A stretch of 64,000 bases of DNA from Bidens hawaiensis (lineage: Eukaryota; Streptophyta; Magnoliopsida; Asterales; Asteraceae), in NCBI GenBank assembly GCA_021521415.1, contig JAIQDT010005476.1, positions 1-64,000 on the forward strand, given 5' to 3'. This document shows positions 1-64,000 of this stretch, one piece after another. Within the stretch, counting starts at the first letter, position 1, and every line of letters starts with the position of its first letter. The notes under the pieces were generated by a model. It saw only the letters and a program-made list of their open reading frames with translations, ran no database searches and was not told the DNA's origin. The position numbers were made by a program, and so were the translations under genes.

Positions 1-1
1 C

Positions 2-638
2 CTAACTACTTCAAGACCTGATATCATGTTTGATGTACGTGTGTGTGCAAGATTTCAGTCAAGTCCTAAGGTCTTTCACATGACAGCAGTCAAAAGGATC
101 TTTAGATACTTGAAGGGAAAGCCTGATTTGGGGATTTGGTACCCAAAGAACCAACCCTTTGACCTGATTGCTTATACTGACAGTGACTTTGATGGGTGCA
201 ACATGAGCAGGAAGTCAACCTCTAGTGGATGTCAATTTTTGGGAGACAGGCTAGTGTCTTGGCAGTGCAAGAAACAAACTATAGTGTCCATCTCAACTGC
301 TGAAGCTGAGTACATTGCTGCATCTGCCTGCCGTGCACAAGTTCTTTGGATTCAGAATCAAATGCTGGATTATGGTCTGAATTTCCTGAACACTCCTATT
401 TTCATTGATAATACTGCTGCATTTTTCATTGTTAAGAATCCAGTACAACATTCTAAGACCAAGCACATTGAAATTAGACATCATTTCATTAGGGATTGTA
501 ATGAAAAAGGTCTAATTGAGATGAAAAGAGTTGATACAAGTGATAATTTGCTGACCTATACATAAAACCACTTGATAGAATGAGGTTAAACTTTCTCTTG
601 AAAGCCCTGGGGATGATCAACTCAGATGAGGTCTGATT
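2..638 (+). pseudogene. copia pol fragment: RT tail and RNase H
   Basis: The open frame enters from the left edge and reads through typical copia motifs: [18 protein letters not shown], the RNase H block YTDSDFDGC, the AEAEYIA block, and the [16 protein letters not shown] block. It closely matches the end of the minus-strand pol at 22397-24124. After about 548 the frame is lost (stop at 563-565), but the last residues of pol, ALGMINSDE, are readable in another frame up to about 638. One small deletion explains the break. RNase H would remove the RNA template during reverse transcription. It is non-functional here as seen. Confidence 0.92.
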
Positions 639-2310
639 AATGATGTGTGCTCTATGTGCTAATTGACTATATTGATTAAGGTTCTAAGTTATTATTGTGT
701 ATGTTTGAATATGTTACCGTTTGATGTTCACTGATGAGTGCTTAATTGATTATCTGTATAACTTAGGTATATTTGATGCTTAGGTTAATGATCAGTGAAT
801 ATTAGTGATGTTAGGATAAGTGTTAAGAATGATTAATTTGCATGTGTGTGCTTATCTGATATCTTGACTATGTGATTTATCTAATATGATGTTGTTAGGA
901 TTTGGTAGACTATGCATTTTGTGAAGTCTGCTTGTTTTGATGATGTCATGATTAAGATTTGAATATGTTACTTTCTGTTAGAGTCAAAATATGTTTTTGT
1001 GTTAAAATTGCATGCTAAAATGAAATTTTCAAATGAATTTGCCTAAAACATTTTTGAAAAAAATAGAGCAAGTTAATTAATGGTGCAGAGATATGATAAG
1101 ATCAGTTCAAAGCTTTATAGAAGCTTAAAAAGATTTTTTTTAAATGAAAAGAATCAAAAATGTTACTTTTGCTTAAAATTACGTCGGTTGCTCAAGTTAG
1201 AAGGACATATACTTGCATATGTTTGAACCTGTCATCTATTTGTATATTCACAGGATTGCCATTCACCTAAAGACTGAAAGCATTCGGGGCAATTGTGATT
1301 TGATTTTTATTTTTCTAAATTCTTTAACTTAAAATTATGCCAATAACTCTTAGTTGGAGGGGCATATAGTCTCATATATGTTTGGTCCTGTTAACCACTT
1401 GTAGACATATGGGATAGCCATTTATCTGAGAACTAAGAGTGACTAGGGTGACTGAGTTTTAAAATGTGTTTTTCTAAATTGAGAAATGATAGTACATTGA
1501 CTATTTGGCCAATTATATGGATTTAATATGCTAAAAAGACACTTATACAGTCATTAACATGTATGGTTGCTTTCCCATGATGTGTAAAATCTAAGGTGAT
1601 ATTAACATAAAGAAACTGCTAAGCTTAATGTGGAGTTACATTGTTGTCTATGCATGTTCCAAGATACATCTATCCGAATGATAGGCAGAAAAATGAATAT
1701 CCAGTCATACACGAGCCCGTTGGTATTTGGTCCCCAAAATGAAGTACTTATTGAGAATGACAAAGAACACAAGTGAACAAAATGTACTGATTAAACAACA
1801 CAATGTTGTTATATATGTTCACAATCATATGATAAAAAAAAATTAAATAAAATCATAAGTTGTGTCATGAAAAAGTTTTTACCAAATATCCGGGGGTGAG
1901 AGCCAAATCGGGGTGATCTGAAGAAAGCCAAATAAGCCTTGAGAATAGATATGAAGCATTAGAAAGCAATATGTGTTATCCATTTAGTATTATGCATCTT
2001 AAATGAACCTTAATCATATCACTAAAGAAATAAAATTCATGCTAAGTCTAAACCTGCTGTTAACCTGTCTATACTGTCATAATAATGCTGAGAATGAAGT
2101 ATTGAGAAAGCAACTTAGTCAATATGATCCCATGATTGAGATCTTTTCATAAAAATAAAGAAAAATGATTTGAACGGAAAGATAACTGAAATTTGAACTT
2201 TTAATGCACCATTTGCTCTTAAACAATGTTTTTTAAAGATAAATATGTTTGACAATTGGTTTAAGAAAAAAAGAGTTGCATTTTACCTTCAAAAGGTCTG
2301 AATATGAATT
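639..2310 (+). other. conserved non-coding spacer downstream of pol
   Basis: There is no convincing reading frame over about 1.7 kb. Many blocks match the reverse complement of 20400-22396 in the minus-strand element. Examples are the blocks around 1250-1440 (GGATTGCCATT...), around 1895-1945 (the GGGGTGA...ATCGGGGTGATCTG stretch) and around 2030-2150. Non-coding sequence kept between two diverged copies may carry RNA signals such as packaging or structure. That function is inference. Confidence 0.7.
1180..1445 (+). repeat. imperfect ~165 bp tandem repeat in spacer
   Basis: Two diverged units lie in tandem. Unit one (about 1180-1285) reads GGACATATACTTGCATATG...GGATTGCCATTCACCTAAAGACTGAAAG. 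Unit two (about 1340-1445) reads GGGCATATAGTCTCATATATG...GGGATAGCCATTTATCTGAGAACTAAG. The minus-strand element shows the same doublet around 21395-21625, so the duplication predates the split of the two copies. Confidence 0.65.
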
Positions 2311-2319
2311 TTCGAGTAA

Positions 2320-3455
2320 GGTTTGATGTTTTATAACCTTTTCGAGCAAACTTAGACATTTTGGTTTAAGTTTATCCTTTTCGAGCATGCTTTGAAGTTT
2401 TTACATGTTTCGGGTAGAGTTTACTGTTTTACTTGAAATTTAACTTTCCTAGCAAGCTTGATATTTGTTTAAATCTGAATATGATGTTTCTAGCAAGCTT
2501 TTATATAGTTTATACTTTCTAGCATACTTAGCTGTTTTGATTGAAAGTACAACTGTTTCTAGCAAGCTATTTGATATGATTGATTACACTGTTCACTAGC
2601 AAGCTTTGTTGATTTCTAAACCTTCTAGCAAACTTAACTGTTTTATAGGCTGTTTAGGTCATACTAGCAAGCTTTGTGATTGAATTTGTTACTTCCAACA
2701 AGCTTTAATGTTTTTGGACTTTCTAGCACACTTAGGTGTTTTGTTTGACTGTTTGAACTTCTAGCAAGCTTTGTGATTGTAATTTTGAATGTGCTTAGAA
2801 TACTTGTTTCTGGTAAACTTTCATGTTTTAACTGTTATAAGTACTTGTCTAGCATAGTTCATAATTGTGAATTTGATTCTTTGAAATTACAAGTGTTTTC
2901 GGGCAAACCTAGTTTTCCGAGCACACTTTATGTTTCGGGCACACTTTGAATTCCTCAAGTGTTTCCTTAACATGCTTGGTAATTTCAAAACCTTACTTTT
3001 CGAGCACAATTTGTGTTTAGAGTCCTTCTCTAGCACACTTTGTATTCTTGAAGTATATCAAGCATACTTTGCTTCAAAGTATACTTGATTGAATATTCGT
3101 TAACTGTTTATGAAATTTCGAGTAAGGTTTGTGTTATTCAGAAATTTGAGCAAGCTTGACTTTAGAAATATGTCTAAGATATTATTTTGGGGCTCTTAAT
3201 TGATTCCCAGCAAGGTTGCATACTTGATATTTTATACTTGATTATTTGTCTTGTGATTCATTTCTCGAGCAGTCTTGTATTCGAGTAAGCTTCCTTCATT
3301 TTATTGACTTAGCTTTATTTCTAAATACTTTATAATTTCTGAAATAATTCTGGAACGAGCAAGCTTTGAAAAGGTGGAAAATACCTAGCAAGCTTTGTGA
3401 AAACTCACTTTTTCGTGAAAGGTTTACTAAACGAACTTTACCGAGCAAGATTTTA
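2320..3455 (+). repeat. array of degenerate AGCAAGCTT-type motifs
   Basis: By eye I count about 30 copies of a 13-15 bp motif with the forms tCTAGCAAGCTTTG, tTCGAGCACACTTTG and tTCGAGTAAGGTTTG, spaced about 20-60 bp apart and all in the same orientation. Between them the sequence is AT-rich and unremarkable. The same motif occurs in reverse complement at about 18770-20370 in the minus-strand element and inside the LTRs (for example 8845-9090 and 49310-49560). It is not a regular tandem repeat. It could be a binding-site cluster. Confidence 0.75.
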
Positions 3456-3545
3456 AATGAGAATATATTTAAATGGATAATGTTACTGTTTGACAGCTAT
3501 TTACTCTCTAAATGACATAATGCATTTAAAACCCACTTTCAAAAA

Positions 3546-3557
3546 GATATAAGAGAG
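3546..3557 (+). promoter_or_regulatory. TATA-like box upstream of env-like gene
   Basis: GATATAAGAGAG lies after CCCACTTTCAAAAA and is followed by a pyrimidine-rich stretch (tctctctctccttct). The minus-strand copy has GTATAAAAGAGG in the same context at about 18625-18637. The distance to the first intron-like donor is about 143 nt here and about 153 nt there. The conserved position in both copies supports a real internal promoter. No transcript data are available. Confidence 0.55.
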
Positions 3558-3690
3558 GGAGTTAAAGAAATTTTTACCACTTTCATCTCTCTCTCCTTCT
3601 ACTTTTGCTCTCGTTTCAGAATCCCAACCGACTTAATCAAATTAACTCAAATTCCTAACCCTAATTAACCTGCCCACACAATCCGACTCG

Positions 3691-3910
3691 GTAAGCATCA
3701 ATTAAGTGTTTTTCGACAATGATTATGTGACTATGGGCATTTAATCTTCATCTTTACTAACTCTTTGTTTCTTGTGTAGGTTATTAATTTGTCGAAGATC
3801 AGGTTCTTAAAGAAATTTCTTCTTATCTTCTTCAAATTATAACTTAAAACTATTCAAAGATATGAACTTTATAACTAATCTTTGCTTTGAATGTGTTTTC
3901 ATTTGAACAG
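3691..3910 (+). other. two candidate introns in leader of env-like gene
   Basis: Intron 1 would be 3691-3779 (CCGACTCG|GTAAGCAT ... TTGTGTAG|G). A 23 nt mini-exon follows at 3780-3802. Intron 2 would be 3803-3910 (ATCAG|GTTCTTAAAG ... TTGAACAG). The start codon follows two bases later, at 3913. The minus-strand copy has the same arrangement with intron lengths 93 and 109 and the same 23 nt mini-exon, and all four splice dinucleotides are kept. Splicing is inferred from conservation only. Confidence 0.5.
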
Positions 3911-3912
3911 AT

Positions 3913-6900
3913 ATGGCGGATGATGAACCGACATATCCCTTGGAGCACAAGCATAATATGTGTGCTCTAGTACAAGTGACTCCATATAATGAGGAGGTAT
4001 CTTATATGATCAGATGGCTCAAACGATCAAATATACCATTTGCATTAACAGAGTGCCCTGTTCTCTATCGAAATCATCTTTTAGATTTCTGGCGCTTAGC
4101 CAAATTACATGATGATATAAATGGTAGGCGTCTGGAAGCTGCCGTGGCCACTCACGAGATCAGGATTACTGAATGACTGATCCGTACATGCCTACAATCA
4201 CATGATGATGACCATAACCCAATAAACTTTACCACTGATCATTTGTTGAGGATTTTTACACAAACAATGGGTTATCAAGGGAACGTCAAAGAAGGACAGT
4301 TCCAGAAAGGCATGTTCCCAAACCTGTATAGGTTTTTGATTCACCACACCATTCAGGGCTTTGCCCCTAGGAAGGGATCATAGACTTATATGAGTTGGGA
4401 CATATCAAATGCAACAGTTGCTGTTGTATATGATCTTCCGTTCAACTTCTCAAGAATGATCATGTTGAGGAGGCCCGACAAAGAAAAGTTCTTAGTCTAT
4501 CCCAGATTCCTTCAAATTATCTTTAATAATGAATTGCAAGATTTTCATACTCTGGGAACAACTCATGTGCTCCAAAATCCAAATGTATATAAAAGTATTG
4601 GTAACTTGGCAAGCACAACGCCGATTAAATCCAGGAGCTGAGTTTGATATACTTCCTTGGTTGGTTAATCATAATGCAGATATTATGCCGGTTCCAGAGT
4701 TGATCTCTGAGGAGGAAGAGTAGGATGGTGAAGAAGTGGATGATGATTCTGATGGAGGAGATGGAGATATTGGAGGAGTTGGAGATGACATGGAAGTTGG
4801 AGAAAATGTTGCTGCTGATGCACAAGTTCACGGGGAGAATCAACCACTACCTACACCACCAGCCACACCACCTTCCTCACCACCACCATATGACCAAACT
4901 AACCAATCCCCACCCATCCAAACACCACCCACCTATGCCCAAAGCCAATCTAAAACCCAAGACCAAACCTTAACCCAACTGTTAACCCAAACACAAATCT
5001 TTATACATGACCTAATCCACCCACAATCCCAAACCATAAACCCTATACCCTCCACAAGTACCCAAAACCCACCTACTGATCCAATCCAACCTTTACCTGA
5101 ATTATTCCCTGATTCACCACCACAAACCTCTCCCTCCGGTACTTATTTGTTTCAAAGGAATATTGACTTGATATGTGAAAACTATGATTTGAAAAGGAAG
5201 AATGCAGAGGTATTGAAGGAAAATGCGGAGCTGAAGGAACAGTTGGCCCAAGCTTTACTAAAAATTCAAGCCCTGGAGGCTGAGGTTGAGAAGACCTCAC
5301 CTGTACCAAAAAAAGGGGATAATATCCCAGTAGCCACTGTTGTTAATGAAGAGATGACAAATGTTGAGGTAAATGTTGAGGCTGATGGGTTAAAGAACAT
5401 TTTGAATATGTATGATAGTGATGATGATGAAAGTGGTGTAAGAGGTATTGATGAAGACGGGTATGAAGGAGATGATTCGGATGGAGGTGAGCAAGAATAT
5501 GATGCCCATGAAGTAGTTTCAAAGAAGAAAGTTATAAATGTGGAAAGGGTGAATGAAGAAGAGAAGGAGACTGATGCTGAAATTGAATAATCAAACTACT
5601 GATAATATAGTGACTATAGAAGCAATATCAACTGATGCTATTGCTACTGATGTTTTGACTGATGCCATTGCCACTGATGTGATGGATGAGGGTGCAGCAA
5701 CTGAGGAACTGACCCTAACTGAACAAGAAACAAATGAAGAAATTTCCAAGAAGGTTAAGCATGATAAGGAGATGGAAGATTTGATGGATGATATTGATAA
5801 TTTCCCACCTGATTCAGAAGAGGAGAAAAGAAGGAAGGAGAAGGGAAAAATGATAGTTGAATCCGAATTTGATGATGAGCATGTTAATACAAAGGATGTG
5901 AATGTCGAGGATGAAGAAGATAAGGATGCTCAGGCTGCCAAGAGGCATGCAAGTATTGTAAATGAAAAATTGGATTGGGAATTTATTGCCCAAACCATGA
6001 CTGTTGAAGAATTGGCTGAGCAAGAAACACTAATTGAACAATCTAACATTGCCAAGACTTTTGATCAAGAAGGAAATGTGGAGCAAGAGGTGATTGAAGT
6101 ACTCATCAAAATTAAATAAGCTGAGGAAGTTGACAACACCTTAGCATTGGTTATAAGCAAGTTTGCTCAACCTGAAGCACCAACCACTACTAAAAAGGTT
6201 TCTGATGAAACTGATAATCAAATGGTGGTAGATGAGGCTGAAGAATCAATTACTGCACATCTTAGCAAGAAATGGATTGAATATGCAAAGAAACTTGCTG
6301 AGGAAGACAAAGGAAAAGGTGAAGAAGATGATCAGAAATTTGGAAAGAAATATACCAGGAAGAGGTGCAGATATAATGGCCGTGATCATAGTGATGATGA
6401 AGTGGATAAGAAAAAGGCTAAGAAGGATGGTGATCCTGAGTATTTTGTTGAAAGCCCTGTGATGGCTGTTCCTATTCAAGTGGTTATGCCTGATGCTAAA
6501 CCAGACATGTATGAACCTAGAATAGAAGCACTTAATGACTCAACTGAACAAGATGATGATACTGAAGTTGATGAAAGTGATGAGGATGATACTGATGATG
6601 ACAACAATGATGATGACAATGATGATGGTCAATGTGATAAGGTTGAAAAAGTTGATATTGTATCCCCTCAAATTGAACTAACTGATGAACAGAAGGCAAA
6701 TATACAATAAAGTCTGAATGAGGCAAGAAGGAATAATCCTTTGGTGATAAGTCTGATAAGACTTGGATATGGATTTGAAAATTTGGCTCCTTTATCTGCT
6801 GAGGAGTTGCAAAAGTTGATTAATAAGGAGGATTATGAAATCAGGAAGAGGGTTGAAAAGCAAAATACAGATTCCATGAAGTATAGAGAATATTTGAGAA

Positions 6901-8600
6901 GGCATGGTTTGAATGAAAAAGATTTGAGCAGAATGAGTTTCAATGATTTGGAAAGACACTAAAATTTGACTAGAGAAACTATAGAGAGAGAAGAGAAGGA
7001 AAGATTGGCTAAAGAAGTAAAACATACTTAAAAGATCAATGAATTGTCAAAAAGATTTGGTGGAAAGTGTAAATATTTTATTGATAGAGGAATGGCTCCA
7101 GAATTGGTTGACAGTTTGACAAAAGAAAAGGTTGAATCTCATTTTAGAAGACTATCCATGAAAGATCAACCAGAAACTTCTACCAAGAAACCAAGACTTG
7201 TAACTTTTGCTGAGAAGAGTAAGATTGAAAAAAAATGGGAAAATGAGCAGTTGGAGCTGTTGAACAGATTGATGGAGGCAAGGGGGAGACTCAGTGAACT
7301 TGAAGGTATGAGCAGAACAGACAAACTGGCTCTATACATGTCTGAAATTGAAAAAGATGATATGGAAAGAGCTGAAACCTCAAAATCTACTATCCCTGAA
7401 CAAGTCAAACCAGAACCTATAGAATACAAAGTTCAATGGGAAGATGAGGAGATGATCAAGACCCTGAAAGGAATAATGAAAAATAAGGGTATGAAAGAAA
7501 ATGCTTTCGATATGCTGGGAAAAGCACAATTGAAATAGTTGTTTCATGTAGAAAAGGCTGAATGGGAGACATTATTAAAAGAGGAAAGGAACCCCAGAAG
7601 TTTTGTTGCTGTACCTGGTGGAGTAAGGTTTGTACCAGCCGGTCAGCTTGTGGATGAAAATATGATGAATATGATTGGAAGATTATTCAGAGATGGAGGT
7701 GAATATCTTCTGGATCTGTTGAATATGCCAGTGGAGATGGTGATCTCCATGTATAAGAAGAAATTTGAAATAGTGGGGGCCACTAAACCTATGAAGTCTT
7801 TTCCATCAAGGCCCTCAGCTTCAAGAGGACAAAGCTCTACAACAAGAAATGAGCCAAGAAGAGCTGAACCACAAAGACAAGAAAGGCCACCAACTGATGT
7901 GGACCTACCAATAAAGCTCTTCTATGACTCTGTCTCTCACACATTGAAAGTGATAATGAAACGTAGAGAATTGAGAGAGATTATTTTTAAAGATGATTTT
8001 GCAGACTGCAAGAAAAAGCAACTTGAAAAGATGGCAACTCTGGAGTTGTATGACTACCACAACAGGAACAAACTTGCAGGTAGGCAACAAAATGAGCTGT
8101 CCAAGTATCTCAGAAGTGAAGCATGGATGCTATTCCCTTTGTTGAAACAAAAGAGGAAGTGAAACTTTTCCAAGTATGAAAAGACAAAGAGAGCCAAGAA
8201 ACTCAGTGACATAAAGCATGCTGAATTTGGCTACATCTCAAGAATCAAGAATAAAAACCCACTTTCCAATTTGAACACTTGCATCAGTATGAGAAGGCAA
8301 ATGACAAGGCCCAACCATGAATTCTAGAAGAATGGTAGGATTACCCAAATTGACTACAACAGAAATGATGATTCCTACATTCTTCGCAACTCTGATGGAG
8401 TTATCTTGGGTATTATCAAGACTGATGAAGATCTGACCTTTCTACAAGATAAAGATTTGAAAGACATAATGAAATGGAAACTTCCTGTGAACCATCCTCA
8501 TCAACATAAATTGTTTATCTTCTAGGAAAAGGCATGATTTGTAAGAGTGAATAGAAGACAAGCAGCCTCAAGCTCCAGAAGATGATGAAGATCTATTTTA
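3913..8600 (+). pseudogene. env-like third gene, coiled-coil protein (broken)
   Basis: The gene starts at ATG 3913 (MADDEPTYP). Similarity to 18254-13860 minus runs along its whole length. Order: a globular N-terminal region (to about 4720) with IPFALTECPVLYRNHLLDFW; a Pro/Thr/Gln-rich stretch (about 4840-5130); a coiled coil (about 5160-5290); long Asp/Glu-rich and Lys-rich charged regions (5350-7540); and a C-terminal part with NPLSNLNTC and SYILRNSDG. Stops lie at 4174, 4381 and 4721; frame changes occur near 4560-4620 and 5590. From 5553 to 8600 a single frame is kept with stops near 6117, 6708, 6960, 7029, 7536, 8160 and 8325. I see no signal peptide or membrane segment, so 'env-like' describes only its position. 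Function unknown. Confidence 0.8.
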
Positions 8601-8750
8601 GCTTAGGCTTTGCTTTGTAATGTCTATGGACAGAATTTGAACTTTGTAATATTTTGACTTTGTTATGTAATTTGACTTTTATTTGATGTGTATTTTTGAC
8701 TATGTGTATGTAACCTTAGGGTGTTTTGGTACAACTGAGGTGTTCCAATC
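8601..8750 (+). other. 3' untranslated stretch of env-like gene
   Basis: AT-rich sequence with several TTTGTAATG and TTTGACTTT-type words sits between the end of the env-like frame and the PPT. The reverse complement at 13711-13859 is clearly related (for example the shared CCTTTG...AATGTCT block). It could hold the polyadenylation region of the env-like transcript; no further signal can be proved. Confidence 0.4.
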
Positions 8751-8761
8751 TAGGGGGAGAT
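8751..8761 (+). other. polypurine tract
   Basis: TAGGGGGAGAT lies directly before the LTR start TGTTAGGTC. It is the plus-strand primer site for reverse transcription. The minus-strand element has the identical tract next to its 3' LTR (reverse complement at 13700-13710). Confidence 0.9.
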
Positions 8762-9906
8762 TGTTAGGTCAAAGATTTGACATGATATGACTTAAGGGAG
8801 ATTGGAATCTTCTCAACACTCCTCAAATATGGCTAAGTATGGATACCGAGCACACTTGGACCTCCTAGGAAGGTTTTACTTGTCCTAGCAAGGTATTTTG
8901 CTCTCCGAGAAAGATTATCTTCTTGAAGTCTTCTTAAGTGTGAATCCGAGCAGCGTTCACTTTGTCTAGCAAAGGTGTTCTTCAGTCGAGCATAGTTTTC
9001 TTACTAACAAACCCTTGACTAAACCAAGCTTATGAAGCCAAGTATTTGGAAGATCTAGCAAGGTTTGATTAATAAACAGTAGTCCGAGCATGCTTGTAGA
9101 AAGTTGATCAAGAAATATTCTATGTACTTTCTCTAGCAAAGTTCTACTCCGAGCAGGCTACAATGCTATCAACACAAGTCAAACAGTGTTACCAGCACAC
9201 TTGAGTTTGCTCAATAAGTTATTCATTAACAAAGAGTTGAAGAGATTCATGAAGAATAGTTTGCTCTTAGGACCATATCAAGCCAAGTTTTCTATGGTCA
9301 AAAAGATTGATGTCTTCTAGGTGAATATTTTCTAAGGAAAATATTCTAAGTAAAGTCTACCGGGAGAACTGTTCCCCAGCACACTTTGGTTACCAAGTCT
9401 ACTCAGAAATGACAAAAGATGCAAAGCTTACTCGAAGACTTGTTTTTACACTTATAATCTTTTGTATTATGTTTTTATGATTATGTATCAATCATTAGGG
9501 TTTCTAGAAGATAGGACAGCTGTCAGGAGGCAGGCCTATAAATAGAATGATCTAGGGCACGCCTCCTAATGATAAGCAGAGAACGGATAATCCTTTACAC
9601 TTTTCAAACCTACTAAATATTCCTGAATTTAGTGTGATGGCTGTCCTAAGAATTGTACGAATAAACATTCCTTACAGAAACCCTAATTGATTTTCATTTG
9701 TATGAATATTTCTATAAATGGAAATCTTTTGAGTTAATGTGTGTGTCTGTTGCATTGAAGCAACAATCTTGTGTGTTAGTGATTCCGCCGTTAACATATT
9801 TTTATTCTTACCTAAAATAGCAAGTCGTTAACCCTCTTGGCGACACATTACAGTGTGGGTTGCGATATTAATAGTGATTGATTGAGTGATCAAAACGGGA
9901 CCGACA
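8762..9906 (+). mobile_element. 3' LTR of + strand copia element (1,145 bp)
   Basis: The LTR starts TGTTAGGTCAAAG directly after the PPT and ends GGGACCGACA. It is clearly related over its length to the solo LTR at 49230-50316, and more distantly to the LTR pair at 12468-13699 and 27830-29061. A TATA box lies at 9537-9544. About 15 bp upstream of it is the palindrome GACAGCTGTC. The array motif (CCGAGCACACTTG, TCTAGCAAGG) recurs in the first 450 bp. The following bases ATGAA would be the target duplication, but the other flank is outside the window. Confidence 0.9.
9537..9544 (+). promoter_or_regulatory. LTR TATA box
   Basis: TATAAATA in the context AGGCC-TATAAATAGAAT. The same context is present in the other family LTRs: 28201-28210 (minus strand, intact), 12829-12850 (altered) and 50004-50011 (TATAAGTA). 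It would drive the genomic transcript; the start site should lie about 30 bp downstream. Confidence 0.7.
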
Positions 9907-10153
9907 ATGAAGAATAGGGTGATCGAGCCCTGTGTATGTTACTTGATGAGCTTGCATTAGATCGAGCTCACAAGTAGTGTTGGTAGTTTGGGTAAAATGA
10001 TGTGTAACTTAACTTGTGAACATGTAGTCTTTTGGATGTTTGTGATAACCTTGTAGGTACTTGTGAACTTTGATGAGTGGTTAAAGGTGTAGTATGTACT
10101 ACACCTAAATTTTCTAGGTTTTGGTAATTATATAACCCCCTCTTTTGGATGAT

Positions 10154-10186
<33 letters not shown>

Positions 10187-10281
10187 TTGTTATGAATGAT
10201 GCTATTTAATGTCTTAAAACTTTAGAAAATATTTCTTTTTCCAAAATTAACAAAATTATATTCTTTTCCTAAAAAGAAAAC
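9907..10281 (+). other. unassigned leader of gypsy element; hairpin and microsatellite
   Basis: No reading frame. It precedes the gypsy gag start and is probably leader or LTR remnant of that element, cut by the copia element ending at 9906. I do not find a primer binding site in it. It holds a hairpin with 9 bp arms (GGTGTAGTA-TG-TACTACACC, near 10086-10106) and a TA/TG microsatellite at about 10155-10188. Confidence 0.45.
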
Positions 10282-11430
10282 ATGGCGCCTAAAACAAGAC
10301 GAACGAATACCAATCAAGCGTCTGGGTTACGATCTTCTCAAGATGAGTTAGCTCAATTAATCTCTCAACATGTGAATACAGCACTCGAGCAATATGAGGC
10401 TAACCGCAACTTAAACCCCCCAAACACAACTAATAACATAAACGGAGGAACTCCTAGAACCGAATATCTAAACGAAATCCCTCGGGTAGTACGGTACGCG
10501 TGTTCTCATACAAAACTTTCCAAGGTTGCGGACTGAATGAATTTACCGGTGTCGAAGGACCTTTGGAAATTATCCGATGGATCGAGAAAATGGAATCTGT
10601 CATGAAAATCAGTGATTGCACTCCTCTTGAACGGATAAAATATGGAGTGTGTTCATTCCGTGATGAGGGACTAGAGTGGTGGAACTACATAATTCAAAAT
10701 CTTGGAGAAGATGCCTCTTACCGTCTATCCTGGGAAGAACTGAAAGAAATGTTGTTAAAATAATACTGTCCCCGAAATGAATTCTAGAAGATTGAATATG
10801 ACTTCTGGCAGTTAAAGATGGAAGGTGCTGACATCGGAGGATATACTTCCCGTTTCAACGCATTGGCACGACTGATACCCCGACTGGTTACGCCTGAATA
10901 TGCAAGAATTGAGAGGTACATCTGGGGATTAGCTCTCGAGATCCGAGAAATGGTCACCTCTTCCAAACCAACCACCATCCAGTCAGCCCGAGAACTAGAA
11001 AAATCTTTAATTAATAATGCGGTTTGAATGGGAACTCAGAAAGATTCCAGAGAGAAAGCTGCCACCGCCGAACCCGAACGAAAAGCAGAAACCCAGAGAA
11101 CTCAAATGGAAGTGAAATTGTAACTCAGGAAGACAGTTCAAGAGAAACCAAGGTGCTTGAATGATGTTTGCAACGAACACAAGAGGACCAGGAGGAAGCT
11201 CAGGACAGGGATCCACTTGTAACAGAATGTTGGAAGTGTAACAGATGCAATCGACTCGGCCATGTGGCCCGCGACTGTTACACAAGGATAGAAACTTCTG
11301 TGGGAAGCCAAACTTCCAGACGTTTTGAATTTGGTGTCGTAGGACATTTCAGAAGGGACTGACCCAAACTCAAGGGTCAAAACGCTAGGGGCAAAGCGTT
11401 TGAAATGAACACGAAGAAGGCCCGGAAAGA
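10282..11430 (+). pseudogene. Tekay-type gypsy gag (broken)
   Basis: ATG 10282 (MAPKTRRTNTN) opens a gag protein. A frame change near 10510 leads into the capsid-like region (GVEGPLEIIRWIEKME, DEGLEWWN). Stops occur near 10760 and 10787, then RFNALARLIPRLVTPEYARIERYIWGL is readable to about 11025. A zinc knuckle with CNRLGHVARDC follows at about 11235-11280, plus a second partial knuckle (GVVGHFRRD). Gag packages the RNA. The decay is heavier than in the copia element nested in the pol part. The Tekay assignment rests mainly on the pol sequence. Confidence 0.8.
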
Positions 11431-11439
11431 CTCATCAGT

Positions 11440-11955
11440 AGTCACCAGTACGTTTCTCGTTAATAATCCTATGCTTATGTACTATTCGATACCAGAGCAG
11501 ATTTAAGCTTTGTTTCAAACCAATTCGAACCCCTTCTTGGTTTTAAACCTAGTAAATTAGACAATAGCTATTCAATCGAATTAGCTAACGGAAAATTAAT
11601 CGAGACCAGTAAAGTTGTTTGAAACTGCAACATTCTGTTAGAAACCCATAGGTTTCCAATCGACATTCTACCCGTAGAATTAGGCAGTTATGATATTGTA
11701 GTAGGAATGGACTGGTTGTCCAAAAATGGAGCTGAGATCATATGTTCCGAAAAGTTAGTTCGTTTACCAACCCCAACTGGTCAATGTCTGACTATTCAAG
11801 GAGATCGGAGTAACACAGAGTTAAAACTCTCCAGTATCATGAAATCCCACAAAATACTTAGGAAAGGATGTCCGGCTTTTCTCGTCAACGTGGTCGACAC
11901 AAAGGCTAAGGAACGAAAAATAGACGATACCCCTGTAGTTCGAGACTTCCCATAA
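11440..11955 (+). pseudogene. gypsy aspartic protease region
   Basis: The pieces STFLVNN, LFDTRADLSFVS and then LGSYDIVVGMDWLSKNGAEI match the pepsin-like protease between gag and RT of chromovirus-type gypsy elements. The catalytic triad DTG reads DTR here (about 11488-11496), so the enzyme would be dead. There are stops near 11622 and at 11953, and a frame change near 11470. The clean open part is 11707-11955. Confidence 0.75.
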
Positions 11956-12467
11956 GTTTTCCTTGAAGATTTGCCTGGATTACCTCCACAGCGTCAAGTC
12001 GAATTCAGAATCGATCTGGTTCAGGATGCCGCTCCGATAGCTCGATCTCCGTATAGATTGGCACCATCGGAAATGCAGGAGCTATCTAATCAGCTTTAGG
12101 AATTACTAGACAAGGGATTTATAAGACCAACTTTCTCACCGTGGGGAGCTCTAGTCTTATTCGTGAAAAAGAAAGATGGCTCTTTTCAAATATGCATCGA
12201 TTACAGAGAATTGAAAAAACTCACCATCAAGAATCGGTACCCACTACCGAGGATTGATGATTTGTTTGACCAATTGCAAGGATCAAGCTACTACTCAAAA
12301 AACGACTTGCGATCTGGGTATAATCAATTACATGTTGCAGAAGAAGATGTTCATAAGACCGCTTTCAGAACTCTTTATGGCCATTATGAATTTCTAGTCA
12401 TGCCATTTGGTCTAACGAATGCACCCGCTGTATTCATGAACCTTATGAACAGAGTTTATAAGCCATA
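11956..12467 (+). pseudogene. gypsy reverse transcriptase, N-terminal part
   Basis: Readable motifs are [32 protein letters not shown], a stop near 12099, then [48 protein letters not shown] and [16 protein letters not shown]. The frame runs into the target site CCATA at 12463-12467, where the minus-strand copia element begins. The rest of the RT starts at 29062. The interval from 12463 to 29062 is an exact multiple of three, so both halves are in the same frame. Family resemblance is to Tekay/Del chromoviruses. Confidence 0.88.
12463..12467. repeat. target site duplication CCATA, left
   Basis: CCATA lies directly before the LTR start TGTCAGG at 12468 and is repeated at 29062-29066 directly after the other LTR end (CCCAACA). 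Five bases is the usual copia duplication. It proves that 12468-29061 entered the gypsy RT as one piece. Confidence 0.95.
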
Positions 12468-13699
12468 TGTCAGGTCCCACTTTTATGGTCGATTCGGCTC
12501 GGATCTTTAATCAATCATGTCATAACTCACACAAAATTAATCGTGTTGACAAGAGAGTTAATGACGGGTTACTATATTTAGAAAGATGACCATTTGTTAA
12601 AGGCGGAATCAATAACAAACATACGGTTGCAATGAATATTCAAAGATAGAAGACACACAAAGGATTCACTCAAAAGATTTCCATTTATATAATGTTAGTC
12701 ATACAAAAGGAGTAATCGATTTAGGGTTTATAAGGAATCCTAGGACAGCCGTTACACACACAAAATATTCTCAATTAATGTGTCGTGTGTATTCTGTCTC
12801 TCTGTCTCCGTCTCTCTCGGCGGCGTGCCTTAATTATTCTATTTATTGGCCTGCCAACCTAAGACAGCTGTCATTCCTTCTAGAAACCCTATCCGATAGT
12901 ACATATTCAAATTACATATTCAAAAATAAAACTAAGTGTAAAACAAGTCTTCCGGGTAGGCTTTTCATTAAACTTCAGTCTCCGAGTACGCAGTGTACTC
13001 GGCCTTCCTTCAGACTTGGTAAACATAGAAATGTACTCGGAATCAGTTTCCGGGTAGACTTTACTTAAAGAATATTTTACCAAGTAAAATATTCACCGAG
13101 TAGACTTCAATCTTCTTGGACTTATCAAACTTTGCCCGACAAATCCTTACGAGCAACCTTGTTCTTCTATGGTCCTGTTCGGCTCATTGTCATTGAATAA
13201 CTTATTGATAAGGCGTACTCGAGAATACATACCTTACTTGAGCAGAACCTTACTCGATATAACTTAGAGATATTCCATTAACTCATCAAGTATACTCGGA
13301 CCATAATTATTAAAGAATATCTTGCCCGGTCTTCCAATTACTTGGCTTCTTGGACTTGGTTGACCATACCCTACTCGGAAGAGTAAAATACCTAGTCTTG
13401 AAGAACAATCCTGCTTGACAAAGTGAACCTTGCTCGGATATGCCAAATCAATGATCCTTACTCGGAAAATCAATAAAAAGCATACCTTGCTCGGATATCC
13501 ACTTAAGAAGTCTATTTGAAGTAAACCTTGCCCGGGAGGCAAAATCTCATACTCGGCTAAGTAAAAGCTTACTCGAAGGTCCAAGGTGTGCTCGGATTCA
13601 ATACTTAGCAGTTTCTGAGGAGGTTGAGAAGATTCCAATCTTCCATATTCTTCGTTTTCGGTCAAATCTCCTCCTTTGGGTCAAATTCTTGACCCAACA
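12468..13699 (-). mobile_element. 3' LTR of minus-strand copia element
   Basis: It runs from TGTCAGGTCCC to GACCCAACA on the plus strand and is the direct partner of 27830-29061, with the same length and about 98% identity by eye. The plus-strand open frames near 12778-13068 and the minus-strand frame near 13264-13665 are chance frames present in both LTRs. The TATA box differs from the 5' LTR copy (reads CAATAAATAG instead of CTATAAATAG on the minus strand). Confidence 0.95.
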
Positions 13700-13710
13700 A
13701 TCTCCCCCTA
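13700..13710 (-). other. polypurine tract
   Basis: On the minus strand it reads TAGGGGGAGAT directly before the 3' LTR start TGTTGGGTC. It is identical to the tract at 8751-8761. Confidence 0.9.
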
Positions 13711-13859
13711 GATTGGAACACCTCAGCTGACCCAAAACACTCTGTGGTTGCATACACTTAGCAAAATACACATCAAATTAAAAGTCAAATTTCATAATCA
13801 AATTACATAAGCTAAAGTTTGTCCGAAGACATTACAAAGCAAAGCCTATTCTATCTCTT

Positions 13860-16800
13860 TTATCTTTTCCTTTCATTGTAGGCTGCTTGTCTTCTCAGCT
13901 GGATTATAGATGCTGCTCTTTCTCTGAAGATATTGAGCACTTGGTAGTGAGTGTGTCCTTCTGGTATCACCAAGTCTCTTATATCTCTAAGATCATCATT
14001 GTGTAAGCATGTCAGATCTGCATCCTTTTTGATTGTTGCCAAGGCCTTTCCATCAGAGTTCCTCAGCACATAGTAACCAGTGTCTTCTTTGTATTCAACT
14101 TCAGTGATGACACCGTTCTGCACTATATAGTTTGGCCTTCTCATTCTTCTTCCCACTCTTATACACGTATCCATGTTAGACAGTGGATTCTGGTCTCGGA
14201 CACTTATCTGGTAGTTCAGTTCAGCCCTGTCCATTTTCTTCCGTTTCTCTGACCTTTTTGACCTGTGGAGTTGAATCATTCACCAACTTTTCTTTTCTTT
14301 CAAAAATCTGAATCCATCAGCAGCCTGTTCCTGCAAGTATTTTGATAAATCATTCATCTGTCTTCCTGCTGATCTGTCCCTGTTTCTGTAGTCATACAAG
14401 TGAAGTGTGGCCATTCATTATAATTGATCTTCATTATACTCACGGAAGTCACTTCTGACTACAATCTCTTTTAATGACCTGCTCTCCATAATCACTTTAA
14501 GTGAATTAGTGACTAAATCATAATACAGCTCTCTGGGTAGATCCATATCAGATTGTGGTCTTGTTCTGTGTTGTACTGAGCTGCTTGATTCTCCTCTTCC
14601 TCCTTGGCCTCTTCCTTTTGGAAATCTTTGATGAAATGGAGGTCTGATTGGGATGGATTTCCTTGGCTTTTCAGGAACCAAATTGAATACTTTCCTGTAT
14701 GCACCTTCTACCATTTCAACTAGCCAATTCTCCATGTCTTTGATATTCTCCCCCAGCTTTGTGAAGGTCATTCAGCATTTTGGCAATTTCCATAGTGTTT
14801 GCAAACCTAGCTGGCACAAACCTGCCATCTGAAAAATATCTTGGGTTTTCACCCTTCCTTAATACTTTCATCCATTCCTCCTTCTGGTAGTAAAACAGAT
14901 TTCTCAAGTCAATCCTTTCCAGTGCATCAAAATCAACCTTAGTCATCCCCCTTTCATTTATCATTATGTTCCTCAATATCCCAATCATCTCTTCATTTTC
15001 CCATGGCACAATCTCTTCATCATCAAGTTTAACCTCAGGCTGTTCTGGCTGAGGGATTGGAGGTTGATCAGTTGTCTTTTCTTGTTCCATCTCCTTTTCC
15101 CTCACAGTCCTGAGTCTTCTTGTTCTTTTAGTAGGTGGCTCATCAGATGTTTCTTTTAAGATTGAGCTCTCAGTATAGACCCTTTTTAATTCTTTCTCTT
15201 TCCTTTTGGAATACTGGTCAAATACTGCCTCTCTACTCAGATTTCTTACAACCTCAGGCTTCATGCCTTTCTCAAGCAGGTATCCACACATACCATCATA
15301 TTTCTTCTTTAACTCTTCCAACTCAACCTTATCATCCTGTTTTACAAACTTTTCTGAAACTATCTCTTTCTCACTGTTGTAAAGATCTTGAATTTGGTCA
15401 ACAGTGTATTTTTCCAAGGCAGCTCCAGGATAGCCTCTAACTTTCAAATAATTTTTATAATGCTCAGCATTTTTCTTTCTCTTCTCAACCTTCTTTAAGA
15501 CTTCCTCTGCATTGATTTCAATGTAGCCCCTTTAAATATAAGTCTTTTCAGGTTGAGGGGTCTCAGCAGTGGAGCTTGTACCAACTTTCTCTCCTCCTTG
15601 ATCAGGGTTGTCATCACCCTTTCCATCAGACTCCTCAGAGTCATCCTCCTCATCATCTGATAAATCAATCATGGCATCTATTTTGGGTTCATCAGAGGTA
15701 GGATGATCTGGTTCATCATTATTTTTATTTTCATCAGAAACATTAACATCAGGGACCCCTGGTAATTTTTCTCCTGGTTTCAGTGTTTGTAAGGGGATTG
15801 CCCTGATTGGTTCATCATCCTCTGGGGTCTCCACATAACATTTATTCTTTTCATCCCATATACCCCTCCTATCAGCTCTTTCAGCTTCAGCCTGCTCAGC
15901 AGATCTCTTCCTTCTTTGATAAGTCTTTTCAAAACTTCTTTCTGGCCAGTTACTAGTAGGGTTCTTTCTCAAGTCCTCTTTTACTTGTTTAGCCCATTTC
16001 TTGGCAGCCATAGATGCAATTGACTCACCAATTTCCTCAGGTATAATCATGTCAGTGTTTAGATTGGTTGATGGTTCAGCAGTCTCAGATTGTTGCTCCT
16101 GAAACTTGCTAACCACCCTTCCCAAAGAGTCATCAAACTCTTGATTTTTGTTCATATTTACTAAAATTTCAATCACCTCTTGATCTGCCACATCTTGAAA
16201 TATCTCTTTTGCTACACTGGCTTCTTTGATCAATAGGTCCTGCTGTGCTAACTCTTCTTCTGTCAAGGAATGGACAATTGCTTCCCTTTCCATTGGCTCT
16301 TTAATAAGTCTTTCTTTCTCAGCAAGAGCAGCATCAGCAGCAGTATCTACAAAGGATACATCCTTCTCAACTTACACAATAGGTTCATCATCAGTTGCTA
16401 AACATTTTCCCTTTTCCTTCCTTTTCATCACCTCTTCTTCATCCTCTTGCTCATCACTTCCAAACTCATCAATCTCTCTAAATAGGTTTTCCAATTCAGA
16501 GTCATGCTCTACCCTCTTGGAACTAGCTTCTTGATCATCATTTGGCTCAGTGTGTTCTAGTTCCTCAGTAGCAGCATTCAATTTTACATTCTCCACACTC
16601 ATCTCCTCATCCACAATCTCAGTCAATTCTTCTGTAAGTACAACCTCTTCATCATCATTGGTTACTTCTTCTCTCACATCCATTACAGATTCATCACTAT
16701 CATCATACTCATTCATGATCATCTTCAAACCATCAACATTTTCAACAATTACAGCATCAGCTATAACCACATCATTATCATCTATATTCTCCCCCTGTTT

Positions 16801-18254
16801 TGGGGTAGCTGAAGTCTTCTCAACCTCCTGCACCAGGGTTCGAATCATCATTTCTGCCTCAGCTAACTTTCTCAATAAATTTCATTTTCATCTGTTAGTT
16901 CTTCATTCTTCCTACTCAATACAACATTCTCACCCCTAACCTCCTCAACTTGTCTTTTCAACTCATCATTTTCCAACATCAACTCAGCATTTCTTTAGAA
17001 CATATCCACCTGTGAACTTGTAGGGTTTGATGTAGTAAATGGTTTGTGGTGGGTGTTTGAGTTGGGCTAGAAATGACTGGATCTGATTGGTTTGGGCTAT
17101 GTGTAGGTGATGTCTGTGGTGGTGATAATTGAGGTGTGGAAGTTTCAGGTTGGTCTAGGGTAAGGGTTTGAGGTGGTGATTGATGTGGTGGGGTTGGTGG
17201 TGGTGAGTGTGGTAGTGTAGGGATAGGTTGTTCAAGTTCTTCTCATTGCTCCCCCTGTTCAGGTGCCATAATCTCCATCTCCAGACCAACTCCACCTTCA
17301 TTGCCATCAACATCATCATCAGAATCTCCTTCATCACTATCATCATCACCCCCTTCTTCCTCTTCTGAGCTCAGCTCAGGCACAGGCATTATAGCCAGAT
17401 CATGGTTTAACAACCAAGGTAAAATTTCAAAAGGAACATTTGCATTAAAGTTATTAGAGACACCTGGATTTTTTATTCTCTTGTAAGCATCAGGATCTTG
17501 CAGTTTATGTGTGACTCCAAATGTTGGTAAATCTTGTAATGTGCTGTTGAATATGATCTGCAGGAATCTTGGGTACTGTAAAAATCTTTTTCTTTCTGGT
17601 TTCTTCAGATTCCCCACTAACCCCTCAAATATCATCTTGGAAAAGTTAAATGGTAGATCAAAGATTGTACCAACAGTGGCATTTGCTAGATCATGACTCA
17701 TCAGAGTCCATGATCCCTTCCTCGGAGCAAATCCATGAATAATGTGGTGAATCAGAAATCTGTACAGCATTGGAAATAAACCTTTCTGAAACTGTCCTTC
17801 ATGGACATTTCCTTGATACCCCATCGTTTCTTTAAAAATCTTCAATAAGTGCTTTGTATTAAAGTTTATTAGATTGTGATCATCGTCATTCAGTCTTAAA
17901 CACCTTCTTATCATCCTTTCAGTGATCTAAATCTCCTGTCTGGGCACGGTTGCTTCTATTCGTTTTCCATTCACATCGTCAACGAGCTCTGTTGATCTCC
18001 AGAAATCCAAGGAGTGATTTCTGTAAATAATTGGGCTTTCAGTGAGTGCAAAGCTGATGTTTGACCGCGCCATCCATAATATCATTCGAGCCATCGGTTC
18101 ATTCTCTGTAATACATAAAAAGGAGATTTAGATCACTGAAAGGAGTGATTTCTTAAACACCTTCTTTTTTTTTGACTTGATTATGTGTCACATGTAGTAA
18201 CGCGCACATATTGAGCTTTGGCTCAGAAACATACTTCGGTTCGTTGTCTGCCAT
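13860..18254 (-). pseudogene. env-like third gene of minus-strand copia (broken)
   Basis: ATG at 18254 (MADNEPKY). Readable blocks in order: ISFALTESPIIYRNHSLDFW near 18050; 17914-17243 (TMGYQGNVHEGQFQKGLF, ending in an acidic Glu/Asp stretch); a Pro/Thr/Gln-rich linker (17240-17030); and coiled-coil and acidic parts in one frame from 16875 to 14716, with stops at 16372 and 15532. A frame change near 14740 leads to 14771-13860 with the end domain (NPLSNMDTC, GYYVLRNSDG). A further frame change lies near 17240-16900. The total is about 1,400 codons, far longer than usual retroviral envelope proteins, with no membrane segment seen. An 80 bp insert disrupts the N-terminal part (18104-18184). Function unknown. 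Confidence 0.82.
18104..18184 (-). other. patchwork insert inside env-like gene
   Basis: The + strand copy (around 3978-4000) reads straight through here, while this copy has about 80 extra bases. The pieces match four nearby places: CTTAAACACCTTCT (also 17895-17908), GGAGTGATTTCT (also 18011-18022), AGGAGATTTAGATCACTGAA as the reverse complement of 17917-17937, and CTGTAATACATAAA (also 18257-18270, the intron-2 acceptor). It looks like filler made by template switching; alternatively the acceptor copy makes it a pseudo-intron. Confidence 0.6.
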
Positions 18255-18256
18255 AT

Positions 18257-18481
18257 CTGTAATACATAAACAAACACATTCACAGTGAAATTAGACATAA
18301 AGTTTAATACTTTAGACAATTTCAGTGTATAAAAATGAAGAAGATAGGGAGAAATCTTCAAGAACCTGCTCTTCGACAAATTTATAACCTAAACACATAA
18401 ACAGAGTGTTAGTACTCGAATACATAATCAAGTCACATTACAATCTAATCGTGATCGGAAAACATAATATTTAATGCATAC
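18257..18481 (-). other. two candidate introns in env-like leader, minus copy
   Basis: Read on the minus strand: donor CCGACTCG|GTATGCAT at 18481, acceptor TGTTTAG at 18389, mini-exon of 23 nt at 18388-18366, donor AGCAG|GTTCTTGAAG at 18365, acceptor TATTACAG at 18257, then ATATGG with the start codon at 18254. The sizes (93, 23 and 109) nearly equal the plus-strand copy (89, 23 and 108). The intron interiors have diverged more than the mini-exon. Confidence 0.5.
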
Positions 18482-18624
18482 CGAGTCGGAATTAGAAGGC
18501 TGACAAAAATTAGGGTTTGGATTAATGTTGAATTCGATAAGTCAGTTATGTTTCTTAGTGAGGAAGGATTTGCAGTGGAAGGAGAGAGAGATAGGGAAAT
18601 AATGTTTAAAAATTTGCCTAAGTC

Positions 18625-18638
18625 CCTCTTTTATACTT
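18625..18638 (-). promoter_or_regulatory. TATA-like box upstream of env-like gene, minus copy
   Basis: On the minus strand it reads AAGTATAAAAGAGG, after CCCACTTTCAAAAT and before a run of tctctctctccttcc. It matches the plus-strand site at 3546-3557 in position and context. Confidence 0.55.
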
Positions 18639-18769
18639 ATTTTGAAAGTGGGTTTTAAATGCTTTTTGTCCTCTTGTGAATTATTAGCTGTCACCCAGTA
18701 ACATTATCCACTTGGTATATCAAAAACATTTAATTTCATTTAAGATCATAAGACCTTACTCGAAGGCTT

Positions 18770-20370
18770 AATATATCCAAAATCTACTCGGTCAACTTCC
18801 ACTTACAAACCTTACTCGGTCAAACTTTGCTTGGAATAATTTTCAATTTGGAATATACAAAGTTTGCCCAAATTCTTTTATTTTCAAACCATGCTCGATC
18901 AAGTAAATTAATTTAAAGTTAAGACATAATGAAGAAAGCTTACCCGAAATACTTGATTTCTTGAGAGATTAATCACAAGGCAAATAATCAAATATAATTA
19001 TCAAATAAACATTCTCACTAAGAATCAATTAAGATCCTCACAAAGATTTCTCAAATTCAAATTAAAACTTATCTAGCATGAACCCTAATAAGAATCATAA
19101 TCAATTTTATCATATTAACTAACATATTCAATCAACGCATTCATTCAAGTATGAATCTAAAAAATTTCATCATACCATCTTACATATTCGATCAACGCAT
19201 TCATTCAAGTATGCTTGTATACATAGTGTGTTCGAGCACTCTTTCAAATGTAAAGTGTGTTCGGACAACAATCTTATGTAAAGTATACCCGAATAACTTT
19301 CATATAGTACAAAGTGTGCTCGAAAAGAAATTCTAGCAGACAGTGTACTCGGAAAGTTAAAGTTTGAAATTACCAAGTATATTGAAGGAACACAAGTGTA
19401 CCCGAAATATAAAGTGTGCTCGGAAAACAAAGTTTGCCCGAAAAGACTTGTAATTTCAAAGAAATCATAACCACAAATATCACAGAGCATGCTCGAAATG
19501 AAATTAAACACATAAACATTTAAGTGTGCTATAGTTTAAAATTTCATAGAGCTTGCTCGAAAATCCTAAGTTAGCACTGAGCTCGCTACGATAAACACAT
19601 TCAATCATCAGGTATGTCCTTACTCGAGGAAACTCAACATTTCAAACCATACCCGAAACATGACAAACTTAAACGGTAACATCTAAGCGTGCCCGGAAAG
19701 ATTAACAAGCCTTTCCTAACAACATATTCACACAAAGCTTACTCGGTGTACTTACTCAAGTTCACAAAGTTTGCTTGGAAACACAATCAGCATATAACAT
19801 GAATAGCTTACTCGAAACTAGCATATAACATGCATAGCTTGCTCGAAACAAGAATTTTTTGTTAAAAGACAGCTATTTCAACACATAATCATCTCAAGAC
19901 TTCAAGCTTACTCGGGAAAATGAGTGCAACAGTGTACTCTACTCGAAAAGTGTAAATACTTCAAAGTATGCTCGAAAATCATAAAGTTAGTCAGAAATGA
20001 CTAAGCCTACTCGGAAAGGTTGAGATTTTTCAAACCTTACCCGAAACAACATATTCACACATAATCAAGTCAAAAAAAAAATGACTAAGCTTATTCGGAA
20101 AGGTTGAAAACTGTCAAACCTTACCCAAAACAACATATTCACACATAGACAACTGTTTTGTACTCGGAAAGGTTAAACCTTACCCGAAAATACATATTCA
20201 AACAGTTTGTGCTCGAGAAGGTTATAAATCATCAAACCTTACTCGAACTTACATATTCACACATAATCAACTGTTTTGTACTCGGAAAGGTTAAACCTTA
20301 CCCGAAAATACATATTCAAACAGTTTGTGCTCGAGAAGGTTATAAATCATCAAACCTTACTCGAACTTAC
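18770..20370 (-). repeat. array of degenerate GAGCAAGCTT-type motifs, minus copy
   Basis: It is the counterpart of 2320-3455. On the plus strand the units read CTTACTCGAAA, AGCTTGCTCGAAA, AAAGTGTGCTCGAAA and AACCTTACCCGAAA, several dozen times and in one orientation. The core here is tcGAGCAAGCTTt or tcGGGTAAGGTTt on the minus strand. Spacing is irregular. No reading frame is present; short open frames near 20158-20467 come from the tandem duplication inside the array. Confidence 0.75.
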
Positions 20371-20376
20371 ATATTC
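20151..20376. repeat. near-perfect 118 bp tandem duplication
   Basis: AACTGTTTTGTACTCGG starts at 20151 and again at 20269, and the two units look identical over the readable overlap of about 108 bp. It adds motif copies to the array and must be recent. Confidence 0.9.
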
Positions 20377-20399
20377 AACCTATTTTAGGCAAAATGCAA

Positions 20400-22396
20400 C
20401 ACTTTTTGACTTAAACCACTTGTCAAAGACATTTCTAAGTTATGTATCATTTCAGAACATAGTTTAAGTGCAAATGGTGCATTTAGAGATCAAATTTCAG
20501 TTATAATTCATTTTAAAACAATATCTTTATTAAACTGAAAAGATCTCAGGAATGGGATCATATTGACTAAGCAGCTATCTCATTACTTCACTCTCAGCAT
20601 TATTATGACAACTTAGATAGGTTAACAGCAGGTATAAACTTAGCATGATTTTCATCTCTTTGGTGATATGATTAAAGTTCAATTTGAGCATAATGCAATA
20701 ATGGTTAACAATGTGCTATGATGCCTCATATCTCTCCTCAAAGCTTATTTGGCTTTCCCCAGATCACCCCAATTTGACTCCAACCTCCTGTATTTGGTCA
20801 AAAATAGTTTTTGTATGACAGAACTTATTGTATTTTTTTAGATTCAAACATATATAGAGGTTGAACGTTGGACTTACAGTTAGCAACATGCCTTTCATTC
20901 AAGATGAGACAGATTTTGCCAACATCTTTGTAGTTCTTGTTGTAACCCTCTTGTTTGATAAAATATTTAAAACACTTATCAACTTTTGGTTGATTTATTC
21001 ATTCTTCCCCTTGTTTTTGATATTTTCTCAAATTTTCTTAAGCATGTTCTTTGTCATATTTAAAGATGTTTCCTTTTGGTTGACCAAATAACAACAGGCT
21101 CGTGTATGACTGGGTAATCACTTTTCTGCCATATCATTCGGAGAGATCTATCTTGAGACATGCAAAACAACTATGCATCTCCACTTAAAGATTAGCATAT
21201 TCATTATGTTTATATCACCTTAGATTTTAAATCATCATGGGAAAGTAACTATACATGTTATTGACTATACTAAGGCCTTTTTTTTGCCTAATAATTCCAT
21301 ATGAGCAGCTAAGTAGTCAATGTACTATCATTTCCCATAAACACAGTTTAATATTCAATCACCCCAATATCTCTTTCTTATCAGGTTAATGGCTATCTTG
21401 TTTTGACCAAAAGTGGTCAACAGGACCAAACATACATGTGAATATATGTCCTGTCAAAGTCAGAGTTATTGACATAGTTTTAAGTGAAGAAATAAGAAAC
21501 AAGGCATAATTGCCCCAAATGCATTCAGTTTTCAGGTCAATGGCTATCCTTTGAATCTGTAGAGATTTAAGGACCAAACATACACAAGTGCATGTCCTTC
21601 TAACTGGGCAAATGACATAATTTTCAGCAAAAATAACTACTTGAGACTTTCCCTTTAAAAAAAATCCTTCTTTTAAGCTTCTTAAAAGCTTGAACTGAAT
21701 AATCTTATCATATCTCATCACCATTAATCAACTTGCTCATGTTTTGACCAAAATATAGTATTTATGCAAAATTCATTATAAAATTCAATGAATCACTTAA
21801 TTTTGACATAAAACTCATTTTGACACAAACAGTTGCATCACATACTTAAATCTTAAACATTCTTAACATCATCAAGAAAAACAGACTGTACTAACATTCA
21901 ATGTCTATCCTATCTTAACAATTTCAGAAGATCAGATTAAGAACATATTCAAGTAACCTAAACATGTGATTACTCATGACATCATATAAGCATTCAGTTT
22001 CACCTAAACAGATCAAACTACTTATCATAACATCAGATCAGTTAACATGATAGTCAAGAATTACCATCAATTTCAAGCAAATCAAAACATATTAAATAAC
22101 ATTTAATATGTTTAATCTCAAGCACCTATCAGTTAACATCAAAACAGTGACATAATCAAAACATATTAAATAACATTTAGTTGAAACATATTCAATATGT
22201 GTAATCTCTAATAAAATAATCAGTTATCACAGAGATACACACATAGAAATAGTTAAGTCACATAACATTTAGCATACTCAGTAACATATTCAGCAACATA
22301 TTCAGCAACATATTCAGCAACATATTCAGCAAGTGTAACCTCTAATAAAATATTCAAGTAGAACATAGAGGTACCCAACCAAGCACACATCCTTAA
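20400..22396 (-). other. conserved non-coding spacer, minus copy
   Basis: No gene. It matches the reverse complement of 639-2310 in many blocks, including the doublet at about 21395-21625. Near the pol end (22070-22335) are short AT-rich repeats with CATATTAAATAACATTTA and AACATATTCAG. Confidence 0.65.
22280..22332. repeat. 12 bp tandem repeat AGCAACATATTC
   Basis: Four or slightly more units of AGCAACATATTC, the first with one change (AGTAACATATTC). It is a simple minisatellite in the spacer just after pol. Confidence 0.85.
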
Positions 22397-24190
22397 TCAG
22401 ATTTCATCAGAGTTGATCATCCCCAGGGCTTTCAAAAGAAAGTTGAATCTGGTTCTATCAAGTGGTTTGGTGAATAGGTCAGCCAAATTATCACTTTTAT
22501 CAACTCTTTGCATTTCAATCAAACCTTTTTCACTGCAATCTCTGATGAAGTGATGTCTGATTTCAATGTGCTTAGTCTTAGAATGTTGCACAGGATTCTT
22601 AACAGTAAAATATTCAGCAGTATTATCAATCAGAATAGGGGTGTTTAGAAAATTCAAACCATAGTCCAGCATCTGATTTTGAATCCAGAGAACTTGTGCA
22701 CAGCAGGCACATGCAACAACATATTCAGCTTCTGCAGTAGAGATTGATACTGTAGTCTGTTTCTTGCATTGCCATGACACTAGCCTTTCTCCCAAAAACT
22801 GGCATCCCCCTGATGTTGACTTTCTACTCATATTGCATCCATCATAATCACTGTCTGTATATGCAATCAGATCAAAGGATTGGTTCTTTGGATACCAAAT
22901 CTCTAAGTCTGGTCTTCCCTTCAGGTATCTGAATATTCTTTTAACAGCAGTCATGTGGGAGACTTTTGGATTTGACTGGAAACTAGCACACACACACACA
23001 ACAAACATGATATCTGGTCTTGTTACAGTCAGATACATCAGAGATCTAATCTTGGCTCTGTATTCATGCTCATCAACTGACTCCCCCTTTTCATCAGCTA
23101 TCATCTTTTCTTTGGTGTCCATTGGAGTTGAAGCAGTGTTGTAAGCATGACAGTTGAACTTATTCAAAATGTCCTGCACATACTTAGTTTGATGAATGAA
23201 GATCCCTTCAGCCTTTTGTTGAACTTGTAGCCCCAAAAAGAAGTTCATTTCACCCATGGAACTCATGCTGTACTTGGACTTCATCACCTCTTCAAACTCC
23301 AAACACATATTTTCATTTGTTGATTCAAAGATGATATCATCAACATAGACTTGTAAAAGCAGCAAATCTGACCCTTTTCTTTTGTAGAAGAGTGTCTTGT
23401 CAATGGCTCCCCTTGTGAAACCATTTTCAAGTAAATGATTTGATAGCTCATCATACCATGCTCTAGGAGCCTGATGCAATCCATAAAGTGCTTTGTTTAA
23501 CTTATACACCCTGTTTGGATACATGGGATCCTCAAAACCTGGTGGTTGAGTCACATACACTTCTTCATCAATCTTTCCATTTAGGAATGCAGATTTAACA
23601 TCAAGCTGGAATACTCTTATGTTCTTTGAGGCAGCATATGCAAGGAAAATTCTTATGGCTTCCAGTCTTGCAACTGGTGCAAATACTTCCTCAAAGTCTA
23701 TCCCTTCTTCTTGAAGACATCCCAGTGCTACAAGTCTTGCTTTGTTCTTAATCACCAAACCCCTTTCATCCCTTTTGTTTCTGAACACCCATTTGGTTCC
23801 AATTGCATATCTGTCATGTGGCTTGTCTACAAGATCCCATACATGTAAATCTCTAAACTGGGCCAATTCCTCTTGCATAGCCTCTACCCAACTGTTGTCT
23901 TTTAATGCTTGAGCAATATTCTTTGGTTCTAATTGGGATAGAAAGCAAGAGTAAAGACAGATGTTTGCTATCTCAGAATGACTCCTTGTTACTCTTTCAT
24001 GCAAGTCACCAATGATATTTTCAGCAAGATGATTCTTTTCAACAAAAGGAGTTTGTATTATCATATTTGTAGACAAATTTGTGTAAAGATTTGATTCATT
24101 AAGTTCAGGTTCTTCAATGATCAAATCAGCTTCTGCATCATGAAACTCTGGTGCTTCATCATTGTTTTGTCCTGAAGTAGATGCACCATT
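22397..24190 (-). pseudogene. copia reverse transcriptase and RNase H
   Basis: The longest clean frame in the element runs from 24124 to 22397 (575 codons) without a stop. Copia-type [14 protein letters not shown], then GTKWVFRNK, the [12 protein letters not shown] block, and the catalytic YVDD near 23330-23345. RNase H follows with YTDSDYDGC, the AEAEYV block, then [14 protein letters not shown] and ADLFTKPL, and the protein ends [11 protein letters not shown] frameshift near 24190 separates it from the integrase part. Together with integrase it would copy and insert the element; it is dead here because of the upstream breaks. Confidence 0.95.
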
Positions 24191-25652
24191 GTTTTCCCAG
24201 ATTCAAGCTTTGAAACAAGTCTTGAAATCTTGCTGTTGTTGCAGCTTCATCTTCATTTGATTGGTTGCCTGTGTCACTCCCATTCTGAACATGATCATTT
24301 TGTACATTAGGACTGTCTTGACTTGTTATCTCCAGATCTTGTTCAATTGCATTGCTTGAGGAGCTCTTCATAAACATGTATTCCTTTTCTTTTCTAGCAA
24401 CCTTCTTCCACAATTCTTCCAAGTCCAGTTCTTTCTTCTTATTCTCTTCAATCACACTGGTCTTGTAGAATGAATCATCAAAGTCTTCAGAATAAATCTT
24501 GAATGACTTTATTAGTCTCTCATGATCAATCAGCCATGTTGCACCACTGACTGTATTTAATTAATTTTCATTAAAAATGATGTCAGATGACTCTAACACA
24601 CTCATGTGATCTTTCACATAAACTCTGTATGCCTTTGAGTGAGTAGAATATCCAACAAAGAAACAATCTAGTGACTTAGTTTGAAACTTGTTCAAATAAT
24701 CTCTAGTGTTCAATAGAAAACATTTGCAACCAAAGGGCTTGAAAAACTTGATGTAAGGCTTTCTGTTATTGAAAATTTCATATGGAGTCTTGTTATGCCT
24801 TTTGTTTACAAGTACCCTGTTCTGAACATAACATGTTGTATTGATTGCATCAGCCCAAAAAGTGACAGGCAGATTTGCATCAGTCAACATGGTTCTGGCA
24901 GCTTCTATCAAAGTTCTGTTTCTTCTTTCTGCCACACCATTTTATTCAGGAGTTCTAGGAGCTGAGAATTGTTGAAATATTCCTTTCTTTGTGCAGAATT
25001 CTTCCATAACTCCATTTTTGAACTCTGTACCATTGTCACTTCTCATCATTTTGACTTTCTTATTCAGCTTGTTCTCAATCATTGTAACACAACCCATAAT
25101 CAACTCAGCAGACTCATCCTTGGTACTTAGGAAATAGACCCAAGTATATCTTGAATAGTCATCAATGATCACCAGACAATATCTTTTCTTTCCAATACTT
25201 GGCACACTCACAGGACCAAAAAGATCCATGTGAAGTAACTCAAGTGGTTGATCAATTGAATTGATGAGCTTTGTCTTATGAGTAAACTTGTGTTGCTTGC
25301 CTTTTTGACATGAATCACAGTGATCATCAAACTTAAATTCTCTTGTAGGTAAACCAATCACATGTTCACCCATGACCAGTCTATTCATGTTCTTTAAGTT
25401 TACATGACACAATTTCCTATGCCACAATTTTGATTCATTTTCAGTGGCTTTGGAAACAAAACATGCACCACCTCTTGAAATGGCTTCTTTCATATTCAAC
25501 TCATATAAGTTGCCATTTCTGGGTGCCATCATCATAATCATCTCAGGTGGAATCACAAATTCAGGTTTTAAGATGAAGCAATGAGAATCATCAAAACTAA
25601 CTTTGTAACCTTTATCACACATCTGTGATATGCTCAGAAGATTGTATTGAAA
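24191..25652 (-). pseudogene. copia integrase region
   Basis: Readable in one frame with stops at 24942-24944 and 24561-24563. The pre-integrase part has NLLSISQMCDKGYKVSF and the zinc-binding LWHRKLCHVNLKNM with CDSCQKGKQ. The DDE core has HMDLFGPV, MMRSDNGTEFKN and, after the stop, the conserved glutamate in NGVAERRNRTLIEAART. A C-terminal charged tail (EENKKKELDLEELWKK) runs to about 24190. The first stop sits between the two halves of the core, where family members usually have a Gln codon. Confidence 0.93.
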
Positions 25653-27527
25653 TCACTCAACATGAAACACATTATCAAATGACACCTTTCCATTTGTCAA
25701 GATTCCTTTACCCACAATCTTTTCACCATTTTCATCACTCCCAAAGGCAACAGGACCTTCATATTTCTCTTCATAGTTCACAAGTGACCTCTTGTCACAA
25801 GTCATGTGCCTAGAACAACCACTATCCATATACCATATGTCATTCAATGGAGTGGCCTGTTCCTGAGAGGAGGTTCCCTTTTCTTTCTCAATTATGGCCA
25901 TGAATGCCACATTTGCCTTTCTGATGTCATCAGCAATATCCTCCTCATGACTGCTCCAATCAAAACTTCCTTCATGTTGTGTAGTCACTGCTACATTTCC
26001 TTGATTTCTGATCTGATTTTGATTTGCTGGAACAGTGTTGTTTTGACTTTTGTGAGTTCCTTGAAGGTTTTGATTGTGATTCATTTGAGGCTGAAATCCT
26101 TGACTCTGTTGCATGTTCTGTTGTTGATTGTTCATTTGAGACTGAAAGTTATTGAAGTTTGGATTGTAACTGCTGTTGTTGTTGAAATTGTTCATCTGAT
26201 TGCTGTTGTTGTTGAATCTTGGCTGATTTTGCTGGTAATGCTGGTGACCTCTAGATTGATTGTTTTGATATTGAGGTTGACCTCCTGGTTGTTGATTCTG
26301 AAATTGATTCATCTGAAAATTTCTTTGTTGATTGCATTCTCTAGCAAAATGACCAGGTTGCTGACAATTGTAGCATATTGCTTTTGACTTGTCAAACCCA
26401 ATCCTGTCATTTGGACCAGAAACCAGAGATCTACCAGCTCTATTGTACAGCCTTCTACTTCTCAATCCCAACATAGCAGCTTGCCATTTCAAATCCATAT
26501 CTTCTAAGTCATCTGCATCAATTTGTTCCAAATCATCTTGAACCACACTTGTGTGAATCATGTTCTTTGCAACAAAGGCATTATATGACTCAGTAAACAT
26601 CGAAAACAAAGCTTGTGTCTCATTGCTTTGAACATGTCCTATTCCAGGGTTAGGAACATTTCCTTTTGACACAGAGGCAGAGTCAGAATCATCAATCAAT
26701 TACACATTGAACCTTTGCTGATTTCCTTGAGTGTTTGTGCTACCCCCAATAAAAGATTTTGGAGTCACAACATTATGTTCAGCTGGTTCTTCTATTATGG
26801 GAATTTGCTGTTGGTTATTGATGGACAGATTTCCCATTGGTGCAATCAAAGCATTTGAAACATGAAAACTTGGTCTCTCTTCCTTGATCATATCATTCTC
26901 AATCATTTCAAGTTCAGCAGCTTGAAGAAAACATACCACATCATCCAATTTCAATTCATTGAAATTTTGCTTTTGAAGGATGAATTTACAAGCAGTATAC
27001 CATTCTTTTGGCATTGAGTTGAGCAACTTTGTATTCAAATCAAAGTCAGTCATTACATAATCAGTTGTTCTCAACTCATTCACAATACTCAGAAAACGTT
27101 CTAGTATTGACTTCAACCTTTCTCCATCTCTATACTTGAACCTTTCCAACTGTTGTTTCAGTCTTTGCTTCTTAATGTTCTTCAATTCAGTGTTCCCTTC
27201 ATACATCTCAAGGATGGCATCATACATTTGTTTGGCAGTTGTGTGATGAGCCACCTTGGTCAGAATTTCCCAAGACAAACATAGCTTAATCATAGCCAAG
27301 GCTTTGTCATCCACCTTTCTCATCTTTTCTCTTATAGCAGCAGTTGCAGTAGCATTTGCACCTTCTTCAACAGTAGTTTGTGGACCATTCTTGATGGAGT
27401 TCCACATGTCAATGTCATTGTAGCATACGGCTGCTTCAAAGAGTACCTTCCATTTGATAAAGTTTTCCTGTCCATACAACCTAGGTATCTTGTTAGTAGA
27501 CACCTCTTGTTCCTCATATCCAGACAT
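25653..27527 (-). pseudogene. copia gag and protease
   Basis: ATG at 27527 (MSGYEEQEVSTNKIP). The first 275 codons form the UBN2-type capsid region (KIPRLYGQENFIKWK, AKQMYDAILEMYEG, ERFLSIVNELR). A TAA at 26700-26702 interrupts; the related gag at 51160 has CAA there. The next part carries the zinc knuckle CYNCQQPGHFAREC (about 26380-26340), a long Gln/Asn-rich stretch, and the protease motif WYMDSGCSRHMT (about 25840-25805). A TGA at 25653-25655 ends the frame just before the pre-integrase block. Confidence 0.94.
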
Positions 27528-27810
27528 TTTGAGAAAACAAATATCAGTTTCTTATAAAAAGTTTTCAAAATAATCAGATCTGAAACCAGAATGCTCAGAT
27601 CTGATGTGTCTGATGTGATTAGAACAAGATTTAGATATAAAGATTAAAACTTTAAATGAAACAAGGAAGAGAAAACACCGGAAAATTGTAGATCTGAAAG
27701 AAAAATGAAAAACAGGGCAGCTGACATCACAAATCAATCGAACAGTGCTCTGCTTACGTTATTCTTCTTCAAATCTTCAATCAGCAACAATCTTTCTAAA
27801 AAATAGCAGT
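27528..27810 (-). other. 5' leader of minus-strand copia
   Basis: Between the PBS and the gag start. No frame of note. It would hold the packaging and dimerisation signals, but none can be shown by eye. Confidence 0.6.
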
Positions 27811-27827
27811 AACCAACTCTGATACCA
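27811..27827 (-). other. primer binding site, initiator Met tRNA type
   Basis: The minus strand reads TGGTATCAGAGTTGGTT, two bases after the LTR end (GACCTGACA). TGGTATCAGAG is the usual plant PBS complementary to the initiator Met tRNA. Confidence 0.95.
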
Positions 27828-27829
27828 CT

Positions 27830-29061
27830 TGTCAGGTCCCACTTTTATGGTCGATTCGGCTCGGATCTTTAATCAATCATGTCATAACTCACACAAAATT
27901 AATCGTGTTGACAAAAGAGTTAATGACGAGTTACTATATTTAGAAAGATGACCGTTTGTTAAAGGCGGAATCAATAACAAACATACGGTTGCAATGAATA
28001 TTCAAAGATAGAAGACACACATAGGATTCACTCAAAAGATTTCTATTTATATAATATTAGTCATACAAAAGGAGTAATCGATTTAGGGTTTATAAGGAAT
28101 CCTCGGACAGCCGTTACACACACAAAATATTCTCAATTAATGTGTCGTGTGTATTCTGTCTCTCTGTCTCCGTCTCTCTCGGCGGCGTGCCCTAATTATT
28201 CTATTTATAGGCCTGCCAACCTAAGACAGCTGTCATTCCTTCTAGAAACCCTATCCGATAGTACATATTCAAATTACATATTCAGAAATAAAACTAAGTG
28301 TAAAACAAATCTTCCAGGTAGGCTTTTCATTAAACTTCAGTCTCCGAGTACGCAGTGTACTCGGCCTTCCTTCAGACTTGGTAAACATAGAAATGTACTC
28401 GGAATCAGTTTCCGGGTAGACTTTACTTAAAGAATATTTTACCAAGTAAAATATTCACCGAGTAGACTTCAATCTTCTTGGACTTATCAAACTTTGCTCG
28501 ACAAATCCTTACGAGCAACCTTGTTCTTCTATGGTCCTGTTCGGCTCATTTTCATTGAATAACTTATTGATAAGGTGTATTCGAGAATACATACCTTACT
28601 TGAGCAGAACCTTACTCGATATAACTTAGAGATATTCCATTAACTCATCAAGTATACTCGGACCATAATTATTAAAGAATATCTTGCCCGATCTTCCAAT
28701 TACTTGGCTTCTTGGACTTGGTTGACCATACCCTACTCGGAAGAGTAAAATACCTGGTCTTGAAGAACAATCCTGCTTGACAAAGTGAACCGTGCTCGGA
28801 TATGCCAAATCAATGATCCTTACTCGGAAAATCAATAAAAAGCATACCTTGCTCGGATATCCACTTAAGAAGTCTATTTGAAGTAAACCTTGCCCGGGAG
28901 GCAAAATCTCGTACTCGGCTAAGTAAAAGCTTACTCGAAGGTCCAAGGTGTGCTCGGATTCAATACTTAGCAGTTTCTGAGGAGGTTGAGAAGATTCCAA
29001 TCTTCCATATTCTTCGTTTTTGGTCAAATCTCCTCATTTGGGTCAAATTCTTGACCCAACA
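27830..29061 (-). mobile_element. 5' LTR of minus-strand copia element
   Basis: 1,232 bp, partner of 12468-13699. It keeps the TATA box CTATAAATAG (minus strand, 28201-28210) and the palindrome GACAGCTGTC just upstream in the direction of transcription (about 28225-28234). Open frames at 28140-28430 and 28626-29027 are not genes, as argued for the other LTR. Confidence 0.95.
28201..28210 (-). promoter_or_regulatory. LTR TATA box, intact copy
   Basis: The minus strand reads CTATAAATAG within GGCCTATAAATAGAATAATT. This is the promoter LTR of the element; the partner 3' LTR has lost the box by one change. Confidence 0.7.
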
Positions 29062-29066
29062 CCATA
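29062..29066. repeat. target site duplication CCATA, right
   Basis: Partner of 12463-12467. The gypsy RT frame resumes from this point. Confidence 0.95.
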
Positions 29067-30152
29067 TTTGGATAAATTCGTGATAGTATTCATCGATGAC
29101 ATACTTATCTACTCACGAACCAAGAAAGAGCATGAGCAACACTTGAAATTGATTTTAGAATTTCTAAAAGAAGAAAAATTACATGCCAAATATTCCAAGT
29201 GCGATTTCTGGCTTCGAGAAGTCCACTTTCTAGGGCATGTAATAATTAAAAATGGTATCCATGTGGATCCAACAAAGGTTGAAGCAGTTAAGAATTGGGA
29301 GACACCAAGGTCACCCGCCGAAGTGCGACAATTTTTGGGATTAGCTAGTTATTACCGTAGATTAATTGAGAACTTTTTTTCTATAGCTCAACCCTTAAAC
29401 CAATTGACTCAGAATGACAAGTAATATGAGTGGACATAAAAGCAAGGAGAAGCTTTCCAACTTCTTAAGAAAAAGTTGTGTAGTGCACCAATCTTATCCC
29501 TTCCAGAAGGAACTGATGGATTCATAGTTTAGTATGATGCATCACGATTAGGCCTTGGATGCGTGCTTATGCAAAGAGAAAAGGTGACAGCTTATGCATC
29601 ACGACAACTCAAGGTGCACGAGAAAAGTTACACAACTCATGACTTGGAATTAGGAGCAGTTGTTTTTGCACTCAAGATTTTGAGACATTATCTCTATGGT
29701 GCCAAGTTCACGATATTCACCGATCACAAAATCCTCCAGCACATATTTGATCAGAAATATCTGAATATGAGGCAACAAAGGTGGTAGAACTACTCAATTA
29801 TTACGACTGTGACATTCGCTACCACCCAGGTAATGTAAATGTTGTAGTTGATGCTTTGAGTAGAAAGGAAAGAGAAAGACCACTTCGGGTCCGTGCATTA
29901 GGATTAACAATTCAAACGAGTCTTACTACTCGAATCCGAGATCCACAAAAAGAAGCTTTGAAACCTCGGAACATAAGAACTGAGAAATTGCGAGGTCTTG
30001 AGTGTGAATTCATAACGAAGTCTGACGCTACATTATACTTGATCGATCGAGTTTGGGTACCACGTTATGGAAATTTACGAAACCTGGTATTGGATGAAGC
30101 TCATAAATCCAATTACCCAATTCATCCTGGATTAACCAAGATGTATATATGA
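29067..30152 (+). pseudogene. gypsy RT C-terminal part, RNase H, start of integrase
   Basis: It continues the RT of 11956-12467. The catalytic FIDDIL lies near 29090, then [20 protein letters not shown] and [14 protein letters not shown] follow. There is a stop at 29422 (TAA), further stops near 29437 and 29531, then RNase H ([34 protein letters not shown]) to 29787. A one-base frame change leads to VDALSRKER and the integrase N-terminal zinc-finger start (VLDEAHKSNYPIHPG) near 30080-30130. The typical Tekay phrase order supports the lineage call. It stops abruptly at about 30152. Confidence 0.9.
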
Positions 30153-30409
30153 ATTTCTAGTCATGCCATTTTCTCTAACAAATGCACCAGTTGTATTTAT
30201 GGACCTTATGAATAGGTTTTGTAATTCATACTTGGATAAATTCGTGATAGTATTCACTGAGGATATACTCCTTATTCTCGAACCAAGGAAGAGCATGACC
30301 AACATTTAAAGCTAATCCATGATTTGCTAATGAACGAGAAAATGTGTGCCAAATTCTCAAAGTGTGATTTCTGGCTTCGAGAAGTCCACTATTAGAGGCA
30401 TGTAATTAA
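30153..30409 (+). pseudogene. second, partial gypsy RT copy
   Basis: It reads again through the RT block already present at 12385-12467 and 29062-29260: [22 protein letters not shown] and CDFWLREVH. It is diverged and has a deletion after the catalytic region. It joins the integrase start at the shared word TATGAATTTC. It probably comes from a related element, not from a recent duplication. Confidence 0.8.
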
Positions 30410-31161
30410 TGTCAAGCTTCCAATAAACACCTTGATTATGCTAGGATTTACACTTGGAAAACTCTTCCTTGATATTTCTTTCCTTGGCCGAAATCAAGAG
30501 AGAAAACATAAAGAAGTTTTCTTCCAACTTGTGTGTGTGTGAGTGAGAGAGAGTTGGTTGTGAGCAATAATGCACCACACAAAATCTACCAACAAAAGCA
30601 AGTTCATGTCAAGGAATAAATAAAACAATTAAGTGATGAGAGAGAAGGGGGAAAAAGGTGTGCAGCCAAAAGATTCCCACCGAATTCAAACTCAAGTAAT
30701 ACATTTTATTTATTTATGTTATAACATAACATAACATGCAAAATCCAGTATGCATGGCATATTGTTATTTAACCAACTTAAATAATTTCGTATATGCAAA
30801 AATGCAAGAGCGGTAGGTTTTGCATATTGTTATTTAACCAACTTAAGTAACACGATATATGCAAAAATGCAAAATGCAGTAAGTATTGCATATTGTTGTT
30901 TAACCAATTTAAATAACATCGTATATGCAAAATGCAAAATCTCTCATAACATAAATTATCCATATAATTTATTTATTACACAAGTGCAAATATTTAGAAA
31001 CCCAATTTTCAAATATTCTAAGTGTTGATATTTATTTGTTAGATCATATCTTAAATAAACATCGTGGTGTTTGTCTAGCTTGTTATTGGGTATGACCCGA
31101 CTTGGATCATAACGTACTCGCCACATCAACTCTAATATGTGTCTTGGGCAGACCGATTCCA
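30410..31161 (-). mobile_element. copia-type LTR piece, inverted
   Basis: On the minus strand it starts near 31161 (TGGAATCGGTCTGCCCAAG) and includes GATCCAAGTCGGGTCATACC. It matches 53684-54300 on the plus strand, ending near the word AAGTGTAAATCCTAGCATAAT. It holds a three-unit repeat at 30757-30945. The 3' end of the LTR is missing at the left, where it meets the gypsy RT scrap. The family is not identified beyond a probable copia type. Confidence 0.65.
30757..30945. repeat. ~66 bp repeat, three units, in copia LTR piece
   Basis: GCATATTGTTATTTAACCAA starts at about 30757, 30823 and 30888, each unit followed by CTTAAATAA-type and ATATGCAAAAATGC words. The units are diverged by a few bases. 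The related LTR at 53684-54417 has at most one unit. Confidence 0.8.
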
Positions 31162-31363
31162 AAAAATACACTATACATGTAATAAAAGGTAAGAAAGAAA
31201 GGAAAGAAAAGAAATAAAATGTCCACACATTGCAACACAACCATATAATAATCCAATAATAATTCTTGATTAAAGCATTGTATTCGCTACAAGGTATTTA
31301 AAATCAATCCTTAAAATCATAGAAAATATAAATTGGATGGAGACAACCCCTCCATCTAGGTGT
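31162..31363 (-). other. internal sequence of long-LTR element, no gene
   Basis: AT-rich stretch with an A/G-rich run at 31190-31220. It continues downstream of the ORF at 31364-32048 on the minus strand. I see no further frame; no counterpart is available in the window because the plus copy ends at 64000. Confidence 0.4.
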
Positions 31364-32048
31364 TATCATCCTGATATGTCCTCTCCTGAGGACAGGTATG
31401 AGTGTGCATCCTCCTCAGCCGGCTCTTCCTTTGGGTCTTCTTCAATATCTTCTTCAGGATCCTTCTATGGTTCTTCTACGTTCGGAGCAATTTGTGCCTC
31501 TAGTGTTGTGCAAGGAGTGAGAGCTACGCTGCATGGCCTCTTGCATCATTAACTTCTCCCTTCAAGTCTAAGATTTCTGATTCCATCTTGAGTACTAGCC
31601 TCATTAGATGGACAAGAGCATCTCGAGTTTCCTTCATTGCGTCAGTCAGGTATGATATTCTCTTCCTTGCCTCCGCTCCATCCCCTAGAAACCCAGTAAC
31701 CTTCGCCCTCATTGAGTTCATGATGTTAACTTCACGATCCATGCAGGAGACGAAAGCTGTGAAAACGCGCTCCATCGGAAGGGTTACGGGTGGTAGTGTG
31801 TGGAAGGATATAGGACTGCTAGAGGTGGGTGGTGGGAGTACTTCCTCACGATAAACATTCTGCTCGATCAAACTTGGGTACCAACTCCAGTTACCGTTGA
31901 TCTCGTGTGCGACTCCATGTGGGCAGTGCCTCTTTGGTGTGGGGGCTGCTAGTGCTGGGCCGGCTTGAGGTGGTGATGGTTTGGAAATCTGCGGTTCCTT
32001 TCCTGGGGCGTGGGACACTGGGTTGGATGATGATGATGGTGTTGACAT
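31364..32048 (-). pseudogene. ORF of unknown function in long-LTR element
   Basis: ATG at 32048 (MSTPSSSSNPVSHAPGKEP). There are 174 codons to 31524, then the frame changes and an acidic tail (EEDIEEDPKEEPAEEDAHSYL) can be read to about 31364. Layout: a Ser/Pro-rich N-terminus, a middle with WSWYPSLIEQNVYREEV, and a helical coiled-coil part (residues about 110-170). The 63691-64000 plus-strand copy starts the same way. It has no capsid, zinc-knuckle or pol motif that I recognise, so the element may be non-autonomous. Function unknown. Confidence 0.65.
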
Positions 32049-32227
32049 CCCTACGGAATAGGTAATGTATGGTTTATGGGTGTACTAGTGAATGAGGAAA
32101 AAGAAATAAAGAAAATGAATAAATAATATATTATATATATGTATATATGTATTGCGTAAGATCATAACTAATGGGTCGTTGCGGTTATAGTCTAGTATGA
32201 ATGCAATTCTAGTTCGCTATAACCAAT
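32049..32227 (-). other. leader of long-LTR element, inverted
   Basis: It matches 63513-63690 in reverse complement (for example CCATTGGTTATAGCGAACTAG and CAACGACCCATTAGTTAT). It is non-coding and contains a TA-rich run at 32125-32150. Confidence 0.8.
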
Positions 32228-32240
32228 GGCTCTGATACCA
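32228..32240 (-). other. primer binding site, minus strand
   Basis: The minus strand reads TGGTATCAGAGCC, three bases from TGTCACACC at 32244. The same PBS stands at 63500-63512 in the plus copy. The LTR next to it here has the opposite orientation (see findings). Confidence 0.85.
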
Positions 32241-32243
32241 ATC

Positions 32244-34126
32244 TGTCACACCCTCAAAATCCACTAACGGAGTTTTACCGTTAGAGGGTGTGAACTGACA
32301 GGATCGTAGTCATTAGTTATATCAAACATCATTACTAAAGTTTTAAAAACAAGCAAAACATACAAGTCTGAAATAAATGCGGAAGCGTAAATAGTAATGT
32401 GAATTGTTGCGTCAACACAGGATGAATTAAAACCACAGTTGATACGATAAAGTTAAAAGCAATCTAAAACATATGAGAATTGTGCATGCATGTCCTAAAC
32501 TGGGCGCCCACCTCGGCTACCTGAGATAAACATACTAAAGTGTCAACACAAGGTTGGTGATTTCACAGGTTTAAGTAAAATAATCATTGCGTTTTAGCGT
32601 TACCAGATTTAGTTATTCAAATATATATCAATAGGTAGCTAACCTATCAAGCATGTATTACTAGGTGTTCGACACCGAAGCTGACTGATTATACGTTTTC
32701 CTTGCAACCATGTCAACCACGACCATGGTAATGTGTTAGCCAAAATTACACCCACTCGACATACAGTCGAGTTTAGAGTCGGGTGGGTTTTGTCAAACCC
32801 AGTAGCACTACTCAACACTGACTCGCTATCATCCAATATTAACCGGTTCGATTGTTTCTGAAGGACTTAGTTGATTTGTTGCCACTTAGTCTCACAAGTG
32901 ATATATATAATAAACAAAAATCTATAGCGTTTGGAGTATGTTACTCCCCCTAATAAAAGGTAAGGGGGCCGTGAAACTTACTGTTTGCGAAGTTACTGAT
33001 GTCCGAGAAAAGCGTGCGTAAAGGAAATCCTCACTAGTGCTCTAAAACAAAAATGATATTTCTAAGTGTTTTGAACTATGAGTGAGTCTGTAGACTCGAC
33101 ACATAAAAGTTATGCATGAGGTGTGTTCGTGTTACATTTGTGAAATGAGTGCGACTCAACAACATGTTGGTGATAAGTTACGGGTGTGATCAAGTATGGA
33201 ATTAAATGTTACTACGATATATTTCCAGTAAATCATCAACTACAAGGGCATATATGTCAAGCACAACTCAAACATTAATCAAACAGTCAATTTTTCACAT
33301 TCCAACAAGAATTCAGCAACTAAGTTTTCCAAGACAGAATTTAGCACGTCAAGAAGACTCTATTTCACTATTCATAAAATGCAGATAAAATCACCAAAAT
33401 TTACCACAGAAGCACACGTGAGTTAGGTTTCGGGAAATACTTTTATTATATTTTTAGCATGTACGGTTTTATCAAAAGAATTAAATCAACACAGTAGGTA
33501 CACAATAGTCGTTATCATGCGCAACAAAAAGTTCTCGACTAGTCCCATTACATGGTTAATCCAATTAATGCAAGACCAATTGGGTTAGATTCCAAATTCA
33601 ATTTATTAACTTCTAGAGGTAGAATCAATTCAATTGGTCTTGTCGTTTGTGAGATATGCTATTAACAATTCAGTCCATAAAAATGCATCCCGAATCAGAA
33701 CTGTGCAACCAATGTATAAATTCATAAAAAAAGTGACTTCCACATGTCCAAAAATTACAAAATTACAGTCAAGGAATTAATAACGACTTCAAATTATATC
33801 CTTAACACCAATTTACAGTCAAATATAAACAGATTTTCAGTCCAGTCAACATGTTGTTTTCATCTAAAGACAATACTAAACAAATTTTTCTACCATAATC
33901 CATGCATAAACCCTACTAGACTCATAATACATCAAACATTCTCTTCAATTTCACTTTTCATACATATCTAGGGTTTACATAAAAGTTCAATTTCAAACAA
34001 ACATGCAATTGACAATCAAATACAACATAACTAGTAATCAATTTACTTGTGTTTATCAACAAATGCATAAATAAATCCTAACTCATCATTATTCATCAAT
34101 TTTAAGATTTAGGATTTTTGATTAAC
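32244..34126 (+). mobile_element. long LTR (2.2 kb type), first part, plus orientation
   Basis: It starts TGTCACACCCTCAAAATCC and runs parallel to 61287-63060 in the same orientation (shared blocks near 32640-32770, 32790-32880 and 32935-33010). It is interrupted by the Athila-type insertion and resumes at 43717. The first 57 bp can fold back (TGTCACACCCTC ... GAGGGTGTGAACTGACA). The short open frames at 32639-33971 have no support. Confidence 0.85.
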
Positions 34127-34128
34127 TG

Positions 34129-35033
34129 ATATGGTTTAAAATATACATGTTATTATATAAATATCTTCTACAGTTTCAAGTATTTTGAGCCAGTTTTTTT
34201 ATTAAATATATTTTTATTTGGCTCATAATTGAATTTTAAAGATTAAATTTTTAAACGTGATAAATTAAAGTATTTATGCTAAACTTGATACCACAATGGC
34301 ATCAAAGTAATAATTGGTGGAATAAATGGTCACATATTTTGTGGAGTTTCATGTTCACATGCCTATTAAAATATAAAATTCCACGTTAACCATCATTCAG
34401 TTACTTATGAGTTTTATTTCTTTACAAGGTGCAGGGGTGCTCGTTAAACTATTTCAAATGGACTTCAAATTTTACAAGACATATGAGATGAGCCCACAAG
34501 AAATAAATAAAATAAAATCCCTACACTATTATTATAAATAAAAAGAGAGAGCCGAAAGAAAAAAGGGGAATTATTAGAAAGAGGTTCGGCGGCTTGTGTT
34601 GGGTTGCGAGCAGAACATAGCATATAATACTATTTGGTGGTTCATATTTTGTTTTGTGGGAGATATTATTTTGGGTTTTAGGTTTTGTTGGTGGGTGTTC
34701 GCAGAAAAAGAAAATAATATATAGAATAAGGGTTGTGGAGTTTTGGAAGGGAAGTCAAAGCAGAACAAAAAAACGGGTTTTGTGGTGGTGTTCACGTGAA
34801 GTCAGAAACAGAAAGAAAGGAGGGACGCATTGAGTTTGTTTGGCTACTGTTGGAGCAAGTAGGAAGCAAGACCGAAGGTCACTCTTTTTGTGTTTTTTTT
34901 TATGAAAAATTATTCTTATATTACTTTTATTTCGTACTTTGTTTTGAGTAGCTAAAACTTTTATACTACCTAGGTTTTTGGTTGAGTACTATGTTAGATT
35001 AATGGTTTGACGAACTATTTATTTGACGTGGGT
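34129..35033. repeat. left arm of ~0.9 kb inverted repeat
   Basis: It runs from ATATGGTTTAAAATATACATG to ATTTGACGTGGG. Its reverse complement is 42778-43716, nearly base by base apart from small indels. It contains a TATA box (34533-34540) followed by AAAGAGAGAGCCGAAAG, as expected for an LTR U3/R border. Open frames inside (34574-34951) face both ways and are not genes. Confidence 0.9.
34533..34540 (+). promoter_or_regulatory. TATA box of Athila-type LTR
   Basis: TATAAATA in the context ATTATAAATAAAAAGAGAGAG. A mirrored copy lies in the right arm at about 43302-43311. Confidence 0.6.
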
Positions 35034-35985
35034 GGATTTAATATTATGGTAAAGTTTTTAATTGGATTGTTCATGATATGGTTGAGTAATTGAATCTATT
35101 TTATTACTTTAATATTTATTTCACTTATGCTTAATAGTTTTTGGTGATTGTTAGACACATGATTAGGTTATTTACTTTTTGTTTTCAACTTGTTTGCGGT
35201 TTATGGTCGAAATAACCGTAGGAGTAATTTATAAAAGTTTATTAGATTTTTATTGTTGTTTCACTAGAGAGACCGGGAGGTAATTTAGTGTTGTGTCATC
35301 TTTGTCTTTTGTGGGTTTGGGTATTAATTGCACTAGAGTGAGTTATCCTAGGCCCCTAAGATTATTCTGATACAAGTTGTGTTCATGTTAATTAAAAATA
35401 CCCTCTTAATATTAATATATATTGTATTCGAAGAGACCGGGAGGTGATTTGGGTTTTGGGGTACCATAGTATTATTAGGCAAGGTGAGACCGGGAGGTGA
35501 TCCAAACCTTTAACAATTGAGCTTCACATGTCATTGAAGTTCTAGGGTGTCGTTGGTGAGGCCGGGAGGCGATCTAGCGTATTTTAGTGGTCTCTAGTGC
35601 CATATTTTTTAAAGATATTGTTTTTCAACCAAGTAAAGTTCGTTAACTATTAATTTTAACTAGTAAGATTCCATTACCTAGGTAGTCGTTTCTCATATTT
35701 ATTTTAAAACCCAATTTTTATAAAGTTTTATTTTTAGTTTAATTATTAGTTAGTTAATTTTATTAGTATAATTAATATAAAAAAATAATTCTAAAAATAA
35801 TTAGAAGAAAGTCTAGATTAGTAATCTTTTCGGTTTAATAATAAGAGTTTACCCATAGTGTCCTAGGCTCAATATCCGCTCTTACTTGCTAGCTACATTG
35901 CGTCCGGTACACTTGCCGATTGTGTGTGGTTTTTTAGGTGAATTCGGTAAAACTTGGTTTTTAATATTATATACATTTTTCACCC
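35034..35985 (+). mobile_element. rest of Athila-type 5' LTR
   Basis: AT-rich and without a frame. It holds four copies of GAGACCGGGAGGTGATTT-like words (about 35269, 35430, 35485 and 35558) and ends before the PBS at 35996. With the left arm it would make an LTR of about 1.86 kb, within the range for Athila. Its right-hand partner is absent. Confidence 0.6.
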
Positions 35986-35995
35986 ATAAAGTTTT

Positions 35996-36014
35996 TGGCG
36001 CCACTGTCGAGGAC
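35996..36014 (+). other. primer binding site, Athila type
   Basis: TGGCGCCACTGTCGAGGAC. TGGCGCC followed by a GC-rich stretch is the usual PBS of Athila/Tat elements (Asp tRNA type). Confidence 0.85.
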
Positions 36015-36172
36015 ACTTGTGAATTCTTTGTTTAAACCGAGTTGATTATCTGATCTGTTTATTTGTTTATTTTCTTTTTAGTTATTATTTTTCCTTTAGG
36101 TGTCTTTACTTGTTATTTGTGCCTTTAGGTTTAGTTTTCCTTATAAAAAAATAATAAAATAAAAAAATAGAT
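36015..36172 (+). other. Athila-type leader
   Basis: Non-coding T-rich leader between the PBS and the gag start. No further signal seen. Confidence 0.6.
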
Positions 36173-37050
36173 ATGGGCGACGCCGTTCAACCACCGAGAC
36201 AAACCGTTCATGCTGGAGCCAATGATGACATCGTGTGAGCCCGATCTGCAATTGTTCGACCTGCTGCGACTAATAACCAAAACTGGCAAATCCCCTCTCA
36301 CGTTATGAATTCTATCATCAATTATGCTCAGTTCCATGGCTTGGATGACGAAGATGCTCCGGGACACCTGTCCCGATTCATGCGGATCTGCGAAACTTTT
36401 AGTATTAATAATATCTCGTCTGACGTCATTCATCTTAAGTTATTCCCATTCTCACTTTCCGGTCGTGTGGCTACATGGTTTGACTCTCTTTCGAACGCCT
36501 CAATCGCCACATGGGCCGACTTGCGGTCCAAGTTCCTTAGAAAGTATTTCCCTCCATCGAAGGCCGGGCGTCTACGCGAGCAAATCCATTTTTTTCATAT
36601 GGACCCCGATGAGTCCAACTATTCCGCGTGGGAGCGTTTCCAAACTCTTAAAAGCCGTTGTCCTCAGCATGGCCTAAACGATTGGGTTGTGGTTGAAAAA
36701 TTTTATAACGGCCTTACTCCCGAAACCCAACAGCGGTTCAATACCGCCGGCGGAGGAAACATGCTCGATAAACTCACCATAGTGGAGGCTGAAGAAATGT
36801 TCGAGAGCATTGCATTAGGGGATCAGCATATACCGAGTAGAAGGTCCGTCTCGGCTGCCAAGGCCGCAACCATCTCAGCGTCACGTGGAGTGCATCATGT
36901 TGATTAGAATACGAGTGTGTCGGCAGATGTGGAGGCACTAAAGTGGGAAGTGAAAGAGCTTAAGTTGCAAGCTCGTAGGTGCGAGATATGTCGTGGAAAT
37001 CACGAGACAACCGATTGTCCCGTTGATTCTCAAGAGGAGGTAGATTTTCT
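36173..37050 (+). pseudogene. Athila-type gag
   Basis: ATG 36173 (MGDAVQPPRQTVH), a stop near 36236, then a clean frame to 36907 with typical plant gypsy gag words: PGHLSRFMRICETF, FPFSLSGRVATWFDSL, NYSAWERFQTLKSRCPQHG and LTPETQQRFNTAGGG. A TAG at 36905 is followed in the same frame by a zinc knuckle, CEICRGNHETTDC (about 36980-37020). A frameshift near 37050-37080 leads to the protease part. Gag forms the particle and packages the RNA. Confidence 0.9.
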
Positions 37051-38600
37051 TGCTAATCAAAACCGTACCTTCAATTTTAGGGTGGCGAAACAATAATTTT
37101 AACTCTAATTTCCAGGCAGATAACACCGGTTATCAGCAACGCCAGAATCTGTTCCAAGAACCCGCCCCCGAACCTGCTCCTGTACCAAATAGTACTTCTA
37201 AGATCGAGGAGATGTTGGCTAACCAATCTCAATTGTTAAATCAGCTCTTACAAAATTATGCCAACACCAAATCCACTCTTATGCAGCATGAAACGTTCAT
37301 GAAGGACAACAGGTCGCATTTAAGAATCTCGAGGCTAAGTTTGGTGAGTTATCTGCAAAGATTGATCAACGATCCTCGGGGAGTCTTCCAAGTAACATCG
37401 TCCCTAATCCCGGTCCCCCCCTACTCTAAACCATTTCAAAATGCTCAGGCCAAGGCAATGACTACCCAAAGTGGGAGAGGGGTTGTTAGAGATACACCAA
37501 AAGAGGAGGAGGAAGTTGACGAGGAGCTGGAGTTAGAGACACCGCCTGATATGGTGAACCAGAGGCGAGGCCCATCAAGTACCTCATGGTCTGGCGGAGC
37601 GTTAGTTGAGAAGGAGAAGCAGGTTGAACAGGAACCGGTGCGCGTTTATAAGCCTAAACCGCCATATCCCGGTCGATTGGTGAAGAAGAATGATTCGGAG
37701 CAGTACTCTAGGTTTCTCGAAATGCTTAAGAAGCTCCATATGAACATTCCGTTTATTGAAGCTCTTGCGAAGATGCCAAAACACGCCAAGTTTCTTAAAG
37801 ATTTGCTCACAAATAAGAAGAAACTTGAGGAGATTTCTACTGTTACTCTTAGTGAGGAGTGTTCTGCCGCCGTACATAACAAGCTTCCTAGGAAGATGAC
37901 AGATCCGGGCAGCTTTACCATTCCTTGCTTGATTGGTAATCTTCATGTTAGCAAGGCTTTGGCCGACCTCGGTGCAAGCATTAACCTCATGCCCTATTCA
38001 GTGTTTGCCAAACTTAACGTGGGAGAGCTGCTTCCCACCCGAATGAGTATCCAGCTAGCAGACCGATCTGTGAAGTTTCTAAGGGGCACTGTGGAAAACA
38101 TGTTGGTGCAGGTGGACAAATTCATCTTTCTAGTCGACTTTGTCATTCTCGATATGGATGAGGACTCGAATGTTCCACTCATCCTCGGTCGTCCTTTCTT
38201 AGAAACCACACGCGCTCACATTGATGTTGCCGATGGCAAATTGACTCTTCGAGTTCATGATGACACCGTCACATTCGACGTGCAAAAATTCATGAGGCGT
38301 ACTCAGCAGCAGGATGACACTCTCTACTTCATAGACACTTTCATGATGCATGTAGGCGACTATCTTACGAAGGTCTGCCAGAGAGACATGTCCGACACCC
38401 ATATCATCGATGTGGAGAATCAGTCATTCGAGATGACAAAATTTGATTTTGAGTTGCAGGAGATGGAGGAGCGGCAGTTACCTGAGGCAGGAGGACACGA
38501 GCCGATCATGAGTTCCCAAATATTTCTAATGTCCTTGCGGTTGAAAAATGAGAGTTTCCGATTGAAAAACCATCTGTTGAGAACCCCCCCCCCCATCTTT
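37051..38600 (+). pseudogene. Athila-type protease region
   Basis: Open from 37050 to 38732 in one frame. A Pro-rich linker (EPAPEPAPVPN) and a Lys/Glu-rich part lead to the retropepsin-like domain with ALADLGASINLMPYS near 37960-38005 and VPLILGRPFLETTRA near 38175-38215. The active site reads DLGAS, as is common in Athila elements in place of DTGAS. A C9 tract at about 38586 marks the frameshift to the RT frame. Confidence 0.9.
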
Positions 38601-40272
38601 AGAGCTAAAATATTTACCATCTCATCTCGAGTATGCGTTTTTAGGGGAGAGGTGTCAACTTCCCGTCATCATCTCTTCGAGTTTGGAGACGGAGGAGAAG
38701 GAGAAGTTGATGGTTGTTCTGAAATCTCATAAGCATTCCATCGAATGGAAGCTTATGGACATCAAAGGTATAAACCCGTCATTCTGCACACATAAAATCT
38801 TTATGGAGGACGAGTTTAAACCTGTGGTGCAACTGCAGAGGAGGCTTAACCCGAACATGCAGGAGGTTGTTAAGTTGCTCGACGATGGTTTGATTTTTCC
38901 GATCTCCGACTCCGCGTGGGTTAGCCCAGTCCAGGTGGTCCCTAAAAAGGGCGGTATGACAGTTATCACGAATGAAAAGAATGAGCTCATACCGACACGG
39001 ACTATAACAGGGTGGCGAGTTTGCATCGATTACCGCAGACTTAACGAGGCCACAAGAAAGGACCACTTTCCGCTTCCATTCATCGATCAGATGCTTGAGC
39101 GTTTGTCAGGGCAACAGTTCTATTGTTTTCTTGACGGCTTTTCTGGTTATTTCCAGATCCCCATCGCCCTGGGTGATCAAGAGAAGACCACATTTTCATG
39201 TCCCTTTGGCACATTCGCGTACCGAAGCATGCCATTCGGATTATGTAACGCTCCAGCCACATTTCAGCGGTGCATTGTGGCCATTTTTCATGAATTAATT
39301 GAGGATTCCATGGAAGTCTTTATGGATGATTTTTCTGTCTTTGGGAATTCTTTTGACGATTGTCTGCGTAACTTAGATCAAGTGCTCGCTAGATGTGAAG
39401 AGACGAACCTTATGCTTAATTGGGAGAAATGTCATTTTATGGTTCGTGAGGGTATTGTTTTAGGTCATAAGATTTCTAGTGCGGGGATTGAGGTAGATAG
39501 AGCTAAGGTAGACACCATTTCCAAACTTCCACCGCCCACTTCCGTGAAGTCTATTCGTAGTTTCTTAGGTCATGCGGGATTCTATCGTCGATTTATTAAA
39601 GATTTCTCGAAAATCTCCTGTCCGATGACCCAGTTTCTAGAGAAAGATAGGCCGTTTGATTTTAGTGAGGAGTGTATGAGGGCCTTTGAGTTGATTAAGG
39701 AGAGGTTAGTGAGTGCTCCTATTCTTTTTGCTCTTAATTGGACTCTTCCATTTGAGATCATGTGTGATGCGAGCGATTTTGCTGTTGGAGCCGTGTTAGG
39801 GCAGCGTCGAGAGAAACATTTTCATCCCATCTATTACGCTAGCAAGACCCTTAACGATGCTCAGGAGAATTACACCACGACAAAAAAGGAACTTTTTGCG
39901 GTTGTTTTCGCGTGCGTTAAATTCCGTTCATGTCCCGTGCTTTCTAAGACTATCATTTTCTCTGATCATGCGGCTCTACATTACTTGTTCGCTAAGAAAG
40001 ATGTGAAGCGTCGACTCCTTCGTTGGATCCTTTTGCTTCAGGAGTTTGATATTGAAATTAAAGATAAAAGAGGGGCTGAAAATGTCGCCGCTGACCACTT
40101 GTCACGGCTAGAAAATTCTGGCATGGACAAGACCCGGGAACAGGGGATTTGTGATGATTTCCCGGGTGAGACTTTATTGTATTTGAAGGCGAGTGATGAG
40201 GGTTTTCCATGGTTTGCTAATCTTGCGAATTATCTATCCTCTGGTGAGTTAGTGCCCGGACTGACATATTAA
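38601..40272 (+). pseudogene. Athila-type reverse transcriptase and RNase H
   Basis: Clean frame 38683-40272; the RT frame is already readable from about 38590 (LELKYLPSHLEYAFLG). RT motifs: WVSPVQVVPKKGG, VCIDYRRLNEATRKDHFPLP, the YRSMPFGLCNAPATFQ block and catalytic FMDDFSVF near 39320. RNase H: MCDASDFAVGAVLG, YASKTLNDAQENYTTTKKEL and ADHLSRL. A TAA at 40270-40272 ends the frame, but the same frame continues in the integrase. The length and order are normal for the family. Confidence 0.95.
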
Positions 40273-41457
40273 CAAAAGAAGAAGTTCTTTGCAGATACCA
40301 AGTTCTACATTTGGGAGGATCCGTACTTATTCCGTATTGGTGCAGATCAGGTGATTCGGCGATGTGTTTTTGGTGATGAAGCTCGTAGTATTCTTCGACA
40401 TTGTCATGAGGGCCCGACTGGTGGCCATTTTGGTGCGACTTACACCGCCAAAAACGTGTTTTATGCGGGATTTTATTGGCCGGCTATTTTTCGTGATTCA
40501 CATGAGTTTGGTCGTTCGTGTGATGCGTGTCAGAGAGCTGGAAAAATCTCATCCCGAAATAAGATGCCCCGAAACCCCATCCAGGTGGTTGAGATCGTCG
40601 ATATATGGGGCATTGATTTTATGGGTCCGTTTCCTATGTCTAGAGGTAATAGATACATCCTTGTTGCTGTCGATTACGTGTCCAAATGGGTGGAGGCTTA
40701 AGCCTTACCTAGAAATGATGTGCGAGTTGTAGTGGGATTCCTTCGAAAACTCTGCTCGATTCGGTACTCCAAGGCCTTGATCAGTGATCGGGGTACCCAC
40801 TTTTGTAATACTCAGATGGATAAGGTTCTGAAGCGTTATGGGGTCACCCATCGACTTTCTACGGCCTACCATCCTCAGACTAGCGGTCAAGTGGAAAACA
40901 CCAATCGTGGCATTAAGAGGATCTTAGAGAAAATAGTTGGGAACAGTCGCGGGGACTGGGCTGAAAAGCTAGATGACGCACTTTGGGCCTTTTGTACTGC
41001 ATTCAAAATGCCTATCGGGACCACTCCCTTTCGGTTAGTTTATGGAAAGGCGTGTCATCTCCCTGTTGAATTAGAACATCGTGCGTATTGGGCTTTAAGA
41101 GCCGTAAATATTGATTTATCTGCGACGGGAAAGAGCCGTTTTCTTCAAATTCATGAGGTTGAGGAGCTGCGGAACGAGGCATATGAAAGAAGTTGGGCAT
41201 ATAAGGAGTGAACGAAGGAACGTCATGATAAGATGCTTCTGTATAATTCCTGGTTGAAGTTGTTTTCGGATAAATTGAAATCCCGATGGGCTGGTCCATT
41301 CATTGTGAAGGAGGCATTTCCGTATGGAGCGGTTGAGATAGAGGCTGATGATGGACATTCTTGGAAAGTGAATGGGCATAGACTGAAGCATTATGTTGGA
41401 GGTCCACTTGGTGATCGCGAGGAGGAGACGATCTACCTTGATCTGCCTAGAGAGTAG
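40273..41457 (+). pseudogene. Athila-type integrase
   Basis: Same frame as the RT, with stops at 40699 (TAA) and 41209 (TGA). H2C2 zinc finger: [12 protein letters not shown] and [11 protein letters not shown] core: [19 protein letters not shown] and [12 protein letters not shown]. The C-terminal part (KWAGP-like block RWAGPFIVKEAFPYGAVEI) ends at 41457. It would insert the cDNA. Only the three stops in pol and the two frameshifts upstream prevent a full polyprotein. Confidence 0.95.
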
Positions 41458-41882
41458 ATGAGGAGAGCACACTCGGGACTTTTCCCGAGTTGTATAGTTT
41501 GTAAAAAAATTTAGTTGCATTATGTTCTTTTATTTTTATTTTGCTTTATTTTATTTTTCTTTGAGTCTTTTTAGTCCTTAGAGTCTGTTTGATGTCTGCT
41601 TTGGGTTGTTTTGAGTTTTATTTTGCAGGATTAGATTTTCTCGTTCGTACTCAATCTCCATTCGGATGAGGATTTTCTGAGCCTATCATATTGTAGAGGA
41701 CACCCAGAAGCTGCGGCCACGAATGAAATGCTATACGGTCGCCTTGGAACAAGACTTGTGAAGATAGTTGCATTATTACCAGGGGAGTCTATTCCAATTT
41801 GTTGTTTTATTTGCTTATATTTTTTTATTCAGCTTTATTTTCTGTCTTTTTCTATTCATGCATTGGGGACAATGTAGATTTT
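41458..41882 (+). other. stretch between pol and PPT
   Basis: T-rich, with no frame. Many Athila elements carry an extra ORF here; this one has only about 430 bp, so that gene is absent. Confidence 0.6.
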
Positions 41883-41896
41883 AAGTGTGGGGATGG
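41883..41896 (+). other. polypurine tract, Athila type
   Basis: AAGTGTGGGGATGG after GGGGACAATGTAGATTTT. This tract is typical of plant gypsy elements. A direct 3' LTR should follow but does not. Confidence 0.8.
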
Positions 41897-41925
41897 AAAC
41901 TGACGTTTTCTTTTTGTTGAAAAAA

Positions 41926-41974
41926 AGTTTAAAAAAATTAAAAAAAAAAAAAAAAAAAAAACAGTTTCAAATTT

Positions 41975-42026
<52 letters not shown>
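41926..42026. repeat. A tract and TA microsatellite
   Basis: A run of A with few interruptions (41926-41961), then (AT)n for about 50 bp (41977-42026). It lies exactly where the 3' LTR should begin. Confidence 0.95.
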
Positions 42027-42028
<2 letters not shown>

Positions 42029-42777
42029 GGTAAATTACCCAAATAGATAAGTTTGACTAAAAAATTACCAAAATATACATGTCTATTTAGCCTACATCTC
42101 TCCAATTATTAGTTTTTTAACCAATAAACAACTACCACATCACCGAAGCCGGCTAAGGCGGCTAAGCCTTAGCCTCCACTTTATGGGCACAGAATTTTAT
42201 AAAAAGTAAACGTGTCCCACCTTTTACCTATAAAAATTCGACACGTGTCAAAGGCGGCTAAACTTAGCCTACATCTATGGTTATTTAGCCGGCATCTTTG
42301 ACTCTTAGCCAGCTTCGGGATACGTGTCTATTTAGTTAGCCGGCTCCAAAGATTCCTTCTTAGCCGGCTCCAACTCGGCTTGTAGGCTAAAGCTTCACTT
42401 AGCCGCCTTCAATCCTTTCATTTAGCCGTCTATTTTAGCCGCCAAAATTGAATATTATACCAACCTTATTAAATATTTAGCCGGCTTCACTTAGCCGTCT
42501 TCTTAGCCGGTGTAAATTTAGCCGCCAAAATTGAATATTTTACCAACTTACCAACTCTATTAAATATTTAGCCGCCTTCACTTAGCCGTTTTCTTAGCCG
42601 GTGTAAATTTAGCCCCCAAAATTAAATATTTTACCTACTCACTTAATTATTTAGCCGGCTTCGCTTAGCCGCCAATTTTTTTTCTCTTACCCGGCACGTT
42701 TAGCCATCAGCAATAAATACTTAACTACCAAAATTTAATTTTTCACCAATCATTATTATAAAACTAACAACCATATT
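42027..42777. repeat. TTAGCCGGCTTC-rich region with 84-91 bp tandem units
   Basis: The word TTAGCCGNCTTC or its variants occurs more than 20 times. Three tandem units start TTTAGCCGCCAAAATTG at 42433, 42517 and 42608 (last one TTTAGCCCCCAAAATT). The left edge, AAAGGGTAAATTACCC at 42024-42039, is like the end of some plant DNA transposons. No similarity to any other part of the window. No gene. Confidence 0.7.
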
Positions 42778-43716
42778 CCCTACATCAAATAAATAGTTCG
42801 TCAAACCATTAATCTATCATAGTACTCAACCAAAAACCTAGGTAGTATAAAAGTTTTAGCTACTCTTAACAAAGTACGAAACAAAAATAATATATGAATA
42901 ATCTTTCATAAAAAAAACACAAAAAGAGTGACCTTCGATTTTGCTTCCTACTTGCTCCAACAATAGCCACACAAACTCAACGCGTCCCTCCTTTCTTTCT
43001 GTTTCGAACCTCACGTGAACACCACCACACAAAACCCGTTTTTTTGTTCTGCTTTGACTTCACTTCTAAAACTCCACAACCCTTATTTTATATATGATTT
43101 TCTTTTTCTGCGAACTCCCACCAAACCAAAACCTAAAACCCAAAATAATATCTCTCCTTTTTGGTTTATGTAAACTTCCCAACACAAAACAAAATATGAA
43201 CCACCAAAAAGTATTATATATTATGTTATGTTTTGCTCGCTACCCAACACAATCCGCCGAACCTCTTTCTAATAATTCCCCTTTTTCTTTCGGCTCTCTT
43301 TTTTTATTTATAATAATAGTGTTGAGTTTTTATTTTATTTATTTCTTGTGGGCCCATCTCATATGTCTTGTAAAATTTGAAGTCCATTTGAAATAGTTCA
43401 ACGAGCATCCCTGCACTTTGTAAAGAAATAAAACTCATAAGTAACTGAAGCATGGTTAACGTGGAATTTTATATTTTAATAGGCATGTGAACATGAAACT
43501 CCACAAAATATGTGACCATTTTTTCCGCCAACTATTACTTTGATGCCATTGTGGTCTTAAGTTTTGCATAAATACTTTAATTTATCTTGTTTAAAAAATT
43601 AATCTTTAAAATTCAATTATGAGCCAAATAAAAATATATTCAATAAAAAACTGGCTCAAAAGACTTGAAACTGTAGAAGATATTTATATAATAACATGTA
43701 TATTTTTAACCATATA
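42778..43716. repeat. right arm of ~0.9 kb inverted repeat
   Basis: Reverse complement of 34129-35033 with small indels. It ends TTTTTAACCATAT at 43715. Open frames here (43094-43396) are chance frames of the same U3-like sequence. Confidence 0.9.
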
Positions 43717-44142
43717 ATAAACATGTTTAATGATGCAACTAATCAATAGAGAGGGTGTTAATTACCTAGTTAGAACCGTGGATCATTTGATTTCCTCTTG
43801 AAAATATCTTGTGGGGGGGGGAGGGTTCGGCCGAAGGTGGAGAGGGGGGGCTGCCGTGAGAAAGGGGTGGGGGGATTAGGGTTGGATATTAAGTTGTTTA
43901 AATATTTTAATTATATTACATGTTACATTTTATCCCCTAATCTTCTAGTTAGTCCAATTCTAGCACAATCTAGTTTATTTCATCCATGATATAATGTTAC
44001 ACATGTAAGCACGTAGTAACATATAAACATATATTATCACAACATAATACGTATTTATACCAAGTACTTGTTCATATTAATTATTGTTTGTTAACCAACG
44101 GTTTGAGTCGCCTCGTGTACGGTTCGGTGAACTCCGAAAGAC
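43717..44142 (+). mobile_element. long LTR, second part
   Basis: It matches 63070-63496: shared TTAATTACCTAGTTAG..., the G-rich run (43810-43870, compare 63185-63245), CTAATCTTCTAGTTAGTCCAATTCTAG, and the final CAACGGTTTGAGTCG...TTCGGTGAA...AAAGAC. It ends near 44142 without the PBS that follows the plus copy. Confidence 0.85.
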
Positions 44143-44560
44143 TATTCGTATAATAATTGATACATTTAATTTAAACCTTAATTAAATGCAATGAGGAATG
44201 CGTTAATTGGAATGAAATAGTTCATGTGATCTTGAGTTTGAATTAACGGAGTTCGGGTTAACAGAGTTAACCTGAAATTGACGAGTGTCACAGTTAAATT
44301 ATAAATAGTCATTCGTTAAGCCTATTTAACAAATGATAGTTATTATACGTGTCCATTCGTTAAAGATGTTTAACAAATGGACCTTAATCGTTATTGATAC
44401 GTAGCCATTCTTCATGGAATGTTGACGAATGGGGTATAGCGAATGAGTAATTCGCTAAACCATTTTGTTGTTTAATGTAATGAGGACGAATGAAGGCCAT
44501 TCGTTACAGAATGTGTAACAAATGACATTATTCTTCTATATATAGGTAGATCCAGCCTGC
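44143..44560 (+). promoter_or_regulatory. palindromic repeats before a TATA box (LTR-like U3)
   Basis: Four imperfect palindromes of 26-28 bp with the form CCATTCGTTAA-N-TTAACAAATGG stand at 44310-44335, 44353-44380, 44405-44432 and 44497-44524, plus a smaller one (AGCGAATGAGTAATTCGCT) at 44438-44457. CTATATATAGG follows at about 44536-44547. This is the layout of a promoter with repeated dyad sites, probably the U3 of an unidentified LTR. No partner copy is seen. Confidence 0.5.
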
Positions 44561-45180
44561 ATAATTTAAGTGTTATTAAATTATTTTCTCTCCAAGCAGT
44601 TACGCTGCTAATTTGCTCACACACTTCGTTTACCAATTGACCTATAACACACATATGCATATCATATAACTAGATCTGGTTATTAATCGATATGAATTGA
44701 CCAATCTACTAGTGCTCAAGCTGTATCAGTTGAGCAATAATCATAGGTGTCAAGATCTTTAAAAAATTATTTCTAAAAGCTTGGCAGTTTCTCTTGATGA
44801 TGTGTACATCATCACTGTAACCAGTGATTATATAAACTTTTTAAGAGTGCAATTTTGATAACTTATCTCCTACTTTATCAAAATGGTTCTTGATTTGTAA
44901 CGCATTCATAACGACTATTTTAGTCCATATACAATATGAATAACTCCATGCATTTGTCATTCCAACACGGGTTTCTTTCCATCTTGACAAATTATGCATG
45001 TGAATTCACTTTTCTACAATTTTTTCTGCATGAACTTTGCTCATTTAACACATCAATTTTTGTATCACATATAAAAATTCATATTATACCATTTCTTTGT
45101 TTATTGAGTTATTGTACTCATTTTGTACATTATCTTCTATGTATGCTTATTGATGCACAAGAATTACATCAATAAGATTT
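44561..45180. other. unassigned AT-rich DNA
   Basis: No reading frame or repeat that I can support. The 79-codon open frame at 44936-45175 has no recognisable features. It may be the rest of the LTR-like sequence starting at 44143. Confidence 0.4.
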
Positions 45181-46430
45181 ATCAATTAACCTTAGAGGAC
45201 TTTTAAAGTGTACCCTTTATGTTCAACATATTCAATAATCGTAACATACTGAATATGACTATATACAAAACAATCATCGTGTTCTCTTGAACTTACTTTA
45301 CATGATTTGATAATTCAAAATCTTTAGAGACTTTCTTGTAAACTTTTAGTATCAACTGAATCACAATATTTATTAGACAGTATTTAATTCTCTCTTTGTA
45401 TTACCAGACCATTAAGTTATTGGAAAGTCATTGCATCTACCATTAGAGAACACATCTTCTCAAAAATTCAGTGCCACAATTTTTCCTTATATAACTTAAT
45501 TTTATTTTCAATCAATTTAAATAAAAGACCCACTTGTATCCAACATATATTACAATTTCAGTTGTATGGACTGCTAGTCTGAAAACTATCCATTTCTTTT
45601 GAGAATTTTAACTCTGCTATACTTGCGTATTTCAATTTCGGACAATCATTTATATGTTTTCATTCTTAGGCAGATCTTATATCTTGATCCTCATGATTTC
45701 AAGAGATACATTATATACAAAAGTATCAAGACGTCGATTTTATTTTGATTCAATACATTTCTAAACATGATATAATTTACTGAGGGCGTTTTTTTTTTCT
45801 GGTTTCTAAGGTTCTTCAAAAACCATCATGTCTAATGTCTTTCAAGAGACCTTTTATTTTACCTTGACTTGACCATCTTTATTACTTTCTCCAATTTTTT
45901 GAGGAAATTTTATCTTTTGGAACTGATCAGTCTACCATGCTACGCGCATGCGTTAGACTCTATATCAATATGTGTTTGTCATTCTAGAACATTTATTAAT
46001 TGGAGCATCAGCAGTTGGTATATGTGACTTAGGTAGTCACTCCATTTGGCCAGTAAACACGTATGGTAATTGTTTCAATATTCTTTGTAAGTGGATTTTC
46101 CTCTAAACTTCTAGTTGACACTGTTTACTTTGAGGTTATATGATAATTCATTCTAGCTTATTTCTTTTTCCAACTGCTTTATATCTCCCTATAACGTTGG
46201 GAATGTTAATTCAATTATAACGAAACCAATAAATTGTGACCATATCTCTGATTAATAGCTCAAGAATTTAACAATACATAAATGTTTCACACCAAACAAA
46301 AAATCCCAACCTCGTTTGAGGTTCCATCTTTGTGCGTTGTGGTGGATCAATCTCATTACACGTCACACAACCAAAATATTTGATGGAAATGTGTGGTTCT
46401 AACCAAAACCACTTTTAATGGGGAGAAAAT
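45181..46430 (-). pseudogene. heavily decayed copia pol
   Basis: The reverse complement shows faint copia words. A block near 46360-46300 resembles the KYFG...PPQRTKMGPQ...LGIYVGYE region, and one near 46140-46200 resembles LEKEISWNE. One near 45535 resembles VGYKWVF, followed by a VDAMTFQ-like block near 45435. Their order fits integrase end to RT on the minus strand. There is no long open frame, and almost every codon window has stops or indels. It is old. The boundaries are uncertain. Confidence 0.45.
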
Positions 46431-48267
46431 GTTATAACATGTTGGCTTGATGTGAATTAATTTAAGTCATGTGAAATCATATGTACCTATATACAAACAT
46501 GAGTCTTTTCTCTAGTGATTATTGTATTGGCAACCAATTATAGACGTTTAATAAATGTCTTCAACAAAAACAATTCATATATGAACATAATCTGTATGAA
46601 GTTCAACGCTTTTCCAATGATCATTAAGTTTATTCATTTTACCAAACAAGTATCATAATCTGGAATAATATGCCTGCTATCTCGTTAGCTAAAACAAATT
46701 CTCACAAACTTCAAGTTATAAATTTTAACCATTTAGACGATGCATCGATTTAAAACACTAAATGGTATCATGATGGGATATTTATATCCTATAATTTCCA
46801 GAATACTTAGGGATTCACTCTCTTCTATAGTTGGTAATAAATAAATTCATTGCGAGCAAACTTTGCATGTTTAATTATCAAGAAGAATTTTCATCATCAT
46901 TGACTTGGTGTGGTCTAACGGGCATGTCATTAGATAATCTTGATCTATACACTTATTTTTTTATGATCATATATGCATTATGCATGTTTAATACAATACA
47001 AAAAAAATACGAGAGAACAATGTATTATCGTTTCAAATGATCATGTTTTATCCATTTTATATTATATTTTTATCTTATATGATTAAACCCTTTGTAAAGT
47101 TTTCTGGTTGATATCATTGTTAACACAAACCATATTAAAATTTGATGGTCGATCTCACTTTTTAACATGACCATTATTACAGTTACTCTATTATGTTAAT
47201 GATCACCACGATCAATTCATAATCACATTCACATCAGGGAATGGATTGAAACTAAACAAGTTTCTTGGTCTTTCAATATCTCCTCGGACATGCAGATATA
47301 AAATCATTGTGAACCTCCATATATAAGAATCTTTATATTTTTCCACGATAGTGATAATAAACCGTAACTTTGGTTTATTTATTCTATTCAACAGTATTTA
47401 TATAAAAGAATGATAACATAACATGTATATCATACACTAATATTATACGACAAAAAATATTATATTATCATAACATTTCTTCATGTAAAAGAAGTTATGC
47501 TAAAAAATTTTTTTGAAACAAGATGCTCTTTGTTCTTATCGATCACAAGCAAATATAAAGATTACGTATTCATCTATCATGGTGTAACAAATCTCAAGTA
47601 TATCTTCATACAAATACTTATCGCTTTAGTTTTAAACATAAACAAATATATCGATTGCAATTATTTTATTGATAAAGATCTTAGAAGTTGTGCGATAAGT
47701 TCCAAAACCATATAAAAAAACTTATGGTAAAGTAGGAACTAACACATAAGGGCATGTAAAGCAATTTTAATTAAACATATAAAAACATATCCAATCCAAA
47801 TCATGTCACATTTTAATAATATATGTTTGCTTTTGGTTAATAAAAATAGATTACACTATAAGTTTATTCAAAATGGGGTTGCGACGCAACTTGTTCCCCG
47901 TTTGTCTGCCACTTTATTGTAATCGTTTTATAGTAAATTATATAAAACTTCGTTATGACAAAAAAAAATAACCACAATATTATTATATTTACAACAAACG
48001 TATCTTTGTTTAACTTCCAAATATGCAAAGGTATGAGATATATATTACTATATGTTCGAAAAATTTTAAATTGTTCTCGTAGCGAACACTATGCGAAATG
48101 ACCTTTAGTGACAATTTAAAAACTGAAAGGAGTCCATACTTGTTAGGAACAACTCAAAAAATTATTTATTTTATGAACATATTAGTAATAAGTTATAAGC
48201 TTATCTTTAGAAGACTCAAATCGCGAAAATTATAAAATAAATAATATAGAGCCGGTAGCGAACACTG
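46431..48267. other. unassigned, very AT-rich, probably older part of same copia
   Basis: It continues to the right of the decayed pol and could be its integrase, gag and leader, but I cannot read a safe motif. Short open frames (46831-47040 and 47497-47715) are chance frames in AT-rich DNA. Confidence 0.35.
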
Positions 48268-49229
48268 TAAGAACCCGACAGCGACTATTTTCTGAACAAT
48301 AGTTTCTTTAGCTTATGTTGTCAGGAATTTGATTTCTCTTAAAGTTTAACAAAAGTTACTAGAAACGGGATCCGACTGATTATCAAACACTCGTAATACG
48401 TTAAACCGAAACTAGGAACTTTGTTTTAAAACCTCAACCCTTTCACCTCCCCACCCTTCCCGAGTTGGCCACCTCACTTATCCCACCTCCACCCTTCTCC
48501 AATCCAAAGCTAACAAAGAAGTTTCCTAAAATGATTAACACTACATGTTAGACTTATGTGTTGGGTTCACCAACATAAAACATATTTCAAATCTACATAC
48601 ACACATCACAAACCTACTCATCCCCTTTCTCTCATAAAACCCACTACACTACCACCATCCTTATTCAACATTACCAATTCAATATATACTCATAATTATT
48701 CTAGAACACACATTCAACTATGGGAGATTAAACTTGAAATTTGCAAGAATCGAGGCAAGGAAACTAGGAAAAACATCAAAACATCCACACACAAGAACTC
48801 TTTTCATCATCTCTGTAGTTTCTTCAAAATCCAAGGTAAGATATGTAGTTGATTTTTGGTTAATCAAGTTTGATTAAGTAATGCTTCACATAAATGGGTT
48901 AGAATAAACCTTAGAAACAAAAAATAGTGAATGCATGTGTGTGTGTGTATGAGGAGTGTTGAACACTCACATGCATGCATAAACTCATATTAATAAGCTT
49001 GTTTGTATTATTGAAATTGATTGTGAAACTTGAATTTGATGATAATCTTACGATTTGGAGATTTAGAAAGAACATGAATTATTTTGACGTTAACATATAA
49101 GTGGGTTTTGATGTTAAAATTGATTTTTATTAAAATAATGTTTAAACGGTTGCTTGAAGTAGTAATAATATGAAATAAGAATAATTGATAATAGTTGATT
49201 TCATAGAGCTAAAATGGAATTAGATGAAG
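48268..49229 (+). other. unassigned LTR-like or gene-leader-like sequence
   Basis: It begins near TGTAAGAACCCGACAGC and has a C/T-rich stretch (48430-48720) and then CAAAATCCAAG|GTAAGATATG, a good splice-donor context, at 48826-48843. A small perfect hairpin GAGTGTT-G-AACACTC lies near 48953-48967. It could be an LTR of an unrecognised gypsy family or a host 5' leader. The 98-codon frame at 48556 is not supported. The solo LTR is inserted at its right side. Confidence 0.35.
49225..49229. repeat. target site duplication TGAAG, left
   Basis: TGAAG directly before TGTTGGGTCG and again at 50317-50321 directly after the LTR end. Confidence 0.85.
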
Positions 49230-50316
49230 TGTTGGGTCGAAGATTTGACAAGAAAAGACATAAGAGAGATTGGAATCTTCTCAACACTCTCTGAAAATGG
49301 CTAAGTATGGATATCGAGCACACTTAGGCCTCCGAGCTTGCTTTTACTTATCCTAGCAGGGTATTTTTCCTATCGGGTAAGATTATCTTCTAGAAGTCTT
49401 CTTAAGTTTCAATCCGAGCAGGGTTCACTTTGTCTAGCAAGGATGTTCTTCAAGTCAAGCATGGTTCGAGTCCTAGCAAACCCTTGGCTAAACCAAGCTA
49501 AAGAAACCAAGTATTTTGGAAGATCTAGCAATTTTTATTATTAATAAGCAGTAGTCCCAGCAAGCTACAGTGCTACAAGCAAGGTTGTTCTTAAGGATTT
49601 ATTTTAGCAAGGTTCAACACAGATCAAGCTACAGTGCTACAAGCACAATCTGTAGTGTTACCAGCACACTTTGGTTTGTTCAAATAAGTTATCATTAACA
49701 AAGAGTTGAAGGGATTCATGAAGAACAAGTTTACTCGTAGAATCATATCGAGCAAAATTTCATATGATCAAGAGGATTAAAGTCTGCTATGTGAATATTT
49801 TCTTAGGAAAATATTCTAAGTATAGTCTACCCGGAGAATTGTTCCCCACCACACTTTGGTTTCTAGGGTTGCTCGAAGAAGACAAAAGCTGCAAAGCTTA
49901 CCCGAAGACTTGTTTTACACATAGAAACTTTTGTAATATGATTTTATGATTATGTATCATTGATTAGGGTTTCTAGAAGGAATGATATCTGTCAGGGTAG
50001 GCCTATAAGTAGAATAATTTAGGGCACACCTATGACACACGAGAGAGACGACTAATAGACACCTGATATTATTTCTGACATTGAGTGCGACGGCTGTCTT
50101 TATTACGTACGGATAATACATTCCTTTCTGAAACCTTAATTGATTTTAGTTTGTATTGATGATTCTATAAATGGAAATATTTTTGATTTACAGTGTATGT
50201 TTGTTACCTTAGTGATTATTAAGCAGCAATTAGTGTGTTAGTGTTAACCTTCTTGTCAATACTTAACCGTGTGGGTTAAGACATTGGTATTGTGAGTGAT
50301 ATATACAGGACCAACA
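49230..50316 (+). mobile_element. solo LTR of Sirevirus-like copia (1,087 bp)
   Basis: It starts TGTTGGGTCGAAGATTTGAC and ends AGGACCAACA, and is closely related to the LTR at 8762-9906 along its length. TGAAG duplications flank it. There is no PPT to the left and no PBS to the right, so it is a solo LTR left by recombination between two LTRs. The TATA box reads TATAAGTA (50004-50011). The array motif recurs in 49310-49560. Open frames at 49338 and 49764 are not genes. Confidence 0.9.
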
Positions 50317-50769
50317 TGAAGATGATGACTTAAATCTTTGAACTATTTGATGGTCTGATAAATGATTGTACATAGATTGAACTTGCAATTTGGGGATTTA
50401 TTTGAGTACTTTGGATAAATTGATTCTTGTTAAAAAGGTTAATGTAACTTGATATTGATATTGATGATAGGTTTCATACTAGAATTTCATACCTTGCTAG
50501 TTCTACGACAATATTCAAAGTTAGATTGTTGTAGATAGTTGATTATTACTAATAAAGGAAAGTTTTTGCTAAATGCATAGTTGGTATTGATTTGGACATG
50601 GATGTTTAACATATATCAACTTGAGAGATTTTTGAATATTGATTATGATTATGATAGAAGACACCATGCTAGTACTTATTGATTTTTTATAAAAATATAT
50701 GATGGATACTTACTATAGATAAACACTTTATTGTTAAACACTTAGAAAATCTCTAGTTAAATGAATAAT
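50317..50769. other. flank of solo LTR, unassigned
   Basis: AT-rich, without a frame. It starts with the right TGAAG duplication and should be the continuation of 48268-49229. Near 50770 copia gag similarity begins. Confidence 0.4.
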
Positions 50770-51900
50770 TCTAAGATACATGAACATTCAGGTCAACTGA
50801 TTATGTGGTGACTAATTCTGATTTGAACACAAAGCGGCTATCATCTTTATCAAAAGAATGGTAAACTGCTAGCAAATTCATTAGGCAGAAACCAAACTAT
50901 GATGCACTCAAGCTTGATGATGTGTTCTTCTTCTTGCAAGCAGCTTAGATAGAGATGATTGAGAATGAGATGATTAAGGAGGACAAACCTTGTTTACAAG
51001 TGTCAAATGCACTCATTGCATCAATGGGTAACTTGTCTACAAAGAGCCAACAACAAATTCCAATTATTGAAGAACCAAGTGAACATAGTGGTGATACACC
51101 AAGGGGTTTTGTTGCTGGAAGTTCAAGTAACCAGGGTGGAAAATCAAGGTTCAATGTCCAACTACTTGATGATAATGACTCTGCCTCAATGGCCAGTGGG
51201 CATACACCTTATGGTGGTGGTAATGTAAGTCAAGGAAATGAATGCCAAGCTTTGTTTTCAATGTTCACAGATTCCTACATTGCCTTTGTTGCCAAGAACA
51301 TGATCCATACAAGTGTTGTTTAAGATGATCTTGAGCAAAATGATGCAGATGATCTAGAGGACATGGATCTGAAATGGCAAGCTGCTATGTTAGCACTATG
51401 GAGAAAGAGACTGTTCAACAGGACTGGTAGGTCTCTATGTCAGGGCCAACTGAAAGAATAGGTTTTGACAAGTCAAAATCCATATGGTACAACTGTCAAC
51501 AACCTAGACATTTTACAAGAGAGTGCAATCAACCAAGAAACTTCCAAAACAACCAGTTTGTACAACCAAGAAACAATTATCAATACCAACAAGGCTAACA
51601 AAGAAACTATAACAACAATTTCAACAACAAATACAACAACCAATTGCCACAACAGCACAACTAGCAAGTTTTTCCTCAAATTCAGAATTACCAAAGAAAC
51701 AACAACCAGAACCCTCCACATGCTCTTACTAACACAAACAGAAACAATGGTAACCAACCTAAAAATGAAGGAAATGTTGCATTGGCTGCTCATCAATAAG
51801 ATAGAGAACTTGATTGGAGAAATCATGCTTAAGATATAAGCAAAGCCAATGTTGCACTTATGGCTCAAGTTGAGAATGAAGCTGGATCTTATTCAAATTA
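50770..51900 (+). pseudogene. copia gag fragment
   Basis: It lacks the N-terminal half of gag. It begins near TDYVVTNSDLNTK-like words and reads LKLDDV, then EMIENEMIKEDKP in a clean frame (50955-51323), QALFSMFTDSYIAFVAKNMIHTSVV, a TAA, then DDLEQNDADDLEDMDLKWQAAML. The zinc-knuckle part (YNCQQP.HFTRECN) is readable near 51490-51535 in a shifted frame, followed by a Gln/Asn-rich stretch. It is very similar to the gag at 25653-27527 but independent, as shown by its different continuation. Confidence 0.88.
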
Positions 51901-53683
51901 GGTACATTCAAACTCAACACTTGAATTACTTGAAACCATTGAATCATTACAATTGAAGGTAGGAAAGATTGAAAGTGAATGTTTCAAAAAGAAAAGCATA
52001 ATCAATGTGTATGAAACAAGTGATGTGACCTATGAAGATAGGATCAACATTCTTGAGCAAGATTGTATGGATAGTTACAGAAAACTGTCTAGGTATGTGA
52101 CTGAGATTGATGGTTTGAAGAAAATGGTGATTGATGAGAAATTGAAGAATACTACACTTTAAGTTAAGAATGAATTCTTGAAAAACCTTGTCTTAACAGG
52201 AAATATTTGTGGAATTCAGAACAAGATCAAAGAAGAAGACAAGTGTAAGGTTTTCCTCCACCTTTCAATGAAAAATACTCATTGAAAGTTGATAAAGAGA
52301 AGAGGGAGGCATACCTTAATAACTTTAAAGAAGTATTCAAAGATAAAGAAGAATTTCTTGAAAATTATTAGTTGGTTAAAGTTGATAAAAATAGGGAGTT
52401 TGCGTTGAAGGAAGATGTGAAAGAAGAAAAATTTGTGGGTATTTAAGTCTCCGAGGATGACTTTGATGAAGATTGCTTAATGAAGATGACTTGAGTGAGT
52501 CAAGTGAAAAGTGCTCAGGTGATGATGATTTAAATTCAAGTCCACCAAGCAAGATCCCTACTCTACCAAAAATAAGACCCAAAATGAGAAAATACTATGA
52601 ACAAATAAGAAGGGAACATGTGTCATTTGACACCAAAAATCACACCCAAAATGAGAAATCAAAGGTGAATTATAATGTAGTAAAGCCACCAAGCAAAGAA
52701 GTCTTGAAGAAGATAAATAACAACAACAAAAATAAGACCAAAGAAACTGTTGTCAGTGATCAATTTATACCTGTGTATCCTGTTTTCTCAAGTCAAGAGT
52801 TGTTTGACATTGGAGAAGTTGAAAAAGTGAAAGAATATGAGAGAAGGCAAACAAGGTATAAAGGAAACTTGGATGATGAGCCAATGACGCTAGAAAGAAT
52901 AACCTTTGTAAAAGGAAAAGTTGAAAGGCAAGATATTAAGATTGAAGAATTTGTAACATTATCTATTGACTTTGATGGTCACAAAACTCAGAAAACAATT
53001 GGCATTGAACCCCCAAGACCAAGTGAGAGATTCAAGAAGGGGAAGTCAAGTGAGAGCTTCAAGGGAAAAGTTTGGGGCAAACATTGTGATGAGTATGGTC
53101 ATCACACTGATTCTTGCCATGAAAGGTTTACATTCACACCAATTGTTGTCCCAAGTGAAACAAAGTTTGGTCAAGACTTTGGTTTTTACAAAGAGAAGTA
53201 TAATGAATATTTGGGAAAAGGAAATAAGTGTTAAGATGTGGTAGGTAAAAGTGCTGAGTCAAAGGTTGAAAATAATGATCTTAAAACTAAAACTGTTTAT
53301 GAAAAGGAAAAGAAGAGTTTAGTTCCACAAGTAAAGAGGAATACACAACCAATAAGAATTGTTGCCAACAAAGACTCCAAATCAGTAAAGTCTCATGAAT
53401 CTGAGAGATCGCCAAGAGAAGGAAATAAAAGTAAGAAGAATGTGTTTTCAAGGAAGAAGCCAAGAGAGCTTAATGGTGGTGAAAGATTTTTGTTGAAACA
53501 TGGATATGAACCTCAAAGATTCCTTTGGAAACCAAGGAGTGAAACTGTTGTAACAAGTGTGAAGAAAGATTATGTAATCGGAGAATGCAAGAGTATCATT
53601 CCATATGTGGGAAGCACAAGTAATACATGATATGAATCATATGATTCTGACACTTATGAAATTGTCTATGAGGATCCTGATGT
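51901..53683 (+). pseudogene. gag C-terminal extension with coiled coil and His/Cys motif
   Basis: It follows gag in place of the protease seen in the minus-strand element. 51953-52162: a heptad-rich helix (LELLETIESLQLKVGKIESE). 52473-53234: a charged part ending with KHCDEYGHHTDSCHERF, a Cys/His pattern close to a CCHC knuckle. 53238-53630: a Lys-rich basic tail. Stops lie between the parts. No protease or integrase words were seen before the LTR at 53684. This looks like a distinct gag architecture. Role unknown, perhaps RNA binding. Confidence 0.6.
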
Positions 53684-54417
53684 TGTAATCGATCTGCCCA
53701 AGACACATATTAGAGTTGATGTGGCTAGTACGTATTGATCCAAGTCGGGTCATACCCAATAACAAGCTAGACAAACGCCATGATATTTATTATTATATAC
53801 GATCTAAGTAATAATTATCAACACTTATATATTTGAAAATGGGTTTTCTAAATATTTTCATATGGGTGTTAAGTAAATTATATGGATAATTTATGTATTA
53901 GAGAAATATTATTTATTTGGATAAATAATATTATGATTAAGAGAAAATAATACAAAATTGATTTATGGTTTTGGGAGGGGGGGGGGGGAAACCCAAGGGT
54001 GGGCCGGCCCCTCCACCCTCTCTCGCTCTTGTTTGTATTATCCCGACAACATGCAAGTGTTGTGGGTGGTGTATAATTTGTATCAATCTAACTTCGGTGC
54101 CAAGAACAAGAGGAAGAAGAAGAACAAAGGTTGTTCTTGCATCAAGTGTTAGGACCCTAGCAACCATGGTGTTTGTTGGAGCTTGTCGGGTATACAAGCT
54201 TGAGGATTCCTCCTTTGGATTCTAAGTCGTTCAATCTCATTCATCCCTTTTCGGTTTTCTAGACTTGAAGGTATGTATGTTCTTGAAACACCCTATGGTT
54301 GTGATTGATAGCGTGTATAATCGTATATGGATCCTAGATTGGGTTTAACATAAACGGGTTTATGTGTAATGGTAAAACAAGATTTAAAACTTAATTTCCG
54401 CTGCGTTTCCTTAATAA
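53684..54417 (+). mobile_element. copia-type LTR, plus orientation
   Basis: It starts near TGTAATCGATCTGCCCAAG and contains TGATCCAAGTCGGGTCATACC. The inverted partner is 30410-31161. It includes a G13-like run (53976-53988) and ends near TTCCGCTGCGTTTCC; the exact 3' end is not proved, and no PBS was seen. It lies between the gag fragment and the plus-strand ORF of the Tat element. Open frames at 53937-54225 on both strands around the G run are spurious. Confidence 0.6.
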
Positions 54418-57040
54418 TTGGTTATTTTGGACTTTGATAATCTTGCTAAAACCCTGGATCATTTTACTACAGGGAACTTTAGATTTCCTGCAACGAAGTT
54501 TGCTAAGGCTATCTTGACGACCTACGGGGTCCACTTATCGCAAGTCCATCCATTTGGGATGTTGAGAATTCCGCACTTCGATTTATGTTGCCACGCCCGT
54601 AACTTGGAGCCGTCAGTCGGCTTGTTTGCGGTCTTCTACAAGATGACCAGCCGTGGTGGGTGGTACAGTTGGGCCACCACCGGAAATGGAGTTATTGGTA
54701 CCCAAATGATACCGTAGCCTCCATGAGTGGAAACCAAAATTCTTTTGGATCCGAGAAGACGTAGTTCCATTTGCGATGATCTATCGCAAATCGGATACTG
54801 AGATGCTGGTGGTCCATGCCACTACACAAGTGAACCTTCTGTGGTTCACGACCTTAACCAGTATGCCCACCCCTATGCGTGCGATACATGAGGGAGCACT
54901 GGTGGGTGCAAAGATGAGCCATCTATGGCCGTTTCCTGACTTGGATCCATATTACAAGAAGCCAACAAGAGTAAGTTTGTATTTACTATCTAGGGTTCCG
55001 CTTAGGTTTCAAGTGTTATGTTCGTTTATGCAGGTGAGGTCTCCATCTTCAGATCGCTTCTAGACCATGAGGAGGGTCTCATGATGCGTCATCCAAGGAC
55101 GCACCTTTCCTCGAACGCACCCGCAACAATTTCTTATTCTCCACCACTCTCCGCTCGGAACTCATGGTTTCTAAGGCGATGTTTGCCAAAGGTGAGGAGT
55201 TTGTTGTCAAAGGTGAGGGAGTTCTGAAACCTCGTCCCTTAACTGCACTCACTTCTAGCGGGGTGGTAGTGCTTCTTTCTTCTAGTGAGGAGTCATCGCC
55301 CCGTGAAGAAGAAGAGTTATCTATTGATGCTACTAATTCCGGGAATATCATGCGTTCGACTGTAGGTCAGACCCGCAAGTGAAAGCAGAGTCCATCCACT
55401 AGTACGGCGGTGGATAAAAAAGATGCTGATGTCCCTGCCGAAGATGAACATCAAGCTGTTGATGTCACCTCCGAAGATGAACTTAGATCTATCGATGATG
55501 TCATTGCCGAAGATGAACATCGAGCTGCCGATGATATCGTCGTCGAAGATGAACATCGAGCTGTTGAAGCGGATGCTTCTAAAGTGGCTGGGAAACGCAA
55601 TTTGCGATCAACCAAGGCCGCCACTTCCAAGAAGCATAAGAGGACGAAGCTGGGATATCACCTTCAACAACTTGCACCTACAGAAGTTTCTTCAGGTAAC
55701 TTCAATACCTTTAAGTTTGGTAAGTGTTTTTGTTGTATAAGATACGTTCATGATGGAGAAGGATTGTCTTGTAGAATTTCTAGAAGACTCTTCTAAGGAT
55801 CTTTAAGGTCTGAGGGGGTGACTCCGCCTCCTCCTCCACCAACATCTCCGTCCAAGGTTGTTCAGGATCCGGTTGTTATTACGGATACTCCTCCCCACGA
55901 GGGTAAGAAAGACGGTATTTCTGAAGACCCCGTCATTTCTTCACCTCTTCGTGCACTATTTCGCTTTAAAGATCAGGAGGGGCCTAGCACCTTTTCCAGC
56001 GGTCCGCAAGCTTCTACGTCCCATCATGGAGAAGATCCCTTGGTACATCGTCCGCGTTGATCCGTGCGCCGGGATTCGACATTTTCAGAAACGGACGTGT
56101 GCCATGAATATCTGCAAGGCGGACTTCCACCTGCGAAGAGGGAACGCCAACGTGTAAGTCCGCGAGAAGAGTTAGTGAACTCTTACTCTTATTCTCTAGC
56201 TAACACCGTTTCCACCAGTGAGTTAATATATCGAGACTGGATAGCTATGAATGACGCGTGGGAGGACTTGGAAACCATGGCAGCCCAGGCAGAAAAAGAA
56301 GCCGGAGAGGCTATGAAAGAAGCCAAAAATCACCGCCTGGCTGCTGATACCGCTAAACGGCAGCTATCAGATGCCAAAATGGCATTGGAGGTAGAGAAGG
56401 CACACCGATCCATTGCTGAGGAAGCCAAAACTGCTCTCCAGCAGCAATTGGATGAACGCGACGAGGTTATTAAGGCTCTAAAGGCCGAAGCATCCGCTAA
56501 GGATGAACACCTTGCCAATCTTGCTGCCAAGAATAAGGACCAAGTCTTGGAAAGTGTCGGGCACAAAATGGATCTCGTCCGAGTCAAGGCGGACAAAATA
56601 TGGCTATTGGCGTAAGGGGTTCCTTAGGTAATTCTCACATCCTTTCTAACTCTGTTATGAGAAATAATCAAATCCAGAACACGTGTTCATATTCATTGTT
56701 TTAGCTGGTTATTGCCCACATCTGGGAGGGTGATAAACTTGGGGACTGTCTCGCAGCGCTATTGGTCGCGTCTTATCAAGTTGGTCGCCCGGCAGGGTTC
56801 CAAGAAGGTCTTCAATTTGCACAAGAGAAGAGGCCTCTTGAGGAGTTTGCCTTGCACGGCCAGGATACTGCCAAACTTCTTACTGAGAAGACGAAGACGT
56901 ACGACAATCTGAAATTCATTATTGAAGACCAGATAGTTGAGCTTGCGGATAAAGAGGATGTGACTGATCAGTTGAAGGCACTTTATACAACTGGCGATGA
57001 AGATCAAGAAGGCACGGAAGACGAAGATGCAGAATTGTAA
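54418..57040 (+). pseudogene. antisense extra gene of Tat-type gypsy element
   Basis: Coding on the plus strand while the element's pol is on the minus strand. The first part (54418-54717) reads FAKAILTTYGVHLSQVHPFGM and LEPSVGLFAVFYKM, similar to the plant 'putative gypsy type transposon' ORF family. The next parts are 54776-54970 and 55033-55227 (SLLDHEEGLMMRHP). A repeated EDEHRAxD stretch (55435-55570) and a long coiled coil (56230-56560, Ala/Glu/Lys-rich) follow, with an acidic end (DEDQEGTEDEDAEL) at 57040. Intron-like gaps are 54971-55032 (GTAAGT ... GCAG) and 56629-56704 (GTAATT ... TTTTAG). Frame changes show decay. Antisense ORFs are known in Tat elements such as Retand, Grande and RIRE2. 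Confidence 0.7.
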
Positions 57041-57410
57041 TTATATATTTTTATAAATCGCATGTATTCGTCTTCCTTGTAATCATCATTAAAATATTGT
57101 AATCCCATTTGAACATAAATAAGAATTTGTTTCATCCGGTACACTTTGTTTTATTCTTCATAATATAAGTGTTTGTAAGATCTTCTTACTTGTCAATAAA
57201 GGGTTACATGATGCTCTCTGTAAGGACATATGAGTCCCATCTGGTATTTGGACCAGAAAATGTATGTTACATAAAACTAGAATATAGGATTAACAAATCT
57301 TTCCTTAAAAAAAGCATAAGCCAAACTAAATTACAAGCAATGTCATTAAAAGTCTTTCTACTAATCTATTAGGCATGCAGGCCAAAATAAAAAGTAAACA
57401 GTAAGTCTTG
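57041..57410. other. spacer between converging Tat genes
   Basis: AT-rich. The plus-strand gene ends at 57040 and the minus-strand pol ends at 57411. No frame of note; it probably holds the 3' ends of both transcripts. Confidence 0.5.
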
Positions 57411-60400
57411 CTAGATGTAACACTCTTTAAACTGTGCCATATTCCAAGTTCTGGGGATTTTAGTCCCATCCAACATCTCTAACTTGTAAGCACCCTTGGA
57501 CAATACTCCTTTAACTTTGTAAGGGCCTTCCCAAGTTGGGCCCAACTTGCCCGGAGGCTCTTGACCAGAAGCTTCAATGTTGCGGAAGACGAAGTCTTCC
57601 GCATCAAATGTGCACTTTTGAACCCGCGAGTCATAGTATTTTTGCAGTTGGCATTTACAGTTATGCTCGCGGATCAGTGCTAATTCTCTCCTTTCTTCGA
57701 GGAGGTATAGGTTCATCCGTAATTCTTTGTCGCTATCATTGATCATCAATATTCGTGCGGATGGAACCCCGATTTCAGCCGAGGTCATGGCCTCGGTGCC
57801 ATAGGTTAAACTGAACGGTGTTTCAGAATTACTTGAATTCTTCTGCGTTCGAAAGGCCCAAAGTACATGGGGCAGTTCGTCAATCCCTTCTTTGATTGTT
57901 CGGTTGGTCCGTTTGACCTGACCATTAGCTTGCGGATGGGCTACATATGTGAAAATCTGAGTGACCTGAAGTTCTTTCAGCCACTCTTGTAACTCGCTAT
58001 CCGCATACTGAGTTCCATTGTCACTTACAAGTTCTTGTGGAAGACCGAATCGACAGATAATGAATTCCCAAAGGAATTTATTGACACTTTATGCCGTAAT
58101 GGATGATACTGGTATGGCTTCCACCCACTTGGTGAAGTAATCAATGGCCACAATTAAAATTTGACACATCCCGAGGCTTCTGGGAAGGGTCCCATTAAAA
58201 TTTGGAACGGCCAGGCAGACGTTACCGGAACCAACTCGTTCTTTGGGCGCAGCGTGTTGGGAGCGTGGCGTTGACAAGAATCAAATATCCTGATTTCCTG
58301 TACCGGTCTATATGCATCCCCAGCCAGTAGTACCCGGCATTCATGAGTTTCGCTATGACCATTATCGAGCCCGCGTGAAGACCACAGATGCCTTCATGAA
58401 CTTCCCTAATCAAGTAATTCGCATCCACAACGTCCCCACATCTTAGAAGTGGACCGAGGAAGTATCGCCTATACAAAACTTCATCTTGCATTTGGTAGTT
58501 CAAGGCCTTCTGTATTATCTTCCAAGCCACAGCTTTTTCTTCCAGGAGAATTCCTGATGACAAATAGGCCATGATTGGCGTCATGCAGGACTCAATACCT
58601 GTTTGAATTACCAGCACTTGATTCTGCGGGATGGATGGTCAATCCAGGACTTCAACACGAATGTCTTTAGCAAAGTGTTCAAAATTGGTTGAAGCTAGCT
58701 TGCTAAGAGCATCCGCCGACTTGTTCTTGCTTCTTTTTATTTGAATAACTTTGCATGAAGAGAATTGGAGGATCAAGTCCTTTGCCTGTGACAAATATGA
58801 AACCATTACATCGTTCTTTGCTTCATAAGTTCCATTGATCTGTCCGGCGATCAACATGGAATCCTCCCGTGCTTCTAGGTCTTTTACCCCAAGCTTTCTA
58901 GCTATTCTTAGGCCCGCCAAAAAGGCTTCATACTCCGCCTCGTTGTTTGTACATTTGAAGTCTAACTTGATGGCGAAAGTAAATTCATGACCTTCGGAAT
59001 TGACTAGCCTCAGGCCTGGGCCAGATCCCTCGTTGCTCGAAGCTCCTTCCTTGAACAGTGACCAAACTTGCCCTTGTTCAGGAGGTACTTGGGGTTCCTG
59101 CTCAACTAAGCATTCTTTTTCTTTGTGTTGTGGAACTTCAGTGAGGAAGTCCACCAATACTTACCCTTTGATTTCTGGCTTGGATTTGTATTCGATTGCA
59201 TGTTCACCCAGTTCGATGGCCCATTTCGCCAATCGCCCGGACAATTCTGGCTTACTTAATACATTCTTGAGTTTATACCCTGTTAACACATTGATGGGAT
59301 GACCCTAGAAATACCTGCGGAGACGCCTGACAGCATAGACCAGTTCCAGAACCAGCTTTTCCAGCATCGAGTACCTGGTCTATGGGTCTGTCAACATCCT
59401 ACTGACATAATAGATTGGCGTTTGAACATTCTTTCTATCTGTTAGTAGTACGGCCCCAATGGCGATATCAGATGCCAACAAGTATAACATCAAAGGTTCT
59501 CCTGCATATGGTGCAGTCAGAGTGGGTAATTCCATTAAGCATTTCTTGACCTCCAGGAATGCTTGTTCAGCTTCCGCAGTCCACTTGAAATGTACCTTAC
59601 TGAGGCAATTTCTCAAATTTGAAACAAACGGGTAAGATTTGGCTCCATGATTTGCTAAGAATTTGTTTAGTGCAACCAATCTCCTGTTAAGTGTCTGGAC
59701 TTCTTTGTGGGAGGAAGGAGACGGAATGCGGGCTACGGCCTGGACTTTATCCGGGTTGGCCTTAAAACCCGCTCCTGTAACAATCACTATTAATAACTTC
59801 CCTTCCTCCATCCCGAAGGGACACTTGGCTAGATTCAGTTTCATGTTGATACTTCTCAAAGTCTCAAAATGTTTCTTCGATGTCTCTCAACATTTGATCT
59901 TTTTCGATGCTTTTTATTACCAAGTCATCCATGTATACCTCTAAATTCCGACCAATCTGATTCTTGAAAGCTTGATCCATCAGTCGTTGATATGTAGCAC
60001 CCGCGTTTTTTAATACAAAGGGCGTCATTTTTTAACAAAATGTACCTTGTTCTGTGCGAAACGTTGTCTTGTCCTCATCACCCGACGCCATGCGGATCTG
60101 GTGATAACCTTTATAGGCATCGAGGAAGCATTTAAACATGAACGGGACAACAACATCCACTTTAAGATCAATTTCGGGTAATGGATAACAATCATTTGGG
60201 CATGCCTTATTCAAGTCCTTGAAGTCTATGCACATCCGCCATGTTCCGTTACTTTTTGGAACTATGACCGGATTAGCCACCCATGTTTGATACTTGATTT
60301 CACGAATGATTCTAGCATGAAGAAGATCTTGTACTTGTTCATTCATAGCTTTCATTTATTCTGGCCCCATCTTTCGCTTCTTCTGAACAATTGGCGTAAA

Positions 60401-61250
60401 CATCGAGTTCACCCTCAATTTGTGTTCCGCAATACTATGCGAGACACCGATAGTTTTAAAGCAAAGATTTCCACATTCTTAGTTAACAACTGCTTCAAAA
60501 AAGTTCTTACTATCTCCGAGATAGCAGGTACGATCACAATTGTTTGATTTGGGAATTTTTGTTCAATACCCATTTTTCCGGCTCAGTCCTCTGAACTTGC
60601 TTTGGAACTTTGCTAGGTTTGAACTTTCTGTTGCTACACCAGTGTGTGTAGGAACCCCTACTGCAGCGTGAGCTGTAGATGGGTGAGCATTAAAGTCACT
60701 GATTTCCTCATTCCCCAAGATGATGTCATGCTTGGACGTCGCCGGTAAGACCAAAAATTCAACTCCTTCCGTTCTTGAATGAATTCCATCACTAAGAGTG
60801 ACTAGAAAAGATATAACCCCTTGCGGGTGCATCACCTCACTCCCAATCCAGATAAAGGTGCATGAATCGGTTTCAACTTCACCTTATCCTCTTCGTCGAG
60901 CTGCTCAAAGCACTGTTCGTACATTATGTCCGATGTACTGCCAGTATCAAAGAAAACATACTGCGAACGATAATGACCAAAGAGGGCAGTGATTATCAAA
61001 GGATTCTTGTTGCAAGGTCCTCCATTAACTGTTGGAAAAATCACCAGTCGTTTTTCCATTCCTCGTCCAGAAATTCTCTCCTCTTCCCACCAACTTTGTG
61101 TCCACCTTGGATTATGTGAACATTCAGATCCTTAACTTGTTTTTTGTACGGGCCCTAGTTCTCTCACGCGGGAGCTTTACCAGTCCCTGGTTTTGCATTT
61201 TTTATCAAATGTCCAAGTTTTCGTGATTTTACTGCTGCTTCAATCTCATT
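57411..61250 (-). pseudogene. Tat-type gypsy gag end and pol
   Basis: Minus-strand order. Gag tail (EIEAAVKSRKLGHLIKNAKP) near 61230-61170. Protease (VFFDTGSTSDIMYEQCF, DTG intact) at 61059-60832. RT from 60355 (VIVPKSNGTWRMCIDFKDLNKACP, catalytic VYMDDLVIK near 59930). RNase H of the second type, typical of Tat (CTNNEAEYEAFLAGL, NKSADALSKLAS), at 59157-58639. Integrase zinc finger (58617-58222), DDE core (ELVSDNGTQY, HPQANGQVKRTNR) near 58030-57900. The C-terminal part (GPTWEGPYKV) ends at 57411. There are at least six stops or frame changes. Gag is cut at the right by the LTR starting at 61287. Confidence 0.92.
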
Positions 61251-61286
61251 TTTCAAAGCTACACACTCGTATGTGTTATGCCATAT
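61251..61286 (-). other. Tat gag remnant at LTR junction
   Basis: YGITHTSV-like or HNTYECVAL-like codons of the gag tail continue to the LTR edge. The last five bases, CATAT, would be the target duplication of the plus-strand element; the partner is outside the window. Confidence 0.5.
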
Positions 61287-63496
61287 TGTCACAACCTCAA
61301 AATCCACTAACGGAGTTTTACTGCCAGAGGGTATGAACTAACAGGATCGGAATCATTAGTTATAATCAAACACCATATTTAAAATTTTCAAAACCAACAA
61401 GACATCAAGTCTTAAATGAAATGTGGAAGCGTAAATTGTAAAGAAAAAATGTTGCGCCACACATGACAACTTAAAAACCCAAGTAATCAAGATAAAAATT
61501 AAAAGATGTTTTTAAAGAAATGGTGTTCAGCGAATGCATGTCCTATACCGTGCGCCCACATCCGCTACCTGAGAATAACACACTAAAAGTGTCAACATAT
61601 GGTTGGTGAGTTCACAAGTTTATACAAATAAAGCGTTTACGTTTTAGCATTACCAGATAATGTTAAGTCAATTATATATCAATTGGTAGCTAACCTATCA
61701 AGCATGCATTACTAAGTGTTCGACACCGAAGCTGACTGTTTAACTTTTGCCTTTCCACCATGTGAACCACGACTATGGTAATGTGTTAGCCAAGATTACA
61801 CCCACTCGACCTACAGTCGAGTTTAGAGTTGGGTGGGGTTTGTCAAACCCAGTAGTACTACTCAAAGGTGACTCGCTATTATCCAAATATTAACCGGTTC
61901 GATGTTCAGAAGGGCTTTAGTTGGTTTGTTTGCCACTTAGCCTTACAAGTGATATATAAAGAATAACAAAATATAAAGCATGGATTATGTTATCTCCCCC
62001 TAATAAAAGCGTTAAAAAGAGTAAAAGGGGCTGTGAAACTCAGTGTTTGCGAAGATAACAAAAAGATCCGAGAAAAGGTGTGCGTCACAAAAAATCCTTA
62101 CTAGTGCTCTAAAATCAAAACGAGATTTTCTAAATATTTGAAGTAAGAGTGAGTCCCTAGACTCGACTCATAAAACTTATGCATGAGATGTGTTCGTTTT
62201 AATTTGTGAAACAGGTGTGACTCGACAAACACGTTGATGATTAGTTACATGTGTGAACAAGTATTAAGTGTTAAATTTTATCATTATACATTACTAGAAA
62301 CTATCCTCCACAAGGGCAATTAAGTCAAAACATGGCAAACATCAATCAACAATACACTTTTCATGTTAATTCAAATAGTTCAGCAGCTAATTTACCAAGA
62401 CAGATTTTTACTCGAAAAGATTACTCTATTTAATAAAACAGAACATATCAAATAAATCACCAAAAATAATCAAAGAAGCATACGTGAGTTAGGTTTCTAA
62501 AAATATTTTTATTATATTTTTATCACATATGGTTTTCTCACAATGATCAAAACAACTCAGTAAACACACAACAGTCATTATCATGCGCAAAAGAATGTTA
62601 TTTGTTATTACCGTTGCATGACAAATCCAATTAATACAAAACCAATTGGGTCAGATTCCTAATTCAAATTATTAACTTCCAGAAGTTGAATCAACTCAAT
62701 TTATCTTGTCGTTTATGAGATATATTAATTACAAAACTTCCTACCTGCAGACTTCCCGAATCAGATTTGCACAACATATTTGTAAAATAATAAAAACTAA
62801 CTTTTCTACGTCCAAAAATTACAAACTCAGACTTTTTAGAAACTAGACTCGACCTACTAAATCATAGAATAAATAATCACGCCCAAATCCAACATTAACA
62901 TCGAGTTACAGTCGTTTAAATACGAATTCAAGAATCTGTCCAGCATCAGTTTTCATCCAAACTCAACATATTATTAACCTATGAACTAGAAATCATGCAT
63001 GTAACCCTAGCATATCAATAAACAACATATTTAGCATCTAGGTTTTATGATTATCATTCTTAAGGATGTGCATAATCAAATAGAATAGGTTAAAGGGTGT
63101 GTTTGATTACCTAGTTAGCAATTAAATCCTTCAATCAAGCATGTAACACTTTGTATGTGTGTGTGTGCTTGTGGTCTCGGTCGAACAAGAGAGGGGGGGA
63201 GGGGGGGCTGCTTGCGTCGCACAATGGGAGGGAGAGGGAGAGGGAGTTAGGGTTTTAGTTAAGGTTGTTCATATATATAATAATTATAACATAAGTTACA
63301 CATCACACCCTAGACTTCTAGTTAATCAATTTCTAGCCAAGTTAGTTTATTTTCCACATGAATTAACGTTATGCATATAAACACCAAGTAGCACATAGAC
63401 GTAACACATAATTATCAACTTCTTTATGATATATATTGTTTATTCAACAACGGTTTGAGTCGACTCGTGTGTGTTTCGGTGAAATTCCAAAAGACA
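61287..63496 (+). mobile_element. 5' LTR of long-LTR gypsy-like element (2,210 bp)
   Basis: It starts TGTCACAACCTC and ends CCAAAAGACA, followed by GAT and the PBS. It matches 32244-34126 plus 43717-44142 in the same orientation. A G-rich run lies at 63190-63248. The Met-type PBS fits Tekay-like chromoviruses, but no pol is in view, so the superfamily is not proved. Open frames such as 63159-63380 lie in the LTR and are not genes. Confidence 0.85.
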
Positions 63497-63499
63497 GAT

Positions 63500-63512
63500 T
63501 GGTATCAGAGCC
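63500..63512 (+). other. primer binding site
   Basis: TGGTATCAGAGCC, three bases after the LTR end; initiator Met tRNA type. This is the normal arrangement of 5' LTR and PBS. Confidence 0.93.
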
Positions 63513-63690
63513 ATTGGTTATGGCGAACTAGAAATGCATTCAACTAGTCTTTAACCACAACGACCCATTAGTTATAATTTTATGCACAACATATATAAAA
63601 ATATATTATATATTTAGTTATTCGTTTTCTTTATCTCTTTAACTCATTCACTCATACGCGCGTAACCCATACACTACTTATCCTGTAGGG
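63513..63690 (+). other. leader of long-LTR element
   Basis: Non-coding, closely related to the inverted copy 32049-32227. AT-rich; no extra signal seen. Confidence 0.75.
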
Positions 63691-64000
63691 ATGTCGACGC
63701 CATCATCATCATCCGACCCGGTGTCTCACGCCCCTGGTAAGGAACCGCAGCTACCCGGCTCATCACCACCTCGAGTAGTCCCGACACTAGCGGCACCTAC
63801 ACTGAAGAGGCATCGCCCATCTGGAGACATGTACGAAGACAACGGTAACTAGAGTTGGTACCCGATTCTGGTCGAGCATATGGTTTACCGTGAACAAGTT
63901 CCACCAATACCTCTCTCGGGCTGTCCTATATCCTTCAACACGCTACCACCCATAAACCGAACCAATGGAGTGTGCTTTCGCAGCTCTCGCTTCCTGTTTA
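63691..64000 (+). pseudogene. ORF of unknown function in long-LTR element, partial
   Basis: ATG 63691 (MSTPSSSSDPVSHAPGKEP) matches the start of 31364-32048 minus. The frame meets TAG at 63850-63852 where the other copy has a Trp codon (NGNWSWY), then continues in the same frame as SWYPILVEHMVYRE until a later shift near 63950. It is cut by the window end. No known domain recognised. Confidence 0.65.

Follow-up and report, generated by a model that had tools for sequence, protein, structure and literature searches.

A two-intron leader and a predicted internal promoter upstream of the third gene in Sirevirus-like elements of Bidens hawaiensis

The third gene of a Sirevirus-like element family in the genome of Bidens hawaiensis is preceded by a leader in which two introns surround a 23-nt exon. 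These introns are real and are spliced at the predicted borders, as natural copies without one or both of them at exactly these borders show, in agreement with the initial annotation of the sequence. Probably, the gene is a transcription unit of its own inside the element, with this two-intron leader, an internal start and introns that are mostly retained in the genomic RNA.

Layout of the elements and the third gene

The window, a 64-kb stretch of the 3.47-Gb genome, contains two diverged Ty1/copia, Sirevirus-like elements, one on the plus and one on the minus strand. In both copies a spacer of 3–4 kb follows pol, and the TATA box, the leader and the third gene are situated between this spacer and the 3' LTR. 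The plus copy is cut by the window edge within the 3' end of pol (RT/RNase H, 1..565, +; ORF 2-565), which shares 84.7% identity with the pol end of the minus copy. Its probable 3' LTR (8762..9781, +; 78% identity to an LTR-like sequence at 49230-50243) is preceded by AGGGGGAGA (8752, +). The minus copy has a 5' LTR (TGTTGGG...TGACA, 27830..29061, -) that pairs at 98.2% identity with the 3' LTR (12468..13699, -), and its TSD is TATGG. The PBS, TGGTATCAGAG, lies 2 nt inside from the 5' LTR end and is presumably complementary to tRNA-Met. The gag-pol frames of this copy (gag, zinc knuckle, integrase, RVT_2; 22397..27551, -) were recognized by Pfam as Ty1/copia-type (RVT_2, integrase and copia gag; PF07727 at 1.7e-77, PF00665, PF13976, PF14223). 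A terminal polypurine sequence, AGGGGGAG at 13702, adjoins the 3' LTR. In Sireviruses several identical polypurine tracts are clustered at the 3' LTR, whereas a scan with two overlapping octamers found no such cluster here, the other matches (16789, 17249, 23081) not adjoining the LTR. Interpretation of the region as a nested LTR was rejected, because the minus-strand LTRs form a separate 98.2% pair and matches between U3 and the spacer extend over only 21–28 bp.

As here, 74% of SIRE elements have an additional sense ORF that follows pol and precedes the 3' LTR. Those SIRE-lineage elements that carry an env-like gene (SIRE1, HOPIE, Inga) share the Ty1/copia gag-pol, the tRNA-Met-type PBS and the sense gene in this position. 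Judged by a dN/dS of 0.04–0.25 versus the minus copy, where pS is 0.10–0.74, the third gene is under purifying selection between copies. Pfam returned no match for its six frames in the window. The homologues found, with matches in Tanacetum, Artemisia and Bidens, are proteins of plants annotated as 'hypothetical', 'uncharacterized' or 'synaptobrevin, longin-like', in part with the putative transposon domain PF20167, and viral contigs contained no relatives of the third gene or of the RT. The predicted model of relative P0001 reached a pLDDT of 75.8 with 24 sequences and had no structural match in the PDB at E<=0.001.

Two leader introns spliced at the predicted borders

All signals listed in the initial annotation (a TATA-like box, a pyrimidine-rich start, two GT...AG pairs, a 23-nt block and ATATGG) were located in both copies, and its lengths of 89/23/108 for the plus and 93/23/109 for the minus copy were reproduced exactly. 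In the plus copy, the internal TATA box TATAAGAG (3548..3555, +) is followed by a predicted exon 1 without ATG (3580..3690, +), whose start is placed about 30 nt past the TATA box and whose end is fixed by spliced copies; it includes a CT-rich stretch (3586-3600, +). Intron 1 (89 nt, GT-AG; 3691..3779, +) contains a branch-like TACTAAC, a motif present in 46 of 50 copies, and is precisely absent from related copies. So is intron 2 (108 nt; 3803..3910, +), whose donor, GTTCTT, is weak. Spliced copies fix both borders of the intervening 23-nt exon 2 (3780..3802, +). ATATGG (3911-3916, +) stands at the beginning of exon 3, which comprises the third gene (3911..8162, +; ATG at 3913) with a frame broken by stops. 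The minus copy is organized in the same order, with the internal TATA box TATAAAAG (18628..18635, -), intron 1 (93 nt; 18389..18481, -), the 23-nt exon 2 (18366..18388, -), intron 2 (109 nt; 18257..18365, -), and an exon 3 with a disrupted third gene (13700..18256, -; ATG at 18254) that reaches the 3' LTR.

Exon 1 joined directly to exon 2 has 100 matches in the genome at <=2 mismatches, 31 of them exact, and exon 2 joined to exon 3 has 146 at <=1 mismatch; the reversed-pattern controls gave 0 in both cases. With its precise exon junctions thus present elsewhere in the genome, the leader arrangement is more than chance. Where intron 2 was read in the intron-1-less places (39 of 100), it was gone at the predicted border in 19 and kept in 20. 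A count with 35-nt patterns, which at <=1 mismatch in 35 nt misses divergent subfamilies, scored 2443 copies, with both introns kept in 2311, intron 2 alone lost in 72, intron 1 alone in 33 and both in 27. The losses are coupled (odds ratio 26), with 27 double losses observed versus 2.4 expected if they were independent; the corresponding Fisher p of 2e-23 ignores the relatedness of the copies and is not taken as a probability. On a tree built without the intron columns, at least 6 changes are needed for intron 1 and at least 13 for intron 2. One or more intron-1-less lineages have been amplified (six loci), and intron 1 is therefore not essential. The pattern counts are free of the selection underlying the individually analysed loci, of which L001–L050 are the best full-length matches, favouring intron-bearing copies, and L051–L089 were picked for showing the junction that lacks intron 1.

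In 26 of the 30 loci first read, pieces that match the spacer end no more than 25 bases short of where the fetched sequence stops, 1.5 kb upstream; matches are shorter in L061, L071, L074 and L054, with unrelated upstream sequence in L054 and L074. RT/RNase H is located about 4 kb upstream in all six intron-1-less copies checked; the template of reverse transcription was therefore itself a long RNA that contained pol, or had recombined with one. Among these 30 loci there were no LINE-type retrocopies of the third-gene mRNA, from which its start site could be mapped. Retention of the introns in the genomic RNA, also proposed initially, is supported by the large majority of copies that keep both introns and by the spacer and pol kept in the intron-less copies checked.

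As a check, the same annotation had proposed to test whether the GT/AG pairs and the 23-nt block are more conserved than the gaps in an alignment of copies; inside each subfamily they are not. Conservation amounts to 0.90–0.95 for GT/AG, 0.95 for the block and 0.94–0.95 for the introns in the plus family, and to 0.98–1.00, 0.98 and 0.99, respectively, in the minus family. The block exceeds the introns in one comparison alone, that of the two window copies with each other, with 21 of 23 positions identical versus 0.74–0.75 for the introns.

Promoter-like features upstream of the leader

Both internal TATA boxes are preceded by arrays of a CGAGYAAG-type motif, which was defined by eye after the sequence had been read. 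The plus copy has 10 copies of it (2291..3545, +; mean 0.04 and maximum 1 in dinucleotide shuffles) and the minus copy 25 (18640..20429, -). A further 9 are found in the LTR U3 and none in gag-pol, R-U5, the pol-proximal spacer or the third gene, and an 18-kb control stretch contains the motif once per strand, which equals chance expectation. The plus copy additionally has TGACAG at -58 of the internal TATA box. All 50 rows of an alignment have TATAA, and among 20 plus-family copies no part of the sequence before the introns is as well conserved as the TATA box (0.97 versus 0.91–0.95 for its neighbours).

An ATG-poor zone starts at the internal TATA box. Only 2 ATGs occur between TATA box and donor across 70 copies, those of 88 that fit a strict TATA pattern not covering the TATAAG variant; the counts used 88 of the 89 copies (L054 was dropped), and since these are related, the effective sample is small. 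The predicted spliced leader lacks ATG in 50 of 50 copies. Taken as sequence signals, the TATA box, the U3-like motif array and the ATG-free leader suggest that an internal promoter drives the third gene. Splicing itself is no proof of a separate promoter, as the leader sites seem to be usable in a pol-containing RNA as well.

Expression of the third gene and comparison with known elements

The intron-less copies could in principle have arisen in ways other than the splicing of a long RNA. Deletions at the DNA level between short repeats would give the same joined sequence, and 3-nt repeats do flank both introns (GGT/GGT at intron 1, CAG/CAG at intron 2). However, the two introns show a strong tendency to be lost together, losses occur repeatedly on the tree, and no other deletion of >=40 bp versus the window copy recurs more than 6 times in 59 loci, the private 76-bp insert of the window excepted, so that we regard this origin as highly improbable. 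Template switching during reverse transcription, between a packaged spliced third-gene mRNA and the genomic RNA, would account for copies in which spacer and pol precede a spliced leader, and an mRNA from an internal promoter with the same 3' end could be packaged. Yet single losses (72 and 33) are commoner than double losses (27), which would require incompletely spliced mRNA or more than one switch; this scenario is unlikely, if less so than the other alternatives weighed here.

A different objection concerns the promoter. The third gene might depend on spliced forms of the genomic RNA that starts in the LTR, a mode proposed for Athila and BAGY2, in which case the internal TATA box would be incidental and the leader exons would be internal exons. 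This is a known route for env-like genes (Bousios 2010; Vicient and Casacuberta 2020), and the intron-less copies with pol upstream suggest that long RNA was spliced here. Nevertheless, gag-pol and many ATGs would then precede the third gene, unless they were spliced out from another donor, while the ATG-poor zone begins at the internal TATA box and the U3-type array lies just upstream of it and is absent from the other internal parts scanned, which makes this route rather improbable. That leader and third gene stem from a host gene, captured in one piece with its promoter, 5' UTR introns and coding sequence, appears marginally less probable still: the TATA box, CT-rich start, 5' UTR introns and small exon would resemble a host gene 5' end, but no clear host gene is found among the homologues described above. 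Such a capture would be compatible with the third gene being its own transcription unit, as the origin of the latter.

In the transcription unit that we propose, RNA polymerase II would start about 30 nt past the internal TATA box, presumably driven by the upstream motif array that is elsewhere concentrated in the LTR U3, and the capped transcript would end in the 3' LTR. Splicing would remove the upstream ATGs, thereby allowing ribosomes to reach the third gene. The long pol-containing RNA is likely to be spliced at the leader sites now and then before reverse transcription; the introns would be maintained because the greater part of the genomic RNA is reverse-transcribed unspliced. We also consider it conceivable, though somewhat short of favoured, that a single set of motifs serves the element in two promoters, with the LTR array used for the genomic RNA and the internal array for the third-gene unit. 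Splicing would then be largely confined to internally started RNA, which would explain why the introns survive reverse transcription in ~95% of copies, and the introns would work as a switch, so that no RNA other than its own mRNA allows translation of the third gene.

Sireviruses have repeated motifs ahead of both the LTR TATA box and ENV (Bousios 2010), in the form of palindromic CGG-CCG repeat boxes. In the present elements a repeated motif of the CGAGYAAG type occurs in the LTR and before the third gene. An internal promoter was hypothesised in 2002, and it was conclusively identified neither in that study nor in Bousios 2010. SIRE1 uses stop-codon suppression; a TATA box and a two-intron leader are seen in the present family. 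BARE1 of barley, also Ty1/copia, has a partly spliced RNA pool, but its 104-nt intron lies just past gag and serves Gag, and Ogre, a Ty3/gypsy element, has its intron between two polyprotein parts. In Grande, an accessory gene in a long 3' internal region reportedly has its own promoter, yet this is a gypsy element whose gene23 is antisense. Athila and BAGY2 have an env-like gene with reported or predicted splicing, but are gypsy elements with spliced element mRNA and, in the text available, no internal promoter claimed. Foamy viruses are animal retroviruses with an internal promoter; the 301-bp stretch of delta-HFV proviruses is in the tas gene, whereas the introns described here are in a 5' leader. 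The present family includes copies that lack an intron at its exact borders and have pol upstream, and its sequence shows candidate signs of an internal promoter.

No description of an internal TATA box with a two-intron third-gene leader was found in the openly licensed literature. How plant Ty1/copia elements express a gene past pol has been unsettled for over two decades, and a transcription unit of its own would be a testable answer for such extra genes. The element family, with thousands of copies, provides candidate promoter positions at the level of bases together with demonstrated splice junctions. Since some copies lack at least one intron exactly, past RNA processing can be read from genomic copies, much as from fossils, also in elements for which there are no transcriptomes.

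Two copia elements and their third gene

The source genome comprises 3.47 Gb in 15,902 contigs, and the window, which covers the initial 64 kb of contig C5476, contains two diverged Ty1/copia elements oriented towards each other. The minus copy (minus strand) is bounded by LTRs at 12468-13699 and 27830-29061, which share 98.2% identity. It has a 5-bp target duplication (TATGG) and the primer site TGGTATCAGAG, and Pfam matches were obtained for its frames of gag, zinc knuckle, integrase and RVT_2. The plus copy (plus strand) extends, according to sequence comparison, from the window start at the end of pol to a probable 3' LTR at about 8762-9781. In both copies a spacer of 3-4 kb separates pol from a third gene (ATG at 3913 and 18254, respectively), which lies in sense orientation towards the 3' LTR. 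Elsewhere, an LTR-like stretch of a further copia element (49230-50243, plus strand; 78% identical to the plus copy LTR) is followed at 50794-51559 by similarity to the minus copy gag region. The window also holds an inverted repeat pair (34129-35032 and 42779-43715; 90.5% identical) and a direct repeat pair (32244-33761 and 61287-62825; 77.9% identical).

Substitution patterns show purifying selection on part of the third gene (up to 290 codons): dN/dS against the minus copy was 0.04-0.25 where pS was 0.10-0.74, comparisons at larger distances being saturated. Near-identical copies compared with one another gave ratios of 0.25-0.73, a range probably due to drift since they inserted. Some means of expression is required for a gene that selection maintains at a position beyond pol and a long spacer.

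The third-gene frames matched no Pfam family. A three-sequence profile search retrieved 30 related proteins, the named ones from Tanacetum coccineum, Artemisia annua and Bidens hawaiensis being called 'hypothetical', 'uncharacterized' or 'synaptobrevin, longin-like'. Several of the 30 carry PF20167 (putative plant transposon domain), and three that were rescanned matched it below the curated cut-off only. The species represented hint at a composite, or a relative of one, as host. For the relatives P0015, P0016, P0018 and P0024 (Tanacetum, Artemisia), the name 'synaptobrevin, longin-like domain' is probably a misannotation, because they are related to this retroelement gene. For the predicted model of another relative, P0001, a structural search gave nothing at E ≤ 0.001, and none of the tests supports the envelope label for the third gene. 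Within the minus copy gene, a 76-bp insert (18109-18184) is absent from all 29 other loci compared of its subfamily, the minus family. It ends in TTTATGTATTACAG, resembling the end of leader intron 2, and part of it looks, by eye, like sequence located further downstream in the gene, as template switching might produce.

The leader and its naturally spliced genomic copies

Upstream of the third gene, the initial annotation had read a leader of TATA-like box, pyrimidine-rich start of exon 1, intron 1 (89 nt in the plus and 93 nt in the minus copy), a 23-nt exon 2, intron 2 (108 and 109 nt) and ATATGG at the start codon; these signals and lengths match the sequence exactly in both copies. If the introns are real and the RNA is sometimes spliced before reverse transcription, copies joined at exactly the predicted bases are expected in the genome. 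The exon 1-exon 2 junction gave 100 matches at up to two mismatches (31 exact) and the exon 2-exon 3 junction 146 at up to one; the same patterns read backwards gave none. The introns and the 23-nt exon, thus borne out by copies joined as predicted, are almost certainly real.

Of the 100 intron-1-less places, 39 were examined (30 loci and a further 9); intron 2 is also absent at the predicted border in 19 and retained in 20. A whole-genome count with 35-nt patterns (at most one mismatch; controls 0) found 2311 copies with both introns, 72 lacking only intron 2, 33 lacking only intron 1 and 27 lacking both, at least one intron thus being lost in 132 of 2443 scored copies (5.4%). Independent loss would predict 2.4 double losses; the odds ratio of 26 is a measure of coupling and no probability, because the copies share descent. 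Loss confined to intron 2 was about twice as frequent as loss confined to intron 1, even though the intron 2 donor looks weaker. In many intron-1-less places the 23-nt exon carries one shared variant (AAACTTG), which would point to a subfamily in which intron-less copies are numerous; this variant is also found in copies that have intron 1 but lack intron 2.

An alignment of 50 rows, comprising both window copies and 48 best-match loci, has TATAA in every row. Among 50 loci having intron 1, GT is found in 47, AG in 48 and a branch-like TACTAAC 19-20 nt from the 3' end in 46; for intron 2, the figures are 67 for GT, 64 for AG and 65 for CTAAY before the 3' end in 70 loci compared. The check proposed with the initial annotation, that splice sites be conserved beyond the introns, fails inside the subfamilies when measured as mean agreement per position (plus family: GT/AG 0.90-0.95 vs. 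0.94-0.95 for intron bodies; minus family: 0.98-1.00 vs. 0.99), and drift seems even among the copies. The TATA is slightly better kept than its flanks in 20 plus-family copies (0.97 vs. 0.91-0.95). Between the two window copies, where shuffled sequences align at 0.59-0.64, the 23-nt exon has the highest identity of the leader parts compared (21/23), followed by exon 1 (0.78) and the introns (0.75 and 0.74).

Probable recurrent intron loss and the RNA that was spliced

On a quick tree built from 89 loci after removal of the intron columns, intron 1 must have changed state at least 6 times and intron 2 at least 13 times; intron state differs within the sister pairs L061/L073, L070/L080, L055/L058 (all starred) and L046/L069 (support 93). 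We infer repeated loss, because it would be far harder for one intron to be gained several times at an identical position. One intron-1-less group comprises six loci, so such copies are able to amplify.

The intron-less copies examined do not have the appearance of short-mRNA retrocopies. In 26 of 30, pieces matching the spacer extend upstream to 25 bases or fewer from the edge of the retrieved sequence, 1.5 kb away; L061, L071 and L074 match over shorter stretches only, and in L054 the sequence immediately upstream is unrelated. The strict TATA pattern stands at the expected place in 28 of these 30 loci and in 7 of the 9 further ones. All six intron-1-less copies tested, which were picked from the 39 places, have RT/RNase H in correct orientation roughly 4 kb upstream. 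Spacer and RT/RNase H upstream of intron-less leaders imply either that a long, pol-containing RNA was spliced and copied or that a spliced short RNA recombined with a long one. Because single-intron losses are frequent, we favour direct splicing and copying of the long RNA.

A probable internal promoter and known systems

An internal promoter at the leader TATA is quite probable, as three indirect signs concur: a motif array, an ATG-poor zone and selection on the third gene. Immediately before this TATA, a CGAGYAAG-type motif is repeated 10 times in the plus copy and 25 times in the minus copy. The LTR U3 has it 9 times, and gag-pol, the pol-proximal spacer, LTR R-U5 and the third gene have none. 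An 18-kb control stretch has it once per strand, the chance expectation, and dinucleotide shuffles average below 0.1 (maximum 1); since the motif was defined by eye after reading the sequence, these counts and shuffles are not blind tests. TGACAG precedes the internal TATA by 58 nt in both copies and the LTR TATA by 25 nt. Within the minus copy array, a 118-bp tandem duplication (20114-20377; 2.2 copies, 95% matches) indicates that the array can grow by duplication.

ATGs are frequent upstream of the TATA, yet only two lie between it and the end of exon 1 in 70 copies, those of 88 with the strict TATA pattern. Exon 1 contains 2 ATGs in 88 copies vs. about 61 expected from composition and exon 2 none. 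Every intron examined contains ATGs (intron 1, 50/50; intron 2, 69/69), and the predicted spliced leader is free of them in all 50 intron-bearing copies. All these ATG counts are taken over related copies, whose effective number is much smaller, but the ATG-poor zone starts where a transcript from the internal TATA would be expected to start.

Bousios (2010) credits the proposal of an internal promoter for Sirevirus ENV to Peterson-Burch and Voytas (2002), who could not identify one. Repeated boxes are reported to be clustered both upstream of ENV and in the LTR, and a promoter was not conclusively identified by Bousios either. Neumann (2019) reports the extra ORF for 74% of SIRE elements. Within the open-licence literature searched, no account turned up of leader introns in a Sirevirus extra gene. 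By its sequence traits the family resembles Sireviruses in copia pol, primer site, extra gene and motif arrays shared by the LTR and the region upstream of the leader; the octamers scanned revealed no clustered polypurine tracts, a Sirevirus trait, and we call the family Sirevirus-like without filing it as Sirevirus. The closest working parallel is the foamy viruses, which combine an internal promoter with proviruses derived from spliced pregenomic RNA.
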